Origin: an uncultured Bacteroidia bacterium
GTDB lineage: Bacteria; Bacteroidota; Bacteroidia; Bacteroidales; UBA932
NCBI GenBank assembly: GCA_902780935.1
Contig: CACZHP010000006.1
Span: 29,735-93,734 of the forward strand
DNA length: 64,000 bases
Direction of reading: 5' to 3'
Position 1 is the stretch's first letter. Every line of letters begins with the position of its first letter. Shown here piece by piece: positions 1 through 64,000 of this stretch. The position numbers and the translations under genes are program-made. The notes beneath the pieces are model-generated. The model was not told the origin of the DNA. It saw only the letters and a list, made by a program, of their open reading frames with translations, and did no database searches.

Positions 1-2
1 TC

Positions 3-683
3 CCCGCTGAGAATGAGCATTTCGCATATCTCAGCAGCGGCACCTGGAGCCTGATGGGCATCGAGTCCCCGGTTCCGGTCGTCAATGACAAGTCGTATGA
101 GTACAATGTCACCAACGAGGGTGGAATCGAGGGCACCACAAGGTTCCTTAAGAATATCACCGGCATGTGGCTCCTCGAGCAGAGCCGCAAGACTTGGGCA
201 GCTGAGGGCAGGGAGTACAACTACGCCCAGATCGAGGCTATGGGTAGGGAAGCTATTGATTTCCCGTCTGTTATCGATCCTGACGACCCTCGTTTCGCCG
301 CTCCGAAGGACATGGACGCTGAGATAAAGAAGTCTCTCGCCGAGTCCGGCCAGGAGGTCCCCAAAAATGACGCGCAGATGATCAGCTGCATCTACCACAG
401 CTTGACCAAGAAATACAAGGAAGTCATTGCCATGCTGCAAAGCTTCGCGTCATTCACCATCGACAAGCTCCACGTAATTGGAGGCGGCTCGGCCAACAAG
501 CTCGTGAGCCAGCTCACCGCCGACACCCTCGGGATTCCGGTTGTCGCTGGTCCTGTCGAGGGCACTGCCATCGGAAACATCATGATGCAGGCCAAGGTGG
601 CGGGACTCGTCAAGGACCGCTGGGAGATGCGCCGCATCATCGGAAATTCAATTGAGACAAAGACTTATTATCCAAACAATTAA
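3..683 (+). CDS. rhaB: Rhamnulokinase, C-terminal part (partial, cut by left edge)
   Basis: The reading frame is open from the left edge, so the true start lies outside the window; the ATG at 54 is internal. The visible part begins with LSSGTWSLMG, a hallmark of the C-terminal FGGY kinase domain of L-rhamnulokinase, and continues with the nucleotide-binding stretch GGGSANKLVSQLTAD and GPVEGTAIGNIMMQ. The enzyme phosphorylates L-rhamnulose at O-1 in the cytoplasm using ATP. It is followed 11 bases later by rhaA on the same strand, which fixes the substrate as rhamnulose rather than another FGGY sugar. Assignment rests on sequence recognition plus this neighbour. Confidence 0.93.
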   Translation, partial: PAENEHFAYLSSGTWSLMGIESPVPVVNDKSYEYNVTNEGGIEGTTRFLKNITGMWLLEQSRKTWAAEGREYNYAQIEAMGREAIDFPSVIDPDDPRFAAPKDMDAEIKKSLAESGQEVPKNDAQMISCIYHSLTKKYKEVIAMLQSFASFTIDKLHVIGGGSANKLVSQLTADTLGIPVVAGPVEGTAIGNIMMQAKVAGLVKDRWEMRRIIGNSIETKTYYPNN

Positions 684-694
684 TATCCAAGAAT

Positions 695-1945
695 ATGAAC
701 GAGCAGAAAATCATCCAGGCCTACGAGATGGCCAAAGAGCGCTATGCCGCTATCGGTGTCGATACTGACAAGGCTATCGCCGAGCTTGAGAAACAGCAGA
801 TTTCCCTCCATTGCTGGCAGACAGACGACGTGATGGGATTCGAGAGCAACGCCGGCCTTTCCGGAGGTATCCAGACCACCGGAAACTATCCCGGACGCGC
901 CCGCAACATTGACGAGGTCCGCGCTGACCTCGAGTTCGTCAAGACTCTCCTCGCCGGTAACCACCGTATCAACCTCCATGAGATCTACGGGGATTTCGGA
1001 GGCAAATTCGTGGACCGCGACCAGGTGGGTGTCGAGCACTTCCAGAGCTGGATCGAGTGGGCTAAGGCCAATAATTTCAAACTTGACTTCAACTCCACTT
1101 CTTTCGGCCATCCGAAGAGCGGGGACCTGAGCCTTGCCAATCCTGATCCGGCTATCCGCGAGTTCTGGATCGAGCACACAAAGCGCTGTCGCCGCATCGC
1201 CGACGCCATGGGTAAGGCACAGAACGACCCTTGTATCATGAACATCTGGGTCCATGACGGCCAGAAGGACTACACGGTCAACCGCAAGAAGTATCGCGAG
1301 ATCCTCGCCGCTTCCCTCGACGACATCCTCAAGGAGGATCTCCCTGGCATGAAGAGCTGCGTTGAGGCGAAGCTCTTCGGAATCGGTCTCGAGAGCTACA
1401 CTGTCGGTTCGATGGACTTCTTCGAGGGCTACTGCGCTTCCCGCAACGTGATCTATACCCTCGACACAGGCCACTACGAGCCCACCGAGAACGTCGCTGA
1501 CAAGGTTTCTTCCCTGCTGCTCTATGTCCCCGAGCTGATGCTCCATGTGAGCCGTCCCGTCCGTTGGGACTCCGACCATGTGACCATCATGAACGACATG
1601 ACCCTGGACTTCTTCAAGGAGCTTGTCCGCAGCGATGCCCTGCACCGCGCTCATGTCGGTCTGGACTACTTCGACGCTTCCATCAACAGGATCGGTGCCT
1701 ACATCATTGGAACCCGCGCCACCCAGAAGTGCATCCTGAGCGCTCTTCTAGAGCCTCTTGCCAAACTGCGCGAGTACGAGGCCGAGGGCAAGGGCTTCCA
1801 GAAGCTTGCCCTCCTCGAGGAGGCCAAGACCCTTCCTTTTGGAGCTGTGTTCGATTACTTCAACTGCAAGAACGGCGTCCCCGTCGGCGAGGAGTTCATC
1901 CCTTGCATCGAGAAATACGAGAAGGAAGTCACTTCCAAGAGGTAG
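695..1945 (+). CDS. rhaA: L-rhamnose isomerase
   Basis: Converts L-rhamnose to L-rhamnulose, the first cytoplasmic step of rhamnose catabolism. The 416-residue protein has the family's usual length (about 420). It shows ISLHCWQTDD at residues 36-45, equivalent to the ISMHCWQ block of E. coli RhaA, and metal-site segments such as ESYTVGSMDFFEGYC and TLDTGHYEPTENVAD. ATG at 695 follows the rhamnulokinase stop by 11 bases, so the two are co-transcribed. No aldolase, RhaT permease or AraC-type regulator is present downstream; the next gene is on the opposite strand, so the remaining rhamnose genes, if clustered, lie to the left. Confidence 0.97.
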   Translation: MNEQKIIQAYEMAKERYAAIGVDTDKAIAELEKQQISLHCWQTDDVMGFESNAGLSGGIQTTGNYPGRARNIDEVRADLEFVKTLLAGNHRINLHEIYGDFGGKFVDRDQVGVEHFQSWIEWAKANNFKLDFNSTSFGHPKSGDLSLANPDPAIREFWIEHTKRCRRIADAMGKAQNDPCIMNIWVHDGQKDYTVNRKKYREILAASLDDILKEDLPGMKSCVEAKLFGIGLESYTVGSMDFFEGYCASRNVIYTLDTGHYEPTENVADKVSSLLLYVPELMLHVSRPVRWDSDHVTIMNDMTLDFFKELVRSDALHRAHVGLDYFDASINRIGAYIIGTRATQKCILSALLEPLAKLREYEAEGKGFQKLALLEEAKTLPFGAVFDYFNCKNGVPVGEEFIPCIEKYEKEVTSKR

Positions 1946-1953
1946 AAAAAAAA

Positions 1954-1985
1954 GAGGGATGGCTCAGGCCATCCCTCTCTTTTTG
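1954..1985. terminator. Bidirectional intrinsic terminator between rhaA and the MBL-fold gene
   Basis: A perfect 10-base-pair stem, GAGGGATGGC / GCCATCCCTC, with a TCAG loop lies between the convergent stops. It is followed by TCTTTTTG on the plus strand and preceded by an A-run, which supplies the U-run for the minus strand. Confidence 0.9.
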
Positions 1986-1986
1986 C

Positions 1987-3258
1987 TTATGAACGGAAGT
2001 TCATGACGCTGAGGACTTTCATAGATTCATCCTCGGCGGTGAGATAGGTGATCGAATAATCCTTCCCACCTTTGGGAACATCAAGCACGATGTGCCCTCC
2101 GCTGAAAGAGTCTTTGTGGATGATGCCAAGCCATTCCTTTCCGGCATCTTCCTGGCGTCTTTCTTTCGGGAATATCCCGGGGCAGACAATCCTCTCACCC
2201 GGGTAGATGCTTTGGTCGGCGATCCTCTCCATCACCGGTGCCACATTGTGGAGCTGGTCCCAGACGCAGCTGACATAAACCCTGGCCTGGAGCGCCTCCA
2301 GGAGTTTCCTTGTCATGGAGTAATGGCCGTGGTGGTTAATCTTCGCGACGCTGACCTTTTCGCAAACCTCGGCGATGTCGTCCTCGATTTCATGGACAGT
2401 CCCGTCAGGCATCTTCCAGTTGTCGGAGAAGTCTCCGGCAGTGTAGAATTTGAACGGACCGTAAGAAAAAATCATTCCGAGGCTCATCCCGTTCTCATTG
2501 AAGTTCAGGTCTTTCTTTTTCCGCTCGGCGTAAAGGTCCTCAATCCTTCCGTCCGGGTAGGCGATCCTTCCGTTGGCGCAGATGTTCCTGATTGAGAAAT
2601 CGGGATATTTGCCGGGATTATGTACCATCTTCACCTGGTCGATGGCTCCCTCTCGGAATTTTTCCACCTCAAGGCCTCGGTGCTTTGTCATGTAAGAATA
2701 GAAGTCTTTCATCTGCCCGAAACTGTCCTCGCTTTTTGGGATCAGCTCGTCGTTGAGCGGCCAGCCGCGGTCGAAAGCTTTCCCGAAGGACAGCCATTCC
2801 GCCGCATGGGAGAACCCGCTCAAATAATAATCCTTACCGTCCCTGATGACTTTATCCGCATAGAAACCATACCCTCCCGCATGGTCTGAGTGGTAATGGG
2901 AGAGCATCATTAAATCCACTTTATCGCCTCTGGGATTGACTCTTTGGACATATCTTGCGATCCATTCCCCGGCATGCCTGTCAGGAGAGGGGAGAACCGG
3001 TACGGCCAGCTTGCCGCGTCCGACGGCATTGTGGTCTCCGCAGTCGAGAAGCATGGTGGTGCCGTCCGGGAATATCATGAACATCGATTCGGCTACTCCG
3101 GTGTAGATGAAATGCACTTGGAAATGGCCTTTCTTCCATCCTTTCCACGCTTTCCCGACCTCGGGGGCCTTGGTTCCCAAAGCGAAAGCCTCATCCCAGC
3201 CAAGCATCAGCGCGGCTGTGGCCATTGTCGATGACTTCAAAAAAGTTCTTCTGTCCAT
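1987..3258 (-). CDS. Secreted metallo-beta-lactamase-fold hydrolase
   Basis: A 423-residue protein that begins MDRRTFLKSS followed by an Ala-rich hydrophobic stretch, a Tat-like signal, so it is probably exported. The metallo-beta-lactamase fold is shown by HYHSDHAGG (H121, H123, D125, H126), preceded by LLDCGDHN and followed by TAGDFSDN and KINHHGHYS, which supply further metal ligands. The layout resembles ComEC/Rec2-like MBL hydrolases. The substrate cannot be read from sequence. It is the last gene of the minus-strand run importer-ROK-GmhA, 35 bases after gmhA, so co-transcription is likely, though a functional link to sugar use is only inferred. Confidence 0.8.
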   Translation of the reverse strand: MDRRTFLKSSTMATAALMLGWDEAFALGTKAPEVGKAWKGWKKGHFQVHFIYTGVAESMFMIFPDGTTMLLDCGDHNAVGRGKLAVPVLPSPDRHAGEWIARYVQRVNPRGDKVDLMMLSHYHSDHAGGYGFYADKVIRDGKDYYLSGFSHAAEWLSFGKAFDRGWPLNDELIPKSEDSFGQMKDFYSYMTKHRGLEVEKFREGAIDQVKMVHNPGKYPDFSIRNICANGRIAYPDGRIEDLYAERKKKDLNFNENGMSLGMIFSYGPFKFYTAGDFSDNWKMPDGTVHEIEDDIAEVCEKVSVAKINHHGHYSMTRKLLEALQARVYVSCVWDQLHNVAPVMERIADQSIYPGERIVCPGIFPKERRQEDAGKEWLGIIHKDSFSGGHIVLDVPKGGKDYSITYLTAEDESMKVLSVMNFRS

Positions 3259-3293
3259 AAGATGTTTATAATTATAAGAAGATAATCAATCTA

Positions 3294-3878
3294 TCAAAAA
3301 GTACCCTGTAGCAGAGACTCTATCGCTTCAATGAGGATGTGAATCACCTTTATGTGGATCTCCTGGATACGGTCTGAGTGGGGAGCGTCAGGGGCCGCTA
3401 TCGTCACGTCGGCAAGGTCCGAGAGGGGTTTCCCTTTCTTGGAGGTCAGGGCTATAACCTTCATTCCAAGGTTTTTGGCGGTCTCGGCGGCTTTCAGGAT
3501 ATTCTTTGAGGAACCGCTTGTGCTGATCGCGAGGAGAACATCTCCGCTCTTGCCAAATGCCTCTACCCATCTTGAGAACACAACATCGAAGGAGTAATCG
3601 TTCCCGACGCAGGTAAGGTACGCCGGATCATTTATCGCCATCGCTGGAAGCGGTCCGCGGTCATTCCTGAACCGGCCAGTCAGTTCCTCCGCGAAATGGG
3701 TGGCGTCGCAAAGTGAGCCGCCGTTGCCGCAGCTGATGATCTTCCCTCCGGAGGAAAGGCATCCCGACATGACCTCCGCCGCTTTCTCTATTGAAGGGAC
3801 AGTATCCTGGTCGGACATGAAACGCTCCAATTCCTCATGAGCCTGGGCAAGGCTATCTTGTATGATTGTCTTGGTCAT
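3294..3878 (-). CDS. gmhA: Phosphoheptose isomerase (SIS domain, GmhA family)
   Basis: GmhA converts sedoheptulose 7-phosphate to D-glycero-D-manno-heptose 7-phosphate, the entry to ADP- or GDP-heptose. The 194-residue length matches E. coli GmhA (192). The SIS motif SCGNGGSLCDATHFAEELTG is almost identical to the E. coli one. H61, E65, Q172 and H180 fall at the same numbers as the Zn2+/catalytic residues known for E. coli GmhA, and STSGSSKN forms the phosphate loop. Unusually, the gene sits directly behind a sugar importer and a ROK kinase, with a 12-base gap, instead of with hldE/gmhB, which suggests a salvage or catabolic use. Confidence 0.88.
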   Translation of the reverse strand: MTKTIIQDSLAQAHEELERFMSDQDTVPSIEKAAEVMSGCLSSGGKIISCGNGGSLCDATHFAEELTGRFRNDRGPLPAMAINDPAYLTCVGNDYSFDVVFSRWVEAFGKSGDVLLAISTSGSSKNILKAAETAKNLGMKVIALTSKKGKPLSDLADVTIAAPDAPHSDRIQEIHIKVIHILIEAIESLLQGTF

Positions 3879-3890
3879 ATTCTTTGGATA

Positions 3891-4859
3891 TTATTGAATA
3901 TCAACTGCTATGGATAAGGCGGCATAGTCACCGACGGCCTCTCCGAGGGCGGCTGGAACAACTTTGCATACCTTGCTTGCCAGCGGCAGCGCCTCTTTTG
4001 AGATCACCTCATCCATCAATGGCTTGAACACATCCTCATTTCGGGCATATATGCTGCCGATAACTATCATCTCAGGGTTGAGGATATCAATCACTAGAGA
4101 CAATCCCGCTCCAAGATGCCTTGCCGATATCTCATAAACTCTTTTTGCCAACGGATCTCCGGCCTTGAGAGCCTCAGCTACTTTTTTTGCCGTGATTCCT
4201 GAGAGATTCCCATCAGGGCACCAATGGACTTTGCCACCCATTTGCATGGCTTCCTTGGCGATATCCCGGGCGAGCTGCTCTATGCCACTTCCGCTGCAAA
4301 AACCCTCGAAAGAACCGGCCTTTCCATATCCAACCGGGCCGAAGGCCTCCAATCGGATATGTCCAAGCTCGCCAGCATTGTCATTTGTCCCGGTGTATAG
4401 CTTCCCATCGATTATCAAACCTGCCCCGAGTCCCGTCCCGAAAGTCATGAAGACCATATTCCTGGTACCTTTTCCCGCACCGAACTTCCATTCGGCTAGA
4501 GCGCAGGCATTTGCGTCGTTATGAACCGCAGCCTTGACCCCGAACTCTTCAGAAAGGATTCTCACTATAGGAATATTATCCCAACCAGGGAGGTTAGGGG
4601 GCGACATGATCACACCGGTCTTGCTGTCAAGAGGTCCGCCACAGCTGATACCGATAGCCTGGATGTCCTTCTCCGTGAGACCGTTCCTGCCCAGAACTTC
4701 CCTGATCGTGGCTTTGATGCTCTCGATTGTCCCTTCGACATCAATCGTGGGGAAAGACTTCTTGTCCTTTATGTCCAAATCCCCGTCTTTGGGGAGACCT
4801 ATCGTGATAGCGCATTTAGTGCCGCCTATGTCCACGCCGACAAATACCTTGTTATCCAT
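3891..4859 (-). CDS. ROK-family sugar kinase lacking the zinc-site cysteines
   Basis: A cytoplasmic ATP-dependent sugar kinase of the ROK family, 322 residues. It shows the phosphate-binding DIGGTK at 10-15, the catalytic aspartate in HNDANACALAE (D115), and TFGTGLGAGLI at about 139-149. The usual ROK zinc motif CxCGxxGCxE is replaced by GYGKAGSFE (177-185), so three ligand cysteines are absent; one cysteine remains in the following GFCSGSG. There is no N-terminal DNA-binding domain, so it is a kinase and not a repressor. The start overlaps the end of the upstream MFS gene by 8 bases (4852-4859), indicating translational coupling. Substrate unknown: hexose, N-acetylhexosamine or heptose are possible. 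Confidence 0.85.
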   Translation of the reverse strand: MDNKVFVGVDIGGTKCAITIGLPKDGDLDIKDKKSFPTIDVEGTIESIKATIREVLGRNGLTEKDIQAIGISCGGPLDSKTGVIMSPPNLPGWDNIPIVRILSEEFGVKAAVHNDANACALAEWKFGAGKGTRNMVFMTFGTGLGAGLIIDGKLYTGTNDNAGELGHIRLEAFGPVGYGKAGSFEGFCSGSGIEQLARDIAKEAMQMGGKVHWCPDGNLSGITAKKVAEALKAGDPLAKRVYEISARHLGAGLSLVIDILNPEMIVIGSIYARNEDVFKPLMDEVISKEALPLASKVCKVVPAALGEAVGDYAALSIAVDIQ

Positions 4860-6024
4860 TTGATTTAACTCTGCTAATAAACGGTATCAGAATAACCATG
4901 AAGATCCAGGCGAGAGTCAAAGCGATCAAGGCGGAGGCCTGGTTTCCGAAAGTGTCTGTGATCACTCCGAGGATGGGAGGGATTATACCTCCTCCGCATA
5001 CTCCCACAATCAAAAGGGATGAGACCTCGTTTGTCTTCTCTGGTACTCTCAACATCGATGTTGAGAACACTATTGAGAAGAGGTTGGCGTAGCCGAGACC
5101 GAAAAGAGCCACAAGCGTCAAGACAAGTGCCAAGCCACGGGCGAACACGAGGCAAACGAGACAAGCCAGGGCGAGTAACACGCTGGCGGTGAAGAACTTC
5201 CTTGCAGGGTATCTCATGAGGGCGATTCCTCCGATGAAAGCTCCGATGGTCCTCGCGAGGAAGTAAACGCTGTTTCCCATTCCGGCTTTCTCTAGAGGAA
5301 GGGCGCATCTTTCCTGGAGGAGTTTCGGGAAGGTGACTCCCATTCCAACGTCAACTCCAACAAGTACCAGTATTCCGATGAAAAACATCACTATGTACTT
5401 GTCTTTCAGCAGGGAGAAAGTCCTGGCGAAGGAGATTTCCTCTTTTTCTATCAGGGTTTCCTCGATAGGGGAGAGTGTCAGCCAAACCATAGCCAATATC
5501 GTCACGAAGGCATAAGTTGGGAATACGGTCTTCCATCCGAACACACTTCCGGCGAACATGGCGGTGAGAATGGGCCCCAGGAAAGAGCTGATGGCCTTGA
5601 TGAATTGGCCGAGGGTCATGGTCCCTGTCAGCTTATCGGATGACACGACGCTGCTGACCAGCGGGTTAAGGGCAACTTGAAGGATTGTGTTCCCGATACC
5701 GAGCATAGCGAACGCCGCCAGCACAAAGGCGAAGTTGTATCTTATCACTGGCACCAGCATGGCGAGAATCGTTATCCCGAAGCTCAGCAACACGGTTCTC
5801 TTTCTTCCTATCCGGTTCATCAGCATCCCGGTGGGGATGGACAGGATCAGGAACCACAAGAAACATGAGAGGGATATCAGGCTGGCGACCTTGTCATCCA
5901 TTCCGGCAAAGTCCGCTTTCACATAATTTGTGGCGACTCCGACAATGTCCACGAATCCCATGATGAAGAATCCGAACATCACAGGGAGAATGGCCTGGTT
6001 GAATTTGGATTTTGGCATAATCAT
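4852..6024 (-). CDS. Sugar MFS transporter (FucP/GluP-like)
   Basis: A 390-residue inner-membrane protein with about 12 hydrophobic segments. It begins near QAILPVMFGFFIMGFVD and carries the major-facilitator loop motif GMLMNRIGRKRTVLL between helices 2 and 3. The FucP-like signature is GNTILQVALNPLVSSVV, seen in fucose, glucose/galactose and N-acetylglucosamine proton symporters of Bacteroidetes. It is the first gene of the operon and overlaps the ROK kinase, so the imported sugar is probably the kinase substrate. A second in-frame ATG lies two codons downstream. The exact sugar cannot be decided. Confidence 0.87.
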   Translation of the reverse strand: MIMPKSKFNQAILPVMFGFFIMGFVDIVGVATNYVKADFAGMDDKVASLISLSCFLWFLILSIPTGMLMNRIGRKRTVLLSFGITILAMLVPVIRYNFAFVLAAFAMLGIGNTILQVALNPLVSSVVSSDKLTGTMTLGQFIKAISSFLGPILTAMFAGSVFGWKTVFPTYAFVTILAMVWLTLSPIEETLIEKEEISFARTFSLLKDKYIVMFFIGILVLVGVDVGMGVTFPKLLQERCALPLEKAGMGNSVYFLARTIGAFIGGIALMRYPARKFFTASVLLALACLVCLVFARGLALVLTLVALFGLGYANLFSIVFSTSMLRVPEKTNEVSSLLIVGVCGGGIIPPILGVITDTFGNQASALIALTLAWIFMVILIPFISRVKSNG

Positions 6025-6096
6025 AAGAGGTTTGATGGATAAACTTAAGAATTTTTCTCAAATAATCCTTATATTGGTGAACAAAACCACATAACT

Positions 6097-7053
6097 ATGT
6101 CTATTTCGAGGAGAGATTTTTTCAAGAAGAGCCTTGTCGCCGGTGCCGGAGCGGCTGTGGCGACTATGGCCGGTCCTCTTTCCATAGAGACGGAGGCTAA
6201 GTCCAGGAAGAGGAAACTCAAGACAAAACGAGTGATCATATTCACTTTTGACGGAATCAGGGTGGACGGTCTGGCACAGGCGAGGACACCGAATATCGAC
6301 TCCTTGATTGAGAGCGGATCCGCATCCTTCACCACCAGGGATGTCATGCCTTCAGTGACTCTCCCTAACTATACAAGCCACCTGACAGGCGCGGGCCCGG
6401 AGGTGCATGGTGTGGCGGACAACGGCTGGAAAGTAGGTGAATATAAACTGGAATCGGTTGAGAAGGACTCTGACGGTTATTTTCCTTCAGTGTTCAAAGT
6501 TTTGAAGGATAATGTCCCCGGCATCAAGACCGCCTATTACTGGAACTGGCTGCCTTTAATTAATGCCATGAATCCCAAATACATGGACGACAAGCTATCC
6601 TCGAGTGACGAGGGATATGCCTCCCTATACGATCGTGCCATGGAATACCTCGGTTCCCACAAGGACGACAAGATGTTCATGTTCCTTTATAACGTCCACA
6701 CCGACCATATCGGTCACACTTATTCTTGGATGTCTCCGGAATATATACAATCAATTGAGGAAGGTGATGTCCAGGTGGGACGCATGATTGATTTCCTCAA
6801 GAAGGAAGGTCTTTTCGAGGAGACTCATCTCATGTTCATAACAGACCATGGTGGAATAGGCAAGGGCCACGGTGGAGTCAGCCCTGAGGAGATGATTGTG
6901 CCCTGGGTGATTTCCGGGCCTGGCATCAAGAAAGGTTTCACCATCACTGAACCAAACAACACTGTCAATACCGCATCGACAGTGCTGAGGCTTTTCGGGG
7001 TGGATCAGCCACTCTGCTGGACAGGAGAGGTCCCCGAGTCTATTTTCAAGTAG
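6097..7053 (+). CDS. Secreted alkaline-phosphatase-superfamily phosphodiesterase
   Basis: A 318-residue protein of the nucleotide pyrophosphatase/type I phosphodiesterase family. It begins MSISRRDFFKKS with an Ala/Gly-rich core, a Tat signal. The metal-binding FTFDGIRVDG (D52) and the nucleophile block PSVTLPNYTSHLTG, with T88 in the place of the NPP threonine, are clear; later metal ligands lie in NVHTDHIGH and FITDHGG. It probably cleaves phosphodiesters in the periplasm. A weak promoter element TATATTGG lies at 6070-6077. The gene is divergent from the MFS operon and its stop touches the convergent SGNH gene. Confidence 0.86.
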   Translation: MSISRRDFFKKSLVAGAGAAVATMAGPLSIETEAKSRKRKLKTKRVIIFTFDGIRVDGLAQARTPNIDSLIESGSASFTTRDVMPSVTLPNYTSHLTGAGPEVHGVADNGWKVGEYKLESVEKDSDGYFPSVFKVLKDNVPGIKTAYYWNWLPLINAMNPKYMDDKLSSSDEGYASLYDRAMEYLGSHKDDKMFMFLYNVHTDHIGHTYSWMSPEYIQSIEEGDVQVGRMIDFLKKEGLFEETHLMFITDHGGIGKGHGGVSPEEMIVPWVISGPGIKKGFTITEPNNTVNTASTVLRLFGVDQPLCWTGEVPESIFK

Positions 7054-7908
7054 TTACAGCCTGCAAGGGAGTGCGGATAGCTGGTACATGAGTGTCTTGG
7101 CGATACGCTCATGTCCTTTGGCGTTAGGGTGCAGCCTGTCTGTGTCAGGGTTGGCGAAATACCTGGCATGTTCCTCAATCATGGGATTCAGTCCGCATAG
7201 CGCGTTGAGGTCTATCACCGGCACGCTCCAAACGTTGGCCGTCTCCTTGATTGCCTCCACATAATCGTGGATATAAAGTCCCAGCCGGTTCGGATAAGAT
7301 TCCTCAGGTTGAATATTCCCCGCTCCAAATGTTGCGAAAGCCCTGTGGATTGGGGTGAGTAGGATTATCTGTTTCTCGGGGAACATCCTCTTCAGCTTGT
7401 CCATGGCAATGTTGATCCTGCCTTTCAACGTGTTCCCGTCCATTGAGGGAGTCCTTTTAATCTTCAGGAACTCAGTGGCGGGATAGCCGAGTGCGGCGGT
7501 CACCGTCTGAGGCGTCTCATCATACCACTCACCGAGAAGAACGTCAGATATGTAGTCGTTGGTCCCTATGAATATCATGATGGCGTCAAACTCATCCCCA
7601 TGCTCGGCTTTGAGCCTATCCGCCTGATCAGGAATATCATCCCACTGCCGTCCGTTGACCCCATAGACATAAGGATGGATCCCCAACCATTTCTGGAGAT
7701 ATCCCCAATAGTGATTGTCACTGAGGCCCGTCCAGTCATGATTGTCCGGATTCTTGGTGTCGCGGTTTCCGGGCACAACTCTGGCGTCGGTGATTGAATC
7801 TCCGAAAAACGCCACTCTGGCGCCCTGCCAAGGGTGGGTGGATGGCGTCTGTGCCACAGCTGCCGCGCAAAGCAGTGCCATGGACAGGAAAATGATTATC
7901 TTTCTCAT
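7054..7908 (-). CDS. Exported SGNH/GDSL hydrolase
   Basis: A 284-residue esterase-like protein with an N-terminal signal peptide (MRKIIIFLSMALLCAAAVAQ). The SGNH blocks are present: GDSITDA with nucleophile S38, the oxyanion Gly in GVNGRQW, FIGTNDY, and DRLHPNAKGHERIA carrying the Asp-His pair near the C terminus. Such enzymes deacylate carbohydrates or lipids outside the cytoplasm. The start codon overlaps the dsbD stop by four bases (7905-7908), so it is translated behind dsbD. The stop abuts the stop of the convergent phosphodiesterase gene. Substrate unknown. Confidence 0.88.
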   Translation of the reverse strand: MRKIIIFLSMALLCAAAVAQTPSTHPWQGARVAFFGDSITDARVVPGNRDTKNPDNHDWTGLSDNHYWGYLQKWLGIHPYVYGVNGRQWDDIPDQADRLKAEHGDEFDAIMIFIGTNDYISDVLLGEWYDETPQTVTAALGYPATEFLKIKRTPSMDGNTLKGRINIAMDKLKRMFPEKQIILLTPIHRAFATFGAGNIQPEESYPNRLGLYIHDYVEAIKETANVWSVPVIDLNALCGLNPMIEEHARYFANPDTDRLHPNAKGHERIAKTLMYQLSALPCRL

Positions 7909-10028
7909 ATCGCCTGATTATTAAACTTCTCTATACCAGACTTCAGGAACTCCACGAATCCGTCAACAGAGAGATCATATCCACGGACAGGAACAAGGAG
8001 ATCCCCGTCAGAACTGAGCAGGGCGTAGTTGGGTTGAGCGTTCACGTTGAACCTTTCCCTGACGATGTAGGAGTTGACCCGGCCTATGTCTTTCAGGGTT
8101 TTGCCTTCAGGGGTTGTGACCCAGTCCTCTTTGTCGAGTTTGGTCTTGTCGTCGTTGTACAGGAAGACCATAATATATTGGTTCTTCATTATTTCCTGCA
8201 CTTTCGGATCGGACCAGACCCTCTGCTCCATCTCGCGGCAGTTGACGCAGCCGTGGCCGGTTATGTCCACGAAAACAGGCTTGCCGGAAGCCTTTGAAGC
8301 GGCCAGGCCGTCCTCGATGGTGAAATAGCCATTGTACCCCATCGGCAGGCGCAGATTGTATTTCTCCGCGAACCCGCTCTCGCTGTCAGAGCCCAAGGCG
8401 GCGCCAATCGCCCCAGCTCCCTGCGCTTCGCGCCCTATCCGGGTAAATGTCCGCTGGGGCGATTCGCCACCTTGGGCGTAGGGCGAGTCAGCGTAGTTCC
8501 AGACGATAAAGTCCTGAGTCTCAATGGGTGGCAAGTAACCGGAGAGGGCCTTGAGAGGCGCTCCCCACATGCCGGGAATCATGTAAACCACAAAGGTGAA
8601 CACTCCGATTGCCAAGGCGAGCCTTGTCACGGAAAGGCTCTCTACAGGAGAGTCGTTCTTGAAACGGATCTTCCCGAGAAGGTAGAGCCCGAGAAGGCTG
8701 AATACAACGATCCAGATCGCCAGGTAGATCTCCCTGTCCAGTAGTCCCCAATGGTAGGTCTGGTCAGCCACGCTGAGGAACTTGAACCCCAGGGCGACCT
8801 CGATGAATCCGAGCACCACCTTGACGCTGTTAAGCCACGATCCGCTCTTCATCTTTTTTAGGAGCGAAGGGAACATCGCGAGGATCGTGAACGGCAGTGC
8901 GAAGGCCACGCTGAACGCCAGCATAGTGACCATAGGGGTCCAAAACTCGCCGGAAGTGGACTTGATCAGCACGGTCCCTACAATCGGTCCGGTGCAAGAG
9001 AATGACACCAGGACAAGGGTGAGGGCCATGAAGAAGATTCCCCCAAGGCCACCCTTTCCGGCCTTGGCGTCGCTCTTGTTGGCAAGGCTGGAAGGAAGCT
9101 CGATCTCGAACGCCCCGAAGAAGGAGGCGGCGAAGACCATGAACACGATGAAGAATATGATGTTCGGGAGCCAGTGTGTGGCGAGCCAGTTGAAAATGTC
9201 CGCCGTGACGGCATTGCCCCCAATCAGCCATGTCAGGCCGATGATTATGGATATCGGGACAGTGTAGAGCAGCACGATGAACAGCCCGTACATGAAGGCT
9301 TTGAAACGTCCTTCGGCGGGGGACTGGGACTGCTTCATGAAGAAGGAGATGGTCATGGGGACCATGGGGAACACGCAGGGGGTCAGCAGCATGGCGAGGC
9401 CCCAGAGGATCGCCTCGATGATCAGTCCCCACAGGCTCCCGCTCGCTTCGCCAGCAGCGGAAGACAACTCCCCTCTGCGGACATTTTCCCGGCTAGGGCG
9501 CGAAGCGTTGGGAGCGGAGGAGACGTTGTCTTCCGCCTTAGAGTTGCCGAGGGTGGCATGGTCCGGTGCGGCCTGTGCCGCACTTCCGTCACCTAGCGGC
9601 ACTGAGAACTCCCAGTGCTCGGGGGCGGCGCAGAATTGGTCGTTGCAGCCGCTCCAAGTGATTTCTCCGGAGACAGTGGCGTTCTCGTCATTGAGCTTGA
9701 CCTTCTGGGAGAAAACGGCCTCGTCGAAGAACACCTCATCATCCTTGAACATGGAGGGTTTCGTGACCTGCTTGAACTCCCCGACAGGGGAAAAGCCCTG
9801 GCCGGGTTCTAACTCCAGCGTGGTGGGATTGTACTGGTTGCCGGTGGTGTAGATATGCCAGCCCTTCTCGATGGTGGCGGTGAAGATCAGCTCATATTCA
9901 TTATCTCCAGCCGGCTTGGAAGACACCTTCCAGGTCGCGGTGGCATCCGGCGCTTGGCCGAAAGCGGCGGCGCTCCAAAGGAACGCTGCTGCAATCGATG
10001 TGATTATCGTTTTCAGATATTTTCTCAT
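7905..10028 (-). CDS. dsbD: Thiol:disulfide interchange protein DsbD, with two palindromic element insertions
   Basis: Carries reducing power from cytoplasmic thioredoxin across the inner membrane to periplasmic proteins. The 707-residue protein has a signal peptide, an N-terminal alpha domain (WSGCNDQFCAAPEHW), an eight-helix membrane core with redox cysteines in TPCVFPM and FSCTGPIVG, and a C-terminal thioredoxin domain with C594-V-N-C597. Two stretches look foreign: about residues 165-191, between the alpha and membrane domains, and about 518-546, between membrane core and thioredoxin domain. These are in-frame copies of a palindromic repeat described separately. Both lie in linkers, so the enzyme is probably functional. 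It follows rny after a 4-base gap. Confidence 0.93.
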   Translation of the reverse strand: MRKYLKTIITSIAAAFLWSAAAFGQAPDATATWKVSSKPAGDNEYELIFTATIEKGWHIYTTGNQYNPTTLELEPGQGFSPVGEFKQVTKPSMFKDDEVFFDEAVFSQKVKLNDENATVSGEITWSGCNDQFCAAPEHWEFSVPLGDGSAAQAAPDHATLGNSKAEDNVSSAPNASRPSRENVRRGELSSAAGEASGSLWGLIIEAILWGLAMLLTPCVFPMVPMTISFFMKQSQSPAEGRFKAFMYGLFIVLLYTVPISIIIGLTWLIGGNAVTADIFNWLATHWLPNIIFFIVFMVFAASFFGAFEIELPSSLANKSDAKAGKGGLGGIFFMALTLVLVSFSCTGPIVGTVLIKSTSGEFWTPMVTMLAFSVAFALPFTILAMFPSLLKKMKSGSWLNSVKVVLGFIEVALGFKFLSVADQTYHWGLLDREIYLAIWIVVFSLLGLYLLGKIRFKNDSPVESLSVTRLALAIGVFTFVVYMIPGMWGAPLKALSGYLPPIETQDFIVWNYADSPYAQGGESPQRTFTRIGREAQGAGAIGAALGSDSESGFAEKYNLRLPMGYNGYFTIEDGLAASKASGKPVFVDITGHGCVNCREMEQRVWSDPKVQEIMKNQYIMVFLYNDDKTKLDKEDWVTTPEGKTLKDIGRVNSYIVRERFNVNAQPNYALLSSDGDLLVPVRGYDLSVDGFVEFLKSGIEKFNNQAI
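8391..8477 (-). repeat. Palindromic core element, copy B (in dsbD)
   Basis: The 39-base core occupies 8416-8454 and reads GCGGACATTTACCCGG... to ...AGCGCAGGGAGC on the minus strand. It differs from copy A (16776-16814) at one base. Flanking arms 8391-8415 and 8455-8477 are inverted repeats of each other (gcccaagg...aatcgcccca) with one mismatch and a 2-base indel, and are unrelated to the arms of the other copies. It is translated in frame as RTFTRIGREAQGA. Confidence 0.85.
9457..9536 (+). repeat. Palindromic core element, copy C (in dsbD, reversed)
   Basis: The core at 9477-9515 lies on the plus strand, opposite to dsbD. It matches copy A at 34 and copy B at 35 of 39 positions. The arms are GCGGAAGACAAC (9457-9468) and its perfect complement at 9525-9536, with imperfect inner pairing. 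Despite the reversed orientation the insertion is open in the dsbD frame (peptide around NASRPSRENVRRGEL). Confidence 0.8.
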
Positions 10029-10032
10029 GGCG

Positions 10033-11568
10033 TTATTTGGCGTAGGAAACTGAACGGGTCTCTCGGATAACAGTGATCTTTACCTGTCCGGGATAAGTCA
10101 TCTCTTCCTGGATCTTCTGGGCGATGTCGGCCGACAGCCTGGCGGCCTGGTCGTCGCTCACTTCCTCGGCTCCGACTATTACCCTTAGCTCGCGTCCGGC
10201 TTGGATAGCGTAACTCTTTGTCACGCCGGGATATGCGGCGGCGAGATCCTCCATGCCCTTCAGACGCTTGATGTAGGACTCTATGACCTCCCTGCGGGCT
10301 CCGGGACGGGCTCCGGAGATGGCATCACCTATCATGACGATAGGAGATATGATAGAGGTCATCTCGATTTCCTCGTGGTGCGCTCCGATGGCGTTGCACA
10401 CGTCCGGTTTCTCCTTGTATTGCTCGGCCAGCTTCATGCCCAGGAGAGCGTGGGGCAGCTCGGGCTCTTCCTCGGACACTTTACCGATGTCATGGAGAAG
10501 TCCGGCCCTCTTAGCCACCTTCGGGTTGAGTCCCAGCTCGGAAGCCATGATGGCGCAGATGTTCGCGACCTCGCGGGAGTGCTGCAGGAGGTTCTGACCG
10601 TATGAGGAGCGGTATTTCATTCGGCCGATCATCCTGACGAGCTCGATGTTGAGCCCGTGGATGCCGAGGTCGATGCAAGTCCTCTTGCCAGTCTCAAGGA
10701 TCTCTTCCTCAAGCTGCTTCTGCACCTTCGCTACCACTTCCTCGATGCGGGCCGGATGGATCCTGCCGTCCACGACAAGCTGGTGAAGAGCGAGCCTGGC
10801 CACCTCCCTGCGGACAGGGTCGAAGGCGGAAAGAAGGATGGCGTCCGGAGTGTCGTCCACCACGATTTCGACACCTGTGGCGGCCTCAAGAGCCCTGATA
10901 TTACGGCCCTCGCGGCCGATTATGCGTCCCTTGATCTCATCATTCTCGATGGGGAAGGTCGTCACGGCGTTCTCGATGGCGGTCTCGGTGGCGGTCCTCT
11001 GTATGGTGTTGATCACTATTCGTTTAGCCTCTTTCGAAGCGTTCAGCCTGGCCTCGTCCATGGTGTCGTTGATGTAAGCCTGGGCCTCGGTCCTGGCCTC
11101 GGCTTTCATGTTTTCCATCAGGATGTTCTTGGCCTCCTGGGCGCTCATTCCGGCGATGGTCTCGAGCTGTTTGTTAGCCTGGGCGCTGAGTTTCTCATAC
11201 TCTTCGGCTTTCTTGGCGAGTTTCTCCTGCTGAGCCTGAAGGCTGTTCTTGGCGTTGTCAGCGTCGCGGAGCTTTTTCTGGAGCTCGGCACTCTGCTGGT
11301 TCAAGGTGTTCTCTTTCTGCTTGACGCGGCTCTCGGCCTCCCTGATCTGGTTGTTCTTCTCGTTGACGAAGCGCTCATGCTCGGCCTTGAGCTGTAGGAA
11401 CTTCTCCTTGGCCTGGTGGATCTTGTCGTTCTTGATCCCCTCGGCCTCTATCTCGGCCTTCGCTATTATCTCGTTCCTCCGTCCATTCAGAACCATCTTC
11501 TGGACCAGGATATAAACCCCAAGGGCAATTGCCGCCCCTATAAGGGCTCCTATAAGGTATGCTATCAT
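10033..11568 (-). CDS. rny: Ribonuclease Y
   Basis: A membrane-anchored endoribonuclease that starts mRNA decay. The 511-residue protein shows the full architecture: one N-terminal transmembrane helix (residues 1-25), a long charged coiled coil (about 30-200), a KH domain with [15 protein letters not shown], and an HD domain with [12 protein letters not shown] and [10 protein letters not shown] supplying the metal-binding His-Asp. Length is typical (about 510-520). It is separated from zapA by a 6S-like RNA candidate and two terminators, so it probably has its own promoter in 11569-11625, though no good consensus is visible there. dsbD follows after four bases. Confidence 0.97.
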
Positions 11569-11625
11569 TGTTTTGTTTTAAAATATTGTTAACGTTTTAT
11601 AATCAATTTGTCAGGGGCGTAACGC

Positions 11626-11663
11626 AAAAGACGGCCGCCGGTGTCGGAAACCGGTCGGTCGTC
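11626..11663 (-). terminator. Second terminator hairpin upstream of rny
   Basis: On the minus strand a stem of about 13 pairs with one bulge and a 7-base loop (arms 11630-11642 and 11650-11663) is followed by TTTTG. It lies just after the U-run of the structured RNA and would stop read-through from zapA. Confidence 0.6.
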
Positions 11664-11672
11664 TGAGATATT

Positions 11673-11857
11673 AAAAAAAGCCGTTAGTCGCTTGTCTTAA
11701 ATCTTAAAAAATAAGATTTGAGATCCGGTCCGGTTCGGACTTCCACCGTCGCGCGGGGCGCAATCCCGGAAGGTAACCTTGGCCTGCCCTTGCCGTCCTG
11801 AGTGTTCTCGGTTCAAATAGAACTTGTTGATAAAAGCACGTGGGACTAACGGCCGTC
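11673..11857 (-). ncRNA. Structured RNA downstream of zapA, 6S-like candidate
   Basis: On the minus strand GCCGTTAGTC (11844-11853) pairs perfectly with GACTAACGGC (11680-11689), closing a domain of about 175 nt that ends in seven U. Inside are a central arm (GGTT..CTTCC with GGAAG..AACC) and an A/U hairpin (AAATCTTA/TAAGATTT) near the 3' end. The 277-base region has no ORF. A long rod-like RNA directly behind zapA is the classical ssrS (6S) position, and that is the basis of the proposal. The 5' stem includes the zapA stop codon, so RNA and mRNA overlap. Identity as 6S is inferred and not proved. Confidence 0.55.
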
Positions 11858-12154
11858 TTTTTCAATATTCTTTAGGTATGACTCCACATCTTCCTGAAGC
11901 CCTTTCGCCTCCTCCCCGGCATCGGAGAGCCTCTTCTGGTAAGTCAGCCTGCTGACCGTCTCGTTGAGGGCGACGAAGGAGAGCTTGTCAGAGAGAGATT
12001 TGTTCGGGAACTTGGCGTCATAGGCGGTCAGTTTCTGGTTGATCGCCTCCGCGGCAAGCCTCATCAGGCGCTCCATCTCCGGAGAGGAAGCGACCAGAGG
12101 ATATTCATTGCCCGCGATTTTTATCTTTATGCTCTGTCCCATTCTAATTCTCAA
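11846..12154 (-). CDS. zapA: Cell division protein ZapA
   Basis: A 102-residue cytoplasmic FtsZ-ring stabiliser. It begins MRIRMGQSIKIKIAGNEYPLVA, an N-terminal beta element, followed by the family segment EMERLMRLAAEAINQKL and a C-terminal coiled coil rich in Leu, Glu and Lys that mediates tetramers. Length and order fit ZapA. It overlaps the upstream coiled-coil gene by 11 bases and is followed by the structured RNA, matching the zapA-ssrS arrangement of other bacteria. An internal ATG five codons in (MGQSIKI) is an equally plausible start. Confidence 0.88.
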   Translation of the reverse strand: MRIRMGQSIKIKIAGNEYPLVASSPEMERLMRLAAEAINQKLTAYDAKFPNKSLSDKLSFVALNETVSRLTYQKRLSDAGEEAKGLQEDVESYLKNIEKDGR

Positions 12155-12413
12155 GCAAGGAGATGCATTTGTCTATCTCCTTGATCAGTTTCTCGATCTT
12201 CTCTTTCGCTGCGGTCCTGTCGCCGGCGGCTCCGAAGGCTTCCGAAAGCTGCAGATTGTTAACCTGTTGCTCCAGATCACCGATCTGTTTCCTGCAGGAC
12301 TCGTTGTCGGCCTCGCGCTCGGCGAGGAGAGTCTGGAGCCTCACGCGCTCCGCTTTCTCCGCCTCGTAGAGTGAGATAAGCTTTTCTATGTCTTTTCTTA
12401 AACTTTCAAGCAT
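12144..12413 (-). CDS. Small coiled-coil protein, ZapB-like
   Basis: An 89-residue protein that is almost entirely predicted coiled coil: MLESLRKDIEKLISLYEAEK and later heptads such as IGDLEQQVNNLQLSE, ending KLIKEIDKCISLLEN. No enzymatic motif is present. Its size, composition and 11-base overlap with zapA suggest a division-ring accessory protein comparable to ZapB, but sequence similarity to ZapB itself cannot be claimed from reading alone. It is the first gene of the operon and has a canonical promoter just upstream. Confidence 0.7.
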   Translation of the reverse strand: MLESLRKDIEKLISLYEAEKAERVRLQTLLAEREADNESCRKQIGDLEQQVNNLQLSEAFGAAGDRTAAKEKIEKLIKEIDKCISLLEN

Positions 12414-12444
12414 ATCAACCAGGCCGTTTTTCTCCTGCTGAATG

Positions 12445-12476
12445 CAAATGTAGCAAATAATCTTTATTCGCGCAAA
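12445..12476 (-). promoter_or_regulatory. Bacteroidetes-type promoter of the zapB-like/zapA operon
   Basis: On the minus strand TTTG (12473-12476), 20 bases, then TACATTTG (12445-12452), a perfect match to the TTTG/TAnnTTTG consensus. The predicted transcription start is near 12438, about 25 bases before the ATG. Confidence 0.75.
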
Positions 12477-12481
12477 ATCAC

Positions 12482-12489
12482 TAAATTCG
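12482..12489 (+). promoter_or_regulatory. Probable -7 element of the CobW-family gene
   Basis: TAAATTCG fits TAnnTTTG with one change and lies 19 bases before the ATG at 12509. No clear -33 TTTG is visible at the right spacing. Confidence 0.45.
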
Positions 12490-12508
12490 CGTTAAAGAAA
12501 AAAATGCT

Positions 12509-13663
12509 ATGACTATTACAGTAGAGAACAAGGAGATACCGGTGCTGCTCCTTACCGGATATCTCGGAAGCGGCAAGACGACGTTGGTCAACAGGATCCT
12601 TTCCAACAAGAAAGGTATAAAATTCGCCGTGATAGTGAACGATATAGGAGAGGTGAATATCGATGCGGACCTGATCCAGAAGGGCGGTGTCGTCGGGCAG
12701 ACGGACGACAGCCTCGTGCCTCTTCAGAACGGATGTATCTGCTGCACCCTGAAGATGGATCTCGTGAACCAGATAGACGAGCTTTGCCGGATGAGGAAGT
12801 TCGACTATATCGTGATCGAGGCGAGCGGAATCTGCGAGCCGGCTCCCATAGCCCAGACGATATGCTCCATCCCCAAGTTGTTGCCGGAATATAACAGGGC
12901 AGCGACTCCTAAACTGGACGCCATCGTGACTGTCGTTGACGCTTTGAGGATGAAGGATGAGTTCGCGTCCGGAAAGGCGCTCAAGAGACCGGACATCGAG
13001 GAAGATGACCTGGAATCTCTTGTGATCCAGCAGATTGAGTTCTGCAATATCGTATTGCTCAACAAGGCTTCGGAGGTCTCCCCGGAAGAGCTTGGCGAAT
13101 TGAGGGAAATCGTGAAGGCCCTTAATCCACAGGCTACGATCCACGAGTGTGACTATGGCGAGATCGATCTTGGCCTGATTCTAAATACCGGGATGTTCGA
13201 CTTCGACAAAGTCGCCACATCGGCAGCCTGGATAGCCGCGATAGAGGGCGATGAGGAGGAAGAACTCCACAACGAAGAATCCGGCGAGGCTCTCGAGTAT
13301 AACATCAGCACTTACGTGTATTACCGTAGACCGGCCATGGACATCAACATGCTGGATTACATCGTCTCGAAGAAGTGGCCTTCCAACATCATCAGGGCGA
13401 AGGGGCTTTGCTATTTCGCCGATGAGCCTGACAAATGCTACCTCTTTGAGCAGTCCGGTTCCCAGAAGTCGATAAAGGAAGCGGGACTCTGGTTCGCCAC
13501 CATGCCGGCTGACCAGCTTCAGGAGATGATGCGCCGGGACAAGAACCTGCGCCGTGACTGGGATCCGAAATATGGGGACAGGATGGAGAAGATAGTCTTC
13601 ATCGGCCGCGACATCGATCCAAAGGCAATCGACGAGTTGTTCGATTCCTGCCTGGCTGAATAA
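12509..13663 (+). CDS. CobW/COG0523-family GTP-binding metal chaperone
   Basis: A 384-residue cytoplasmic GTPase of the G3E family. The P-loop is GYLGSGKTT (17-25), and GCICC (C76, C78, C79) is the family's metal-binding CxCC motif. VIVNDIGEVNID is switch I and VLLNKASEV is the NKxD-like base-recognition motif. The C-terminal CobW_C domain contains WPSNIIRAKGLCYF and the terminal RIVFIG-like strand (KIVFIGRDID). Members insert or traffic Zn2+, Co2+ or Fe; no cobalamin or nitrile hydratase gene is adjacent, so the metal is not determined. It stands alone, divergent from the zapA operon, and is followed by a terminator-like hairpin. Confidence 0.9.
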   Translation: MTITVENKEIPVLLLTGYLGSGKTTLVNRILSNKKGIKFAVIVNDIGEVNIDADLIQKGGVVGQTDDSLVPLQNGCICCTLKMDLVNQIDELCRMRKFDYIVIEASGICEPAPIAQTICSIPKLLPEYNRAATPKLDAIVTVVDALRMKDEFASGKALKRPDIEEDDLESLVIQQIEFCNIVLLNKASEVSPEELGELREIVKALNPQATIHECDYGEIDLGLILNTGMFDFDKVATSAAWIAAIEGDEEEELHNEESGEALEYNISTYVYYRRPAMDINMLDYIVSKKWPSNIIRAKGLCYFADEPDKCYLFEQSGSQKSIKEAGLWFATMPADQLQEMMRRDKNLRRDWDPKYGDRMEKIVFIGRDIDPKAIDELFDSCLAE

Positions 13664-13670
13664 TAAGCAA

Positions 13671-13752
13671 AACAAAAAGGTCGTTACCTCACGGCAGCGA
13701 CCTTTCCCACTTAATACAAACCTAATTTATGAATAAAACGTAAGATCTTCTA
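13671..13752 (-). ncRNA. Candidate free-standing small RNA (minus strand)
   Basis: Between two plus-strand genes the minus strand carries a promoter, an 80-base noncoding stretch and an intrinsic terminator. The terminator stem AAAGGTCG/CGACCTTT (13676-13683 with 13698-13705) is followed on the minus strand by TTTTTGTTTTG; on the plus strand there is no U-run, so the hairpin points leftward. No ORF of any size begins in it. The transcript would run from about 13752 to 13671. Function unknown; trans-acting or antisense to the 3' end of the CobW-family mRNA are both possible. Confidence 0.55.
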
Positions 13753-13758
13753 TCCAAG

Positions 13759-13787
13759 CAAATATAAGGCATTTTTTGTGCCGCAAA
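13759..13787 (-). promoter_or_regulatory. Promoter of the candidate small RNA
   Basis: On the minus strand TTTG (13784-13787), 17 bases, TATATTTG (13759-13766). Both elements match the Bacteroidetes consensus; the spacing is at the short end of the accepted range. Confidence 0.55.
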
Positions 13788-13857
13788 AATAGGGATGACC
13801 GCTCATTGAACTAAAGGATAAAACTTCTCTACTAAAAGCGATTATTTTTTATAAATC

Positions 13858-14625
13858 ATGAAAGCCAAACGACTCATAGCCATTCTGATTGCCTTGGTGG
13901 TCTGCTCTTTAGCCCAGGCTCGGAAAAAACCCCTGATCGGTGTTGTGCCGGGGTGTAGTGGAGAAATGAACCTGGTTCTCAGCCGTTCTTATACTGACGC
14001 TGTCGCCAGGGCCGGAGGAATCCCGGTGATTCTGCCACAGGTGGATGACGCTCTCACCGCAGCCGAGTACATCAGCCGTCTTGACGGAATATTGTTCACT
14101 GGAGGTGTCGACGTCGATCCATCCCGCTACGGCGAGACGGTTCTCAATGAATCGGTTGAGATAGATCTTCGGAGGGATTCCATCGAGTTTCTTTACGCGG
14201 AAGCCGCTCTCCTGAAAAGATTGCCCATCATGGCCATTTGTCGAGGTGAGCAGCTCATGAATGTCGTTCTGGGAGGATCACTGTACCAGGATCTTCCCAG
14301 CCAGAAGCCGGGGGATATTCCTCATCGCCAGAAAACTGATTCGAGGTATCCTACCCATTCCATCTCAGTCGCTCCGGGATCTATTTTGCATAGGGCTATG
14401 GGCGAGACCGAACTCATGGTCAACACTTCTCACCATCAGGCGGTTAAGCGCCCCTCCGACAAAGTTGTCGTGACCGCATATTCACCGGACGGGGTGGTCG
14501 AGGCGTACGAGAGCGGAATCAAGGGTCAGTGGATTCTCGCGGTGCAGTTCCATCCTGAGCAGCTGGTCCGCGCGGACGACAAGTGGCTCGCCTTGTTCAG
14601 GACTTTTGTCAAAGAATGCCGTTAG
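13858..14625 (+). CDS. Exported class I glutamine amidotransferase-like hydrolase (peptidase C26)
   Basis: A 255-residue protein with a signal peptide (MKAKRLIAILIALVVCSLAQA). The body is a PuuD-type gamma-glutamyl hydrolase fold: GILFTGGVDVDPSRYGE, nucleophile C128 in MAICRGEQLMNVVLGG, and the His-Glu of the triad in VQFHPEQL. PuuD enzymes hydrolyse gamma-glutamyl-GABA in the cytoplasm, but the signal peptide here implies a periplasmic substrate, perhaps a gamma-glutamyl peptide. The stop TAG is immediately followed by the ATG of the GH106 gene (zero-base gap), so the two are translated together although no metabolic link is obvious. Confidence 0.87.
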   Translation: MKAKRLIAILIALVVCSLAQARKKPLIGVVPGCSGEMNLVLSRSYTDAVARAGGIPVILPQVDDALTAAEYISRLDGILFTGGVDVDPSRYGETVLNESVEIDLRRDSIEFLYAEAALLKRLPIMAICRGEQLMNVVLGGSLYQDLPSQKPGDIPHRQKTDSRYPTHSISVAPGSILHRAMGETELMVNTSHHQAVKRPSDKVVVTAYSPDGVVEAYESGIKGQWILAVQFHPEQLVRADDKWLALFRTFVKECR

Positions 14626-17600
14626 ATGAGGCTCCTCCAGGTCTTTTTCTCCATCTTGTTGGCTATGATCCCATTACCTGGTCATAGCCAGGAACTCGTT
14701 GTCATTTTCAATACTGTCCCGAACCAGTATAAACCCCAGGTCTGGTGGCATTGGATGGATGGGAATGTCTCCCAGGAGGGGATAAGGAAGGATCTGGAAT
14801 GGATGAGACGCTCCGGCATTGGTGGGGTTCACCAGTTCGATGCCGGGGGTATTGATATGCCCAGGGCGGCCAAGGTGAAACTCCCATATCTGTCAGATGG
14901 ATGGAAGGACGCTTTCAGATATGCGGTCTCTCTGGCTGATTCTTTTGGAATGGATGTCACCATAGCGAGCGCTCCCGGCTGGAGTTCTACAGGCGGGACT
15001 TGGGTGAAGCCTGCGGACGCTGTCAAGAAACTGGAGTGGCGGTCTGTTGACGTGGATGGCGGGAAAGTCGAGGTCAGCCTTCCGGATCTCTACAGGGTCA
15101 CGGGACCTTATCAGGATTTCTTTCAAGGCAATGACAGGGTGCAGATCGCGCCCTATGGCAAGGATCTGTTCGTGCTTGCTGTCAAGAGATCCCCTTCGGA
15201 CCGTTCAATGGAAGAAATGGGGGCAGAGATCGAAGTCTCGGACACTTTGATTACCGTCAAATTGAACAGGAGATATTCCATCAAGGCGTTCACCCTGAAG
15301 TCGATGTCCATGGGAGGAAGGCCGAGGGAAGGGGAGCCTGTATGGCGTAATGTCCTGGAGTGCAGTGATGACGGAGTCTCATGGAAGGAGATACATAAAG
15401 TGTCCCCTTCGAGACTGCCCTATATGACAGAAGACATCAGCCCTGTCAGGGCCAGATGGTTCCGGGTCAGGGGAGAGAAACTTGAGGCGCTGGACCTGTT
15501 CACGACCCGGAAGGTGAACCATTCGGAGGAACTTGGCGGATTTAGTAATGTGCCAGATTTCAATAAGTTCCATATCCCTCCAGGGAGAAGATTTTTTAGC
15601 CGGGGACGCTATGTCAAAACCGGTGATGTCATCGACCTGACAGGGAAGATGACTCCTGACGGTCATCTTTCATGCTCCCTTCCGGGAGGCCGCTGGAGAA
15701 TATACCGTTTCGGATGGTCGATTACCGGAAAGGTCAACCATCCTGCCTCTCCCGAGGCCACCGGACTGGAGGTTGACAAACTTGACAAGGACGCCTGGAT
15801 GAGGTATTTCCGTCATTATCTCGACCTTTACAAAGATGCCTCCGGAGGCCGGCTTGGCGCAGAAGGGATAAGATACCTTCTAACTGACAGTTACGAGGCG
15901 GGTTCTTTCACATGGACCGCGAATCTCGCCCGTGAATTCAGGGACCGCAGGGGATATGACTTGCGTCCCTGGCTCCCCGTCCTGGCCGGAGAAATCATCG
16001 GCGGCCCCCGGGAGAGCGAGGGTTTCCTGTGGGACTGGAGGAGGACACTCGGTGAGCTGTTTGTGGAGAACTATCAGAGAATCAGGGATTTGGTGGAGGA
16101 ATATAACCTGGCGGGCTACTACTGTGAGACCCACGAGGGCGGAAGGGCATACGTCGGTGACGGCATGGATCCGAAACTCTCGGCTTCGATACCTATGGCC
16201 GCGATTTGGATGGAGAACACTCCGACAGGCTCCAGTATTCCTTCGTCCGTGGCCGACATCAGGGAGTCTGCTTCGGCCGCCCATATCTCCGGAGCAGGGA
16301 TAGTCGCCTCGGAGACTTTCTCTGTCAATGGTGACGAAGGAAGGGCATACACCTATTGCCCTGAGAATATGAAATATGTGGCTGATGTCGCTATGGCGGC
16401 GGGGGTCAACCGTTTCGTTATCCACGAGAGCGCCTCCCAGCCGAACGACTCGTACCTTCCCGGGCTTCAGCTTTTCCGTTATGGCCAGTGGCTTCACCGG
16501 AATGAGACTTGGGGAGAGTATGCCTGGGTGCTGATGGATTACCTCGGAAGGTCAAGCGCCTTGCTGAGGCAGGGGATTCCTGTCGCGGACATACTTCTAT
16601 ATTACGGTGAGGACAGCAATGTGACATCCTTGTACGGCGGAGGCACATTCGCCTCGTTGCCCCAAGTCCCTGCCGGTTATGAATATGATTTCGCAAATCC
16701 AACTGTCCTCAAGTCATATCTCGAGTCAGTTGTCAGTGTCGCCATTGCCTCCGGTGACGGCCGTAATGCGCCTGGGCGGACATTTACCCGGAGAGGGCGC
16801 GAAGCGCAGGGAGCCCAGGCGCCTTTTACGGCCGCACCGGACGAGGCTGAGACTTTGCTGGAAAGTGCTGGAGGGACGAGCTACAAGGTGTTGTGGCTGG
16901 ACGGGAATATCCGGACGATGTCTGCGGAGATGCTCCAGAAGATCAAGGAATATGCGGATGCCGGGGTGAGGATCTGCGGGGCTCCTCCGGAGCGACCAGC
17001 TGGTCTGAACGCGGACAAGAAAGCCTTCAGGAGAATCGTGAAAGACATTTGGGAAAGCGGCAGGGAGAATGTCTATGGATCGCTCGATGAAGCCCTGGAG
17101 GGCATCGCCCCAGACTGCGTCGCTGAGTTTGACGGTGTCCCCGCGGGCCCTGAGAAGTTCCGTTATGTCCACCGCTCGATGGAAGACGGCACACAGATAT
17201 ACTGGGTCAGGAACTTCTCAGGGAAAGACGCCATGGCGAGAATCAGCTTCAGGGACTCGGGTCCTTACGCCGCCCTCTTTAATCCTGAAAACGGGAAAAT
17301 ATTCACATTGGACACCTTCCTTCAAGACGGGCGGACTCTTGCGGATATCCCGATGCTATCCACTGACGCCTTCTTCGTGGTTTTCTCGCCCAATCCCTTC
17401 CCTTATCCGACCTTGCCCTCCTGTCGTCCTGAGCGAAGCGAAGGATCTTTCCCCATCCCCGGCCCTTGGACCGTAACCTTCGACCAGAAGGGCGGAGGTC
17501 AGGTGAGGGAGGTGTTCATAAGCCTGGGGTCCTGGACCGAGAGCGGCGATCCCGTGGTCAAGTATTTTTCAGGCACCGCAGTTTACCGTACTACCTTCTT

Positions 17601-17922
17601 CCTGGAATCCGGCTTCCCGGTTGGGGATGCCCCCATATACTTGGACCTCGGATCAGTGAAGAACATCGCTGAGGTCTTCGTCAACGGAAAACCTTGCGGC
17701 GTGTTGTGGAAAGCCCCTTTCAGAACCGAAGACCTCTCCGGGGCCCTGCGTCCTGGGAAGAACTCACTGGAAATCAAGGTGACGAACCTCTGGCGCAACC
17801 GCATGATAGGGGATGTCCAGCCTGGCGAGACCCGCCCTGTCACGGCCATCCGTCGCTTCTATAAAGCAGGCGACTCCCTCCTGCCTTCAGGCCTTCTTGG
17901 CCCTGTCGTGATCACTCGGTGA
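14626..17922 (+). CDS. GH106-like alpha-L-rhamnosidase carrying two inserted repeats
   Basis: A 1098-residue exported glycoside hydrolase (signal MRLLQVFFSILLAMIPLPGHSQ). The GH106 hallmark is PQVWWHWMDGNVSQEGIRKD followed by GIGGVHQFDAGG. Candidate catalytic acidic residues lie in LTDSYEAGS, YYCETHEGG and VASETFSVNGDEG, and FVIHESASQPND is also family-typical. The C-terminal part is a beta-sandwich. It removes alpha-L-rhamnose from pectin-type glycans. Residues about 709-739 come from an in-frame palindromic element (copy A) and SCRPERSEGSF near 934 from a second widespread repeat. The 3' end overlaps convergent tamB by 11 bases. Confidence 0.88.
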   Translation: MRLLQVFFSILLAMIPLPGHSQELVVIFNTVPNQYKPQVWWHWMDGNVSQEGIRKDLEWMRRSGIGGVHQFDAGGIDMPRAAKVKLPYLSDGWKDAFRYAVSLADSFGMDVTIASAPGWSSTGGTWVKPADAVKKLEWRSVDVDGGKVEVSLPDLYRVTGPYQDFFQGNDRVQIAPYGKDLFVLAVKRSPSDRSMEEMGAEIEVSDTLITVKLNRRYSIKAFTLKSMSMGGRPREGEPVWRNVLECSDDGVSWKEIHKVSPSRLPYMTEDISPVRARWFRVRGEKLEALDLFTTRKVNHSEELGGFSNVPDFNKFHIPPGRRFFSRGRYVKTGDVIDLTGKMTPDGHLSCSLPGGRWRIYRFGWSITGKVNHPASPEATGLEVDKLDKDAWMRYFRHYLDLYKDASGGRLGAEGIRYLLTDSYEAGSFTWTANLAREFRDRRGYDLRPWLPVLAGEIIGGPRESEGFLWDWRRTLGELFVENYQRIRDLVEEYNLAGYYCETHEGGRAYVGDGMDPKLSASIPMAAIWMENTPTGSSIPSSVADIRESASAAHISGAGIVASETFSVNGDEGRAYTYCPENMKYVADVAMAAGVNRFVIHESASQPNDSYLPGLQLFRYGQWLHRNETWGEYAWVLMDYLGRSSALLRQGIPVADILLYYGEDSNVTSLYGGGTFASLPQVPAGYEYDFANPTVLKSYLESVVSVAIASGDGRNAPGRTFTRRGREAQGAQAPFTAAPDEAETLLESAGGTSYKVLWLDGNIRTMSAEMLQKIKEYADAGVRICGAPPERPAGLNADKKAFRRIVKDIWESGRENVYGSLDEALEGIAPDCVAEFDGVPAGPEKFRYVHRSMEDGTQIYWVRNFSGKDAMARISFRDSGPYAALFNPENGKIFTLDTFLQDGRTLADIPMLSTDAFFVVFSPNPFPYPTLPSCRPERSEGSFPIPGPWTVTFDQKGGGQVREVFISLGSWTESGDPVVKYFSGTAVYRTTFFLESGFPVGDAPIYLDLGSVKNIAEVFVNGKPCGVLWKAPFRTEDLSGALRPGKNSLEIKVTNLWRNRMIGDVQPGETRPVTAIRRFYKAGDSLLPSGLLGPVVITR
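16751..16840 (+). repeat. Palindromic core element, copy A (in the GH106 gene)
   Basis: Core 16776-16814 starts GCGGACATTTACCCGG and contains GCGC-GAA-GCGC. Inner arms GCGCCTGG (16768-16775) and CCAGGCGC (16815-16822) are perfect. Outer arms 16751-16766 and 16826-16840 pair over 15 bases with one bulged A. Translated in frame as RTFTRRGREAQGA. Core shared with 8416-8454 (38/39) and 9477-9515 (34/39); arms are not shared. Confidence 0.87.
17423..17449 (+). repeat. Second interspersed repeat, encoding RPERSEGSF
   Basis: The stretch with CCTGAGCGAAGCGAAGG is translated in frame within the GH106 gene just before its C-terminal domain. Sequence of this type (GTCATCCTGAGCGAAGCGAAGG-like) is, from general knowledge, a repeat scattered through many bacterial and metagenomic genomes. 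A related GAGCGAAGCGA is found at 50465. Confidence 0.6.
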
Positions 17923-20900
17923 TAGATATCTTGTTGAGCTCCTTCTCCAGAACTGGAGCGTTGGCTCTTTCTTGACGTTTCTTACGGCTTGTGAAGATGC
18001 TCCGGGCGAGCTCTCTGAATGTGCTGAACTCCTTCTGGTAGGTCACACCGACTCCATTTCTCTGGTAGTTGTCCAGGAAGTTGGTGTAGTCGTCGGCCGA
18101 ATGGGAGAAAAGTTTCAGTCTGACCTGGCCTGGCTTGTCGAGCTTTATCTCGATGTCAAGGTCTCCAACTACATCCCCCTGGGATGAGTTGCCGTATTCC
18201 CTGTTGCCGACATTTCCGTTCACTATAACCCTGTTGTTGAACAATTGGGTAGACACGGCGACGTCGAAGATGTTCGAGCCGCTTTGGCTGGATTGATAAT
18301 TCAAACCGAAGTCTAATGGTATGTCCAGTTTCTGCAATATGTTGTTGAGCTGCCCGGCCATGATCTCCGCCAGGTTCGTGTAGAGGTTCGAGGTGTTGTT
18401 GACGATTCCGGACTGCTCTTCCGGCATGAATCCTCCAGAGATCAGCAGGGCGAGGAACTGCCGCTGCACTTTGTCCTCTGTGTTGAGGGCGCTCTCCACA
18501 TTCGCCTTGGTGGTGGGGTCGATGTCCGGTACATCGATCGAGAACGTCAGCTGTGGCTCCCTGAGCTTTCCTGAGATCCCGATTCCGCAATTCACCGTCC
18601 TCCTGCTGGACACGGAGGCGGTGTCAGCGATCAAAGTGGCGATCGAGGCTTTTGTGGTATAGACTCCGTCGATGTCCAAGTCGCTGTCCATCACATCCCC
18701 ATTGAACCTTATGGAACTTCCCTGCGACAGGGAGAAGTCTTTCTGGGTGATGTCGAGCGCGTTGAAATGGAATTTACCGGAGGCGAGAGTGTATTCACCA
18801 TTGATGGTGAACACATCCGCGGCGGGACGTACAATTATGTCTATATTCCCTTGACCTCGTCCATTGAGGGCGTTCCCGGAGAGCCGGTCGATCTCGACGT
18901 AGGCCTCAGTCCTCTCGTTGGCGGATATTCTCAGGTGGATGCCGAAATCGTTCTCTTTCTTGCTCTCCGACACGAGCCTGTTCATCATCACGTCATAAGG
19001 ATCGATGTAGATCTCTTTCTCAGGCTCCTTGAAAGTGAGCAGGTTGGTGTTGGCGTCTGATGAGGCGTTGTCTATGGGAATGTGTATTGATCCGTTTTTG
19101 TCGGTCCGCGCGTCCACGTCGAGCCGTATCGCGTTGAAAGGTCCTTTGATAGAGACATTTCCAGTCGCGAAAACATTGCCGTAGATGGCCTCCCCGGAAG
19201 TGGGGGACATATTTATGGCTTCCATACGGTTCATCCTTATCCCGGTGTCCATCCTGATGTTCTTGAGATGATCAAACAGGATGCCTCCAGAGATGGTTCC
19301 GGTGCCGTCAAACCTGTCCCTGACCGCTATACCGTCCAGATGGAGACCGCCGTTGTCTATGGTGAACGGGCCGCTCGCATAGTACGGCACATTAGTGTAG
19401 GCGACCTTGAGCATCACGTTGTCGAACCTGGTTCCTTCCCCGGAGAGGGACAAGTTGTCCGTCTTGCCGTGGATCCTCACTTTTCCGCTCACATGTCCGT
19501 CGGTCTCGCTGAAAACTGATGACAGCACCGGCGCGATGTAACCGGCTTCCAAGTTCTTCAGGTCGGCGACAATGTCCAGTGTCTTGTCCTTCATTCCATA
19601 GAAGCCGTTGATATCGAAGGTCTTGGCTCCGTTGAGGACATTGTTGGCCAATATGTCCAAGACCCCGTCACCGACCATTCCGCAGTCGATTCTCATGGCT
19701 CCGGCGTCAATTCCGCCTACTTTCACCGAGTCACACTGAAGCGCTACCGAAAGACCGGCGTTGCTTTCCCAAGGGGTGGAAAGGGTGGAGCGTCCCGTGG
19801 CGAGTCCTGAGATTCCGTAGTCTTGCCCAAGCAGGATGTTGGCTATGGCCATGTCGAATTTCACCAGATTCACTTCCAGGGTGTCCGGTCTTGTCTTCGA
19901 GTAGCCTCCGTCCACCTTTATGGATTGGCCTCCGCATGCGGCAGAGAGGTTGTCTATGGTCCAGTCCTTTCCAAAGAGGTTGATGTCGGACTGCGAAATG
20001 AGCCACTCCTGGTCGTTGATCCACAGGCTGGACGGAAGAGTGTGGCCATGGATCATGAGCTCTCCTTCCGGGGACCTTTCCAGCTCACTGGAAAGGTAGA
20101 TCTCTCCCTTGTCAGCGAAATCGCCCTTGTTGTCGAACGAATATCCGAGACCCACATGGTTCTCGCTGGCGAAAAGAGAGAGATGGTCATTCTTGAACAT
20201 CATGCCGGCGACCGCCAGTTCAGAGCCTGTCATGGCTCCGTTCAGGCTGCCTCCCTTATTGTCGAAAGCCAGATCTATGTTCCGCAGGTAATTCTTGCCG
20301 AGAGCTATCCTGGAGGACTTGACGGAGGCTTTCACCTCTCCTTGATCTGAAACCGTGAGCCGAACACGGGAACTGTCGGCGATGTACAGTCCGGGCATGG
20401 CGAACGACAGCACGTCCCGGATGTCGTGGATGTCCAGCTTCACGTCGTACTTGTCGGACATCCAAGTCTTGACCGTGTCTTTGCAAAGGACTGGAAGCTC
20501 TTTAAGCAGAGTGAGTTCCCTGAGGTCCCTGACGATTTTGGTGATAGGCTTGGTCCCGACATAGGACCCGTTGGCGAAATCGGAGTCGAGGTTGACCCTG
20601 TGTCTCCCGTTACCGGAGTGGGAGGCTATCGTTATGTCCCCGACATCATATTTCCCAAGAGAATTCTCCAGCCCGAGATCCATTATGTCGAGGTCTCCGA
20701 TAATGTCTCCGCTGTTGACGGTCATGTAGTTGGCGTTGACTCTTCCCGCGACTTTGGAGACGCCCCTCTTGTCCAGTCCAAGGGCCTGGAGGTCAGCGTA
20801 GCCGATGTCCGCGTAGAACTTGTAAAGGCCGTTGCTTGTCTTGTCGGAGAGGGTGAATATTCCCTGGAACAGGAAGTTGAGGTTGGGATCATTGCAGATC

Positions 20901-22420
20901 AGGCGACCGTCGAAAGCCTTGTCGGAGAAAGTTCCGGCGGCCATGATATTCGAGTACTCATATTCCAGCGCCTGTAATTTGTCGATGAAGAGGGAATCTA
21001 TCTTTAGATTGATCCCTCCCTTCCCGAGGGAAGCGTCCATCGCTCCGCGCATGGTCAAGTCACCGATCTTGTCAGTCCCGACTATCCTTCCGATGTCCAG
21101 GGCGTTGGTCGCGACCACTCCTGAGAATCTCCTGACCCCGCCTCTTTTGATCAGGTCGTGAAGTCGGATGTCCGTGCTCAGCGCCCCATTACTCTCGGAT
21201 CCGGCTTTGCCTTTGACATTCAGGTTGTTAAGGGTCCCTTTCACATGCCCTTCGAATCCCAGCCTGTCGCCGGGAGCGTATTTCCCGAGCGCAAGCTTCG
21301 CTGAAGGGGCGAATCCGTTAACGAATTTTCCGAGTCCTTCCGAGGTGAAAGAGAGGTTATCAACCCTGAAATCGAACACGGTGTTGTCGATCTCGGGCAG
21401 TCCTGAAAGCCGCCCTTCCGCATAACCCTTGACTCCGCTCCCGGACTCGGTGAAGTCGATGCGGTCGATTCTCAGGTCGCTTACGGTCCCGTCCACATCC
21501 GCCTTCTGCAGGTCGAACCTGACGGACATGTCCTTGAGGGCCGAGGCGAAATAGGAGAGGCTCTTGAAATCCACCCTGCTGGAGCGGATGTCTCCGGTGA
21601 GCCGGACTTCCTCAATGAAATCATTGAAAGCGTCAATCCCGGAATAGCTCATGGCGAACTCCCTCATCTTTATGTCCGACCAGTCGTCTTTGAGCTTCAG
21701 GTCCTCGATAAGGGTCCGGCCTCCTCCTACTGTAGTCTTTCCTGAAAGGGACGCGATATGGTAGCCGCTCTTCTCAGTGGCCTCCAGCTCATCCACCACC
21801 CCTTTCATATATCCGCTGGACAGGCTAAGGTCATGAGCCTCAAGGGTTTTCACGGTCACGTCCATGTCCGCCCAGTCGATCCCGTATTCCTTCGGGGGGT
21901 GGACGCTTTTAAGGTTGACGAACCTGAAACGGAATCCGTCCACTTCCACTTTCCCCGCATCGAAAATGTCCCCCATCTCTTTATCCGGATCAGGTTCCTT
22001 CCCGGAAGGCGGGAACACGCGTTTGAGGTTGCTGCCGCCAGGCTGGGTGACGAAAGTGAAAGCGCCCCCGGTGACCGAGACTCTTCCGAGGTGGATCCCC
22101 TCATTCTTGAAAAGACCTTTCAGGGAGAACGACGCGACTATTGACTTGGCGCTCGCGACTGTGTCCAGGACTTCTCCGGAGGGGGTGATCGGCGGATTCT
22201 CGTCGATTAACCGGAAGTCTTTGATAATTATGGCGTTGAAGGGCTTTAAGTGGATTGAGGAGAACTCGATTTTCCCGCCGAGCTTGCTTTCCAGGACATC
22301 CACGGCCCTCTTTGTGAGGAAAGTCTGCACCCCGGGTATCTGGAAAATAATCCATGCCGCGGCCAGGATGACCGCCATCGTAACGATAATATTCCGTAAT
22401 ATCTTGAGTGCTTTTCTCAC
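17912..22420 (-). CDS. tamB: Translocation/assembly module TamB-family protein
   Basis: A very large (1502-residue) protein with one N-terminal transmembrane anchor (IIVTMAVILAAAWIIFQIPG) and a long periplasmic beta-rich body of repeated short strands, ending in the conserved C-terminal TamB domain (around LDIEIKLDKPGQVRLKLFSHSADDYTNFLDN). It belongs to the AsmA-like bridge proteins thought to carry phospholipids between membranes or help insert outer-membrane proteins. Length is normal for Bacteroidetes members. No TamA/BamA homologue is adjacent. It is divergent from tsaD and convergent with the GH106 gene (11-base overlap). A minus-strand TATATTTG at 22427-22434 is too close to the ATG to be a confident promoter. 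Confidence 0.92.
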   Translation of the reverse strand: MRKALKILRNIIVTMAVILAAAWIIFQIPGVQTFLTKRAVDVLESKLGGKIEFSSIHLKPFNAIIIKDFRLIDENPPITPSGEVLDTVASAKSIVASFSLKGLFKNEGIHLGRVSVTGGAFTFVTQPGGSNLKRVFPPSGKEPDPDKEMGDIFDAGKVEVDGFRFRFVNLKSVHPPKEYGIDWADMDVTVKTLEAHDLSLSSGYMKGVVDELEATEKSGYHIASLSGKTTVGGGRTLIEDLKLKDDWSDIKMREFAMSYSGIDAFNDFIEEVRLTGDIRSSRVDFKSLSYFASALKDMSVRFDLQKADVDGTVSDLRIDRIDFTESGSGVKGYAEGRLSGLPEIDNTVFDFRVDNLSFTSEGLGKFVNGFAPSAKLALGKYAPGDRLGFEGHVKGTLNNLNVKGKAGSESNGALSTDIRLHDLIKRGGVRRFSGVVATNALDIGRIVGTDKIGDLTMRGAMDASLGKGGINLKIDSLFIDKLQALEYEYSNIMAAGTFSDKAFDGRLICNDPNLNFLFQGIFTLSDKTSNGLYKFYADIGYADLQALGLDKRGVSKVAGRVNANYMTVNSGDIIGDLDIMDLGLENSLGKYDVGDITIASHSGNGRHRVNLDSDFANGSYVGTKPITKIVRDLRELTLLKELPVLCKDTVKTWMSDKYDVKLDIHDIRDVLSFAMPGLYIADSSRVRLTVSDQGEVKASVKSSRIALGKNYLRNIDLAFDNKGGSLNGAMTGSELAVAGMMFKNDHLSLFASENHVGLGYSFDNKGDFADKGEIYLSSELERSPEGELMIHGHTLPSSLWINDQEWLISQSDINLFGKDWTIDNLSAACGGQSIKVDGGYSKTRPDTLEVNLVKFDMAIANILLGQDYGISGLATGRSTLSTPWESNAGLSVALQCDSVKVGGIDAGAMRIDCGMVGDGVLDILANNVLNGAKTFDINGFYGMKDKTLDIVADLKNLEAGYIAPVLSSVFSETDGHVSGKVRIHGKTDNLSLSGEGTRFDNVMLKVAYTNVPYYASGPFTIDNGGLHLDGIAVRDRFDGTGTISGGILFDHLKNIRMDTGIRMNRMEAINMSPTSGEAIYGNVFATGNVSIKGPFNAIRLDVDARTDKNGSIHIPIDNASSDANTNLLTFKEPEKEIYIDPYDVMMNRLVSESKKENDFGIHLRISANERTEAYVEIDRLSGNALNGRGQGNIDIIVRPAADVFTINGEYTLASGKFHFNALDITQKDFSLSQGSSIRFNGDVMDSDLDIDGVYTTKASIATLIADTASVSSRRTVNCGIGISGKLREPQLTFSIDVPDIDPTTKANVESALNTEDKVQRQFLALLISGGFMPEEQSGIVNNTSNLYTNLAEIMAGQLNNILQKLDIPLDFGLNYQSSQSGSNIFDVAVSTQLFNNRVIVNGNVGNREYGNSSQGDVVGDLDIEIKLDKPGQVRLKLFSHSADDYTNFLDNYQRNGVGVTYQKEFSTFRELARSIFTSRKKRQERANAPVLEKELNKISITE

Positions 22421-22458
22421 AATCTACAAATATACCAAATTACTTCAAAAACTTTCAT

Positions 22459-22466
22459 TAACTTCG
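22459..22466 (+). promoter_or_regulatory. Probable -7 element of tsaD
   Basis: TAACTTCG lies about 30 bases upstream of the ATG at 22496 and fits TAnnTTTG with one change. It helps place the start at 22496. Confidence 0.45.
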
Positions 22467-22495
22467 CGGTCATAATAAGAAAGTCTTTGAAGATT

Positions 22496-23518
22496 ATGGC
22501 GGATTATATCCTGGGAATAGAGTCAAGTTGTGACGACACTTCGGCGGCTGTGTTGAGAGACGGGGTCTTGCTCTCCAATGTGATCGCAAGCCAGCAGGTC
22601 CACAAGGATTTCGGGGGAGTCGTGCCCGAACTGGCTTCCAGGGCGCATGAGAAGAATATCGTCCCGGTCGTGAGCCAGGCTCTGGACAAGGCCGGAATAA
22701 AGGCCACCGACCTTACCGCCATAGCCTTTACCCGGGGCCCCGGACTCCTCGGATCCCTTCTTGTCGGAACTTCCTTCGCTAAAGCCATGGGCATCGCCCT
22801 TGACATCCCTATTATCATGGTCAACCATCTTCAGGGCCATATACTTGCGGGGTTCGTGGATCAGGAGGGCAAGGAGAACCGCCATCCGAAGTTCCCATAC
22901 CTCTGCCTGCTTGTCTCAGGGGGCAATTCGCAGATTGTCAGGGTTGACAGCCCGCTGGAGTACACCATCCTCGGGCAGACCATCGACGACGCTGTCGGCG
23001 AGGCCTTCGACAAATGTTCCAAGATGATGGGCCTGGGGTATCCGGGCGGTCCGGTGATCGACCGGCTCGCAAAGGAAGGTGATCCGGAGCGTTTCAAGTT
23101 CGCTAAACCCCAGATCCCCGGCTTGGATTACAGTTTCAGCGGTGTCAAGACTTCGTTGCTTTACTTTGTCAGGGATGAGGTCGCAAAGGATCCGGATTTT
23201 ATTGAGAAGAACAAGGAAGACCTTTGCGCCAGTTTTCAGAAGACATTGATAGACATTCTTTTGAGCAAACTGATTAAGGCTGCGAAGCAGACCGGCATCA
23301 AGGAAGTGACTATAGGCGGCGGAGTGTCCGCCAACAGTGGACTGAGAGCCAGGATAGAGGCTGAAGGGAAGAAGAGGGGATGGAACACCTACCTACCGGA
23401 GTTCAAGTTCACCACCGACAACGCGGCGATGATCGCGGTAGCCGGGTGGTTCCGCCACAAGGCCGGGGAAAGGACCCCTTTGGATGTCGCCCCTGTTTCC
23501 AGAATAGCTGATTATTAA
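22496..23518 (+). CDS. tsaD: tRNA N6-adenosine threonylcarbamoyltransferase
   Basis: Transfers the threonylcarbamoyl group to A37 of ANN-decoding tRNAs in the cytoplasm, together with TsaB and TsaE. The 340-residue protein begins MADYILGIESSCDDTSAA, the typical TsaD start; an in-frame TTG nine bases upstream is less likely. The metal-binding histidines are H111 and H115 in VNHLQGHILAG, followed by the ASKHA-fold LVSGGNSQIV, VGEAFDKCSKMMGLGYPGG and the C-terminal TIGGGVSANSGLR and TDNAAMIAVAG. It is 12 bases upstream of a flavoprotein gene, so the two are probably co-transcribed. Confidence 0.97.
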   Translation: MADYILGIESSCDDTSAAVLRDGVLLSNVIASQQVHKDFGGVVPELASRAHEKNIVPVVSQALDKAGIKATDLTAIAFTRGPGLLGSLLVGTSFAKAMGIALDIPIIMVNHLQGHILAGFVDQEGKENRHPKFPYLCLLVSGGNSQIVRVDSPLEYTILGQTIDDAVGEAFDKCSKMMGLGYPGGPVIDRLAKEGDPERFKFAKPQIPGLDYSFSGVKTSLLYFVRDEVAKDPDFIEKNKEDLCASFQKTLIDILLSKLIKAAKQTGIKEVTIGGGVSANSGLRARIEAEGKKRGWNTYLPEFKFTTDNAAMIAVAGWFRHKAGERTPLDVAPVSRIADY

Positions 23519-23530
23519 TAGTTTAAGAAT

Positions 23531-25210
23531 ATGATAGAGTTTGAGATGACTGGCCGTGTCGGCCGTGACCTGCGCCCCGATGATGTGAGGATCGTGGCTG
23601 CGAGGGAGATGAACCTCCGCGGCAACGCCGTGATCAATGTGATCGACCCGACCAAATCCTTCCAGCCCACTTTTCCCCACGCTGACGCCACCTGCGTGAT
23701 CGCCCGTAGGTCGATAGATGCGAGAAACGACGTGATATACCGCTACAAGATAGAAGGTTACAACCATCGTTTCGAGTCTTATGTCCCTTACGAGGTGGCT
23801 GAGTACAAGGATGTCTCCGAGGCTGAGCCTGTGATTATCGTTGGAGCAGGGCCGGCCGGTATGTTCGCCGCCCTTAAACTCCTGACCCTCGGCCTCAAGC
23901 CGGTGATCCTGGAGAGGGGAAAGAATGTGCGGGACCGCAAGTTCGACATGGCGGCCCTCGTCCGAGAGGGAGCGTTGAACCCTGACTCCAATTACTGCTA
24001 CGGCGAGGGTGGGGCCGGGGCTTTTTCCGATGGCAAGCTCTATACCCGTTCTTCCAAGAGGGGGGACATTAAGGAAGTCCTCCAGCAGTTCGTCAACTTC
24101 GGGGCCAACCCCCAGATTCTCATCGACGCCCATCCGCACATCGGCACGGACCGTCTACCGAGGATTGTCGAGAACATCCGCCAGACCATCGAGTCTAAGG
24201 GAGGTGAATATCATTTCGGAACCAAGGTGACCGACATCACCCGCAAGAAAGACGGTACGATCGAGGTCAAGGCCCTAGACAGCGAGCATCCCACGAAGAC
24301 AACCGGGAAACCGAAGTCAGTCAAATACATAGCCAAGAAAGTGATCCTGGCCACAGGCCATTCGGCCAGGGATATTTACGAGATGCTTGACGCCAAGAAA
24401 TGCCCTCTTGAGCCTAAAGGTTTCGCGATGGGTGTGCGTGTCGAACATTCACAGGCCCTGATCAACGAGGCCCGCTACCACGGCCAGTGGGAGCAGGGAA
24501 TGCCCGCCGCCGAATATTCATTCGCCCAGCAGGTTGACGACAGGGGAGTGTTCTCCTTCTGCATGTGTCCCGGGGGCGTGTTGGTGCCTTCCGCTACGGA
24601 GCCTGAGACCATCGTTATGAACGGCATGTCCAACTCCGCCCGTAGCGGAAAGTTCGCCAATGCCGGAGTTGTGGTCCAGATCGAGCCTGAGGACATCCCC
24701 GAGGAATATTCCGAAGCGGGTGCTTTCAAGGGTCTCGACTTCCAGAAGGCTGTCGAGCGGAAGATGTGGGAATATGCCCACACCCGTTCGGAGAACCCGA
24801 TGGCCGCTCCGGCGCAGAGGATGATCGATTTCTGCAACGGGGTCGTGTCTTCGGATCTTCCCGAGACCTCTTATAAGCCGGGCGTGGTGCCCGCACCCCT
24901 CCACGAGTTGCTCCCGGAGTTCATTTCTTCAAGGCTCCAGAAGGCTTTCCCGGAGGTCAACAAGCACTCTATCAGAGGTTTCTTTACAAATGAGGCCTTG
25001 CTGGTCGGTGTCGAGTCCAGGACATCCTCCCCGATCCGGATCGGCCGTAATCCCCGGACTTTCGAGTCAGATTCTTTCCCGGGGCTGCTGCCTTGCGGTG
25101 AGGGTGCCGGATATTCCGGAGGCATAGTTTCATCGGCCATCGACGGCATCAACTGCGCCGTGGCCGCCGCCCGCTCGCTTGACTCTTCCGAGTTGCCCGA
25201 ACAGCAGTGA
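23531..25210 (+). CDS. COG2509-type FAD-dependent dehydrogenase
   Basis: A 559-residue cytoplasmic flavoprotein. The N-terminal 95 residues form a small alpha/beta domain found in this family. The FAD dinucleotide-binding motif is VIIVGAGPAGMFAA (G105, G107, G110), followed by PVILERGKNVRDRK. CYGEGGAGAFSDGKLYTRS is a family signature, and LPCGEGAGYSGGIVSSAIDG near the C terminus closes the FAD site. Substrate and partner are not known for this family; relatives are annotated only as uncharacterised FAD-dependent dehydrogenases. It follows tsaD by 12 bases and converges with the cytidylate-kinase-like gene. Confidence 0.88.
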   Translation: MIEFEMTGRVGRDLRPDDVRIVAAREMNLRGNAVINVIDPTKSFQPTFPHADATCVIARRSIDARNDVIYRYKIEGYNHRFESYVPYEVAEYKDVSEAEPVIIVGAGPAGMFAALKLLTLGLKPVILERGKNVRDRKFDMAALVREGALNPDSNYCYGEGGAGAFSDGKLYTRSSKRGDIKEVLQQFVNFGANPQILIDAHPHIGTDRLPRIVENIRQTIESKGGEYHFGTKVTDITRKKDGTIEVKALDSEHPTKTTGKPKSVKYIAKKVILATGHSARDIYEMLDAKKCPLEPKGFAMGVRVEHSQALINEARYHGQWEQGMPAAEYSFAQQVDDRGVFSFCMCPGGVLVPSATEPETIVMNGMSNSARSGKFANAGVVVQIEPEDIPEEYSEAGAFKGLDFQKAVERKMWEYAHTRSENPMAAPAQRMIDFCNGVVSSDLPETSYKPGVVPAPLHELLPEFISSRLQKAFPEVNKHSIRGFFTNEALLVGVESRTSSPIRIGRNPRTFESDSFPGLLPCGEGAGYSGGIVSSAIDGINCAVAAARSLDSSELPEQQ

Positions 25211-25220
25211 GGTCAGGTTC

Positions 25221-25859
25221 TTATTTGGCGTTGATTGCCTTCAGAATGACATCGACCGCCTCGTCTTCGTTGAGGTAGTCCATGTTGAGGACAAGGTCGT
25301 AATTGCGGAGATCGTAGCGGTTCGTGGAAGCGTAGCGCTGGATGTAGTTATCCCTGGCCTTGTCCACATAGGCGATGATCTCTTCAGCCTCTTTCTCCGA
25401 GACTTCCTGGCGGCGCATGACCCGGGCTATCCTGTTGGCCTTGGAGGCGTGGATGAACACGTCGAACTTGTTCGGGTGGTCCTTGAGGACAAAGAAACCG
25501 GAGCGTCCGGCGATCACGCAGGACGACTCCTCGGCAAGGGAGGCAAGGATCTGGCTCTCGTAGTTGAAGATCTCTTCTGAAGTCACGTCGGCAGGATACT
25601 CAACTCCCTTTGGAATGAACATCTCGGACCCGAACTCGGGGGAAATCCTCGAGAAAAGGTCCCCGAGCCAATTCTTTTTCTGGCCCTTGATCCTCTCGAT
25701 CTCGGCCTCGTTGAGACCGAACATTTCTTTAAGCTTCTTAATCAGATCCTTGTCGCAGTAGCGCACTCCGAGCTTTTCAGCCAGTTTGCGCCCTACTGTC
25801 CTACCACCGGTGCCTACCTCGCGGCTGATGGTGATCGCGAATTTCCCGTTGATGTCCAT
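25221..25859 (-). CDS. Cytidylate kinase-like protein
   Basis: A 212-residue P-loop protein of the Cytidylate_kin2 family. AITISREVGTGGRTVGRKLA (residues 8-27) resembles the beginning of cytidylate kinase, but the P-loop is the atypical REVGTGGRT. VRYCDKDLI follows at about 35, and the middle carries SCVIAGRSGFFVLKD. Family members are common in Bacteroidetes and Firmicutes, with nucleotide phosphorylation assumed but rarely shown. A TATATTTG -7 element lies on the minus strand at 25879-25886, so the gene has its own promoter, divergent from the GH78 pair. Confidence 0.85.
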   Translation of the reverse strand: MDINGKFAITISREVGTGGRTVGRKLAEKLGVRYCDKDLIKKLKEMFGLNEAEIERIKGQKKNWLGDLFSRISPEFGSEMFIPKGVEYPADVTSEEIFNYESQILASLAEESSCVIAGRSGFFVLKDHPNKFDVFIHASKANRIARVMRRQEVSEKEAEEIIAYVDKARDNYIQRYASTNRYDLRNYDLVLNMDYLNEDEAVDVILKAINAK

Positions 25860-25909
25860 CGTATCAGTTGTTATGACACAAATATATAAAAATTATGAAT
25901 TGTTTTTTA

Positions 25910-25917
25910 TATTTTTG
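25910..25917 (+). promoter_or_regulatory. -7 element before the first GH78 gene
   Basis: TATTTTTG matches TAnnTTTG and sits 20 bases before the ATG at 25937. It lies downstream of an alternative in-frame ATG at 25895 and so argues against that upstream start. Confidence 0.5.
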
Positions 25918-25936
25918 TTTGATAGTTCTTACAGAT

Positions 25937-28513
25937 ATGATCCACATCTTAACATCGCGGCGATTCCGCCGTCTCCTCCCGCTTTTCACGGCACTTTTGG
26001 GGTTCGTGTCATGCAGCCCTTCTTTCAGTGTTTACGATCTCAGATGCGAGGGACTTTCCGAACCTCTCGGCATTGATTCCGCTGAACCCCATTTCAGTTG
26101 GAAAATAAGCTCGGGTTCCCCCATGGAACAGGTGGCTTATGAGATACAGGTGGCGAGCTCCCCTGAAGCTCTCAAGTCCGGGAATGCGGACCTTTGGTCT
26201 TCTGGTAAGGTGGCCTCTTCGGACCAGGTGATGATCCCATATTCCGGGAACCGATTGGCCTCCAGGCAACAGTGTTGGTGGAGGGCCAGGGTTTGGAAAT
26301 CCGAGAACGAGGTCTCCGCCTGGAGTGCCCCCCAGAGGTTCGGTGTCGGTATCATAGGAGACGACAGCTTGAAGGGGGACTATATTGGAGCCACCTACAC
26401 TCAAGGAAGCGCTTCAATCATGCGGAAGTCGTTCACTGTGGAAGACTTAAGTTCGCCAGCCATTCTTTATGTCAACTCCCTCGGTTATCATGAGGCCTAT
26501 ATCAACGGCAAACCGGTTTCCGACGCCGTGCTGACTCCGGCGGTCTCGCAGCTGGACAAGAGGTCCCTTATCATGGCTTACGACGTCACCCCTCTTCTTC
26601 GGAAAGGTGAGAACGAGATCGTCTTTTGGCTAAGTTCCGGCTGGTATAAGCAAATCCCGTTTGACGCTTCTTACTGGGGAGCTCTTGTCAAAGCGGAACT
26701 TGACGCGATAGGCCCGGAGGGTCCGAAGCCCTTGGTGTGCACGGACTCGTCATGGGAAGGCACATTGAGCGGTTACTCAGATTATGACTCTTGGGGAGCG
26801 TGGCATTTTGGCGGTGAGACCATCGACGCTTCTGAAGTACCTGTCTCGATGGATCCTAAGTCATTGGATCCGTTGCCATGGCGAAAAGTTGACGTCGAGG
26901 ATGTGAATGGCATTGTCGCAACGATGCAGATGTGCGAGCCCTGCCGCATCCAGGAGACCCTGGTCGCCAAGAGTGTGACAAAGGACGGCAAGGACCGTTG
27001 GATAGTGGATTTCGGCCGGGTGATAAACGGCATGTTCGAAATCAAACTACCTTCTATGGAAAAAGGTCACAAGACAGAAGCCGGTTTCTGCGACGCCAAG
27101 GAGGAAGGAGGTTTTAATCCGGTGTCGAGGGATTATTACATATCCTCAGGGGCTCCAGATGGGGATCATTTCAAGAACAAGTTCAACCACCACGTGTTCC
27201 GCTACGTAATTCTTGAGAACCTGCCAGAGGCTCCCAAACCGGAGGATATCAAAGGGCACAGGATGCGTACGGATTATCAGGCTGCCGCGACATTCGAGTC
27301 CTCGGACAAGGACATGAACGCTATCCACGACATGGTCCGCTATACGCTTGAGAACCTGGCCTTTGATGGATATATGGTTGATTGCGCCAACATCGAGCGT
27401 CTTGGATACGGAGGCGACGGCAACGCTTCCACACTCTCTCTGCAGACCATGTTCGATGTCTCTCCTTTGTATGTCAATTGGCTCCAGGCATGGAATGACT
27501 GCATCCACGAGGATGGCGGCTTGCCGCATACCGCTCCATGCCCCTACGGCGCTGGTGGTGGCCCTTACTGGTGCGGATTCATTGTCCAGGCTCCCTGGAG
27601 GACATGGATGAGCTATGCGGATCCACGTATGCTTGAGAGGTGCTATCCTACTATGCTTCATTGGCTGGATTATGTGGACGCCTATACTGTCGATGGGCTC
27701 TTGAGAAAGTGGCCTGACACTGACTACAGGGGATGGTATCTCGGAGACTGGGCGGCGCCAAAAGGAATTGAGGTTGGTGAGCAGGAATCAGTGGATCTTA
27801 TCAACAACTGCTCTCTCTGCCAGGTTTACAAGGAACTTGAGGGAATCGCCAAAGTCCTTGGCCGGCCTGAGGAAGCGGCTGGTTTCAAGGCGCGCTATGA
27901 TGCCCTGGCCAGCATGATCAACGAGACCCTTTACCACCCTGAGACTCAGACTTACGGCAGCGGCACTCAGGTTGACATGGCGTATCCCATGCTTGTCGGG
28001 ATAGTTCCTGAGAATATACGGAAACAGGTCAGGGATAAGCTGATAGAGCGTACAGCCAACGTGTATGGAGGCCATCTCAAGACCGGTCTTGTCGGCGTGC
28101 CTGTCATAACCGAATGGGCCACTTTGGCGGGCGAGTGTGACTTCATGTACGGAATGCTCAAGCAGAGGACATATCCTGGGTATCTCTATATGATTGACAA
28201 TGGCGCGACCAGCACTTGGGAGTACTGGAGCGCTGACCGTAGCCGTATGCACAACTGCTATAACGGCATAGGCAGCTGGTTCTACCAGGCTCTCGGAGGC
28301 ATTATCCCCGTTGAGCCCGGCTACCGTAAGGTCACTATCGATCCTCAGGCCCCCGAGGGCCTTGAATGGGTTAATGTCACCAAGGACACTCCTTATGGGA
28401 AGATCGTGGTCTCTCGTCAAGGGGAAAATCTTCATTTTGAATTGCCCGTCGGAGTGAAAGCCATTGTCGGTGGCAGTGAATATTCCTGTGGCAAGCATGA
28501 TGTGAAATTATAG
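25937..28513 (+). CDS. GH78 alpha-L-rhamnosidase lipoprotein (paralogue 1)
   Basis: An 858-residue surface- or periplasm-directed rhamnosidase. The signal ends in a lipobox-like GFVSC. It has N-terminal beta-sandwich domains (starting YDLRCEGLSEPLGIDSAEP), an (alpha/alpha)6 barrel and a C-terminal beta-sandwich. The GH78 catalytic region is VDCANIERLGYGGDGN with D482, E487 and D494 in the usual spacing, although the common DCPxRxExxGWxGD wording is altered. The second catalytic glutamate is probably E762 in STWEYW. It cleaves terminal alpha-L-rhamnose. A close paralogue follows after six bases. Confidence 0.93.
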   Translation: MIHILTSRRFRRLLPLFTALLGFVSCSPSFSVYDLRCEGLSEPLGIDSAEPHFSWKISSGSPMEQVAYEIQVASSPEALKSGNADLWSSGKVASSDQVMIPYSGNRLASRQQCWWRARVWKSENEVSAWSAPQRFGVGIIGDDSLKGDYIGATYTQGSASIMRKSFTVEDLSSPAILYVNSLGYHEAYINGKPVSDAVLTPAVSQLDKRSLIMAYDVTPLLRKGENEIVFWLSSGWYKQIPFDASYWGALVKAELDAIGPEGPKPLVCTDSSWEGTLSGYSDYDSWGAWHFGGETIDASEVPVSMDPKSLDPLPWRKVDVEDVNGIVATMQMCEPCRIQETLVAKSVTKDGKDRWIVDFGRVINGMFEIKLPSMEKGHKTEAGFCDAKEEGGFNPVSRDYYISSGAPDGDHFKNKFNHHVFRYVILENLPEAPKPEDIKGHRMRTDYQAAATFESSDKDMNAIHDMVRYTLENLAFDGYMVDCANIERLGYGGDGNASTLSLQTMFDVSPLYVNWLQAWNDCIHEDGGLPHTAPCPYGAGGGPYWCGFIVQAPWRTWMSYADPRMLERCYPTMLHWLDYVDAYTVDGLLRKWPDTDYRGWYLGDWAAPKGIEVGEQESVDLINNCSLCQVYKELEGIAKVLGRPEEAAGFKARYDALASMINETLYHPETQTYGSGTQVDMAYPMLVGIVPENIRKQVRDKLIERTANVYGGHLKTGLVGVPVITEWATLAGECDFMYGMLKQRTYPGYLYMIDNGATSTWEYWSADRSRMHNCYNGIGSWFYQALGGIIPVEPGYRKVTIDPQAPEGLEWVNVTKDTPYGKIVVSRQGENLHFELPVGVKAIVGGSEYSCGKHDVKL

Positions 28514-28519
28514 GGGATT

Positions 28520-31069
28520 ATGCTCAAGAAATTATCTTTGATACTGGCCTGCGCTTTGGCCATGGCCTCCTGCGGGCTCTCTTTAAGTGTATATGATCTT
28601 ACATGCGAGGGCCTTTCGGACCCTCTGGCCATTGATTCGGCGGAGCCTCATTTCAGTTGGAAGATATCCTCCGAAGCTCCGGCATCACAGGTCGCTTACC
28701 AGATACAAGTCTCATCTTCATTGAAGGGTCTCAAGTCAGGTAAAGCGGTCCTGTGGGATTCCGGCCGGGTAGTGTCCCCGGATCAGGTCATGATCCCTTA
28801 TTCAGGGACTCCGCTGGTCTCCCGCCAGCAATGCTGGTGGCGGGTAAGGATATGGAAATCTGATAAGGAGGTTTCCGGATGGAGCTCCCCTAGGCGTTTC
28901 GGCATAGGTATCATAGGCGGGGACACAATGCGGGGAGAATATATCGGAGCGGCAGCCGGTAATTTGAGATCACCTCTTTTAAGGAAAAGCTTCGAGATTG
29001 AAAACTTGCCCGGGATGGCCATTCTGTATGTCAATTCCCTGGGGTACCATGAGGCATATGTAAATGGCAGTCCGGTCTCGGAGGCCGTCCTGTCACCCGC
29101 CGTTTCCCAGCTTGACAAAAGGTCCCTCATCATGGCATATGATGTCACCTCGCTTCTCAGGAAGGGAAAGAACGAGATAGTCCTTTGGATCGGTTCCGGT
29201 TGGAACAAGGTGTTCAATCCGACCCATGACGGACCGCTTGTGAAAGCGGAATTGGACGGGGTCACCCCGGTTGGGGCAGAAGTGATCCTGAATACCGATG
29301 CGTCCTGGGAGGGCACTTGGAGCGGTTACAGCGATTTGACAAACTGGCGTTACGGAAAGTTCGGAGGGGAGTCAATCGATGCCTCCGTGGCTCCGGAAGC
29401 TGTTGAATCGCAATGTCTTGACCAATTATCATGGGCTCCGGTGGATGTCGTTAAAGTCGTGGACATCAAGGCCACGGTGCAGATGTGCGAGCCTTGTATC
29501 GTACAGGAAACCCTTTCCGCCAGGAGCGTCAAACCTTATGGAGAGGGACGTTGGGTCGCGGACTTCGGCCGCATTGTCAACGGCCTGCTTGACATCACTC
29601 TTCCAGGGATGGAAAAAGGTCATGTCAGCATAGCGTCTTTCACTGATTATGAGGAGAAAGACGGGACATACAACCCGGTCAGCCGCAATGAATATATCTC
29701 TTCAGGAAGGCCGGAGGGCGACAGGTTTGTCAACAAGTTCAATCACCATGTGTTCAGGTATGTCATCCTGGACAGCATTCCCGAAGCTCCGAAACCGGAG
29801 AATGTCAAGGCCCTGAGGATGCGTACTGACTTTAAAGGCTCCTCGACGTTCAAGTCCTCGGACGAAGAGCTCAACGCCATACATGACATGGTGAAATACA
29901 CTATGGAGAATCTGGCTTTCGACGGTTATATGGTCGATTGCGCCAACCTTGAGAGGCTCGGGTATGGAGGTGACGGCAACGCATCGACTCTCTCGCTCCA
30001 GATCATGTTCGATGTGGCACCGTTGTACGCGAACTGGCTTCAGGCGTGGAATGACGTGATCAGGGAGGATGGTGGGCTTCCCCACACTGCCCCTTGTCCC
30101 TGGAGGGCCGGAGGAGGCCCATATTGGTGCGGTTTCGTGGTCCAGGCTCCCTGGAGGACTTACATGAGCTACGGGGACAAGCGTTTGATTGAAAGGTGCT
30201 ATCCCACGATGACGGGTTGGCTCGACTATGTTGATGCCTACACCGTGGACGGCCTTCTGAAAGCGTGGCCGGAGACGGAATACAGGCACTGGTTCCTGGG
30301 CGACTGGGCCGCTCCCGACGGAGTGGATGTCCAGGATCCCGAGTCAATCGATCTGGTGAACAACTGCTCTCTTTGCCAGGTTTACCTTGATCTTGTCCAG
30401 ATAGCTCACCTGCTCGGTAAAGAGGCGGATGCCGCCGAGTTCCAGGCCCGGTACGACGCTCTGGCCAAGGTCATCAACGGCAAACTCTATCACGCCGACA
30501 CTTTCACCTACGCCAGCGGCTCCCAGATAGACATGGCTTACCCCATGCTAGTCGGGATCGTCCCGGAGAATAATCGGAAGCAAGTCAGGGACAAACTGAT
30601 AGAACGTACCGCCACAGTTTATGAAGGACATCTCAAGACCGGGCTCGTCGGTGTTCCGGTCATAACCGAATGGGCGACCTTGGCTGGTGAGTGTGACTTC
30701 ATGTACGGCATGCTGAAGCAGCATGGCTATCCGGGTTATCTCCACATGCTTGACAATGGGGCCACTGGTACTTGGGAGCATTGGAACGCCCGTCGCAGCC
30801 GTCTCCATAACTGTTTCAACGGGATCGGCAGCTGGTTCTACCAGGCTTTGGGAGGCATTATCCCCACGGAACCTGGCTACAGACACGTCCTGATCAACCC
30901 CCAGATTCCGGAAGGGCTGCAGAGTGTGGAGGTTTCCCAGGTGACTCCTTATGGTGAGATAAAGGTCGCCAGAAATGGCCGTAATCTCCATTTCGAGATT
31001 CCGGTCGGAGTCACCGCCACAGTTCGCGAAAAAGAATATTCGTGCGGGAAATACGACATTGATTTATAA
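28520..31069 (+). CDS. GH78 alpha-L-rhamnosidase lipoprotein (paralogue 2)
   Basis: An 849-residue protein, clearly a tandem duplicate of the previous gene: the first 120 mature residues are close to two-thirds identical by eye, and the catalytic segment VDCANLERLGYGGDGN and the later GTWEHW glutamate are conserved. It has a lipoprotein signal MLKKLSLILACALAMASC. Notable differences lie in the N-terminal half around residues 230-280, where paralogue 1 reads YKQIPFDASYWG and this one NKVFNPTHDG, so linkage specificity may differ. The six-base gap means both are made from one mRNA, allowing attack on two rhamnosidic linkages at once. Confidence 0.93.
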   Translation: MLKKLSLILACALAMASCGLSLSVYDLTCEGLSDPLAIDSAEPHFSWKISSEAPASQVAYQIQVSSSLKGLKSGKAVLWDSGRVVSPDQVMIPYSGTPLVSRQQCWWRVRIWKSDKEVSGWSSPRRFGIGIIGGDTMRGEYIGAAAGNLRSPLLRKSFEIENLPGMAILYVNSLGYHEAYVNGSPVSEAVLSPAVSQLDKRSLIMAYDVTSLLRKGKNEIVLWIGSGWNKVFNPTHDGPLVKAELDGVTPVGAEVILNTDASWEGTWSGYSDLTNWRYGKFGGESIDASVAPEAVESQCLDQLSWAPVDVVKVVDIKATVQMCEPCIVQETLSARSVKPYGEGRWVADFGRIVNGLLDITLPGMEKGHVSIASFTDYEEKDGTYNPVSRNEYISSGRPEGDRFVNKFNHHVFRYVILDSIPEAPKPENVKALRMRTDFKGSSTFKSSDEELNAIHDMVKYTMENLAFDGYMVDCANLERLGYGGDGNASTLSLQIMFDVAPLYANWLQAWNDVIREDGGLPHTAPCPWRAGGGPYWCGFVVQAPWRTYMSYGDKRLIERCYPTMTGWLDYVDAYTVDGLLKAWPETEYRHWFLGDWAAPDGVDVQDPESIDLVNNCSLCQVYLDLVQIAHLLGKEADAAEFQARYDALAKVINGKLYHADTFTYASGSQIDMAYPMLVGIVPENNRKQVRDKLIERTATVYEGHLKTGLVGVPVITEWATLAGECDFMYGMLKQHGYPGYLHMLDNGATGTWEHWNARRSRLHNCFNGIGSWFYQALGGIIPTEPGYRHVLINPQIPEGLQSVEVSQVTPYGEIKVARNGRNLHFEIPVGVTATVREKEYSCGKYDIDL

Positions 31070-31118
31070 TTTTTGTATATTTAACCGGATATTTTCGCAA
31101 TAACTATAACACTAAGAT

Positions 31119-32555
31119 ATGATTAACAGAAGAGATTTCCTCAAGTCCATGGCCGTGGCTTCCGCCGGCGTGGCTCTCACTCCGGGAGAGATCCTGGGTT
31201 CCAACAAGTTTTCCTCCGTGAGGGCCTCCCAGGCCAAGCCTCGCGGCGAGAAGGTAAAGATCGCCTTTGTCGGTATTGGCAACCGTGGTGAGCAGATCAT
31301 CCAGGATTTCACAAGAACCGGGATGATAGACGTTGTCGCCCTTTGCGATGTAGATATAGACGGGCCTCAGTGCAAGAATGTGCTTGCCCAGTATCCCAAG
31401 GCCAAGAGGTTCCGTGACTATCGTCAGATGTTTGACAAATGCGGAAATGAGTTCGACGCCGTAGCGGCCGCGATTCCGGACCATTCCCACTTCCCGATAG
31501 CCATGCTGGCTCTGAACCAGGGCAAGCACATCTATCTCGAGAAACCGATGTGCCGCACCTTCCATGAGGCCGAGCTGATGATGGCCTCCGCCCGCCGTCA
31601 TCCCAACCTCGCCACTCAGGTCGGTAACCAGGGGCATTCAGAGGGCAACTACTTCCAGTTCAAGGCCTGGATGGATGCCGGCATAATCAAGGATGTCACA
31701 GCCGTGACCGCCCACATGAACAATTCCCGCCGCTGGCATAATTTCGACGCGAAGAAGATGTATCGCATGCCCGCCCAGCAGTCTATCCCGAGGGGGATGG
31801 ACTGGGACACCTGGCTCGGCGTGACTCCTTATCATGATTTTAATGAGAAGTACCACCAAGGCGACTGGAGGTGCTGGTATGACTTCGGAATGGGCTGCCT
31901 TGGTGACTGGGGAGCGCATATTCTCGACACTGTACATGAGTTCCTTGAGCTCGGCCTTCCTTATGAGGTCAGCATGCTTTATGAGAACGGCCATAACGAC
32001 TATTTCTATCCCTATTCGTCAACCATTCTCTTCCGTTTCCCGCAGAGGAACGGCATGCCGCCTGTGGACGTGACCTGGTACGACGGACTGGACAACCTGC
32101 CGCCGCTTCCGGAAGGATATGGCGGTGGAGTATCGACAGCCAATGTGCCTGCCTCTGGTCAGAATGTCGGACCCGCCGCGAAGATCTCTCCCGGAAAGAT
32201 CATATACACCAAAGACTTGATTTTCAAGGGCGGAAGCCACGGATCCGAGCTCAGCATCATACCTGAGGAGGCGGCGAGGGATATGGCCTCCAAGCTTCCT
32301 CCGACCCCGGAGAGCCCGTCCAACCACTTCGAGAACTTCCTGTTGGCTTGCCAGGGCATCGAGAAGACAAGGAGCCCGTTCGAGATCAATGGCGTACTCT
32401 CGCAGGTCTTCTGCCTTGGCGTCATCGCCCAGAGATTGAACGCTAAACTCTATTTCGATCCTCGCACCAAGCAGTTCACCAACAACGACTTCGCCAACGC
32501 CATGCTCGCTGGTCTGCCGCCTCGCAGGGGTTGGGAGCAGTTCTACACCATGTAG
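31119..32555 (+). CDS. Exported Gfo/Idh/MocA-family oxidoreductase
   Basis: A 478-residue NAD(P)-dependent oxidoreductase-fold protein. It starts [19 protein letters not shown], a Tat signal, so it is exported folded with its cofactor. The Rossmann motif GIGNRG is at 52-57 and the family EKP motif (YLEKPMCRT) at 141-143. The C-terminal domain contains [13 protein letters not shown] and [14 protein letters not shown]. Tat-exported members act on glycans or sugar derivatives by redox cofactor recycling; some in gut Bacteroidetes are glycosidases using NAD+. It is followed 11 bases later by a DUF1080 lipoprotein, a common partner in this group. Confidence 0.9.
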
Positions 32556-32566
32556 TTTTACGGAAT

Positions 32567-33289
32567 ATGAGAAAGGTTTTCATAGCTCTCGCCGCGCTGG
32601 CGCTATGCCTCAGCGCGTGCGCCCAGGACAATTCGTTGACATCCCAGGAAAAGGCCGACGGCTGGAAGCTCCTTTGGGACGGAAAGACAACTGAGGGTTG
32701 GAGAGGTGCCAAACTGGATGATTTCCCCGCTAAAGGCTGGGTGATCGACAAGGGTGTCCTGAAAGTCCTTAAGGGCAATGGCGGGGAATCCACCAACGGC
32801 GGAGACATCATCACGACCCGCCTTTATAAGAATTTCATCCTCAAGGTTGACTTCAAGATCACTGAGGGAGCCAACAGCGGCATAAAGTACTTTGTGGATC
32901 CGACCCTTAACAAGGGCGCGGGGTCAGCCATCGGTTGCGAGTTCCAGATTCTGGACGATTTGAGGCATCCGGACGCCAAGCTCGGAGTCAAAGGAAACAG
33001 GACCTTGGGATCGCTTTATGACCTGATTCCCGCTCCAGCGGATAAACCCTTCGACATCACGACCTGGAACACCGCGATGGTGAAGGTCGAGGGCAACCAT
33101 GTCGAGCATTGGCTCAATGGTGTGAAACTCATTGAATATGAGCGTAACAATCAGGAATGGAACGCCCTTGTGGCCTATAGCAAGTACAAGGACTGGCCCA
33201 ACTTCGGAAATTACGAGGAAGGCTACATCCTTCTCCAGGACCACGGCGACGAGGTCTGGTTCAAGAACATCAAGATTAAGGAACTGTAG
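32567..33289 (+). CDS. DUF1080 (3-keto-disaccharide hydrolase-like) lipoprotein
   Basis: A 240-residue lipoprotein; the lipobox LSAC places the lipidated cysteine at C18. The start at 32567 is chosen because translation from the upstream in-frame ATG at 32531 would put 12 extra residues before the signal. The body is a concanavalin-like jelly roll: [47 protein letters not shown] and a final [19 protein letters not shown]1080 members of known activity hydrolyse 3-keto-glycosides; together with the preceding oxidoreductase this suggests an oxidise-then-cleave route for a glycoside. That pairing is inferred from neighbourhood and family knowledge. Confidence 0.88.
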
Positions 33290-33296
33290 AAAAGAA

Positions 33297-33323
33297 AAGC
33301 CGGGCGGTCAGCCCGGCTTTTTC
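33297..33323 (+). terminator. Intrinsic terminator after the DUF1080 gene
   Basis: Perfect stem AAGCCGGGC/GCCCGGCTT with loop GGTCA, followed by TTTCTTT. It ends the run that begins with the GH78 genes. A-rich sequence on the other side lets it also serve the convergent GDPD gene. Confidence 0.9.
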
Positions 33324-33337
33324 TTTCATCTCTCATT

Positions 33338-34123
33338 TTATTTCTGCTCTTTGCCTCCGAGGATCTGACGGACCTTGAGTGGCTCGTTGGTGGTTATGCA
33401 ATCGACATTCAGGTCGATCATCTCCTTGATATCATCCTCATGGTCAACAGTCCAGACATTGACGCTCATTTTCCTGTCGTGAGCTTCCTTGACCCAGGTC
33501 GGGTTTTTCTGGAAGACACCGTAGTGGTAGTCGATGCCGTTCACGCCATCGGCGAGGACCTCTTCAGGAGTCTTGTTGCCACTCAGGAACTGGTTGGTGA
33601 AACCAGGGCAGAGGGCGGCGATCCTCTGGCAGATATTCCAGCTGAAGGAAATGAAAATCACTTTCTTGGGATCGTAAAGCCCATGCTTTTTCAGAGCGGC
33701 GACACTCTGGTCAACCATGTAGTCCTCATGAGCCTTGTCGATCTGCGGCTTCAGCTCGCAGACCAGCACTGTGCCGCCTTTCTCTCCCTGGGTCAGGTAC
33801 TCGTCGAGGGTGGGGAGCTTCTCGCCGTTCTTGAGGCGGTAGTCCTTGAAATCGGCATAGTCATGGGTCTGGATATTCACGCCTTTTATGTCGCGGTCGT
33901 GGTGGACAACGATCACGAGGTCGGAGGTCATGTGGACATCGAACTCGCTGCCCCAGAGCCTGTTCTGCTGGGCCAGCTCAAGGGCTTTGATGGAGTTCTC
34001 GGCGTAGCCGGCCTCCTCGCAGTTCCAAAAGCCCCTGTGGGCGGTGATGGCGACTTTGGGCGCGCATGATGATGTCAAAGCGACTAATGCGGCGACAGCC
34101 GCGATTTTGACGAATCTTCTCAT
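33338..34123 (-). CDS. Glycerophosphodiester phosphodiesterase-like lipoprotein
   Basis: A 261-residue lipoprotein (MRRFVKIAAVAALVALTSSC, lipidated C20). The GDPD catalytic pair is in AHRGFWN (H29, R30) and the metal-binding residues in LWGSEFDVHMTSD and VVHHDRDI, with VCELKPQ supplying a further acidic residue. Such enzymes hydrolyse glycerophosphodiesters from lipids or teichoic-type polymers in the periplasm. The start at 34123 is preferred because the ten residues upstream (MLKLINISLN) would precede a complete lipoprotein signal. A separate acetylesterase-like gene lies 32 bases upstream on the same strand. Confidence 0.9.
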   Translation of the reverse strand: MRRFVKIAAVAALVALTSSCAPKVAITAHRGFWNCEEAGYAENSIKALELAQQNRLWGSEFDVHMTSDLVIVVHHDRDIKGVNIQTHDYADFKDYRLKNGEKLPTLDEYLTQGEKGGTVLVCELKPQIDKAHEDYMVDQSVAALKKHGLYDPKKVIFISFSWNICQRIAALCPGFTNQFLSGNKTPEEVLADGVNGIDYHYGVFQKNPTWVKEAHDRKMSVNVWTVDHEDDIKEMIDLNVDCITTNEPLKVRQILGGKEQK

Positions 34124-34155
34124 ATTAAGGGATATATTTATTAGTTTCAGCAATC

Positions 34156-35565
34156 TTACAAAGATAGTAATTTCTTGATGTATTCTTGCCTGTAATTATG
34201 GATATTCTCGTCCCACCATGCCTTGTATGGCTCAGGTATGTTCGCTGACCAATGGTTGCGGTAAGGACTGCTGATCACCTTGACTTCTCCGGCGACGCCA
34301 TTCAAGCCGGAGAAGACCTCTGAGGGAGGACAAGTGGTGTCCACAAGACCTATCTCGACGAGGAAACGGGCGTTTGATCCTCTCATGAGCACCGCCCCGT
34401 CGAAGTACGGGGCAACTTTCCTCGCTTTCCGGGCGTTCTTGCGGGTAATCGCTTCAGTATTTGCATCCAGCATGGAGGAAGTCGGTGTGACGACCCCGTT
34501 ATATTCCATTGGCCAGGGCCATGCGTCATTCCTGCCCAAAAGGTAACCGCCGTTCCCGACCATCGCGGGCACATTGATCACCACATCCGTGACACGGTCG
34601 TCAAGACCGGCCAGAGCGACCGCTTGCGCTCCTCCTTGACTCTCTCCGAGCAGGATAATAGTCTTCCCGTCCCACACCGGATCAGTGGTGATGTAGTCCA
34701 AAGCCCGGATCGCCCGGAGGATCATACCCCGGAAATAATATGAGTTCCTGGATGTGATAGGTCGGTAACTGTAGTTCTTCAATCGACCGCTCTCGAGGGC
34801 TTTATAATATTCGTCCTTGGCATCATTCAACATCCCGTGCGCGTTGAAATCGAAGGCGATGGCTCCTCCCTGGGCCAAATCAGCGGCGGCCTGGGCATGG
34901 GCCTTGCACCAATCTCCGGATACCCCGGCGGCATGAAGTTGTATGATTATGGGAAGTGACCCTTTCGTGGCGTTTTTCGGTCTGGCCACATAGCCCCTGA
35001 CTGGAACCGTGTCCAAAGCGCTGACCTCGACATCAAAGCATTCTATCCCATCACCCTTAATTGCGACAGGCTTTGATCTTACAGTCGTTTTTTGGGCTCT
35101 GAGGCGGAGAATCTGGCGTTCCCAGTATCGCTTTAAGTCTTTTGGAGGCCTAAAACCAGACTCGAAAGCGGATCCGTTGATAACGTAACCGATCCTTATC
35201 GCATCTTCTGAAGGATTGAGGTTCATCGGCACTTTTTCGGGGAAAGTCCCCTCAGGTCTGAACTCCAGCATGACGGCCACAGGTCCTGTCCGGACATCTG
35301 TGAACACAACCCTCCGGCTTGTGACAACTCCGATTTTCTCCCTGCGAGTCATTACCCCGTTCTCGAAAACGGCGACCTCAAGCGGGGTGGGATATTCCTG
35401 GACAGGATTAATGCTCACGATAACCGTGTCGCCCGAGGCGTACTGGCCGTCCTGATGGTTGAGCCCGATTCTAAGACTGGCCACTATCCCGGCCCCTTGG
35501 CAAGAGGCAAGCGACAGGAATAGTCCGATTACTGTGACAATGATGATAATGGAAAGCTTACGCAT
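34156..35565 (-). CDS. Acetylxylan esterase-like alpha/beta hydrolase lipoprotein
   Basis: A 469-residue lipoprotein (signal ending LSLASC, C22). The N-terminal 150 residues are beta-rich. The C-terminal domain is an AXE1/cephalosporin-C deacetylase-type alpha/beta hydrolase with the nucleophile in LLGESQGGAQA, an oxyanion segment IIQLHAAGVSGDW, an acid in EIGLVDTTCPPSEVF and a late His in YRNHWSANIPEPYKAW. It probably removes acetyl groups from plant polysaccharide, fitting nearby GH78 and GH106 enzymes on acetylated pectin. ATG at 35565 is preferred over a TTG six bases upstream. Confidence 0.87.
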   Translation of the reverse strand: MRKLSIIIIVTVIGLFLSLASCQGAGIVASLRIGLNHQDGQYASGDTVIVSINPVQEYPTPLEVAVFENGVMTRREKIGVVTSRRVVFTDVRTGPVAVMLEFRPEGTFPEKVPMNLNPSEDAIRIGYVINGSAFESGFRPPKDLKRYWERQILRLRAQKTTVRSKPVAIKGDGIECFDVEVSALDTVPVRGYVARPKNATKGSLPIIIQLHAAGVSGDWCKAHAQAAADLAQGGAIAFDFNAHGMLNDAKDEYYKALESGRLKNYSYRPITSRNSYYFRGMILRAIRALDYITTDPVWDGKTIILLGESQGGAQAVALAGLDDRVTDVVINVPAMVGNGGYLLGRNDAWPWPMEYNGVVTPTSSMLDANTEAITRKNARKARKVAPYFDGAVLMRGSNARFLVEIGLVDTTCPPSEVFSGLNGVAGEVKVISSPYRNHWSANIPEPYKAWWDENIHNYRQEYIKKLLSL

Positions 35566-35585
35566 ACTCAAATATAGACATATTC

Positions 35586-35618
35586 TTGCTATTTTATCAC
35601 CGGAATTGGTTATTTTTG
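35586..35618 (+). promoter_or_regulatory. Probable promoter of the pgi operon
   Basis: CTTG (35586-35589), 21 bases, TATTTTTG (35611-35618). The -7 element matches the consensus; the -33 differs at one base. Predicted start near 35625, about 34 bases before the pgi ATG. Confidence 0.55.
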
Positions 35619-35658
35619 TAAGCTACAGTAAAGTGGTAATAATTATTTTTAAAAGAAT

Positions 35659-36993
35659 ATGGTAAAAGTTAATCTGGGAGGTTGCGACTCCTTTGTCAAA
35701 GACGCTGATTACAAGGTTTATGTTGGTAAGGCCCTTGAGGCTCTGGATGTCCTGAACAGTGGAAGCGGGGCTGGTAATGACTTCCTCGGCTGGAAGCATC
35801 TCCCTTCCGAGACCCCTGAGTCCCTTGTCTCCGAGTGCGAGGATGTGCGCGACTGCTGGAAAGCCAAGGGTGTTGACCTTGTGGTCGTGATCGGCATCGG
35901 CGGCTCTTATCTTGGTGCCCGCTGCGCCATCGAGGCCTTGAGCCACAATTTCGCAAAGCAGCTGTCCGGGAAGAAAGATGCTCCCGAGGTCGTGTTTGCC
36001 GGCAACAACCTTTCCGAGGAATATCTGGCTGAACTGATGGATCTGGTCGCGGAGAGGAACACGGCGACCGTGGTGATCTCCAAGTCCGGTACGACCACCG
36101 AACCCGCTGTCGCCTTCAGGATCGTCAAAGAGCATATCGAGAAGACTTATAAGGATGCCGCTGAGAGGATCGTCGCTATTACCGACGCCAAGAAAGGCGC
36201 CCTCAAAACTCTCGCCACCCAGGAGGGATACAAGACTTTTGTGGTTCCCGACAACGTCGGTGGCCGTTATTCCGTCCTTACCCCTGTCGGCTTGCTGCCT
36301 ATCGTCCTCGCAGGATTCGACGTGCGAGCGATGCTCGCCGGAGCAAGGGAGATGGAGGAGGCCTGTTCGGTCAAGTCCGGGGAGAATCCTGCCGTCAAGT
36401 ACGCCGCGATGAGAAATCTCCTTTACTCCGAGCTCGGGAAGAAGGTTGAGATTCTGGTCGCTTACAACCCCAAGCTCCAGTATCTCGGCGAGTGGTGGAA
36501 ACAGCTTTACGGTGAGTCCGAGGGTAAGGACCAGAAAGGAATATTCCCCGCTTCGGTCAATTTCACCACTGATCTCCATTCCATGGGCCAGTTCATCCAG
36601 GAGGGCGAGAGAATCATGTTCGAGACCGTTGTTAATGTCGAGAAGAGCAACCGCTCTGTCGTCATCGGGAGCGATCCCCAGAACCTTGACCAGCTGAACT
36701 ATCTCGCCGGACAGCATGTGGAGCACTGCAACGCCATGGCCCAGCTCGGAACCAAGCTCGCCCATATCGACGGTGGCGTACCCCAGCTCGAGGTCTCGAT
36801 AGAGAATCTTTCGGCCTACAATCTCGGAGGGCTGTTCCAGTTCTTTGAGTATGCCTGCGGAATCAGCGCTTATGTGTTGGGAATCAATCCTTTCAACCAG
36901 CCTGGTGTCGAGGCTTACAAGAAGAATATGTTCGCTCTTCTGGAGAAGCCCGGCTACGAGGAGCAGACCAAGGCCATCAAGGAAAGACTATAA
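35659..36993 (+). CDS. pgi: Glucose-6-phosphate isomerase
   Basis: Interconverts glucose 6-phosphate and fructose 6-phosphate in the cytoplasm. The 444-residue length fits the short bacterial form. Recognisable segments are GIGGSYLGARCAIEALSH, VISKSGTTTEPAVAFR for the phosphate site, NVGGRYSVLTPVGLLP, and the C-terminal NPFNQPGVEAYKKNMFALL with the catalytic lysine. It heads a six-gene run with gaps of 2-15 bases. Linkage to a sugar kinase and a nucleotidylyltransferase suggests the operon ties hexose phosphate metabolism to nucleotide-sugar supply. Confidence 0.97.
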   Translation: MVKVNLGGCDSFVKDADYKVYVGKALEALDVLNSGSGAGNDFLGWKHLPSETPESLVSECEDVRDCWKAKGVDLVVVIGIGGSYLGARCAIEALSHNFAKQLSGKKDAPEVVFAGNNLSEEYLAELMDLVAERNTATVVISKSGTTTEPAVAFRIVKEHIEKTYKDAAERIVAITDAKKGALKTLATQEGYKTFVVPDNVGGRYSVLTPVGLLPIVLAGFDVRAMLAGAREMEEACSVKSGENPAVKYAAMRNLLYSELGKKVEILVAYNPKLQYLGEWWKQLYGESEGKDQKGIFPASVNFTTDLHSMGQFIQEGERIMFETVVNVEKSNRSVVIGSDPQNLDQLNYLAGQHVEHCNAMAQLGTKLAHIDGGVPQLEVSIENLSAYNLGGLFQFFEYACGISAYVLGINPFNQPGVEAYKKNMFALLEKPGYEEQTKAIKERL

Positions 36994-36996
36994 GTT

Positions 36997-38169
36997 ATGC
37001 ATTGCCAGGATAAATTCCGCGAGACCTACAAAAGGGAGCCGGAAGGGCTCTCCTTTTGCCCTTATCGTGTGTGTCCGCTCGGAGCCCATTCTGACCATCA
37101 GCTTGGTAAAGTGACGGGCTTCGCGATAGACAAGGGCATCCACATCGCTTATTCCCCCAAACAGAACGGAGTTATTGAGCTGGCCTCTCTGCAGTTCAGG
37201 AAAAGAGCACAGTGGCATGTCAGGGCGGTTCCGGAGGAGAAACAAGACGACTGGGCTGATTATCTCCGAGGCGCCACCAAGGAGCTTTATCAGGCTTATC
37301 CCTTGCGTATAGGTCTGAGCGGAGTGATCGAAGGTTCTTTGCCGATAGGTGGACTGTCCTCATCCGCTGCGGTGACGATATCCTTCATGAAAGCCTTGTG
37401 CCGTGTGAATGGTCTCCATCTTGAGGATAAGGAGCTGATCTCCATGGCCATGGCCGCCGAAAACAAGTATGTCGGGGTCTCGTCCGGAAAGCTCGACCAG
37501 AGCTGCGAGGTGTATTCAAAGAAAGACCATCTCCTTTACCTTGACACCAAGGACGACAGTTACGAGCTGATTCCGACATCCCCGAAGATGAAACCTTATG
37601 ACATCGCCATCTTTTTCAGCGGTGTCGAGAGAACTCTCGCCGGGAGCAAGTTCAACATGAGGGTGGACGAGTGCCGCAGCGCCGCGTATGCCCTCAAGGC
37701 TTATTCCGGAATGGAATACGGGAAGTTCAAGGAGACTTATCTGCGGGATGTCCCTGTTGAGGTTTTCGAGCGTTTCAAGGACCGTTTGCCGGACACTTGG
37801 AGAAAGCGCGCGGAACACTGGTACAGCGAGTATGACAGGGTCCGGAAGGGTGCTGAAGCCTGGAGGAGGGGAGACTTGGAGGAGTATGGAAGGCTGAGTT
37901 TCGAGAGCGGTCGTTCCTCGATCGAGAGCTGGGAGACCGGCTCTCCCGAGCTTAAAAAGATATATGACATTATGACCAGGACCGACGGGATCTATGGCGG
38001 CCGTTTCAGCGGAGCAGGCTTCAAAGGCTGCTGTATGGCCTTGATCGATCCCTCTTTCAAGGAGAGCATATTCGAGAAAGTGGAGAAGGAATACTTGAAT
38101 GAATTTCCTGAGCTTAAGGGACATTATTCGGCGTACGTCTGCCATAGCGCTGACGGCGTCAAAATATAA
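36997..38169 (+). CDS. GHMP sugar kinase, galacturonokinase-like
   Basis: A 390-residue cytoplasmic anomeric sugar kinase of the galactokinase branch. The galactokinase signature GRxNLIGEHTDY is replaced by CPYRVCPLGAHSDHQLG (21-37), wording I recognise from plant galacturonokinase (PYRICPLGAHIDHQGG). The ATP loop is PIGGLSSSAA (116-125) and the third GHMP motif GGRFSGAGFKGCC lies near 330. It therefore probably makes galacturonic acid 1-phosphate, or a related sugar 1-phosphate, rather than galactose 1-phosphate. It starts three bases after pgi and is followed 12 bases later by a nucleotidylyltransferase that could use the product. Substrate is inferred. Confidence 0.8.
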   Translation: MHCQDKFRETYKREPEGLSFCPYRVCPLGAHSDHQLGKVTGFAIDKGIHIAYSPKQNGVIELASLQFRKRAQWHVRAVPEEKQDDWADYLRGATKELYQAYPLRIGLSGVIEGSLPIGGLSSSAAVTISFMKALCRVNGLHLEDKELISMAMAAENKYVGVSSGKLDQSCEVYSKKDHLLYLDTKDDSYELIPTSPKMKPYDIAIFFSGVERTLAGSKFNMRVDECRSAAYALKAYSGMEYGKFKETYLRDVPVEVFERFKDRLPDTWRKRAEHWYSEYDRVRKGAEAWRRGDLEEYGRLSFESGRSSIESWETGSPELKKIYDIMTRTDGIYGGRFSGAGFKGCCMALIDPSFKESIFEKVEKEYLNEFPELKGHYSAYVCHSADGVKI

Positions 38170-38181
38170 AAACTGACTGCC

Positions 38182-38922
38182 ATGAAATGCCTTATTCTCG
38201 CGGCCGGGTACGCCACCAGGCTGCGCCCTTTGACAGACAATTTCCCCAAGCCCCTGCTTCCGGTGGGAGGAAAGCCGATTCTGGATTGGTTGGTAGAGGA
38301 TATTGCCGCTACCGGCAAAGTGGATGGCTTTGTCGTCATCTCCAACCACAGGTTCGCCCCGATCTTCGAGGAATGGGCAAGCGCTCGTCCTGAAGACATC
38401 AAAGTCGTTGATGACGGGACCTCCACCAATGAGACCCGTCTGGGGGCCGTGCGGGACATGTGGTTCGCTATCGACTCTCTCGGTCTGGACGAGGACCTTC
38501 TGGTGATCGCCGGTGACAACCTCCTTGATTTCAGCCTGGGATCTTTTATCGATTATTCCCTGAATAAAGGAACCAGTTGTGTGTTAAGGTATTATGAGGA
38601 ATCCGCCGACATCTTGAAGAAAGGTGGGGTCATGGACGTGGATGAGAATGGCCGGATCCTTGGGATGGAGGAGAAACCAGCGGAACCGAAAGCTCATTGG
38701 GCATGCCCTCCGTTCTACTACTACACCCGTGAGGACGCTGCCCGTATTCCGGAAGCGATCGCGTCGGGCTGCGGGATTGACGCTCCTGGAAGCCTCGTCG
38801 CCTGGCTATCGTCAAAGGCTCCTGTCCATGCCATGGAGATGCCAGGAAAGCGCTTTGACATCGGGGACCTGAAGAGCTACGAGTCTGTCAAGGAAATATT
38901 CGACAACAATAAAACCAGCTGA
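38182..38922 (+). CDS. Sugar-1-phosphate nucleotidylyltransferase
   Basis: A 246-residue NTP_transferase-family enzyme. The N-terminal signature is LILAAGYATRLRPLTDNFPK with PLLPVGGKPILDWLV, which binds the NTP. VIAGDNLLDFS carries the metal-binding aspartate and MEEKPAEPKAH is the sugar-binding block. It joins a nucleoside monophosphate to a sugar 1-phosphate. Position directly behind a GHMP sugar-1-kinase suggests kinase plus transferase form a salvage route to an NDP-sugar. It is shorter than RmlA or GalU and has no acyltransferase domain. Base and sugar specificity cannot be read. Confidence 0.88.
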   Translation: MKCLILAAGYATRLRPLTDNFPKPLLPVGGKPILDWLVEDIAATGKVDGFVVISNHRFAPIFEEWASARPEDIKVVDDGTSTNETRLGAVRDMWFAIDSLGLDEDLLVIAGDNLLDFSLGSFIDYSLNKGTSCVLRYYEESADILKKGGVMDVDENGRILGMEEKPAEPKAHWACPPFYYYTREDAARIPEAIASGCGIDAPGSLVAWLSSKAPVHAMEMPGKRFDIGDLKSYESVKEIFDNNKTS

Positions 38923-38924
38923 AT

Positions 38925-40139
38925 ATGAACCGCTCACTTTACTTGATCCTGGGACTTGGGGCGATCGCGCTCATTTCCGCGTTTTTCGGATTCAGGCATA
39001 AGGATGCCGAAACCGGAACCCAAGACGACATCTATGTCTGCGCCTATGTGTGGCCATCCTGCCATGACGATCCGCTTGCCCATAAGTGGCTCTGGGAAGA
39101 AGGGATAGGTGAGTGGGAAGTTATCAAAAAAGGAGACAAGCGTTTTCCTGAGCACTACCAACCTCGCCAGCCGCTTTGGGGCTACGAGTTGGACAACGAC
39201 CCGGTTGTGGTGGAGAAATGGATTCGGACGGCCCTTAAATATGGTGTGAATACCTTTATCTACGACTGGTACTGGTATAACGATCCGGATGGCTACAGCG
39301 GGCCTTATCTTGAGAGCGCCCTCAATGACGGTTTCCTGAAGGCCCCCAGCCATGACAAGATGCATTTCTACATCATGTGGGCGAATCATGATGTGAAATA
39401 CAATTACTGGAACTACCACAAGTGGGGAGAAAACGAGGAAAGACTCTTTAACCCTGATGTGGACTGGGATCTGTTTAAGAAAGTGGTGGACCGGGTGATC
39501 AACCAGTATTTCAAACTCCCTGAATATGTCAAGATCGACGGCTGTCCGGTGTTGGGAATATTCTCGATAGAGAATTTTGTCCGCGGGCTCGGCTCTCTTG
39601 AGGAAGCGGCCAAGGCGATGGATTATTTCCGGTCTGAGGTCCGAAAGGCCGGATTCCCCGATCTTCACCTGCAGCAGATTCAAGGCGGGGGTGGCCGGAT
39701 GAGCGAGGAGAGGATTGAGTACATGAGAAAGAATATCAAGGCTTTGGGGATAGACAGCGAGGCCCTTTATAATATGGGTGGTTTCAATCCGGACTACCTT
39801 GTCCATGGGGCGGAAGCTGTGGAGATTCGTGAGCAAATGGACGAAGCGTTTGATATTCCGGTGTTTCCATGCGTTTCGGTAGGTTGGGATGACACACCTC
39901 GCTTTCCTGCCAAAGGCCCGGATCACGTGACTCGCTGGCACAACACCCCGCAGTCCTTCGCCACTTTCCTCGCCAAGGCCAAGGAATATGTCGAGGCCCA
40001 TCCCGACCAACCCCGGTTCATGATGATAAACGCCTGGAATGAGTGGGTTGAGGGAAGTTACCTGCTTCCTGACCGCTTGAACGGGTTCGGATACCTTGAG
40101 GCTGTCAGGGATGTTTTGAACGGCAAGTATGACAATTAA
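38925..40139 (+). CDS. GH99-like/WbsX-domain protein
   Basis: A 404-residue protein with an N-terminal hydrophobic segment (MNRSLYLILGLGAIALISAFFG), so exported or membrane-anchored. The body matches the WbsX/GH99-like fold: VCAYVWPSCHDDPLAH, YGVNTFIYDWYWYNDPDGYSG, MWANHDVKYNYW, and MINAWNEWVEGSYLLPD near the C terminus. Similar proteins are either endo-mannosidase-like glycosidases or parts of polysaccharide clusters. The signal favours a secreted hydrolase. It starts two bases after the nucleotidylyltransferase stop, within the pgi operon. Confidence 0.82.
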   Translation: MNRSLYLILGLGAIALISAFFGFRHKDAETGTQDDIYVCAYVWPSCHDDPLAHKWLWEEGIGEWEVIKKGDKRFPEHYQPRQPLWGYELDNDPVVVEKWIRTALKYGVNTFIYDWYWYNDPDGYSGPYLESALNDGFLKAPSHDKMHFYIMWANHDVKYNYWNYHKWGENEERLFNPDVDWDLFKKVVDRVINQYFKLPEYVKIDGCPVLGIFSIENFVRGLGSLEEAAKAMDYFRSEVRKAGFPDLHLQQIQGGGGRMSEERIEYMRKNIKALGIDSEALYNMGGFNPDYLVHGAEAVEIREQMDEAFDIPVFPCVSVGWDDTPRFPAKGPDHVTRWHNTPQSFATFLAKAKEYVEAHPDQPRFMMINAWNEWVEGSYLLPDRLNGFGYLEAVRDVLNGKYDN

Positions 40140-40154
40140 ATCCTGATATGACCT

Positions 40155-41870
40155 ATGAAAAGATTCTTACTTGTATTGTTAGCTCTCTCGATCTCTGTTT
40201 CCGGCGCTTTTGCCCAGAAGCAGGAGGTCCGCGACGTTGACATAACCCTCCACTTGTCGGACAAGGGTTCTGTCACTTTCGACGAGATGTGGGACATCAA
40301 TACGGGTTCCAACATCACTGAATGGTACCTTGTTCGGGAGAATCTCGGGGATATCATTATCCCGAACCTGACTGTCCTCGACGGAGTATCAGGCGCGAAG
40401 TTCGAGGATGTGGGGGAGTGGGATGTGAACAAGACCCTGGACGAGAAGGCCGGAAAATCCGGAATAGTCCATAAGGATGACGGGGTCGAGCTTTGCTGGG
40501 GAATAGCTCCGCGGGGCGACCGCAAGTTCTACGCCATCTACAGCATGATCAAGGCGATGAAGTCGCTGAACGACTACGACATGCTGCACCTGCAGGTAGT
40601 GTCTCCCGGATTGAGTTCTCCGCCGCAGCATGTCAGGATCACAGTGATGTCGAAAGATTTCCAGCTCGACACCACCAACACCCGGGCCTGGGGCTTCGGC
40701 TTCGAAGGAACCACGACCTTCACCGACAGCACGGTCGTGTTCGAGTCTTCCAAGCCTCTAAGGACAAACGATTCGGCGATTATCCTGCTGCGTTTCAACA
40801 AAGGGATGTTCCAGCCTCTGAGCGTTCAGGAAAGGGATTTCCAGGAGGCCTTGGATATCGCTCTGAAAGGGGCGAAGTTCGCGGATGATCCCGAGGAAGA
40901 GAATCCTTTCGCTGGAGCGATGGCGGGGCTCATGATTGTTTTATTACTGTTTTTTGCCTTTGTCAGACCGATCATCAAGATATTTAAGGGATCCCGGACC
41001 AAAGTTACCAATCGTGACAAGAAAAAACTGCTCGGCGGAGTCGCCCTGGACAAGGTGGACTGGTACAGGGACATTCCGATGGGCGGGGATCTTCAGATGG
41101 CTGATTATGTCCTGAGGAGGCTCGGAGAGAGGGGCTCCGCCAATAACCTCCCCCTGGCGGAGATCCTCAGGATGATCTACAAGGGCAACCTCGCTGTCAC
41201 CAGTGAGCTAAACGGACCGGTGAACATCTCTTTTGCCCGCCGGGATGGCCTGTCTGAAGTCAGCAAGGAATTCTACAATATGTTACATGAGGCCTCCGGA
41301 TCCGACAATATCCTTCAGGACAAGGAGTTCTCCAAGTGGGCCTCCAGTCATGAATCACGGGTTTACCAATGGTCCGAGACTTCCCGCACCAATGGTCTGG
41401 CAAAGTTCAGGGCCCAACGGTATTTGCGTAATGAGAAGTTTTCGAGTGAAGGACAGGCAGAGGCCCGGAAACTTATGGGACTGAGGAAGTTCCTCAATGA
41501 GTTCACACTTCTTAATCAGCATGAGACTATCGAGGCCAATCTCTGGAAGGAATATATGGTCTATGCGGCCCTTTTCGGGATAGCGGACAAGGTCGCGAAA
41601 CAACTGAAGGACATTGATCCGAAGTTCTTTGAGAAGACCTTCAGTTATGATTATCGGACATTCTCTTCCGTTCTCTCCAGCAGCCAGTCCATTTCAAGGG
41701 CTTTGGGTAACGCTATCACCAGCGCCTCACGGCCGGTTTATTATTCCTCGGGCGGCAGTTCCTACAGCAGCAGTTACTCCGGCCGCAGCAGGAGCGGAGG
41801 CGGCGGCTACACATCCCGCAGCGGAGGCGGCGGCTACAGCGGCGGCGGCCGAGGTGGTGGCGGAAGATAG
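40155..41870 (+). CDS. DUF2207-domain membrane protein with Gly/Ser-rich tail
   Basis: A 571-residue protein with a signal peptide (MKRFLLVLLALSISVSGAFAQ), an N-terminal DUF2207 beta domain (VRDVDITLHLSDKGSVTFDE), a transmembrane helix around residues 255-275 (AGLMIVLLLFFAFVRPIIKIF), and a cytoplasmic alpha region. It ends in a low-complexity tail of Ser/Gly/Arg/Tyr (SGGGGYTSRSGGGGYSGGG). DUF2207 proteins are widespread and of unknown function. It lies 15 bases after the GH99-like gene and 13 before the omega-amidase gene, so it is part of the operon with no clear biochemical reason. Confidence 0.85.
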   Translation: MKRFLLVLLALSISVSGAFAQKQEVRDVDITLHLSDKGSVTFDEMWDINTGSNITEWYLVRENLGDIIIPNLTVLDGVSGAKFEDVGEWDVNKTLDEKAGKSGIVHKDDGVELCWGIAPRGDRKFYAIYSMIKAMKSLNDYDMLHLQVVSPGLSSPPQHVRITVMSKDFQLDTTNTRAWGFGFEGTTTFTDSTVVFESSKPLRTNDSAIILLRFNKGMFQPLSVQERDFQEALDIALKGAKFADDPEEENPFAGAMAGLMIVLLLFFAFVRPIIKIFKGSRTKVTNRDKKKLLGGVALDKVDWYRDIPMGGDLQMADYVLRRLGERGSANNLPLAEILRMIYKGNLAVTSELNGPVNISFARRDGLSEVSKEFYNMLHEASGSDNILQDKEFSKWASSHESRVYQWSETSRTNGLAKFRAQRYLRNEKFSSEGQAEARKLMGLRKFLNEFTLLNQHETIEANLWKEYMVYAALFGIADKVAKQLKDIDPKFFEKTFSYDYRTFSSVLSSSQSISRALGNAITSASRPVYYSSGGSSYSSSYSGRSRSGGGGYTSRSGGGGYSGGGRGGGGR

Positions 41871-41883
41871 ATTATTGACAGAC

Positions 41884-42645
41884 ATGAGACTATTGTTGGT
41901 TCAGAGTTCCCCTGTGTGGGAGGATCCGGTGGCGAGTCTGCGGGAGTTGGACCGGATGCTGTCGGATTCAGTCGAGGCTGATCTTATCGTGCTTCCGGAG
42001 ATGTTCTCAACGGGCTTCGTGACGAAGCCTGAGGGTATCGCGGAGAGGGATGGCGGCAATTCGCTTCAATGGATGCGTGAACTGGCCGCCAGCCGTTCGT
42101 GTGCGGTGGCGGGCAGTCTGTCGGTCATGTCCGGTTCCTCATATCGCAACAGGTTTTATTTCGTGTTCCCTGACGGATCCGAGATTCATTATGACAAACG
42201 TCACCTGTTCTCGTATTCCGGTGAAGGCCTGGGATACACTCCTGGTCAAGAGAGGGTCATAGTATCTTACAATGGTGTGAGGATCCTTCCGCAAGTCTGC
42301 TACGACCTCCGTTTTCCGGTGTTTTCCAGGAACCGTATCCTGGGAGGGGCTCCGGAATATGACCTGATCCTATATGTCGCGAGTTGGCCGGAGAAGAGGA
42401 TCGGGGCGTGGGATGCCCTGCTCAAGGCGAGGGCTATCGAGAATGCCTGCTATGTGGCGGGTGTGAACCGCGTGGGATCGGATCCTTCCAATTATTATCC
42501 GGGACATACTACTTTTATAAGTCCGCAGGGCGAAGTGCTTTCAGTTTGTAAGCAAAATGAGACCGACAGCCTGATTTGTGAAGTTTCCATTGAAGAGCTT
42601 GAGCTTTTCCGGAGGTCATTCCCGGTTTTGGATGACGCTGATTAA
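41884..42645 (+). CDS. Nitrilase-family omega-amidase (YafV/Nit2-like)
   Basis: A 253-residue cytoplasmic carbon-nitrogen hydrolase. The Glu-Lys-Cys triad is E39 in VLPEMFSTGF, K105 in YDKRHLFSY and C139 in QVCYDLRFP. Omega-amidases hydrolyse alpha-ketoglutaramate and alpha-ketosuccinamate left by glutamine and asparagine transaminases. The start at 41884 is chosen because an open frame further upstream overlaps the DUF2207 gene by 250 bases; MRLLLVQSSPVWED is the normal beginning of the family. Last gene of the pgi operon. Confidence 0.92.
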   Translation: MRLLLVQSSPVWEDPVASLRELDRMLSDSVEADLIVLPEMFSTGFVTKPEGIAERDGGNSLQWMRELAASRSCAVAGSLSVMSGSSYRNRFYFVFPDGSEIHYDKRHLFSYSGEGLGYTPGQERVIVSYNGVRILPQVCYDLRFPVFSRNRILGGAPEYDLILYVASWPEKRIGAWDALLKARAIENACYVAGVNRVGSDPSNYYPGHTTFISPQGEVLSVCKQNETDSLICEVSIEELELFRRSFPVLDDAD

Positions 42646-42667
42646 AAACGATTTTCATTAATTTTTT

Positions 42668-42699
42668 CTTGTTTTTCCGGTCTCAATTTCATTCCTTTG
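42668..42699 (+). promoter_or_regulatory. Possible promoter of the leu operon
   Basis: CTTG (42668-42671), 20 bases, TTCCTTTG (42692-42699), resembling TTTG/TAnnTTTG with one mismatch in each element. A start near 42706 would place the leader peptide ATG 18 bases into the transcript. Confidence 0.4.
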
Positions 42700-42723
42700 C
42701 TCTCGGTTATAGTTTTTAATCGC

Positions 42724-42777
42724 ATGAGGTCATCATCAGTTCTCGTCCTTTCCCTTCTTGTCCTCGCCCTTCCTTAG
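42724..42777 (+). CDS. leuL: leu operon leader peptide (17 aa)
   Basis: The short frame reads MRSSSVLVLSLLVLALP followed by TAG: six leucines and three valines in its last eleven residues, codons CTC GTC CTT TCC CTT CTT GTC CTC GCC CTT. It has no other plausible role and sits directly before a terminator/antiterminator pair and leuA. Starved of leucyl-tRNA, ribosomes would stall here and favour read-through into leuA. Too short for ordinary gene finding. Confidence 0.85.
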   Translation: MRSSSVLVLSLLVLALP

Positions 42778-42856
42778 GTGCGGACTGAAAGGTGTGGCTT
42801 GAGCTCTGAAGAAATCCAACCCCTTCCAGTCCTGCACTGAGAAGGGGCTTTTGTTT
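42778..42856 (+). promoter_or_regulatory. leu transcription attenuator (antiterminator and terminator)
   Basis: Terminator: CCCCTTC (42820-42826) plus CAGT pairs with ACTG (one bulged A) and GAAGGGG (42841-42847), followed by CTTTTGTTT. Competing antiterminator: GTGCGGACTG (42778-42787) pairs with CAGTCC-T-GCAC (42827-42837), and AAGG (42789-42792) can extend it onto CCTT. The antiterminator begins on the base after the leader stop codon, so a ribosome finishing the leader masks it and lets the terminator form, while one stalled at Leu codons leaves it free. The terminator U-run abuts the leuA ATG. Confidence 0.82.
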
Positions 42857-42857
42857 A

Positions 42858-44369
42858 ATGGAACAACAAATCGAGTATATGGACGGACATGTGTATGTTT
42901 TCGACACCACGCTGAGGGACGGCGAACAGGTTCCGGGATGTCAGCTCAACACCGTTGAGAAGATCCAGGTGGCCAAGGCTCTCGAACAGTTGGGCGTGGA
43001 TGTCATAGAGGCTGGATTCCCTGTGTCCAGCCCAGGGGATTTCAATTCGGTAGTGGAGATTTCCAAGGCCGTTACCTGGCCGGTGATCTGCGCCCTCTCA
43101 AGGGCTGTCGAGAAGGATATAGACTTGGCGGCGGAAGCTTTGAAGCATGCCAAGAGAAAGCGGATCCACACTGGGATAGGTACTTCCGACGAGCATATCC
43201 GCTACAAGTTCAACTCAAATCGCGAGGAGATTCTCGAGAGGGCTGTCCGGGCTGTCAAATACGCCAAGAAATATGTCGAGGATGTGGAGTTCTATGCGGA
43301 GGATGCGGGAAGGACGGATAACGAGTATCTCGCCCGTGTGGTCGAGGCCGTGATCAAAGCGGGCGCGACGGTGGTGAATATTCCTGACACGACCGGTTAC
43401 TGCCTTCCGGAGGAGTATGGAGCCAAGATCAAGTATCTGGTTGAACACGTGGACGGGATCGGAAAGGCCGTGATATCGACTCATTGCCATAATGATCTCG
43501 GGATGGCTACGGCCAACACGATGGCCGGTCTCATGAACGGAGCCCGCCAGTGTGAGGTGACTGTGAACGGGATCGGGGAGCGGGCCGGGAACACGGCCAT
43601 GGAGGAGATAGCGATGATCCTGAAAGCCCACAAGGGTATTCCCCTTGAGACCAATATCAACACCAAACGGATATATCCTACGAGCCGGATGGTCTCATCC
43701 CTCATGAATATGCCCGTACAGCCCAACAAGGCCATTGTAGGGAAGAACGCTTTCGCCCATTCTTCCGGAATACATCAGGACGGGGTGCTCAAGAACGCCG
43801 GCACATACGAGATCATCGATCCGGCGGATGTCGGCATTGACACCAATGCCATCGTCCTGACCGCGAGAAGCGGCAGGGCTGCCCTGAAATACCGCCTGGA
43901 AGTGAATGGGGTCAAGCTTGATGACCCGAAGCTGGACGAGGTGTACGCCGCGTTCCTCAGGCTCGCCGACAGCAAGAAGGAGATCCATGACGATGACATC
44001 CTCATGTTGGCCGGTGCCGACCGGGCGCATGGACGCAGGATAAAGGTGGATTGGCTCCAGGCCACCAGCGGCATCGGGATGAAGCCGGTGGCCTCTATCG
44101 GGCTCGACATCGCCGGGGAGAAGTTCGAGGCTGCGGCGACTGGAAACGGGCCGGTGGACGCATCGATAAACGCCCTTCGCCAGATTGTTCACAGACCCAT
44201 GACTATCAATGAGTTCACCATCCAGGGCATCACCAAGGGATCGGATGACTCATGCAAGGTCCATATGCAGGTTGAGAGCGATGGAAAGGTATATTACGGA
44301 TTTGGAGCGAGCACGGACATCGTCTCGGCTTCCGTGGAGGCGTATGTGGATTGCATAAACAAGATTTGA
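42858..44369 (+). CDS. leuA: 2-isopropylmalate synthase
   Basis: Condenses acetyl-CoA with 2-oxoisovalerate, the first committed step of leucine synthesis. The 503-residue protein has the HMGL-type barrel with [15 protein letters not shown] (R20, D21), the metal-binding [15 protein letters not shown] and [14 protein letters not shown], and a C-terminal LeuA_dimer domain (about 385-500) that normally mediates leucine feedback. Length is typical. Transcription depends on the leader attenuator that ends one base upstream of its ATG, so both enzyme activity and expression are probably leucine-controlled. Homocitrate or citramalate synthase is less likely because leuCDB follow. Confidence 0.95.
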
Positions 44370-44373
44370 GGAA

Positions 44374-45741
44374 ATGAACACCTTATTTGACAAAATTTGG
44401 GACTCCCATGTTGTGCGTCATGTGGAAGGTGGCTTGGACCAGCTTTACATCGACAGGCTGTACTGCCATGAGGTCACCAGCCCCCAGGCTTTCGACAGTC
44501 TCCGTTCCAGGGGCATTCGCTGTTTCAGACCAGGGAGGATATTCTGCATGCCGGATCATAACATCCCTACCGTCGGCCAGGAATCGCCGATCCAGGATCT
44601 CGTGTCCAGGAAGCAGGTGGACGCGCTTTCGGCCAATGCCTCCGAGTTCGGTCTGACTCATTTCGGGGTCATGCACAAGAACAACGGGATAGTTCATGTC
44701 GTAGGCCCTGAGACCGGGCTTTCCCTGCCCGGAATGACAATTGTCTGCGGCGATTCGCACACCTCGACCCATGGTGCTGTGGGATCGGTCGCATTTGGTG
44801 TCGGAACCAGCGAAGTTGAGATGGCGCTAGCCTCGCAATGCATTCTTCAGCAGAAGCCAAAGTCGATGATCATCAGAGTGGCAGGTACTCTCGGTAAAGG
44901 AGTCACGGCGAAGGATCTGGCGCTATTCCTGATCAGCAGGATGACCACAAGCGGGGCAACCGGCCATTTTGTGGAATACTCCGGTTCAGCCATCAAGGGT
45001 CTCTCCATGGAAGGCCGCCTCACACTTTGCAATCTCTCAATCGAGATGGGAGCGAGGGGAGGTTTCATCGCTCCTGACGAGAAGACTTTCGAATACCTGA
45101 AGGGAAAAGAATATGCTCCGGTGGGCGAGGCCTGGGATCGGGCTGTCGCCAGCTGGAAAACCCTGAAGAGCGACGAGGACGCTAAGTTCGACAAGGAATA
45201 TGTCTTCGACGCCTCGGATATAGAACCCATGGTCACATATGGCACCAACCCTGGAGAGGGCATTCCGGTTTGTGAGTCAATACCATTCTCCTCTAATGAT
45301 AAACCGTTGGCTTACATGGGTTTCCATAAAGGGGAGAGCATGCTGGGCAAAAAGATTGACTATGTGTTCCTCGGGGCTTGCACAAATGGCCGCATCGAGG
45401 ATTTTAGGGCATTTGCCTCGATTGTCGCCGGCAGGCGCAAGGCTCCGGATGTGGTCGCATGGCTCGTCCCCGGATCTTGGAGTGTCAGGCGGCAGATTGA
45501 GGCGGAGGGACTTGACCGTGTACTTGAAGAGGCCGGGTTTGAGATCCGCCAGCCTGGTTGCTCCGCTTGCCTCGCGATGAACGAAGACAAGGTACCGGAG
45601 GGAAAATATTGCGTCTCTACCAGCAACAGGAATTTCGAGGGTAGGCAGGGACCGGGATCAAGGACAATCCTCGCCAGTCCCCTTACCGCTGCGGCGGCCG
45701 CCGTGACAGGTGTGATAACAGATCCAAGGGAATTGCTATGA
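44374..45741 (+). CDS. leuC: 3-isopropylmalate dehydratase large subunit
   Basis: With LeuD, isomerises 2- to 3-isopropylmalate through an aconitase-type 4Fe-4S cluster. The 455-residue protein carries the cluster ligands in [14 protein letters not shown] and [10 protein letters not shown], and [20 protein letters not shown] for substrate binding. It begins [14 protein letters not shown], the usual start, four bases after leuA. The end overlaps leuD by four bases, giving the matched subunit production expected for a heterodimer. Confidence 0.96.
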
Positions 45742-46352
45742 AACAAAGATTCTATATAGTGGAGAGTTCTTGTGTGCCTCTCCAGGTCGAGAATATCGAC
45801 ACCGACCAGATCATTCCTGCCCGCTTCCTGAAGGCGACCACCAGGGACGAGAGGTTTTTTGGAAAAAACCTTTTCAAGGACTGGCGTTTCCGTCCTGACG
45901 GGTCCCCGGATCCGACATTCCCGCTCAACAATCCTGTCTATCACGGGGAGATACTTCTGGCCGGGGACAACTTCGGTTGCGGTTCCAGCCGCGAACATGC
46001 CGCGTGGGCTCTCGCCGGCTATGGTTTCAAGGTCGTTATCTCCAGTTCGTTCGCTGATATCCATAAAATCAACGAGCTCAATAACTTCGTCCTGCCCGTG
46101 CAAGTCTCCGGAGGATTCCTGGCGGAACTGTTCGACACCGTCCGGAACAATCCCCGGGCGAAAGTCAGGGTAGATGTGCCCAGGCAGACGGTGACTGACA
46201 TGGTGACCGGAAGATCCGAGGACTTCGAGCTCAATCCGTATAAGAAATATTGTTTGATGAACGCCCTCGACGACATCGACTTCCTGCTTTCTGCGAAGGA
46301 CAAGATCGAGGAATTTGAAAAATCGCGTGGTTATGAGACTGTCAATCGCTAA
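45738..46352 (+). CDS. leuD: 3-isopropylmalate dehydratase small subunit
   Basis: The swivel-domain partner of LeuC, 204 residues. It shows [16 protein letters not shown], the substrate-recognition block [14 protein letters not shown], and [19 protein letters not shown]. Length is typical of bacterial LeuD. It overlaps leuC by four bases upstream (ATGA type) and leuB by 20 bases downstream, so the three genes are translationally coupled. Confidence 0.96.
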
Positions 46353-47391
46353 ACTGCCCGGTGACGGCATCGGGCCGGAGGTTGTGGAGCAAGCCTCCAA
46401 GGTTGTGGACACCGTGTGCTCCAGATTCGGCCATGAAGTGGAGTGGACCTTCGGTTATGTCGGCGCTTGTGCCATCGCCAAGTTCGGGGATCCTTATCCT
46501 GAGCGGACCCATGCGGTGTGTATGGCCTCGGACGCTGTCCTTTTCGGGGCGGTGGGAGACCCGAAGTATGACAACGACCCGTCTTCGAAAGTCCGCCCTG
46601 AGCAAGGGCTGCTGGCTATCCGCAAGTCTCTCGGGCTATATGCCAATCTCCGGCCGGTCGAAACTTTCAAGTCGCTTGCGGAAAGGTCGCCGTTGAAAAC
46701 GGAACTTGTGGACGGAGCGGATTTCCTGTGCGTGAGGGAATTGACTGGCGGGATGTATTTCGGAGAGAAAGGACTCAGGGACGGCGGCGACACCGCCTTC
46801 GACACCTGCGTTTACAGCCGCTTCGAGGTGGAGCGTATCCTGCGCCTCGCTTTCGAATATGCCCGAAGGCGTCGTAAGCACCTGACGGTGGTGGACAAGG
46901 CCAACGTCATGGAGACTTCGAGGCTCTGGCGGGCTGTGGCTAAAGAGATGGAACCGGAATATCCCGATGTGGCCGTGGATTACATGTTTGTGGATAATGC
47001 CGCCATGCAACTCATCCGCTGCCCCAAGTTTTTCGATGTGATTGTCACGGAGAACACCTTCGGGGACATCCTGACCGATGAGGCGAGTTGCGTGTCAGGG
47101 TCGATGGGACTGCTCGCTTCCGCCTCGGTAGGGGAGCACACGTCGTTGTTCGAGCCGATTCACGGCTCTTATCCCCAGGCGGCCGGAAAAAATATCGCAA
47201 ACCCTGTGGCGTCGATTCTCTCCGCCGCCATGATGTTTGAATATGCTTTCGGATTTATGGAGGAGGGACGCGCCATACGGGAGGCTGTGGCCGCCTCCAT
47301 TGAGTCCGGAGTCGTGACAGAGGATCTCGGTGGCGGTTGTTCCACGTCTGAGGTCGGGGATTGGATATCAGATAAAATCATAAGGAAATGA
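46333..47391 (+). CDS. leuB: 3-isopropylmalate dehydrogenase
   Basis: Oxidatively decarboxylates 3-isopropylmalate to 2-oxoisocaproate using NAD+. The 352-residue protein begins [20 protein letters not shown]; the ATG at 46333 is preferred over an in-frame TTG at 46315. Further signatures are [16 protein letters not shown], the catalytic Tyr/Lys region [11 protein letters not shown] and [14 protein letters not shown], and the metal-binding [12 protein letters not shown]. Isocitrate dehydrogenase is excluded by the short loop and operon position. It overlaps leuD by 20 bases and ilvE by four. Confidence 0.96.
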
Positions 47392-48422
47392 CACGAATTG
47401 ATTGGAAAAACCTGGGCTTTGACGCCTATCGTACCCGCACTGTGGTCCGCTCATGTTTCAGGAATGGGGAATGGTCCGCTCCTGAGGCGACAGAAGAATT
47501 CTCATTCACTTTCGACCCGTTCTCCCAGGTCCTCCATTACGCCATCTCCTGTTTCGAGGGGTTGAAGGCTTTCCGCCATAAGGACGGCAGTGTAGCCTTG
47601 TTCCGCCCGGACAGGAACGCCGCGAGGATGAGGATGACCGCGAATTACCTCGGCATGCCTTGTCCGGACGAGGACATGTTCATCAGGATGTGTGAGGAAT
47701 GTGTCAAAAAGAATCTGGAGTTCCTACCTCCGTACGGGTACGGGGCTTCAATGTATGTCCGTCCGCTTTTGATCGGTATCCATCCGCAGATGCAGCTTGT
47801 GCCTTATCCGGAGGCCTTGTTCGCGGTGATGTGCGCTCCTGTTGGCTCATATTACGGTGAGAGCATGAAGTCTTGCGCCGCCGTGATACCAGGGAACTAT
47901 GACCGGGCGGCTCCGAAGGGCTCCGGCAGGTACAAGATCGGGGCTAATTACGCCGCCACCTTCATGCCCTACAAGATTGCCCATGAGCAGGGCTACACCG
48001 AGCTCCTGTACTTGAATTCTTCCACAAGGGAATATATCGACGAGTTCGGATCGTCCAATTTCTTCGCCATCCAGGGCAACAAGTACATAACACCTCTTTC
48101 CGACAGCGTCCTGCCGTCCATCACCAACCTGACCCTCCAGGAGGTCGCCGCCGATCTCGGGATGGATGTGGAGAAACGTCCTGTCCGTCTTGAGGAACTG
48201 GGTTCCTTCGAAGAGGCCGCCGGATGCGGGACGGCCGTGGTGATCACACCTCTGTCCCATGTGGATGTGAAGCCTGTCCTTGAGGAACCGTTTGTCGGGA
48301 AATCATTCCGCTTCTTCCCTGACGGTGAGGTCGGGCCTGTCTCCCGGAAGCTGTATGCGAGGATCACTTCCATCCAAAACGGTGAGGCCGAGGACATCCA
48401 CGGCTGGTGCCACTTTATTTAG
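47388..48422 (+). CDS. ilvE: Branched-chain amino acid aminotransferase
   Basis: A PLP fold-type IV transaminase that performs the last step of leucine, isoleucine and valine synthesis. The 344-residue protein shows [21 protein letters not shown], the Schiff-base lysine K183 in [13 protein letters not shown], and [13 protein letters not shown] followed by [13 protein letters not shown] for cofactor phosphate binding. It closes the leu operon with an ATGA overlap to leuB. No ilvBNCD genes occur in the window, so valine and isoleucine precursors are made elsewhere. Confidence 0.94.
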
Positions 48423-48424
48423 CC

Positions 48425-48454
48425 ATTGAAACTGGCGGGAAATGGTTATCTTCG
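48425..48454 (+). promoter_or_regulatory. Probable promoter of the GH51 gene
   Basis: ATTG (48425-48428), 18 bases, TATCTTCG (48447-48454). Predicted start near 48461, nine bases before the ATG at 48470; this argues against the upstream ATG at 48407, which overlaps ilvE. Confidence 0.5.
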
Positions 48455-48469
48455 CGTAAAGTGAATATT

Positions 48470-50443
48470 ATGACGCGAAGATTCCTTTTTTCTGCCTGTT
48501 TGGCTCTGTTTTTCCATGCCGCCCTTCCGGCCCAGTCTTGCAAACTGGATATCGATCTTGGCAAGAAAGGCTCCCCGATCAATCCCACCCAGTACGGGAT
48601 ATTCTTCGAGGACATCAATTTCGCCGCTGACGGTGGCCTTTATGCGGAGCTCGTGAAGAACCGTTCTTTCGAGTTCCCTTCAAACCCACTTCAGGGGTGG
48701 AGAGTCTTCGGTAACGCGGCGGTCTTGGAAGATGGTCCGTTTGACCGTAACCCTCACTATGTCAGGCTCTCTGACCCAGGCCACCCTCATCGCTGGACCG
48801 GGCTTGAGAACGAGGGCTTCTTCGGGATCGGGGTTCGCTGCGGCGAGGAATACCGGTTCAGCGTCTGGGCCAGGGTTCCTGAAGGAGGGGAGTCCAGATT
48901 GAACGTGGAGATTTCCGACCCGGCATCCATTGAGGAGGACCATGGGCTTTGCGACGGGGAGTTGGTCGTATCAGGAGCTGACTGGAGGCAATATGAGCTG
49001 ATCCTCAAGCCTTCCAGGACTTTGGACAAGGCTGTGTTGAGGGTATTCCTTGACGGCGACAGGCTGGTGACTGATATCGAACATGTCTCCCTTTTCCCGG
49101 TTGACATCTGGAAAGGTCACCGCAACGGACTCAGGAAGGATCTCGCCCAGGCCTTGGCCGATCTCCATCCTGGGATATTCCGTTTCCCCGGTGGCTGTAT
49201 AGTGGAAGGCACGGAGGTGGAGTCCAGATATAACTGGAAGAATTCTGTCGGCCCTGTCGAGAACCGTCCGCTGAACTCCAACCGCTGGCAGTACTGCTTC
49301 CCGTACCGGCTTTATCCGGACTATTACCAAAGTTATGGCCTTGGCTATTTCGAGTTCTTCCTGCTTTCGGAAGAGATTGGCGCCGAGCCGCTTCCGATTC
49401 TGAGCTGCGGCCTGGCCTGCCAGTTCCAGAACGGGGAGGATGCCCATATTCCAGTGGATGAGCTCGGACCTTATATTCAGGACGCCCTTGACCTCATCGA
49501 GTTCGCCAACGGGCCTGTTACTTCCACATGGGGAAAGGTCCGGGCGGAGATGGGACACCCTGAGCCGTTCAATCTCAAATACATAGGCATCGGCAACGAG
49601 CAGTGGGGAACTCTTTATACCGAGCGGCTTGCGCCCTTTGTCAAGGCAATCCGGAAAGCATATCCCGACATCAAGATAGTCGGTTCGAGCGGTCCCGGTT
49701 CGGAAGGGGAGCAGTTTGACTTTCTTTGGCCGGAGATGCGCAGGATCGGGGTGGATCTCGTGGATGAGCATTTCTACCGTCCGTATGAGTGGTTCCTTTC
49801 CCAGGGGGCGAGGTATGACAATTACGACCGGAAAGGCCCGAAGGTGTTTGCCGGGGAATATGCTTGCCATGCCAGGGGAGCGAAATGGAATCACGCCTAC
49901 GCCGCCCTTCTCGAGGCCGCTTTCATGACTGGGATAGAACGCAATGCTGATGTGGTCCAGATGGCGACATATGCCCCGCTTTTCGCCCATGTCGAGGGAT
50001 GGCAGTGGAGACCAGACCTGATCTGGTTCGACAATTTGCGCTCGTTTCGCACCGCGAGCTGGCAAGTGCAGAGTTTGTATGGCCGGTTCAAGGGGAGGAA
50101 CACATTGAGTCTCAAGATGTCGGGAGCGAATGTGACTGGAGCGGAAGGGCAGGGAGGCTTGTTCGCGAGCGCGGTTTCTGATGGTTCCAGAATATACATA
50201 AAGGTGGCCAACACTTCGGAAGAGGAGCGGGATCTGGATTTCAATTTCGCCGGTTTGAAAAAGAAAGATGTCGTGCGGGCTGTCGAAGGCGTTCGGCTGG
50301 ACTGCTCGGACCGGATGGCAGAGAACTGCCTCGATGAGCCGGATAGGATAGTTCCTGTCTCTTTCGCATTCTCCGGTGAAGGCAAGACTATTTCCGCCTC
50401 CTTACCGCCCCTTTCTTTCTCCGTGTTCGTTCTGGAGAAGTAA
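48470..50443 (+). CDS. GH51 alpha-L-arabinofuranosidase
   Basis: A 657-residue exported enzyme (signal MTRRFLFSACLALFFHAALPAQS) that removes alpha-L-arabinofuranose from arabinan, arabinoxylan or pectin side chains. The catalytic acid is E377 in GIGNEQWGTLYT and the nucleophile E463 in KVFAGEYACHA. LHPGIFRFPGGCIVEG and NPTQYGIFFEDINFAADGG at the mature N terminus are family-typical, with a beta-sandwich inserted after it (about 70-200) and another at the C terminus. It lies after the leu operon but has its own promoter; the association with leucine synthesis is probably positional only. Confidence 0.93.
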   Translation: MTRRFLFSACLALFFHAALPAQSCKLDIDLGKKGSPINPTQYGIFFEDINFAADGGLYAELVKNRSFEFPSNPLQGWRVFGNAAVLEDGPFDRNPHYVRLSDPGHPHRWTGLENEGFFGIGVRCGEEYRFSVWARVPEGGESRLNVEISDPASIEEDHGLCDGELVVSGADWRQYELILKPSRTLDKAVLRVFLDGDRLVTDIEHVSLFPVDIWKGHRNGLRKDLAQALADLHPGIFRFPGGCIVEGTEVESRYNWKNSVGPVENRPLNSNRWQYCFPYRLYPDYYQSYGLGYFEFFLLSEEIGAEPLPILSCGLACQFQNGEDAHIPVDELGPYIQDALDLIEFANGPVTSTWGKVRAEMGHPEPFNLKYIGIGNEQWGTLYTERLAPFVKAIRKAYPDIKIVGSSGPGSEGEQFDFLWPEMRRIGVDLVDEHFYRPYEWFLSQGARYDNYDRKGPKVFAGEYACHARGAKWNHAYAALLEAAFMTGIERNADVVQMATYAPLFAHVEGWQWRPDLIWFDNLRSFRTASWQVQSLYGRFKGRNTLSLKMSGANVTGAEGQGGLFASAVSDGSRIYIKVANTSEEERDLDFNFAGLKKKDVVRAVEGVRLDCSDRMAENCLDEPDRIVPVSFAFSGEGKTISASLPPLSFSVFVLEK

Positions 50444-50453
50444 CAAAAAAAGC

Positions 50454-50505
50454 CCGCTCATTCCGAGCGAAGCGAGTTCAGGGGGTTTGGGGGGAACGCC
50501 CCCCA
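50454..50505. repeat. GAGCGAAGCGA-containing repeat with G6/C6 hairpin
   Basis: ATTCCGAGCGAAGCGAG at 50459-50475 resembles the repeat at 17423-17449. It is followed by a hairpin GGGGGG-AACG-CCCCCC (50489-50504). Neither side has a U-run, so it is not a terminator. Non-coding here. Confidence 0.5.
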
Positions 50506-50511
50506 ATAAAT

Positions 50512-50546
50512 AAAAAGAAGCCTGCTCGCTGCGAGCAGGCTTCTTT
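50512..50546. terminator. Bidirectional terminator between the GH51 gene and tRNA-Asp
   Basis: Stem GAAGCCTGCTCG/CGAGCAGGCTTC with a three-base loop. On the plus strand TTTGTTT follows, and on the minus strand TTTTTA follows, so it can end both the GH51 mRNA and the tRNA transcript. Confidence 0.85.
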
Positions 50547-50549
50547 GTT

Positions 50550-50627
50550 TGGCGGTGCGGAAGGGGCTCGAACCCTCGACCTCCGGCGTGACAGGCCGGC
50601 ATTCTAACCAAGCTGAACTACCGCACC
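50550..50627 (-). tRNA. tRNA-Asp (anticodon GTC)
   Basis: On the minus strand the acceptor stem GGTGCGG (50621-50627) pairs with CCGCACC (50554-50560). The D arm contains TAGTTCAG, the anticodon arm is CCGGC-CTGTCAC-GCCGG with anticodon GTC, and the T arm contains GGTTCGAGCCCC. The discriminator is G and CCA is encoded (50550-50552). Confidence 0.97.
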
Positions 50628-50665
50628 AGAACTTAAAAGATCCGCGTTCTTGTCAAACGCGGATG

Positions 50666-50696
50666 CAAAGATAGTCAAAAATGCTGGGTACGCAAA
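50666..50696 (-). promoter_or_regulatory. Promoter of tRNA-Asp
   Basis: On the minus strand TTTG (50693-50696), 19 bases, TATCTTTG (50666-50673), a full consensus match. Start predicted near 50659, leaving a 5' leader that contains the hairpin CCGCGTT/AACGCGG to be removed by RNase P. Confidence 0.75.
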
Positions 50697-50709
50697 TTTT
50701 TTTTTCAAT

Positions 50710-51144
50710 TTATTTAATCTCGATGACTTTTTTGGCCTGAGGGACAACCTTCGGCTCGAGCTTCGGAATGGTCACGAGAAGTACTCCGTTTTCGACAGTC
50801 GCAGTGATCTTCTCCTTGTCGGCGTCGTCGGGCAGAAGCATTGTCTGCTGGAACTTGGCATAGGAGAACTCCCTGCGGAGATAACGGCCCTTCTTCTTCT
50901 CGTCCTTGTTTTCCTCTTTCTTCTCCATGTTGATCACGAGATCTCCCTCGTCATCAAGGCTGACCTTGAAATCGTTCTTAGTCATTCCAGGAGCGGCGAG
51001 CTCAAGCTCGTAGCTGTGCTCGTTTTCTAAGACATTGATCGCCGGGGCGGTCGCGCTTGTCCTCTCGATCCAGTTGTTGTCAAAGAAATCATTGAAAATG
51101 CTCGGCAACCAGTTCTGGTTGTATCTTCTTGAAACAGGTAACAT
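50710..51144 (-). CDS. Small heat shock protein (Hsp20/alpha-crystallin family)
   Basis: A 144-residue ATP-independent holdase chaperone of the cytoplasm. It begins MLPVSRRYNQNWLPSIFNDF, a variable N-terminal arm, followed by the alpha-crystallin domain from about residue 38 (HSYELELAAPGMTKNDFKVS, DLVINMEKK, the RYLRREFSYAKFQQTMLLP strand) and VENGVLLVTIPKLEP, the conserved G-x-L motif region. Unusually for this phylum a perfect AGGAGG lies eight bases upstream of the ATG. The divergent region holds three operator-like repeats that may control its stress induction. Confidence 0.94.
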   Translation of the reverse strand: MLPVSRRYNQNWLPSIFNDFFDNNWIERTSATAPAINVLENEHSYELELAAPGMTKNDFKVSLDDEGDLVINMEKKEENKDEKKKGRYLRREFSYAKFQQTMLLPDDADKEKITATVENGVLLVTIPKLEPKVVPQAKKVIEIK

Positions 51145-51152
51145 GATTAAAA

Positions 51153-51158
51153 CCTCCT
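51153..51158 (-). promoter_or_regulatory. Perfect Shine-Dalgarno of hsp20
   Basis: AGGAGG on the minus strand, eight bases before the hsp20 ATG. Bacteroidetes mRNAs usually lack such sequences, and the other starts checked in this window show none. Confidence 0.7.
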
Positions 51159-51259
51159 ATAATTTTAAATTTCTATTTTAGTTTTCAACCCCGTCCTTTC
51201 GGGCGGACATCTCAAGAACAGTCAATTCCCGCGCCAATGCCAAAAAGTCCATTAAAAGT

Positions 51260-51314
51260 GGACATTTTGTCATAACATGCTGACTATTTGTCACTTACGT
51301 CTGACAAAATGTCC
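51260..51314. promoter_or_regulatory. Three operator-like 13-mers with exact 21-base period
   Basis: Sites 51260-51272 (minus: TGACAAAATGTCC), 51281-51293 (TGACTATTTGTCA) and 51302-51314 (TGACAAAATGTCC) begin at intervals of exactly 21 bases. The outer two form a 14-base perfect inverted repeat (TGGACATTTTGTCA / TGACAAAATGTCCA). Two helical turns between centres suits cooperative binding of one regulator. They lie 116-170 bases upstream of hsp20 and about 125 upstream of the barrel gene. Confidence 0.7.
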
Positions 51315-51383
51315 ATTTTAGCGCAGTTTCGGCCGTAATTTGCCGCTTATTAATATAAAATTAACGAAAAACATTAAATAATA

Positions 51384-51416
51384 TTTGGAAAATAGAAAAT
51401 TATTAAATTATATTTG
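51384..51416 (+). promoter_or_regulatory. Promoter of the outer-membrane beta-barrel gene
   Basis: TTTG (51384-51387), 21 bases, TATATTTG (51409-51416): full consensus. Start predicted near 51423, 16 bases before the ATG at 51439. The ATG at 51429 opens only a seven-codon frame. Confidence 0.75.
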
Positions 51417-51438
51417 CAAAAGAATAATATGAAAAGAT

Positions 51439-53925
51439 ATGAGACCCTTTAGATTTGTATCATCTATATTAGCGCTTGCTATGTCGGCGAGCCTGTATGC
51501 CCAGACCAATGTGAAAGGAACTGTATTGGACTCCTTGTCCCGCCAGCCTGAGGTGGGTGCGGTCGTGCAGTTCATAAAGAATGGCCAGGATCGGCCGTCG
51601 GCATATTCAGTTACCGACTCTCTCGGCAAGTTCGAGAGGGCGGTCACCGGGAATGGAGAGTATGTGCTGCTGCTTCAGAATATGGGCAGGAAGTCCGTCA
51701 GCAAGGGATTTAAGGTCGAGGGCCAGGGTGAGCTTGATTTGGGTGAAATACTTCTGCAAGACGATGCCCAGGCGATAAATAGCGCCTCGGTTCAGGCAAT
51801 GAAAACCTTGGTGAAACTTGATGTCAACAAGCTGACTTACAAGGTTGAGGCTGATCCGGACTCAAGGACCGGAACGCTTTTGGACATGCTCCGCAAAGTT
51901 CCTATGGTAACGGTTGACGGTCAGGATAATATCACAGTGAACGGAAGTTCGAGTTTCAAAGTCTATGTGGATGGTAAACCCAACCAGATGCTTAGTTCCA
52001 ATCCGTCCCAAATCCTGAAGGTCATGCCTGCCAGTGCGGTCAAAGACATCGAGGTTATCACTAACCCTGGCGCTAAATATGACGCTGAGGGTGCGGGTGG
52101 AATCCTGAATCTTATTACCGGTGCTTCCACAGGAGCTTCCTCCGCCGTAGCTGACGGGGCTTATGGCTCGGTCAATGTCGGGGTGACAACTAAAGGTGAG
52201 AATGGCGGGGTTTATCTTACCGCTAAAAAAGGTAAGTTGACAGTTGGGGTCAACGCTGCCGGCGGATACCAGAAATTAAACGGAATATCCTATGACTCCA
52301 CTCAGAAGAATCTTGGGAATGGAGATTCCCAGAACACGGAAATGGTTCAGAACCAGAAGTCTCCGTTCGTGTTTGCCGACTTGAATGCCAGTTATGAGGT
52401 ATCTCCAAGGGATCTCTTGTCCGGGTCTTTCGGGATGACTGGTTTCTATCAGAGCGCGGAAGGGAACTCTAAAATCACGATGGGCGGTGTAGCTCCATAT
52501 TCCTATATCAACGACCAGAAGATGAAGTACCGGACCAGCGGAATAAATGGAAGCCTTGATTATCAGCATACCAGTGCCGAAGTCGCCGGTAGGGCTTTGA
52601 CCTTGTCGTACAGATATTCCGGCTCACCTTTAAGGACGGAGTTCACAAGTCGTTTCTCAGATATGCCGTTCCGGCTTCCCGACCGCAGGAGTGATGGCGA
52701 CGACAACTCCCAGGAGAACACTTTCCAGCTTGATTACACGACTCCGGTAGGGGCGGGGCAGTCTCTAAGCTCAGGGGTGAAGTATATCGCTCGCCACAAC
52801 TCGGCGGATGACAAGCTCTATTTCGCCGAAGGGAATAGTTGGATTCACAATGCGGAGGGCAGCATGCTCTACGACCATTTCAACGACATAGGAGCATTAT
52901 ATTCCGAATATACAGGGACTTTTGGAAAATTCTCCCTTGTCGCGGGATTGAGGTACGAATGCACTTGGCAGAAAGTCCGTTACGGAAAAGGGTTTGGCCA
53001 AGACTTCAAGACCGGATTCGGGGATATTGTTCCGAGCGCGAGTCTGCAGTACAATATCGCCGCGACCCGAAACATCGGGCTGACCTACAACAGGAGGATC
53101 CAAAGGCCTGGTATCACTTACCTGAATCCCTATGTCAACAGGTCGTCTCCGACGGTGGTCTCATACGGAAACAGCGATCTTACAAGTGCGAGATCCGACA
53201 TCATAAGCTTTGTGTTTAATTCATTCAATCCCAAATGGATAGTTAGCCTCACCGGCCGTTATAGCCACACCGGGAGCGGTATATCTGACTATAGTTTCTA
53301 CGACGATGAAGGGATTTTGAACACGACTTACGGGAATATAGTCGTAGAGGACAATACCGGCATCACCGCATTCGTCAACTGGACCGCGGGCCCTAAGACG
53401 AGGATATACATGAACAGTTCTGTCGGGTATAGCATGTTCTCGAGCGACGAGCTTGGGCAGAAGAATCATGGATGGAACTGGAACGTAATGGCTGGGCTCC
53501 AGCAGACCCTTCCCGTTGACATGCTCCTCAGCGCCAATCTCATGGCTGGAGGAAAAACCTGGACTTTGCAGGGCTGGAACAAGGGATTCACAATGGGGGT
53601 CATTGGTTTGTCAAAGGGCTTTCTCGCTAATAAACTGCGGGTAACCGGGCAGTTCATCTCTAACTTCGAGAAAGGTGGAATGTCTATTGAGTCCTTTGCC
53701 CGAGGCGGTAATTTCGAGACGAGGTCCAAAGTGACAGTCCCTATCAGGCAAGTCGGTTTGAATCTGACTTATACATTCGGAAAGCAGGGCTTCCAGGTCA
53801 AGAAGACAAGAAAGTCCATCACCAACGATGATGTGATAAACAACACCAACGGACAGGCGCCTGGAACAGGGGCCGCAGGATCTTCGACGACAGGTGTCGC
53901 GGGAACTGGACAGGGCGGAATGTAG
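51439..53925 (+). CDS. Outer-membrane beta-barrel protein with plug (TonB-receptor-like)
   Basis: An 828-residue outer-membrane protein. After a signal (ILALAMSASLYAQ) comes a carboxypeptidase-regulatory-like beta-sandwich (VKGTVLDSLSRQPEVGAVV, about 24-110). Next is a plug domain with LLDMLRKVPMVTVDGQDNIT, VYVDGKPNQML and IEVITNPGAKYDAEGAGGILN, then a large barrel (OMP_b-brl_3 type) of alternating aromatic strands. A low-complexity tail (TNGQAPGTGAAGSSTTGVAG) ends it. There is no SusD partner, so it is not a PUL SusC; such stand-alone barrels may take up peptides or metals, or serve adhesion. Confidence 0.88.
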   Translation: MRPFRFVSSILALAMSASLYAQTNVKGTVLDSLSRQPEVGAVVQFIKNGQDRPSAYSVTDSLGKFERAVTGNGEYVLLLQNMGRKSVSKGFKVEGQGELDLGEILLQDDAQAINSASVQAMKTLVKLDVNKLTYKVEADPDSRTGTLLDMLRKVPMVTVDGQDNITVNGSSSFKVYVDGKPNQMLSSNPSQILKVMPASAVKDIEVITNPGAKYDAEGAGGILNLITGASTGASSAVADGAYGSVNVGVTTKGENGGVYLTAKKGKLTVGVNAAGGYQKLNGISYDSTQKNLGNGDSQNTEMVQNQKSPFVFADLNASYEVSPRDLLSGSFGMTGFYQSAEGNSKITMGGVAPYSYINDQKMKYRTSGINGSLDYQHTSAEVAGRALTLSYRYSGSPLRTEFTSRFSDMPFRLPDRRSDGDDNSQENTFQLDYTTPVGAGQSLSSGVKYIARHNSADDKLYFAEGNSWIHNAEGSMLYDHFNDIGALYSEYTGTFGKFSLVAGLRYECTWQKVRYGKGFGQDFKTGFGDIVPSASLQYNIAATRNIGLTYNRRIQRPGITYLNPYVNRSSPTVVSYGNSDLTSARSDIISFVFNSFNPKWIVSLTGRYSHTGSGISDYSFYDDEGILNTTYGNIVVEDNTGITAFVNWTAGPKTRIYMNSSVGYSMFSSDELGQKNHGWNWNVMAGLQQTLPVDMLLSANLMAGGKTWTLQGWNKGFTMGVIGLSKGFLANKLRVTGQFISNFEKGGMSIESFARGGNFETRSKVTVPIRQVGLNLTYTFGKQGFQVKKTRKSITNDDVINNTNGQAPGTGAAGSSTTGVAGTGQGGM

Positions 53926-53962
53926 TCCCTTGGCACATGTAAAATTAGAGAGAACTTTTTCG

Positions 53963-53970
53963 TATCTTCG
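53963..53970 (+). promoter_or_regulatory. -7 element of the DUF4886 gene
   Basis: TATCTTCG predicts a transcript start near 53977. This excludes the in-frame ATG at 53976 and supports 54006. Confidence 0.5.
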
Positions 53971-54005
53971 CGAAGATGTTCTCTTCTTTTTTATTAAAAA
54001 GTTTT

Positions 54006-54917
54006 ATGATGAGACGATTATGGCTTTTGGCGGTCGCCATGCTGGCGGCTTATGGTTTGATGGCGCAGGGAACGCCCGTTAATTATCCTTTACCTCAGAA
54101 CCCGGATACCTTGAGGATCCTGGCGGTCGGGAACAGTTTCTCCGACGACGGGACCGAGTATATTCCCGGACTCCTTGAGGCCGCCGGTATTCATAACGTG
54201 ATTATCGCAAGGCTTTACATCGGAGGTTGCTCGCTTGAGAGGCATTGCCGCGAGTATGAGGAGGGAACTAAGGATTATGTCTATTACAAGTCCACCGATA
54301 ATAAATGGGTGACCGTGAGCAAGAACGCCACGATTCTCGACGGGCTCAAGGACGAGCCTTGGGACATCATCACAGTCCAGGAAGTCTCCAATAATTCAGG
54401 TACTTACGACACTTACAAGATGTGGGCTCCCAAGCTTCTGTCAATCATCCGCAAGGAGGCCACCAACCCCAAGGCATCCATTGTCTGGCACATGACATGG
54501 GCATATGCGTCCAACTCCGACCACGGCGCGTTCAAGTTCTATAACAAGGACCAGAAGACCATGTACGATGCGATCGTCAGCTGCGTGGACAGGGCACGGA
54601 CGGACTTCAATGTCCCCGTGGTGATACCTTCCGGGGTCGCGGTGCAGATGGCCCGCGGGACCAGGCTCAATAACGAGAACCGCGTCCCGGCGGATTCCAA
54701 AGTGTACCAGCTTACCCGTGACGGATTCCACCTAAGCCGCCAGCATGGCCGCTATATTGCTGCCTGCGTGTGGTTCGAGAGCCTTATCAAGCCGACTCTC
54801 GGCAAGTCTGTGAAGGGCAATCCGTATCTCCTTGAGGACACTGAGTATTCAATAACGAAGAAGGACGCAAAGCTTTGCCAGAAGTGCGCCGTCAAGGCTG
54901 TGGCCTCATATAAATAA
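54006..54917 (+). CDS. DUF4886 secreted protein (SGNH-like)
   Basis: A 303-residue exported protein (MMRRLWLLAVAMLAAYGLMAQ signal). DUF4886 is an SGNH-hydrolase-like family common in Bacteroidetes: ILAVGNSFSDDGTEYIPGLL holds the candidate nucleophile serine in GNSFSDDG, WDIITVQEVSNNSG is the middle block, and TRDGFHLSRQHGRYIAA carries the Asp-x-x-His. Substrate unknown; carbohydrate esters are plausible given family location in glycan clusters. The start at 54006 is chosen from the promoter position; 54009 is equally possible. PNP follows after seven bases. Confidence 0.85.
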   Translation: MMRRLWLLAVAMLAAYGLMAQGTPVNYPLPQNPDTLRILAVGNSFSDDGTEYIPGLLEAAGIHNVIIARLYIGGCSLERHCREYEEGTKDYVYYKSTDNKWVTVSKNATILDGLKDEPWDIITVQEVSNNSGTYDTYKMWAPKLLSIIRKEATNPKASIVWHMTWAYASNSDHGAFKFYNKDQKTMYDAIVSCVDRARTDFNVPVVIPSGVAVQMARGTRLNNENRVPADSKVYQLTRDGFHLSRQHGRYIAACVWFESLIKPTLGKSVKGNPYLLEDTEYSITKKDAKLCQKCAVKAVASYK

Positions 54918-54924
54918 TCAAAAC

Positions 54925-55758
54925 ATGGATCCAAGATCAGAAAGAATACACAAAGCTGCCGCTTACATAAAGGAAATACTTGAGGAAAAGGGACTTGCCC
55001 CTACTGTGGGGATTGTCCTCGGCAGCGGGCTCGGCAGGTTGGTGGACCACATCAATGATCCTGTCACCATCCCATACAAGACTATTCCTGGATTCCCGGT
55101 CTCTACGGCTATTGGCCATAAGGGCAACTTCATTGTTGGGGAATTGGCCGGAAAGACTGTCATCGCCATGCAGGGGCGCCTGCATTATTACGAGGGATAC
55201 GACATGGACACCGTCACCCTCCCTATCCGGGTGATGAAGGTAGTCGGAATTGAATATCTGTTCGTGTCAAACGCGGCCGGTGGAGTGAACACTTCTTTCC
55301 ACATCGGCGACCTGATGGTGATAAGGGATCATATCAACCAGATTCCCAACCCTCTGATCGGCCCCAACCTGGATGAGTTCGGCCCCAGGTTCCCTGATAT
55401 GACAAGGCCCTACGACCCTGCCCTTATCGCCCTTGCGGGGCAAGTCGCCTCCGAATTGGGAATAGAGCTCCGGGAAGGCGTCTATTTCGCCTGTACCGGC
55501 CCCACATACGAGACTCCTCATGAGTACAAATATATGCGTGTCGTCGGTGCCGACGCGGTCGGGATGTCCACCACGCCCGAGGTGATCGTGGCCAGACATG
55601 CCGGAATACCTGTTTTTGGAGTCTCGGTCATTACGGATGTCGCACATGAAGACGAGGACTCCGATTATGTCACTGACGGTGAGGAGATTGTCCGTCAGGC
55701 TGATGCGGCGGCCACTAAAATGATAGCCCTGTTCAAGGGCATTATCGCCAGGATTTGA
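54925..55758 (+). CDS. Purine nucleoside phosphorylase (inosine/guanosine type)
   Basis: A 277-residue cytoplasmic enzyme that phosphorolyses purine nucleosides to base and ribose 1-phosphate. The phosphate-binding [44 protein letters not shown] and the base-binding [20 protein letters not shown] with [14 protein letters not shown] mark it as the trimeric PNP (PunA/mammalian type) rather than hexameric DeoD. Its stop overlaps the uvrA start in an ATGA arrangement, so nucleotide salvage and excision repair genes share a transcript. Confidence 0.94.
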
Positions 55759-58628
55759 GGATGCCAGAAGGCAATATAGTCATACGTGGCGCCAAGGTCA
55801 ACAACCTCAAGGATGTCACCATCGGGATTCCGCGGAACAAGTTCGTGGTCGTGACGGGCATTTCCGGATCCGGAAAGTCGTCGCTTGCCTTCGACACCCT
55901 TTTCGCCGAGGGCCAGAGACGCTTCGCCGAAAGCCTGAGCTCTTACGCCAGACAATTCCTGGGCCGCATGAGTAAACCCGATGTGGAGTCCATCGAAGGT
56001 ATCCCTCCGGCAATAGCTATTGAGCAGAAAGTCAATATCAAAAACCCTCGCTCGACAGTTGCCACTACTACGGAAATATTTGATTACCTGCGGATTATCT
56101 TTGCCCGTATCGGAAGGACATATTCCCCGGTCAGCGGACGGGAGGTCAAGTGTCACGGACAGGGAGATGTCATGGCCAGCATCCTTTCGGGGGATTCGCG
56201 GACTGTATACATATTGGCTGACCTCGGTTGGGAGGCCAGGGAGGATAAGGTCGAGCTTATGCTCCGCCTCAAGGAGGAAGGATATTCCAGATTCTATGGG
56301 GACGATGGCGTAATCAGGATCGAGGACATTATGAGGATGGCGGACAAGGGAGAGTATCCGAAAGAGCTTTATCTCCTTGTGGATCGTCTGAAACTACCCG
56401 GCTTCAAGTCGTGCCTTCCGTATTACGACAATGGCGAGCCATGGCCACAGACCGATTGGGAGGACCTGCAGACCAGGCTCCGCTCCTCGATTGACAACGC
56501 TTTCAGGGAAGGCGACGGGAAACTCGTGCTGGTAAAGGACGGAGGCAGGGAAGAGTTCACCAACCGTTTCGAGCTGGATGGAATGACTTTCCGGGAGCCG
56601 GACGAGTATCTTTTTTCGTTCAACAGTCCTCTTGGCGCCTGTCCGGTTTGCGGTGGCTTGGGAAAGATCATCGGAGTCAGCGAGGACCTAGTCGTCCCGG
56701 ACAAGAGCAAAAGCATCTATGATGGCGCTATCGCTTGTTGGAGGGGAGACAAGATGGGATGGTTCAAGGACCATCTGGTCCAGGTCGCGGAAAGATACGG
56801 CATCCCGATATTCGAGCCGTATTGCAACCTCTCGAAAGAAGTCAAGGACGTAATCTGGAACGGACACAGTGTCGAAGGGGACGATAATTCCATCATCGGC
56901 ATCAACGAGTTCTTCTCCTGGGTGGAGTCGAACCGCTACAAGGTCCAGTACAAGTACATGCTCAGCCGTTTCTCCGGACGGACCACCTGCCATGCGTGCC
57001 ACGGATCGAGGCTGCGGCCGGAGGCCTTGTATGTCAAAGTGGGAGGGAAGAATATAGCCGAGCTTCTGGACATGAACGTCGAGGAACTGACTTCATTCTT
57101 CCAATCTTTGGAACTTACTGATTATGAGAACGGAATAGTCCATAAGGCGGTTGAGGAGATCCTCTCCCGCCTCGGATATATCAATGATGTCGGTCTCTCA
57201 TACCTGACTCTCATCCGGGCCAGCAATACTCTTTCCGGAGGTGAGAGCCAGAGGATCAATCTCGTGACGGCGCTTGGTAGTTCGCTCGTGGGGTCGATGT
57301 ATATCTTGGATGAGCCGAGCATCGGGCTTCATCCCCGTGACACTGACAGGCTGATCTCGGTGCTGCGTCGCCTGCGGGACATCGGCAATACCGTCGTCGT
57401 GGTTGAGCATGACGAGGAGATCATCCGGGCGGCTGACATGCTGATAGACATGGGGCCGTTGGCGGGCGTGGATGGTGGTGAGATCGTCTTTCAGGGAAAG
57501 ATGTCGGATAAACTATCAGCGTCCAGCCTGAAGAAGTCCCTCACGCTTCAGTACCTGACCGGCAAGCGCGGCAGGTATGTCCGGGAGAAGAGGAAGTGGC
57601 AATATTCGGTCATTGTCGAAGGGGCCATGGAACACAACCTCAAAGACATAGATGTCAAATTCCCCCTCGGGGTCCTTACCGTGGTCTCGGGAGTCAGCGG
57701 TTCAGGCAAATCATCCCTGGTCGGGGATATCCTCTATCCGGCCTTGTACCGCCGGATCAACCAGACGGGAGACCTTCCCGGAGTGTTTAGGAAACTCTCG
57801 GGCAATTTGGACCGGATCACCAGGGTGGAATATGTGGACCAGAACCCGATAGGAAAGAGTTCCAGGTCCAATGCCGTCACTTATCTGAAAGTATATGACG
57901 ACATACGCAAACTCCTCTCAGAGCAGCAATATGCCAAGATAAATGGCTACACCCCGTCGTTCTTCTCTTTCAACCAGGAGGGAGGAAGATGTCCTGAGTG
58001 CCAGGGCGATGGTTTCGTGAGGATCCCCATGCAGTTCATGGCGGATGTGACGATGGTTTGCGAGGCTTGCGGGGGTAAAAGGTTCAAGCCCGACATCCTT
58101 GAGGTCCGTTACAAGGGTAAGAATATAGATGACATCCTCAACATGAGCGTGGAGGAGGCGATTGCCTTCTTCGGCTCCCAAGAGGAGGATCTTGCCAAGC
58201 AGATCGCCAACAGACTGCAGCCGCTGGTCGATGTCGGGCTCTCCTATATCAAGCTTGGACAAAGTTCCTCCACACTTTCCGGGGGGGAGAGTCAGAGGAT
58301 AAAGCTGGCGTATTTCCTTGCCCTGAGCGAGGATTCCGCCTCCGTCAGGAAGGAGAAGATCCTCTTCCTCTTTGACGAGCCGACCACAGGACTGCATTTT
58401 TATGACGTGGAGAAACTCCTGAAGGCTTTCGATGTTCTTCTGGACAAGGGGCATACCGTTATTGTCGTTGAGCACAACATGGATGTGATCCGGGCGGCGG
58501 ACTGGGTGATCGATCTCGGCCCAGATGCCGGTGACAGGGGTGGAAAGGTCGTGTTCGCGGGCACTCCGGAGGATATGATGTCCTCGGGAGAGTCCTTCAC
58601 GGCAGAGTATCTCAGGCGATTAAAATAA
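55755..58628 (+). CDS. uvrA: Excinuclease ABC subunit A
   Basis: The damage-sensing ATPase of nucleotide excision repair, 957 residues. It has two ABC modules: Walker A GISGSGKS (35-42) and GVSGSGKS (about 645), signatures [11 protein letters not shown] and [11 protein letters not shown], and Walker [10 protein letters not shown] and LFDEPTTGL. Zinc modules are complete: CPVCGGLG with CHACHGSR, and CPECQGDG with CEACGG. No truncation or missing cysteine, so this is a canonical UvrA and not the short UvrA2. An ATG two codons downstream ([10 protein letters not shown]) may be the real start. It overlaps PNP by four bases. Confidence 0.97.
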
Positions 58629-58730
58629 ATCCCGTCCCGGATTGTGGATGTTAAAGAGATGCATGGCTGATGCAAGTGGATCGCGGCAGAACACCGCGGC
58701 AAGGTGAAGAAGAGCCGGAGGCGGGATTCA
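58620..58730 (-). ncRNA. Structured RNA candidate downstream of uvrA
   Basis: AATCCCG (58628-58634) plus CCCGG pairs with CCGG and CGGGATT (58722-58728), a stem of 12-13 pairs with one bulge. It encloses two hairpins, GCAT-GGCTG-ATGC and CGCGG-CAGAACA-CCGCG, a multi-branched fold with no ORF. On the minus strand a TAACTTCG element (58737-58744), with a weak TCTG 18 bases upstream, predicts a transcript start at 58730, exactly where the stem begins, and U-rich TTTATTTT follows the stem. Minus-strand expression is therefore favoured, though the same fold can form on the plus strand as the uvrA 3' end. RNA class not recognised. Confidence 0.5.
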
Positions 58731-58888
58731 TTGACGCGAAGTTACTTTCCCTGCTTCTGTCCCAGACCTTTCTGAAAAAAATACGCGGCGTTTGTTTAAG
58801 TTTTTTATAAATATTGGGTGAAATCTCCAAATAGGTTGTAAATTTGAAAAATTCAACGAATCAGTTTTAGCCGTAACGCGTTTTTTTT

Positions 58889-59548
58889 ATGGGGCTTTAC
58901 AAAAAGATTAAGATGGCTTTGAGAGGCGGGAAGCATGAGTTTATCCCGATCCTTGTCCAGCAGGCGGACTTCATCTCGAAGTCGTCATCCCTTATGGCCG
59001 CCATGTTCTCCTCGTCAGACCGTGATCTGTGGGTCTCTCATGAGAAGGAGATCAAGGAATGTGAGGTGCAAGGGGACGCGCTCTTGAGTGAGTTCCATGA
59101 GATGCTCTCCGATGGGCTCATGATGAAGGTCAACAAATTGGACCTTCAGTCTGTCTCGATGGCTATGGATGATTGCGTGGATGTCATCAAAGACACGGCC
59201 AAAGCTCTGCTGATCTACCAACCCGGACACATCGACATCCAGCTTGAGGAACTCTCGCAGATAGCAAGGTCCCAGTCCGAGGCCATCCAGGATATGATTC
59301 CTTCTTTATTCGATATCCGGAAGAACCTATCGGCCATATCCCTTTGCTGCGACCGCGTCACGGAGCTTGAGCACACGGCGGACGAGGCCTATGAGGAATA
59401 TATAGGCTATATTTTCAATAACGTGAACGATGTTCGCGAGTTGATCAAGTACAAGAATCTCGCGGAAATGCTGGAGAATACCACGGACGCCCACAAGAAG
59501 ATCTCCGATCGCATCCGTAACCTGCTTCTGAACTACTTGTCGGACTGA
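58889..59548 (+). CDS. DUF47/PhoU-like protein (Pit-accessory family)
   Basis: A 219-residue all-helical cytoplasmic protein of the DUF47 family (COG1392), related to PhoU. It has an N-terminal helix with QQADFISKSSSLM, EVQGDALLSEFHEML near residue 50, and CDRVTELEHTADEAYEEY near 155, a typical acidic metal-binding pattern. Family members usually accompany a Pit phosphate transporter and modulate it, but none is adjacent: the next gene is convergent and overlaps by 16 bases. A TAAATTTG -7 element lies at 58839-58846. Function in phosphate transport is therefore family inference only. Confidence 0.87.
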   Translation: MGLYKKIKMALRGGKHEFIPILVQQADFISKSSSLMAAMFSSSDRDLWVSHEKEIKECEVQGDALLSEFHEMLSDGLMMKVNKLDLQSVSMAMDDCVDVIKDTAKALLIYQPGHIDIQLEELSQIARSQSEAIQDMIPSLFDIRKNLSAISLCCDRVTELEHTADEAYEEYIGYIFNNVNDVRELIKYKNLAEMLENTTDAHKKISDRIRNLLLNYLSD

Positions 59549-60024
59549 ATGTCAGTCCTCATCATGCCTTGATATTCGATAGGTTCCCTGTTGCGGCTCC
59601 TCACCCTGATGGTGGTTTTCCCGTTGGTGAACACATCGATCACGAAAAGGAACGTGTCCTCCCCGTTGTTGGTGGTCAGGGTGATCTCCCTCATGTCAAC
59701 CTTGGGCATGGTCTCGAAATATTCGCGGATCTTGGACTCGAAGTTCATCCCTTTCCCGCCTCCGTATGGGAGGTTCCAGGCCTGGCCGAAGTAGGGAAGT
59801 TGTGAGATGAGCTTGTCGCCATCAACCTTGAGGGAATAGTTGGTGACATGTTTGGCGCCGCCCCTCATCGGGTTCATCTGGTCGACTTCTATCTCAAAGG
59901 AACGGTTGTCCAGGTTCTCCTGGACAGTGGCCTCGATGGCAGCCTTCTCCTCCGGGGTCATCCGCATGGACGCGCACCCGCAAAGGGAGGCAGCTGCCAG
60001 TAATAGAATGATAGCCTTTCTCAT
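59533..60024 (-). CDS. DUF4251 lipoprotein
   Basis: A 163-residue lipoprotein (MRKAIILLLAAASLCGCAS, lipidated C17). DUF4251 is a Bacteroidetes-restricted family of unknown function. Recognisable parts are RSFEIEVDQMNPMRGG, YSLKVDGDKLISQLPYFGQA, GKGMNFESK and the C-terminal VDVFTNGKTTIRVRSRNREP, a mainly beta fold. Start at 60024 is chosen because 39 residues of an upstream open frame overlap the lytic transglycosylase gene. It lies 11 bases after that gene. Confidence 0.85.
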   Translation of the reverse strand: MRKAIILLLAAASLCGCASMRMTPEEKAAIEATVQENLDNRSFEIEVDQMNPMRGGAKHVTNYSLKVDGDKLISQLPYFGQAWNLPYGGGKGMNFESKIREYFETMPKVDMREITLTTNNGEDTFLFVIDVFTNGKTTIRVRSRNREPIEYQGMMRTDIQSDK

Positions 60025-60035
60025 GGTGTCTCGAT

Positions 60036-60914
60036 TTATTTGTCGCTTGGAATAATGATCTCGTAAGTTTTCCCGGCCTTGTTGACCAGCTTGCTGTCCC
60101 GGAGCCACAGGTTGGCCTCTTTGAGCTGGTAATAGCTGCACCCGTTTTTCTCCGCGAAATCAACGAGGCTCTCTATCGGGCCGCTGACTGTCACCTTGTT
60201 CTTCGGGGGATAGTATGGATATTTTTCGAACTGGTCCACCTTGAACCCGAACAGTTCCGGCTTCTCGAAGAACAGTTTGGCGGTCAGCACCCTGAACATG
60301 TAGCGGGAAGTTTCCTCCAGGAGCAGCAGGTCAAGGGCGGATTTCTGTTTCTGGTCAGCCAGTCTCCTTGAGATGCCCCCCTGGCCGGCGTTGTAACTGG
60401 CCGCCACGGTCATCCAGTCGCCATACTTCGCATATGCCTTTTTCAGGAACTGGCAGGCCACGGCGGTCTCTTTCTCAATGTTGTACCGCTCGTCCACCTC
60501 GTTGTCGATGACAAGCCCGAACTCCCTCCCGGTGGTCTTTGTGAACTGCCACAGGCCGGCGGCGCCGGCGGTTGACAAAGCCTTTGGACTGAGGTTGCTC
60601 TCTATCGCCATGAGGTATTTGAGGTCGTCCGGGATTCCGTAAAGCTTGAGGATCGGCTCGACTTGGCGGAAGTACCTCTCGGAGCGCTTGAGCATCAGCA
60701 GCGAGTTTGTGTGGGAATATGTGAAAGCGATCATCTCGCGGTCCATCCTCTCGTAGAGGTCGCTGCGGTCGAAACGAACCGTGTCGCCGGCGAAAACGAC
60801 ATACCTTGGAACCTTCGGGGACTGGAATTGAAGGTCCGCGGTGACATAATTCTGTGCCATGACGCTGAAAGCGCAGGCAAAAGCAAGCAGGACTGTCGCG
60901 GTTATCTTTCTCAT
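60036..60914 (-). CDS. Lytic transglycosylase (MltD-like, SLT domain)
   Basis: A 292-residue periplasmic muramidase (signal MRKITATVLLAFACAFSVMA) that cleaves peptidoglycan glycan strands forming 1,6-anhydro ends. The SLT domain starts at about 84, with catalytic E105 in MAIESNLSPKALS, followed by GAAGLWQFTKTTG and the AASYNAGQGG motif. A short C-terminal region (VTVSGPIESLVDFAEKNGCS, ending YEIIIPSDK) resembles one LysM-like repeat, fewer than in E. coli MltD. It is the third gene of the minus-strand run folE-trpS-slt-DUF4251, with gaps of 11-15 bases. Confidence 0.9.
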   Translation of the reverse strand: MRKITATVLLAFACAFSVMAQNYVTADLQFQSPKVPRYVVFAGDTVRFDRSDLYERMDREMIAFTYSHTNSLLMLKRSERYFRQVEPILKLYGIPDDLKYLMAIESNLSPKALSTAGAAGLWQFTKTTGREFGLVIDNEVDERYNIEKETAVACQFLKKAYAKYGDWMTVAASYNAGQGGISRRLADQKQKSALDLLLLEETSRYMFRVLTAKLFFEKPELFGFKVDQFEKYPYYPPKNKVTVSGPIESLVDFAEKNGCSYYQLKEANLWLRDSKLVNKAGKTYEIIIPSDK

Positions 60915-60926
60915 ATTCCGTGCTTT

Positions 60927-62042
60927 TTATTCGCTGAAACGCCGGGCCTGTTCCTCGATGAGGGCTTTGTCACTGAAGTAGTTGATCCTCATCGCGTTCT
61001 TGACTTCGTCAAGAGTGGCCTGGGCGGCCTCTTCCGCGGCCTCGCTGCCCTTCTTGAGGATTTCATAGACGGCGGGGATATCCTTCTCGTATTCTTTCCT
61101 CCTGGCCCTGATCGGCTCAAGTTCCTCGTTGAGGATCTTCTCAAGGAATCTCTTGCACTTGACGTCACCGAGTCCGCCTTTTTGATAGTGGGCCTTTAGC
61201 TCGTCCAGGTTGGCGTAGTCAGGCCAGTAGAGGGCGAAATGCTCGTCGCGGCAGAACGCGTCGAGGTAGGTGAACACAGCGTTGCCCTCGATGTGGCCAG
61301 GGTCGCTGACATTTATGTGGAGCGGGTCGGTGTACATGGACATGACCTTCTTGCGCACCTCGTCAGCTGATTCGGCCAGATATATGCAGTTTCCCAGCGA
61401 CTTGCTCATCTTCGCTTTGCCGTCTGTGCCGGGAAGCCTCAGGCAGGCGGAGTTGGACGGGAGCACGGCCTTAGGTTCGACAAGAGTCTCCCCGTAGATC
61501 CTGTTGAAGCTGCGGACGATCTCGACGGTCTGCTCGATCATCGGTTTCTGGTCCTCTCCGACAGGAACTTCCGTGGCCTTGAATGCTGTGATGTCGGCGG
61601 CCTGCGAGATCGGGTAGCAGAAGAAGCCCACCGGAAGCCCGCTTCCGAAGGCTTGCTCTTCGCCGTCAGCTCCAAACCCTCTCATCGCGATCTCGGTTTT
61701 GACCGTGGGATTGCGCTGGAGCCTTGCCACTGTGACGAGATTCATGTAGTAGAAAGTCAGTTCGGTGAGCTGGGGAATCTGGCTCTGGATGAATAAGTTG
61801 ACTTTATTTGGATCGAGACCGACCGAAAGGTAGTCGAGGGCGACCTCTATGATGTTCTGGCGTACTTTTTCCGGATTGTCGAAATTGTCGGTCAGCGCCT
61901 GGGCGTCGGCTATGAAAACGAACATCTTGTCGTAGCCGCCGGCGTTCTGGATAGCCACCCTGTTCTTGAGGGAACCGACATAATGACCAATGTGCAAACG
62001 TCCCGTTGGACGGTCTCCTGTGAGTATTATTCTTCCTGCCAT
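60927..62042 (-). CDS. trpS: Tryptophanyl-tRNA synthetase
   Basis: Charges tRNA-Trp in the cytoplasm; class Ic synthetase of 371 residues, slightly longer than the common 330. HIGH is present as [11 protein letters not shown] (17-20) and KMSKS as AKMSKSLGN (about 213-217), with the tryptophan pocket in [11 protein letters not shown] and [12 protein letters not shown]. No N- or C-terminal fusion. It starts 15 bases after folE and probably shares its transcript. Confidence 0.96.
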
Positions 62043-62057
62043 ATATAGTATTTAAGT

Positions 62058-62645
62058 TTATTTTATCAAGTTGAGGAACTCGTTCCTTGTGCGGGCCGAG
62101 CTCAGGAATATTCCAGAGAAAGCGGAGGTGGTAGTGATCGCATTGGACTTCTGGACCCCGCGCAAAGACATGCAAGTATGCATGGCCTCAATCACCACGG
62201 CGACTCCAAGAGGCTTGAGGGCATCCACAAGGCAGTCCCTGATCTGGACAGTCAGCCGCTCCTGGACCTGCAGCCTACGGGCGAAAGTCTCCACTATCCT
62301 CGCGATTTTGCTCAGTCCGGTGATCTTCCCGTTGGGAATATACGCCACGTGGCACTTTCCGATGAAGGGGAGCATGTGGTGCTCGCACATCGAGTAAAGT
62401 TCGATGTCCTTAACCAGTACCATCTGCTGGTATTTCTCGTCAAAAATCGCCGACTGGATGATCTGAGTGCCATTCTGGGCATATCCCTGCGTCAGGAACT
62501 GCAGTGACTTGGCGACCCTCTCCGGGGTCTTCAGAAGACCTTCGCGGCCAGGATCTTCTCCCAGCAGGGCGAGAATCTCCTTGACTCTCGCGGCTATCTC
62601 CTTCGTGGTGTTCTCGTCGTATCTCTCTATTTTCTCAAAAGCCAT
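62058..62645 (-). CDS. folE: GTP cyclohydrolase I
   Basis: Converts GTP to 7,8-dihydroneopterin triphosphate, entry to folate (and queuosine) synthesis. The 195-residue protein is type IA: zinc ligands C87 and H90 in [12 protein letters not shown] and C158 in MHTCMSLRG, substrate residues in [12 protein letters not shown] and [10 protein letters not shown]. First gene of the folE-trpS-slt-DUF4251 run. The 155 bases upstream hold divergent start signals for the DUF2795 gene. Confidence 0.96.
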
Positions 62646-62724
62646 ATTTTGTGGTACGCTTGTTGAATGTTTCGCTTGTCATGCAAAATTAGCCAAAAAA
62701 TCATTATTGTTTTGATTTTTTGCA

Positions 62725-62732
62725 TATCTTTG
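62725..62732 (+). promoter_or_regulatory. -7 element before the DUF2795 gene
   Basis: TATCTTTG matches TAnnTTTG. The predicted start near 62739 gives a 62-base leader containing a 7-base-pair hairpin, AATAAGC/GCTTATT (62738-62744 with 62757-62763). Confidence 0.55.
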
Positions 62733-62800
62733 CGGCAAATAAGCCACCCTATTGGCGCTTATTGGTGTAAGTTATTGTTTATCAATTAATTGATTGCGAT

Positions 62801-63022
62801 ATGTATTGGACACTCGAACTTGCAAGCAGCCTGGACGATGCTCCATGGCCGGCATCAAAAGAAGAACTGATCGATTACGCCAACCGATCCGGCGCTCCTG
62901 AGGAGGTTATTGAGAACCTCACCGAGCTCGAGGACGACGGCGAGATCTACGAATCCATCGAGGACATCTGGCCCGATTACCCCACGAAAGAGGACTTCTT
63001 CTTTAACGAGGAAGAGTATTAA
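62801..63022 (+). CDS. Small acidic DUF2795 protein
   Basis: A 73-residue cytoplasmic protein, strongly acidic, especially at the end (EEVIENLTELEDDGEIYESI then DFFFNEEEY). WPASKEELIDYANRSGAP matches the DUF2795 core, a helix-turn fold whose role is unknown. It is a single-gene unit with its own promoter element. Its acidic, aromatic tail is typical of the Bacteroidetes members. Nothing links it functionally to the neighbouring recombinase. Confidence 0.85.
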   Translation: MYWTLELASSLDDAPWPASKEELIDYANRSGAPEEVIENLTELEDDGEIYESIEDIWPDYPTKEDFFFNEEEY

Positions 63023-63074
63023 GAGAGAATCTTACTCTTAACATACTGATTTACAGCGAGATAAGCAATATTAA

Positions 63075-63167
63075 TTTGTTTGTCTCGCTGTCATTTTAAG
63101 GCGTTTGTTTGCCGAATTTGTTTGTCTAAATCGCTAAAAATCGCTAAAAATAGTGGTTTGTTTGTCT
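63075..63167 (+). repeat. Iterated TTTGTTTGTCT motif upstream of the recombinase
   Basis: TTTGTTTGTCT occurs at 63075-63085, 63117-63127 and 63157-63167, with a partial copy (TTTGTTTGCC) at 63104. Between the last two are two tandem TCGCTAAAAA units (63131-63150). The copies are 42 and 40 bases apart. Possible recombinase arm-type or regulator sites. Confidence 0.6.
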
Positions 63168-63218
63168 AAAATTCATTATGTTTGTACATCCTCGTGAGTA
63201 TCGGGGAAAGAACAATCA

Positions 63219-64000
63219 ATGGGCAGACCGAAACGAATATATCCCCTTGGAAAATTTAGGCTCCGGACACCGAAGAATCCGGAAAAGGAGAAGGCATATC
63301 CGATTGAACTGGAGTATACCTGGAATCGACAGATTGTCCGGAAATCAACGAATGTCTTTGTCAAGGAGAGTGACTGGAATCAGAAAGGGAATCAAGGTCG
63401 TGGAGAGATCCGCGCCAGCTACGGCGAAGAATACAAGCGACTCAACAGGATGCTGCTCTCCCGTGTCGAGAGAGTCGATTCCCTGCTCGCCGAGTATAAT
63501 GAAAAGCATCCGCATCAGATTACGGTGGCAGTTATCACCGACATCCTTGCCGACAAGCCTCTCCTCAGAAAAGACCAAGGGAAGGATTTCGTTGAATTCG
63601 CTATCGAGCGCCTGAATTCCGACTATGCGAGGAATCGGATCGGGCGTAGCCGTCTTGAGAACGGGAAAAGCGGAATGAATATCTTCCAGACTTTTCTACG
63701 TGCGAAGAAACTAGGAACCTATCGACCGGATTCCATCTATGTTGGGGATATTACCCCTGAGTTGGTTGATGCATACATTGAATGGAGAAGGGATGTTAAA
63801 AAGAACAGCGACGCTACCATCAACCATGCCCTGACTCCTATTCTCAAGGCTTGTTCTTATGCAAGTGACCTGGATCTTATCGACCCTGCCATCAATCTGA
63901 GGATCCAGGATATGCGTGTGATCACTAAGCTTTCGTTGACAGAGGAGGGTTTTGAAGGTACTTTTGACGGGAAGAGCCTTTCCAAAGATGAAATGAAAGC
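63219..64000 (+). CDS. Tyrosine recombinase/phage integrase (partial, cut by right edge)
   Basis: The frame from ATG 63219 stays open to the window end (260 complete codons), so the protein is cut at the right edge. It begins MGRPKRIYPLGKFRLRTPKN with an arm-type DNA-binding domain (IELEYTWNRQIVRKSTNVFVK, SDWNQKGNQG), then the SAM-like core-binding domain (FVEFAIERLNSDYA, GMNIFQTFLRAKK, VDAYIEWRRD, TINHALTPILKACSYA). This is the architecture of Bacteroidetes tyrosine recombinases. The catalytic R-H-R-Y residues lie outside the window, so activity cannot be judged. A TATGTTTG -7 element lies at 63177-63184 with TTTG 16 bases upstream. A different-frame ORF at 63178-63615 is an overlap artefact. 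Confidence 0.85.
   Translation, partial: MGRPKRIYPLGKFRLRTPKNPEKEKAYPIELEYTWNRQIVRKSTNVFVKESDWNQKGNQGRGEIRASYGEEYKRLNRMLLSRVERVDSLLAEYNEKHPHQITVAVITDILADKPLLRKDQGKDFVEFAIERLNSDYARNRIGRSRLENGKSGMNIFQTFLRAKKLGTYRPDSIYVGDITPELVDAYIEWRRDVKKNSDATINHALTPILKACSYASDLDLIDPAINLRIQDMRVITKLSLTEEGFEGTFDGKSLSKDEMK

Follow-up and report, generated by a model that had tools for sequence, protein, structure and literature searches.

What kind of element keeps its inside constant from one copy to the next while its ends vary and remain complementary to each other, and how does such an element come to lie within protein-coding genes? The question is raised by three hairpin-forming segments in the stretch of 64,000 nucleotides from an uncultured Bacteroidia bacterium that was analyzed here (the window). 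A preliminary description of this DNA had reported three 39-base cores that agree with each other at 38, 34 and 35 positions and are flanked by inverted repeats. The same numbers were obtained here: the core at 16776 matches that at 8416 at 38/39 positions and that at 9477 at 34/39, while 8416 and 9477 agree at 35/39 (A, B and C of the description correspond to 16776, 8416 and 9477), and arm pairing is seen at all three copies (Table 1). The answer that we consider probable, with modest confidence, is that the three segments belong to non-autonomous, in-frame hairpin mobile elements of the kind of the Rickettsia palindromic elements (RPE), whose tip is conserved and whose stem is free to vary as long as it stays paired, residing in one rumen-type genus of Bacteroidales.

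Three copies in the window and a family in one genus

With up to three mismatches allowed, a 31-base core pattern has exactly three matches in the window, where 0.00 were expected and none was found in 100 shuffles. DNA folding of the three copies gives z scores of -5.1, -3.1 and -6.3, and none of 200 shuffles of each copy was equally stable. The copies reside in two genes, and all of them are in frame: the DsbD-like open reading frame (ORF) is uninterrupted by copies 1 and 2 and the GH106-like ORF by copy 3, copy 2 being in frame but antisense to the DsbD-like gene.

Table 1. Location in the window of the hairpin copies, their host genes and a further short repeat
Feature	Position	Strand	Remarks
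Copy 1, hairpin element	8391..8477	-	core 8416-8454; arms ~8391-8417 and ~8453-8477
Copy 2, hairpin element	9457..9537	+	core 9477-9515; arms ~9457-9476 and ~9515-9537
Copy 3, hairpin element	16750..16841	+	core 16776-16814; arms ~16750-16776 and ~16813-16841
DsbD-like thiol:disulfide interchange protein gene	7905..10028	-	707 aa; houses copies 1 and 2
GH106 alpha-L-rhamnosidase-like protein gene	14626..17922	+	1098 aa; houses copy 3
Short palindromic repeat TCCT-GAGCGAAGCGA-AGGA	17427..17445	+	in frame in the GH106-like gene

Other repeats occur in the window. The short palindromic GAGCGAAGCGA has 30 distinct occurrences in the loci collected, and its four stem bases pair in 22 of them (TCCT/AGGA in 11, TTCT/AGAA in 8, CCCT/AGGG in 2 and GTCT/AGAC in 1); a further occurrence lies at 50465-50475, just past the end of the ORF at 48407-50443. 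An inverted repeat, AAAGTGGACATTTTGTCA and TGACAAAATGTCCATTTT, with 29 bases separating the arms, is found at 51255-51319, and a 27-base repeat starting with AGCGGAGGCGGCGGCTAC is present in two tandem copies at 41793-41846.

The preliminary description had proposed a search for the core in the source genome and its relatives. With a 26-base core pattern, 15 copies were recovered in the own genome (G000) and 24 in the relative G129, the reversed-pattern control giving 0. In a family-level sample of 199 genomes the core was present in 2/19 genomes of this genus and in 0/180 of other genera, and in a larger sample of the genus in 10/151 genomes; these 151 are themselves a sample of a larger genus, and thresholds of two to three mismatches overlook decayed copies. 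A scan of named genome contigs yielded at least 111 stretches with the core (loci L060-L170). Among the matches listed, all 80 titles are of Bacteroidales or Bacteroidia metagenome-assembled genomes, and the sources, where named, are the rumen, omasum and abomasum of goat, deer and water buffalo. Viral contigs scanned with a 30-base pattern gave 0 matches. The family had not been recognized as a described one, in agreement with the present searches: no Rfam family matched five copy-bearing loci (15145 bases in total, at E values up to 1), the core sequence appears in 0 open-licence papers (preprints being outside this scope), and no title was found that names the family.

For the analyses of structure, 153 distinct copies were extracted, all chosen by their core; those with flanks that were short or contained N were dropped. 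This total counts related and orthologous copies separately, and it retains at least one apparent chance match (index 150, L168, minus strand). Copies with an arm score below 8 were excluded from the mismatch counts, from the 71 site representatives and from the tag test given below, and the site clusters exclude copies outside ORFs of 150 aa.

A constant tip between divergent, paired arms

The constant tip has the consensus GNCGA(G/C)-CATTTACCCGGNNAGGGCGCGAAGCG-CAG(C/G)GAGNC. The base before CATTT co-varies with the fourth base after AGCG, and the tip takes forms such as GCGAG with CAGCGAG (26 copies), GCGAC with CAGGGAG (18) and GCGGA with CAGGGAG (18); we read this part of the tip as a C-G pair, two opposed GA, and then G-C or C-G at the co-varying base. 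All three window copies are predicted to form a small hairpin over GCGCGAAGCGC inside the tip, and a CCC/GGG hairpin is predicted for copies 1 and 3, being absent from the prediction for copy 2. GCGAAGC is an unusually stable DNA mini-hairpin. From arm to arm, the elements have a median length of 84 bp, with 78-92 bp as the 5-95% range.

The arms pair within the copy in 130/153 cases, compared with 7.2% of 1500 crossed arms, which bears out the earlier view of a repeat family with a fixed inside and varying yet complementary ends. At single stem positions all four types of Watson-Crick pair are found: position -7 is paired in 66 of the 71 site representatives (23.3 expected), and positions -12 and -13 in 61/71 each (19.5 and 18.1 expected). 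The departure from expectation is smaller at the remaining positions, such as -10, where 55/71 are paired and 42.5 expected. That the arms are also unrelated between copies, as had been stated, is too strong, and they are better called divergent. Left arms of different sites among the 71 representatives are 37.5% identical in register, versus 24-27% when slid outward by 4-12 bases, and the inner arm of the 16776 type is matched at 11/16 bases or more by 18/153 copies. Arm sequences common to the copies, which had been named as an observation that would contradict the description, are thus found in part: inner arms are common to these 18 copies, but their outer pairs are site-specific and still paired (5.8 vs 3.8 of 8). 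In addition, two own-genome loci separated by 2.7 kb (L008 and L009) have the palindrome in common as far as its ends GCTCC..GGAGC, and beyond these ends no similarity is visible by eye. Since the palindrome is shared and the flanks are dissimilar, arms can travel with the element. Two kinds of irregular copies were also seen. L067, L069, L071, L132, L156 and L165 carry head-to-tail repeats of left arm and tip followed by a single right arm, and in L044 (G246) the two arms are mismatched to each other (score 3.4), as in a recombinant or an assembly chimera.

It might be argued that this is an ordinary family of in-frame palindromes of the known type, with old and drifting stems, and that the constant tip is mainly an artefact of the search. 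In-frame palindromic inserts are indeed already described in the available part of PMC3733652, all 153 copies were selected by the core, so that its constancy is inflated, and in the stems 2686 Watson-Crick positions are accompanied by 187 mismatches and 323 gap positions. Nevertheless, drift alone would not maintain 61-66 of 71 pairs at positions that use all four pair types. The tip is, moreover, bimodal in orthologous loci that were fetched by protein similarity or place and not by the core: it lies 0-2 substitutions from the consensus or is unrecognizable (at least 8), and L175, with 5 substitutions, is the sole intermediate among 264 non-independent orthologous pairs. This pattern persists where the arms are only 20-60% identical, although these ungapped identities are understated where arms differ by indels. 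Likewise, arms and tip of L056 and L217 are identical at a flank identity of 83.8%, which is not predicted by drift alone. Rickettsial elements, according to the available part of PMC6649704, lose repeat identity over time, and the identical build is seen again with a second tip. An ordinary drifting family is therefore an unlikely explanation. The tip is either constrained whatever its reading frame, or copies are often replaced and lost through deletion.

The second hairpin family, with the tip GCGTCCATTCTCGCTYCGCTGCGGCTGAGT, was present in 10/10 genus genomes tested, at 5 to 27 places in each. In the 35 copies extracted the arms are paired in 33 (crossed arms, 14.2%), and 31 of these 35 copies are located in ORFs of 150 aa or more. 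A constant tip with a variable, paired stem is thus common to at least two families in the genus. Copies of the second family were noticed at L251-L280, L040, L077 and L223, and the family also occurs in genomes that have few copies of the first family or none.

Reading frames, host genes and orthologous sites

The elements dwell in frame in ordinary proteins, and often the insertion point is a variable linker. Of the 153 copies, 135 are contained in ORFs of 150 aa or more, 10 in shorter ORFs and 8 in no ORF. The host proteins belong to diverse families (a Pfam hit at 1e-8 or better was obtained for 17 of the 20 tested), and the core is read in both orientations and in five of the six frames: 11 copies in fwd0, 24 in fwd1, 28 in fwd2, 44 in rev0, 28 in rev2 and 0 in rev1. 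All 11 fwd0 copies carry CAG where the usual tip reads TAG, compared with 8 CAG and 109 TAG among the 124 copies in other frames; this result arises partly by construction, because an ORF bearing TAG would not count as open.

The hairpin might be selected by the host as a DNA or RNA signal and not be a passenger at all, a reading that is quite improbable as a whole. The bimodal tip and the identity of L056 and L217 would suit it, and so would the mismatches on the core strand, where G-T is weakly in excess of A-C (68 vs 48 in 130 copies, 63 vs 40 in those residing in ORFs). This excess is a hint only of a single-stranded nucleic acid role of the core strand, as related copies are counted repeatedly. 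Against such selection, 141/151 genus genomes are without the core at the threshold used, the host genes are unrelated to one another, and the same linkers are empty or filled with other repeats in close relatives. The strong selection for a hairpin that had been suggested earlier may still apply in general terms, but is unlikely at the level of mRNA, where the orientation relative to the gene is balanced (63 vs 72 copies) and G-U mismatches (46) do not exceed A-C mismatches (57). An mRNA hairpin was rejected on these two grounds. A conserved protein segment was rejected as well, since the same linker may be empty or carry another repeat in close relatives.

The DsbD gene, compared in 30 genus genomes including the own one, illustrates this variation. 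Both insertion points are in variable linkers. At site 1 the tip has the same orientation in G000, G352 and G268, is decayed in G342, and in G129 and G240 is reversed and flanked by other arms; at site 2 the tip is present in G000 and G129, and G240, G215 and G401 have a short site that lacks the core. Other linkers of close relatives (L214, L208, L213, L207, L218, L215) are empty, or they hold half an element or a palindromic repeat of another kind. It had also been considered that the three cores might be the only copies and align with conserved protein sequence; with 15 copies in the own genome and linkers that are empty in relatives, this is not what was found. In close relatives (L207, L213, L215 and L218), other palindromic repeats occupy gene positions that carry a first-family element in the own genome, which gives some linkers the look of common landing places. 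In L236, an own-genome orthologue of the L149 insertion, the tip is gone and the palindrome appears by eye to be turned round.

The two orientations coexist at 16 of the 31 sites that have copies in at least two places. For same-orientation orthologous pairs the median arm score is 12.0 (97 pairs; background 5.5), and 59% of them exceed the background 95th percentile; for opposite-orientation pairs the median is 6.0 (53 pairs; background 5.2), and 21% exceed it. The best opposite pair lies above the background 95th percentile at nine of the 16 mixed sites, a number inflated by taking the best of several, and below it at seven. Among the nine, L009/L092 is uninformative, as both bear shared subfamily arms. 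At some mixed-orientation sites the element looks flipped, and at others it looks replaced or independently inserted; the seven without arm similarity across orientations fit separate insertion or replacement better than flipping.

The preliminary description had further suggested an insertion process in which an inverted copy of the target is made around a constant core, so that the arms would be local sequence and its reverse complement, and had proposed that orthologues be compared for the target boundaries. This is very improbable: the site-specific outer pairs of the 18 copies with related inner arms, which the idea also predicts, and the resemblance by eye of eight bases between the outer left arm of copy 2, GGCGGAAG, and GGAGGAAG at the core-less site of G240 are in its favour, but in 15 comparisons with core-less orthologous sites, a test whose power is limited by linker differences beyond the palindrome, the outer arms matched the site at 6.47 of 10 bases and the inner arms at 6.60, no improvement over arms from other sites (6.53, sd 0.84), while L008 and L009 have the whole palindrome in common and arms of different sites retain similarity in register. 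The comparison of orthologues resolved no clean insertion boundary, and a direct repeat of at least 4 bases at the estimated arm ends, as expected of a target-site duplication, was present in 1/130 copies, versus 1.6% of crossed flanks. For this reason, movement is inferred from copy number and from presence and absence.

Relation to described elements and a possible mode of movement

The terminal repeats of MITEs are shared between copies. In the present family, in contrast, the inside is common and the ends differ, with the 37.5% identity in register and the 18/153 shared inner arms already given, and no target duplication is seen; both are small, multicopy inverted-repeat elements without coding capacity (for MITEs, PMC10969869, in part). 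Closer by description are the RPE, of about 150 bp, with ten families and 44 occurrences in genes of R. conorii, which are likewise short palindromes in frame in unrelated genes (PMC10969869, in part). However, the RPE are said to encode a conserved peptide (same source), whereas the present tip occurs in either orientation and in five reading frames; and where the RPE reportedly lose repeat identity over time (PMC6649704, in part), the present stems diverge yet stay paired. What is new with respect to the RPE is the absence of a conserved peptide and the combination of a constant tip with divergent yet paired stems. The GTAG- and CGTC-tagged REPs are also multicopy palindromes, some of them within ORFs, and CGTC-1 and CGTC-4 correspond to RPE-6 and RPE-4; as far as the available part of PMC3733652 goes, described REPs are mostly intergenic and their stems usually have 6-9 bp plus a terminal tag, whereas the present elements are mostly in ORFs and have arms of 22.7 nt on average with no tag outside. 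Within 10 nt outside either arm, 0-3 of 130 copies have GTAG or its complement and 2-6 have CGTC or its complement. In nematomorph mitochondria, coding inverted repeats have arms that evolve in concert, and template switching has been suggested for them; no multicopy family with a constant tip is described there as far as seen (PMC6649704, in part). The PARCELs, too, are dyad-symmetric coding repeats of variable sequence, but they form tandem 25-residue repeats with a conserved amphipathic pattern (PMC2996958, in part), while the present elements are dispersed single inserts with no fixed frame.

Among the genes sought as a source of mobility, the Y1 transposases, no candidate for a mobilizing enzyme was identified. 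A Y1 transposase match was found in 15/18 genomes of the first set, and PF01797 in 110/151 genus genomes, including nine of the ten core-positive ones, the exception being G334. These genes do not track the element, and there is no useful association. The tip of the first family was absent from ten Y1 loci of 2.2-3.3 kb, and a RAYT was rejected as the mobilizer on these two grounds, the presence of Y1 in 110/151 genomes and the absence of the tip near the ten loci. One own-genome locus (L223, G000:C17) has two other palindromic repeat families upstream of a Y1 transposase gene.

If the copies are mobile in-frame hairpins, as we consider probable, their history could be pictured as follows. The elements would move by means of an enzyme acting in trans that recognizes the tip, probably on hairpin, single-stranded DNA. 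Integron attC sites are a case in which single-stranded hairpins are recognized structurally and the stem sequence is variable. A new copy would bring its own stem along, and the survivors would be only those insertions that preserve the frame in a tolerant linker. Afterwards, template switching between the arms would renew their pairing and sometimes invert the tip. Such switching between inverted repeats is reported to homogenize arms and invert spacers in yeast genes (PMC8604942, in part), and in rRNA genes to lead to compensatory changes and loop inversions (PMC8794818, in part). It seems the likeliest cause of the persistent pairing. More tentatively, and as a possibility that we would rather doubt than assert, the two tip families might be members of one class of mobile hairpins, comprising two or more tip families in this one genus, whose machinery reads only the tip and whose stem is free in sequence and needs only to pair, yielding linker inserts of about 26-31 residues.

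Most of what is known of in-frame palindromic inserts comes from Rickettsia, and the literature examined, in the parts available, holds no account of their movement. The present family spans several species of one large genus, in which the same linker can be found empty, occupied, turned round or decayed. Such a natural series suits the questions of how these elements move, how a stem stays paired within coding sequence and how proteins gain segments, and if the tip is the recognized part, it gives a defined bait for the enzyme.
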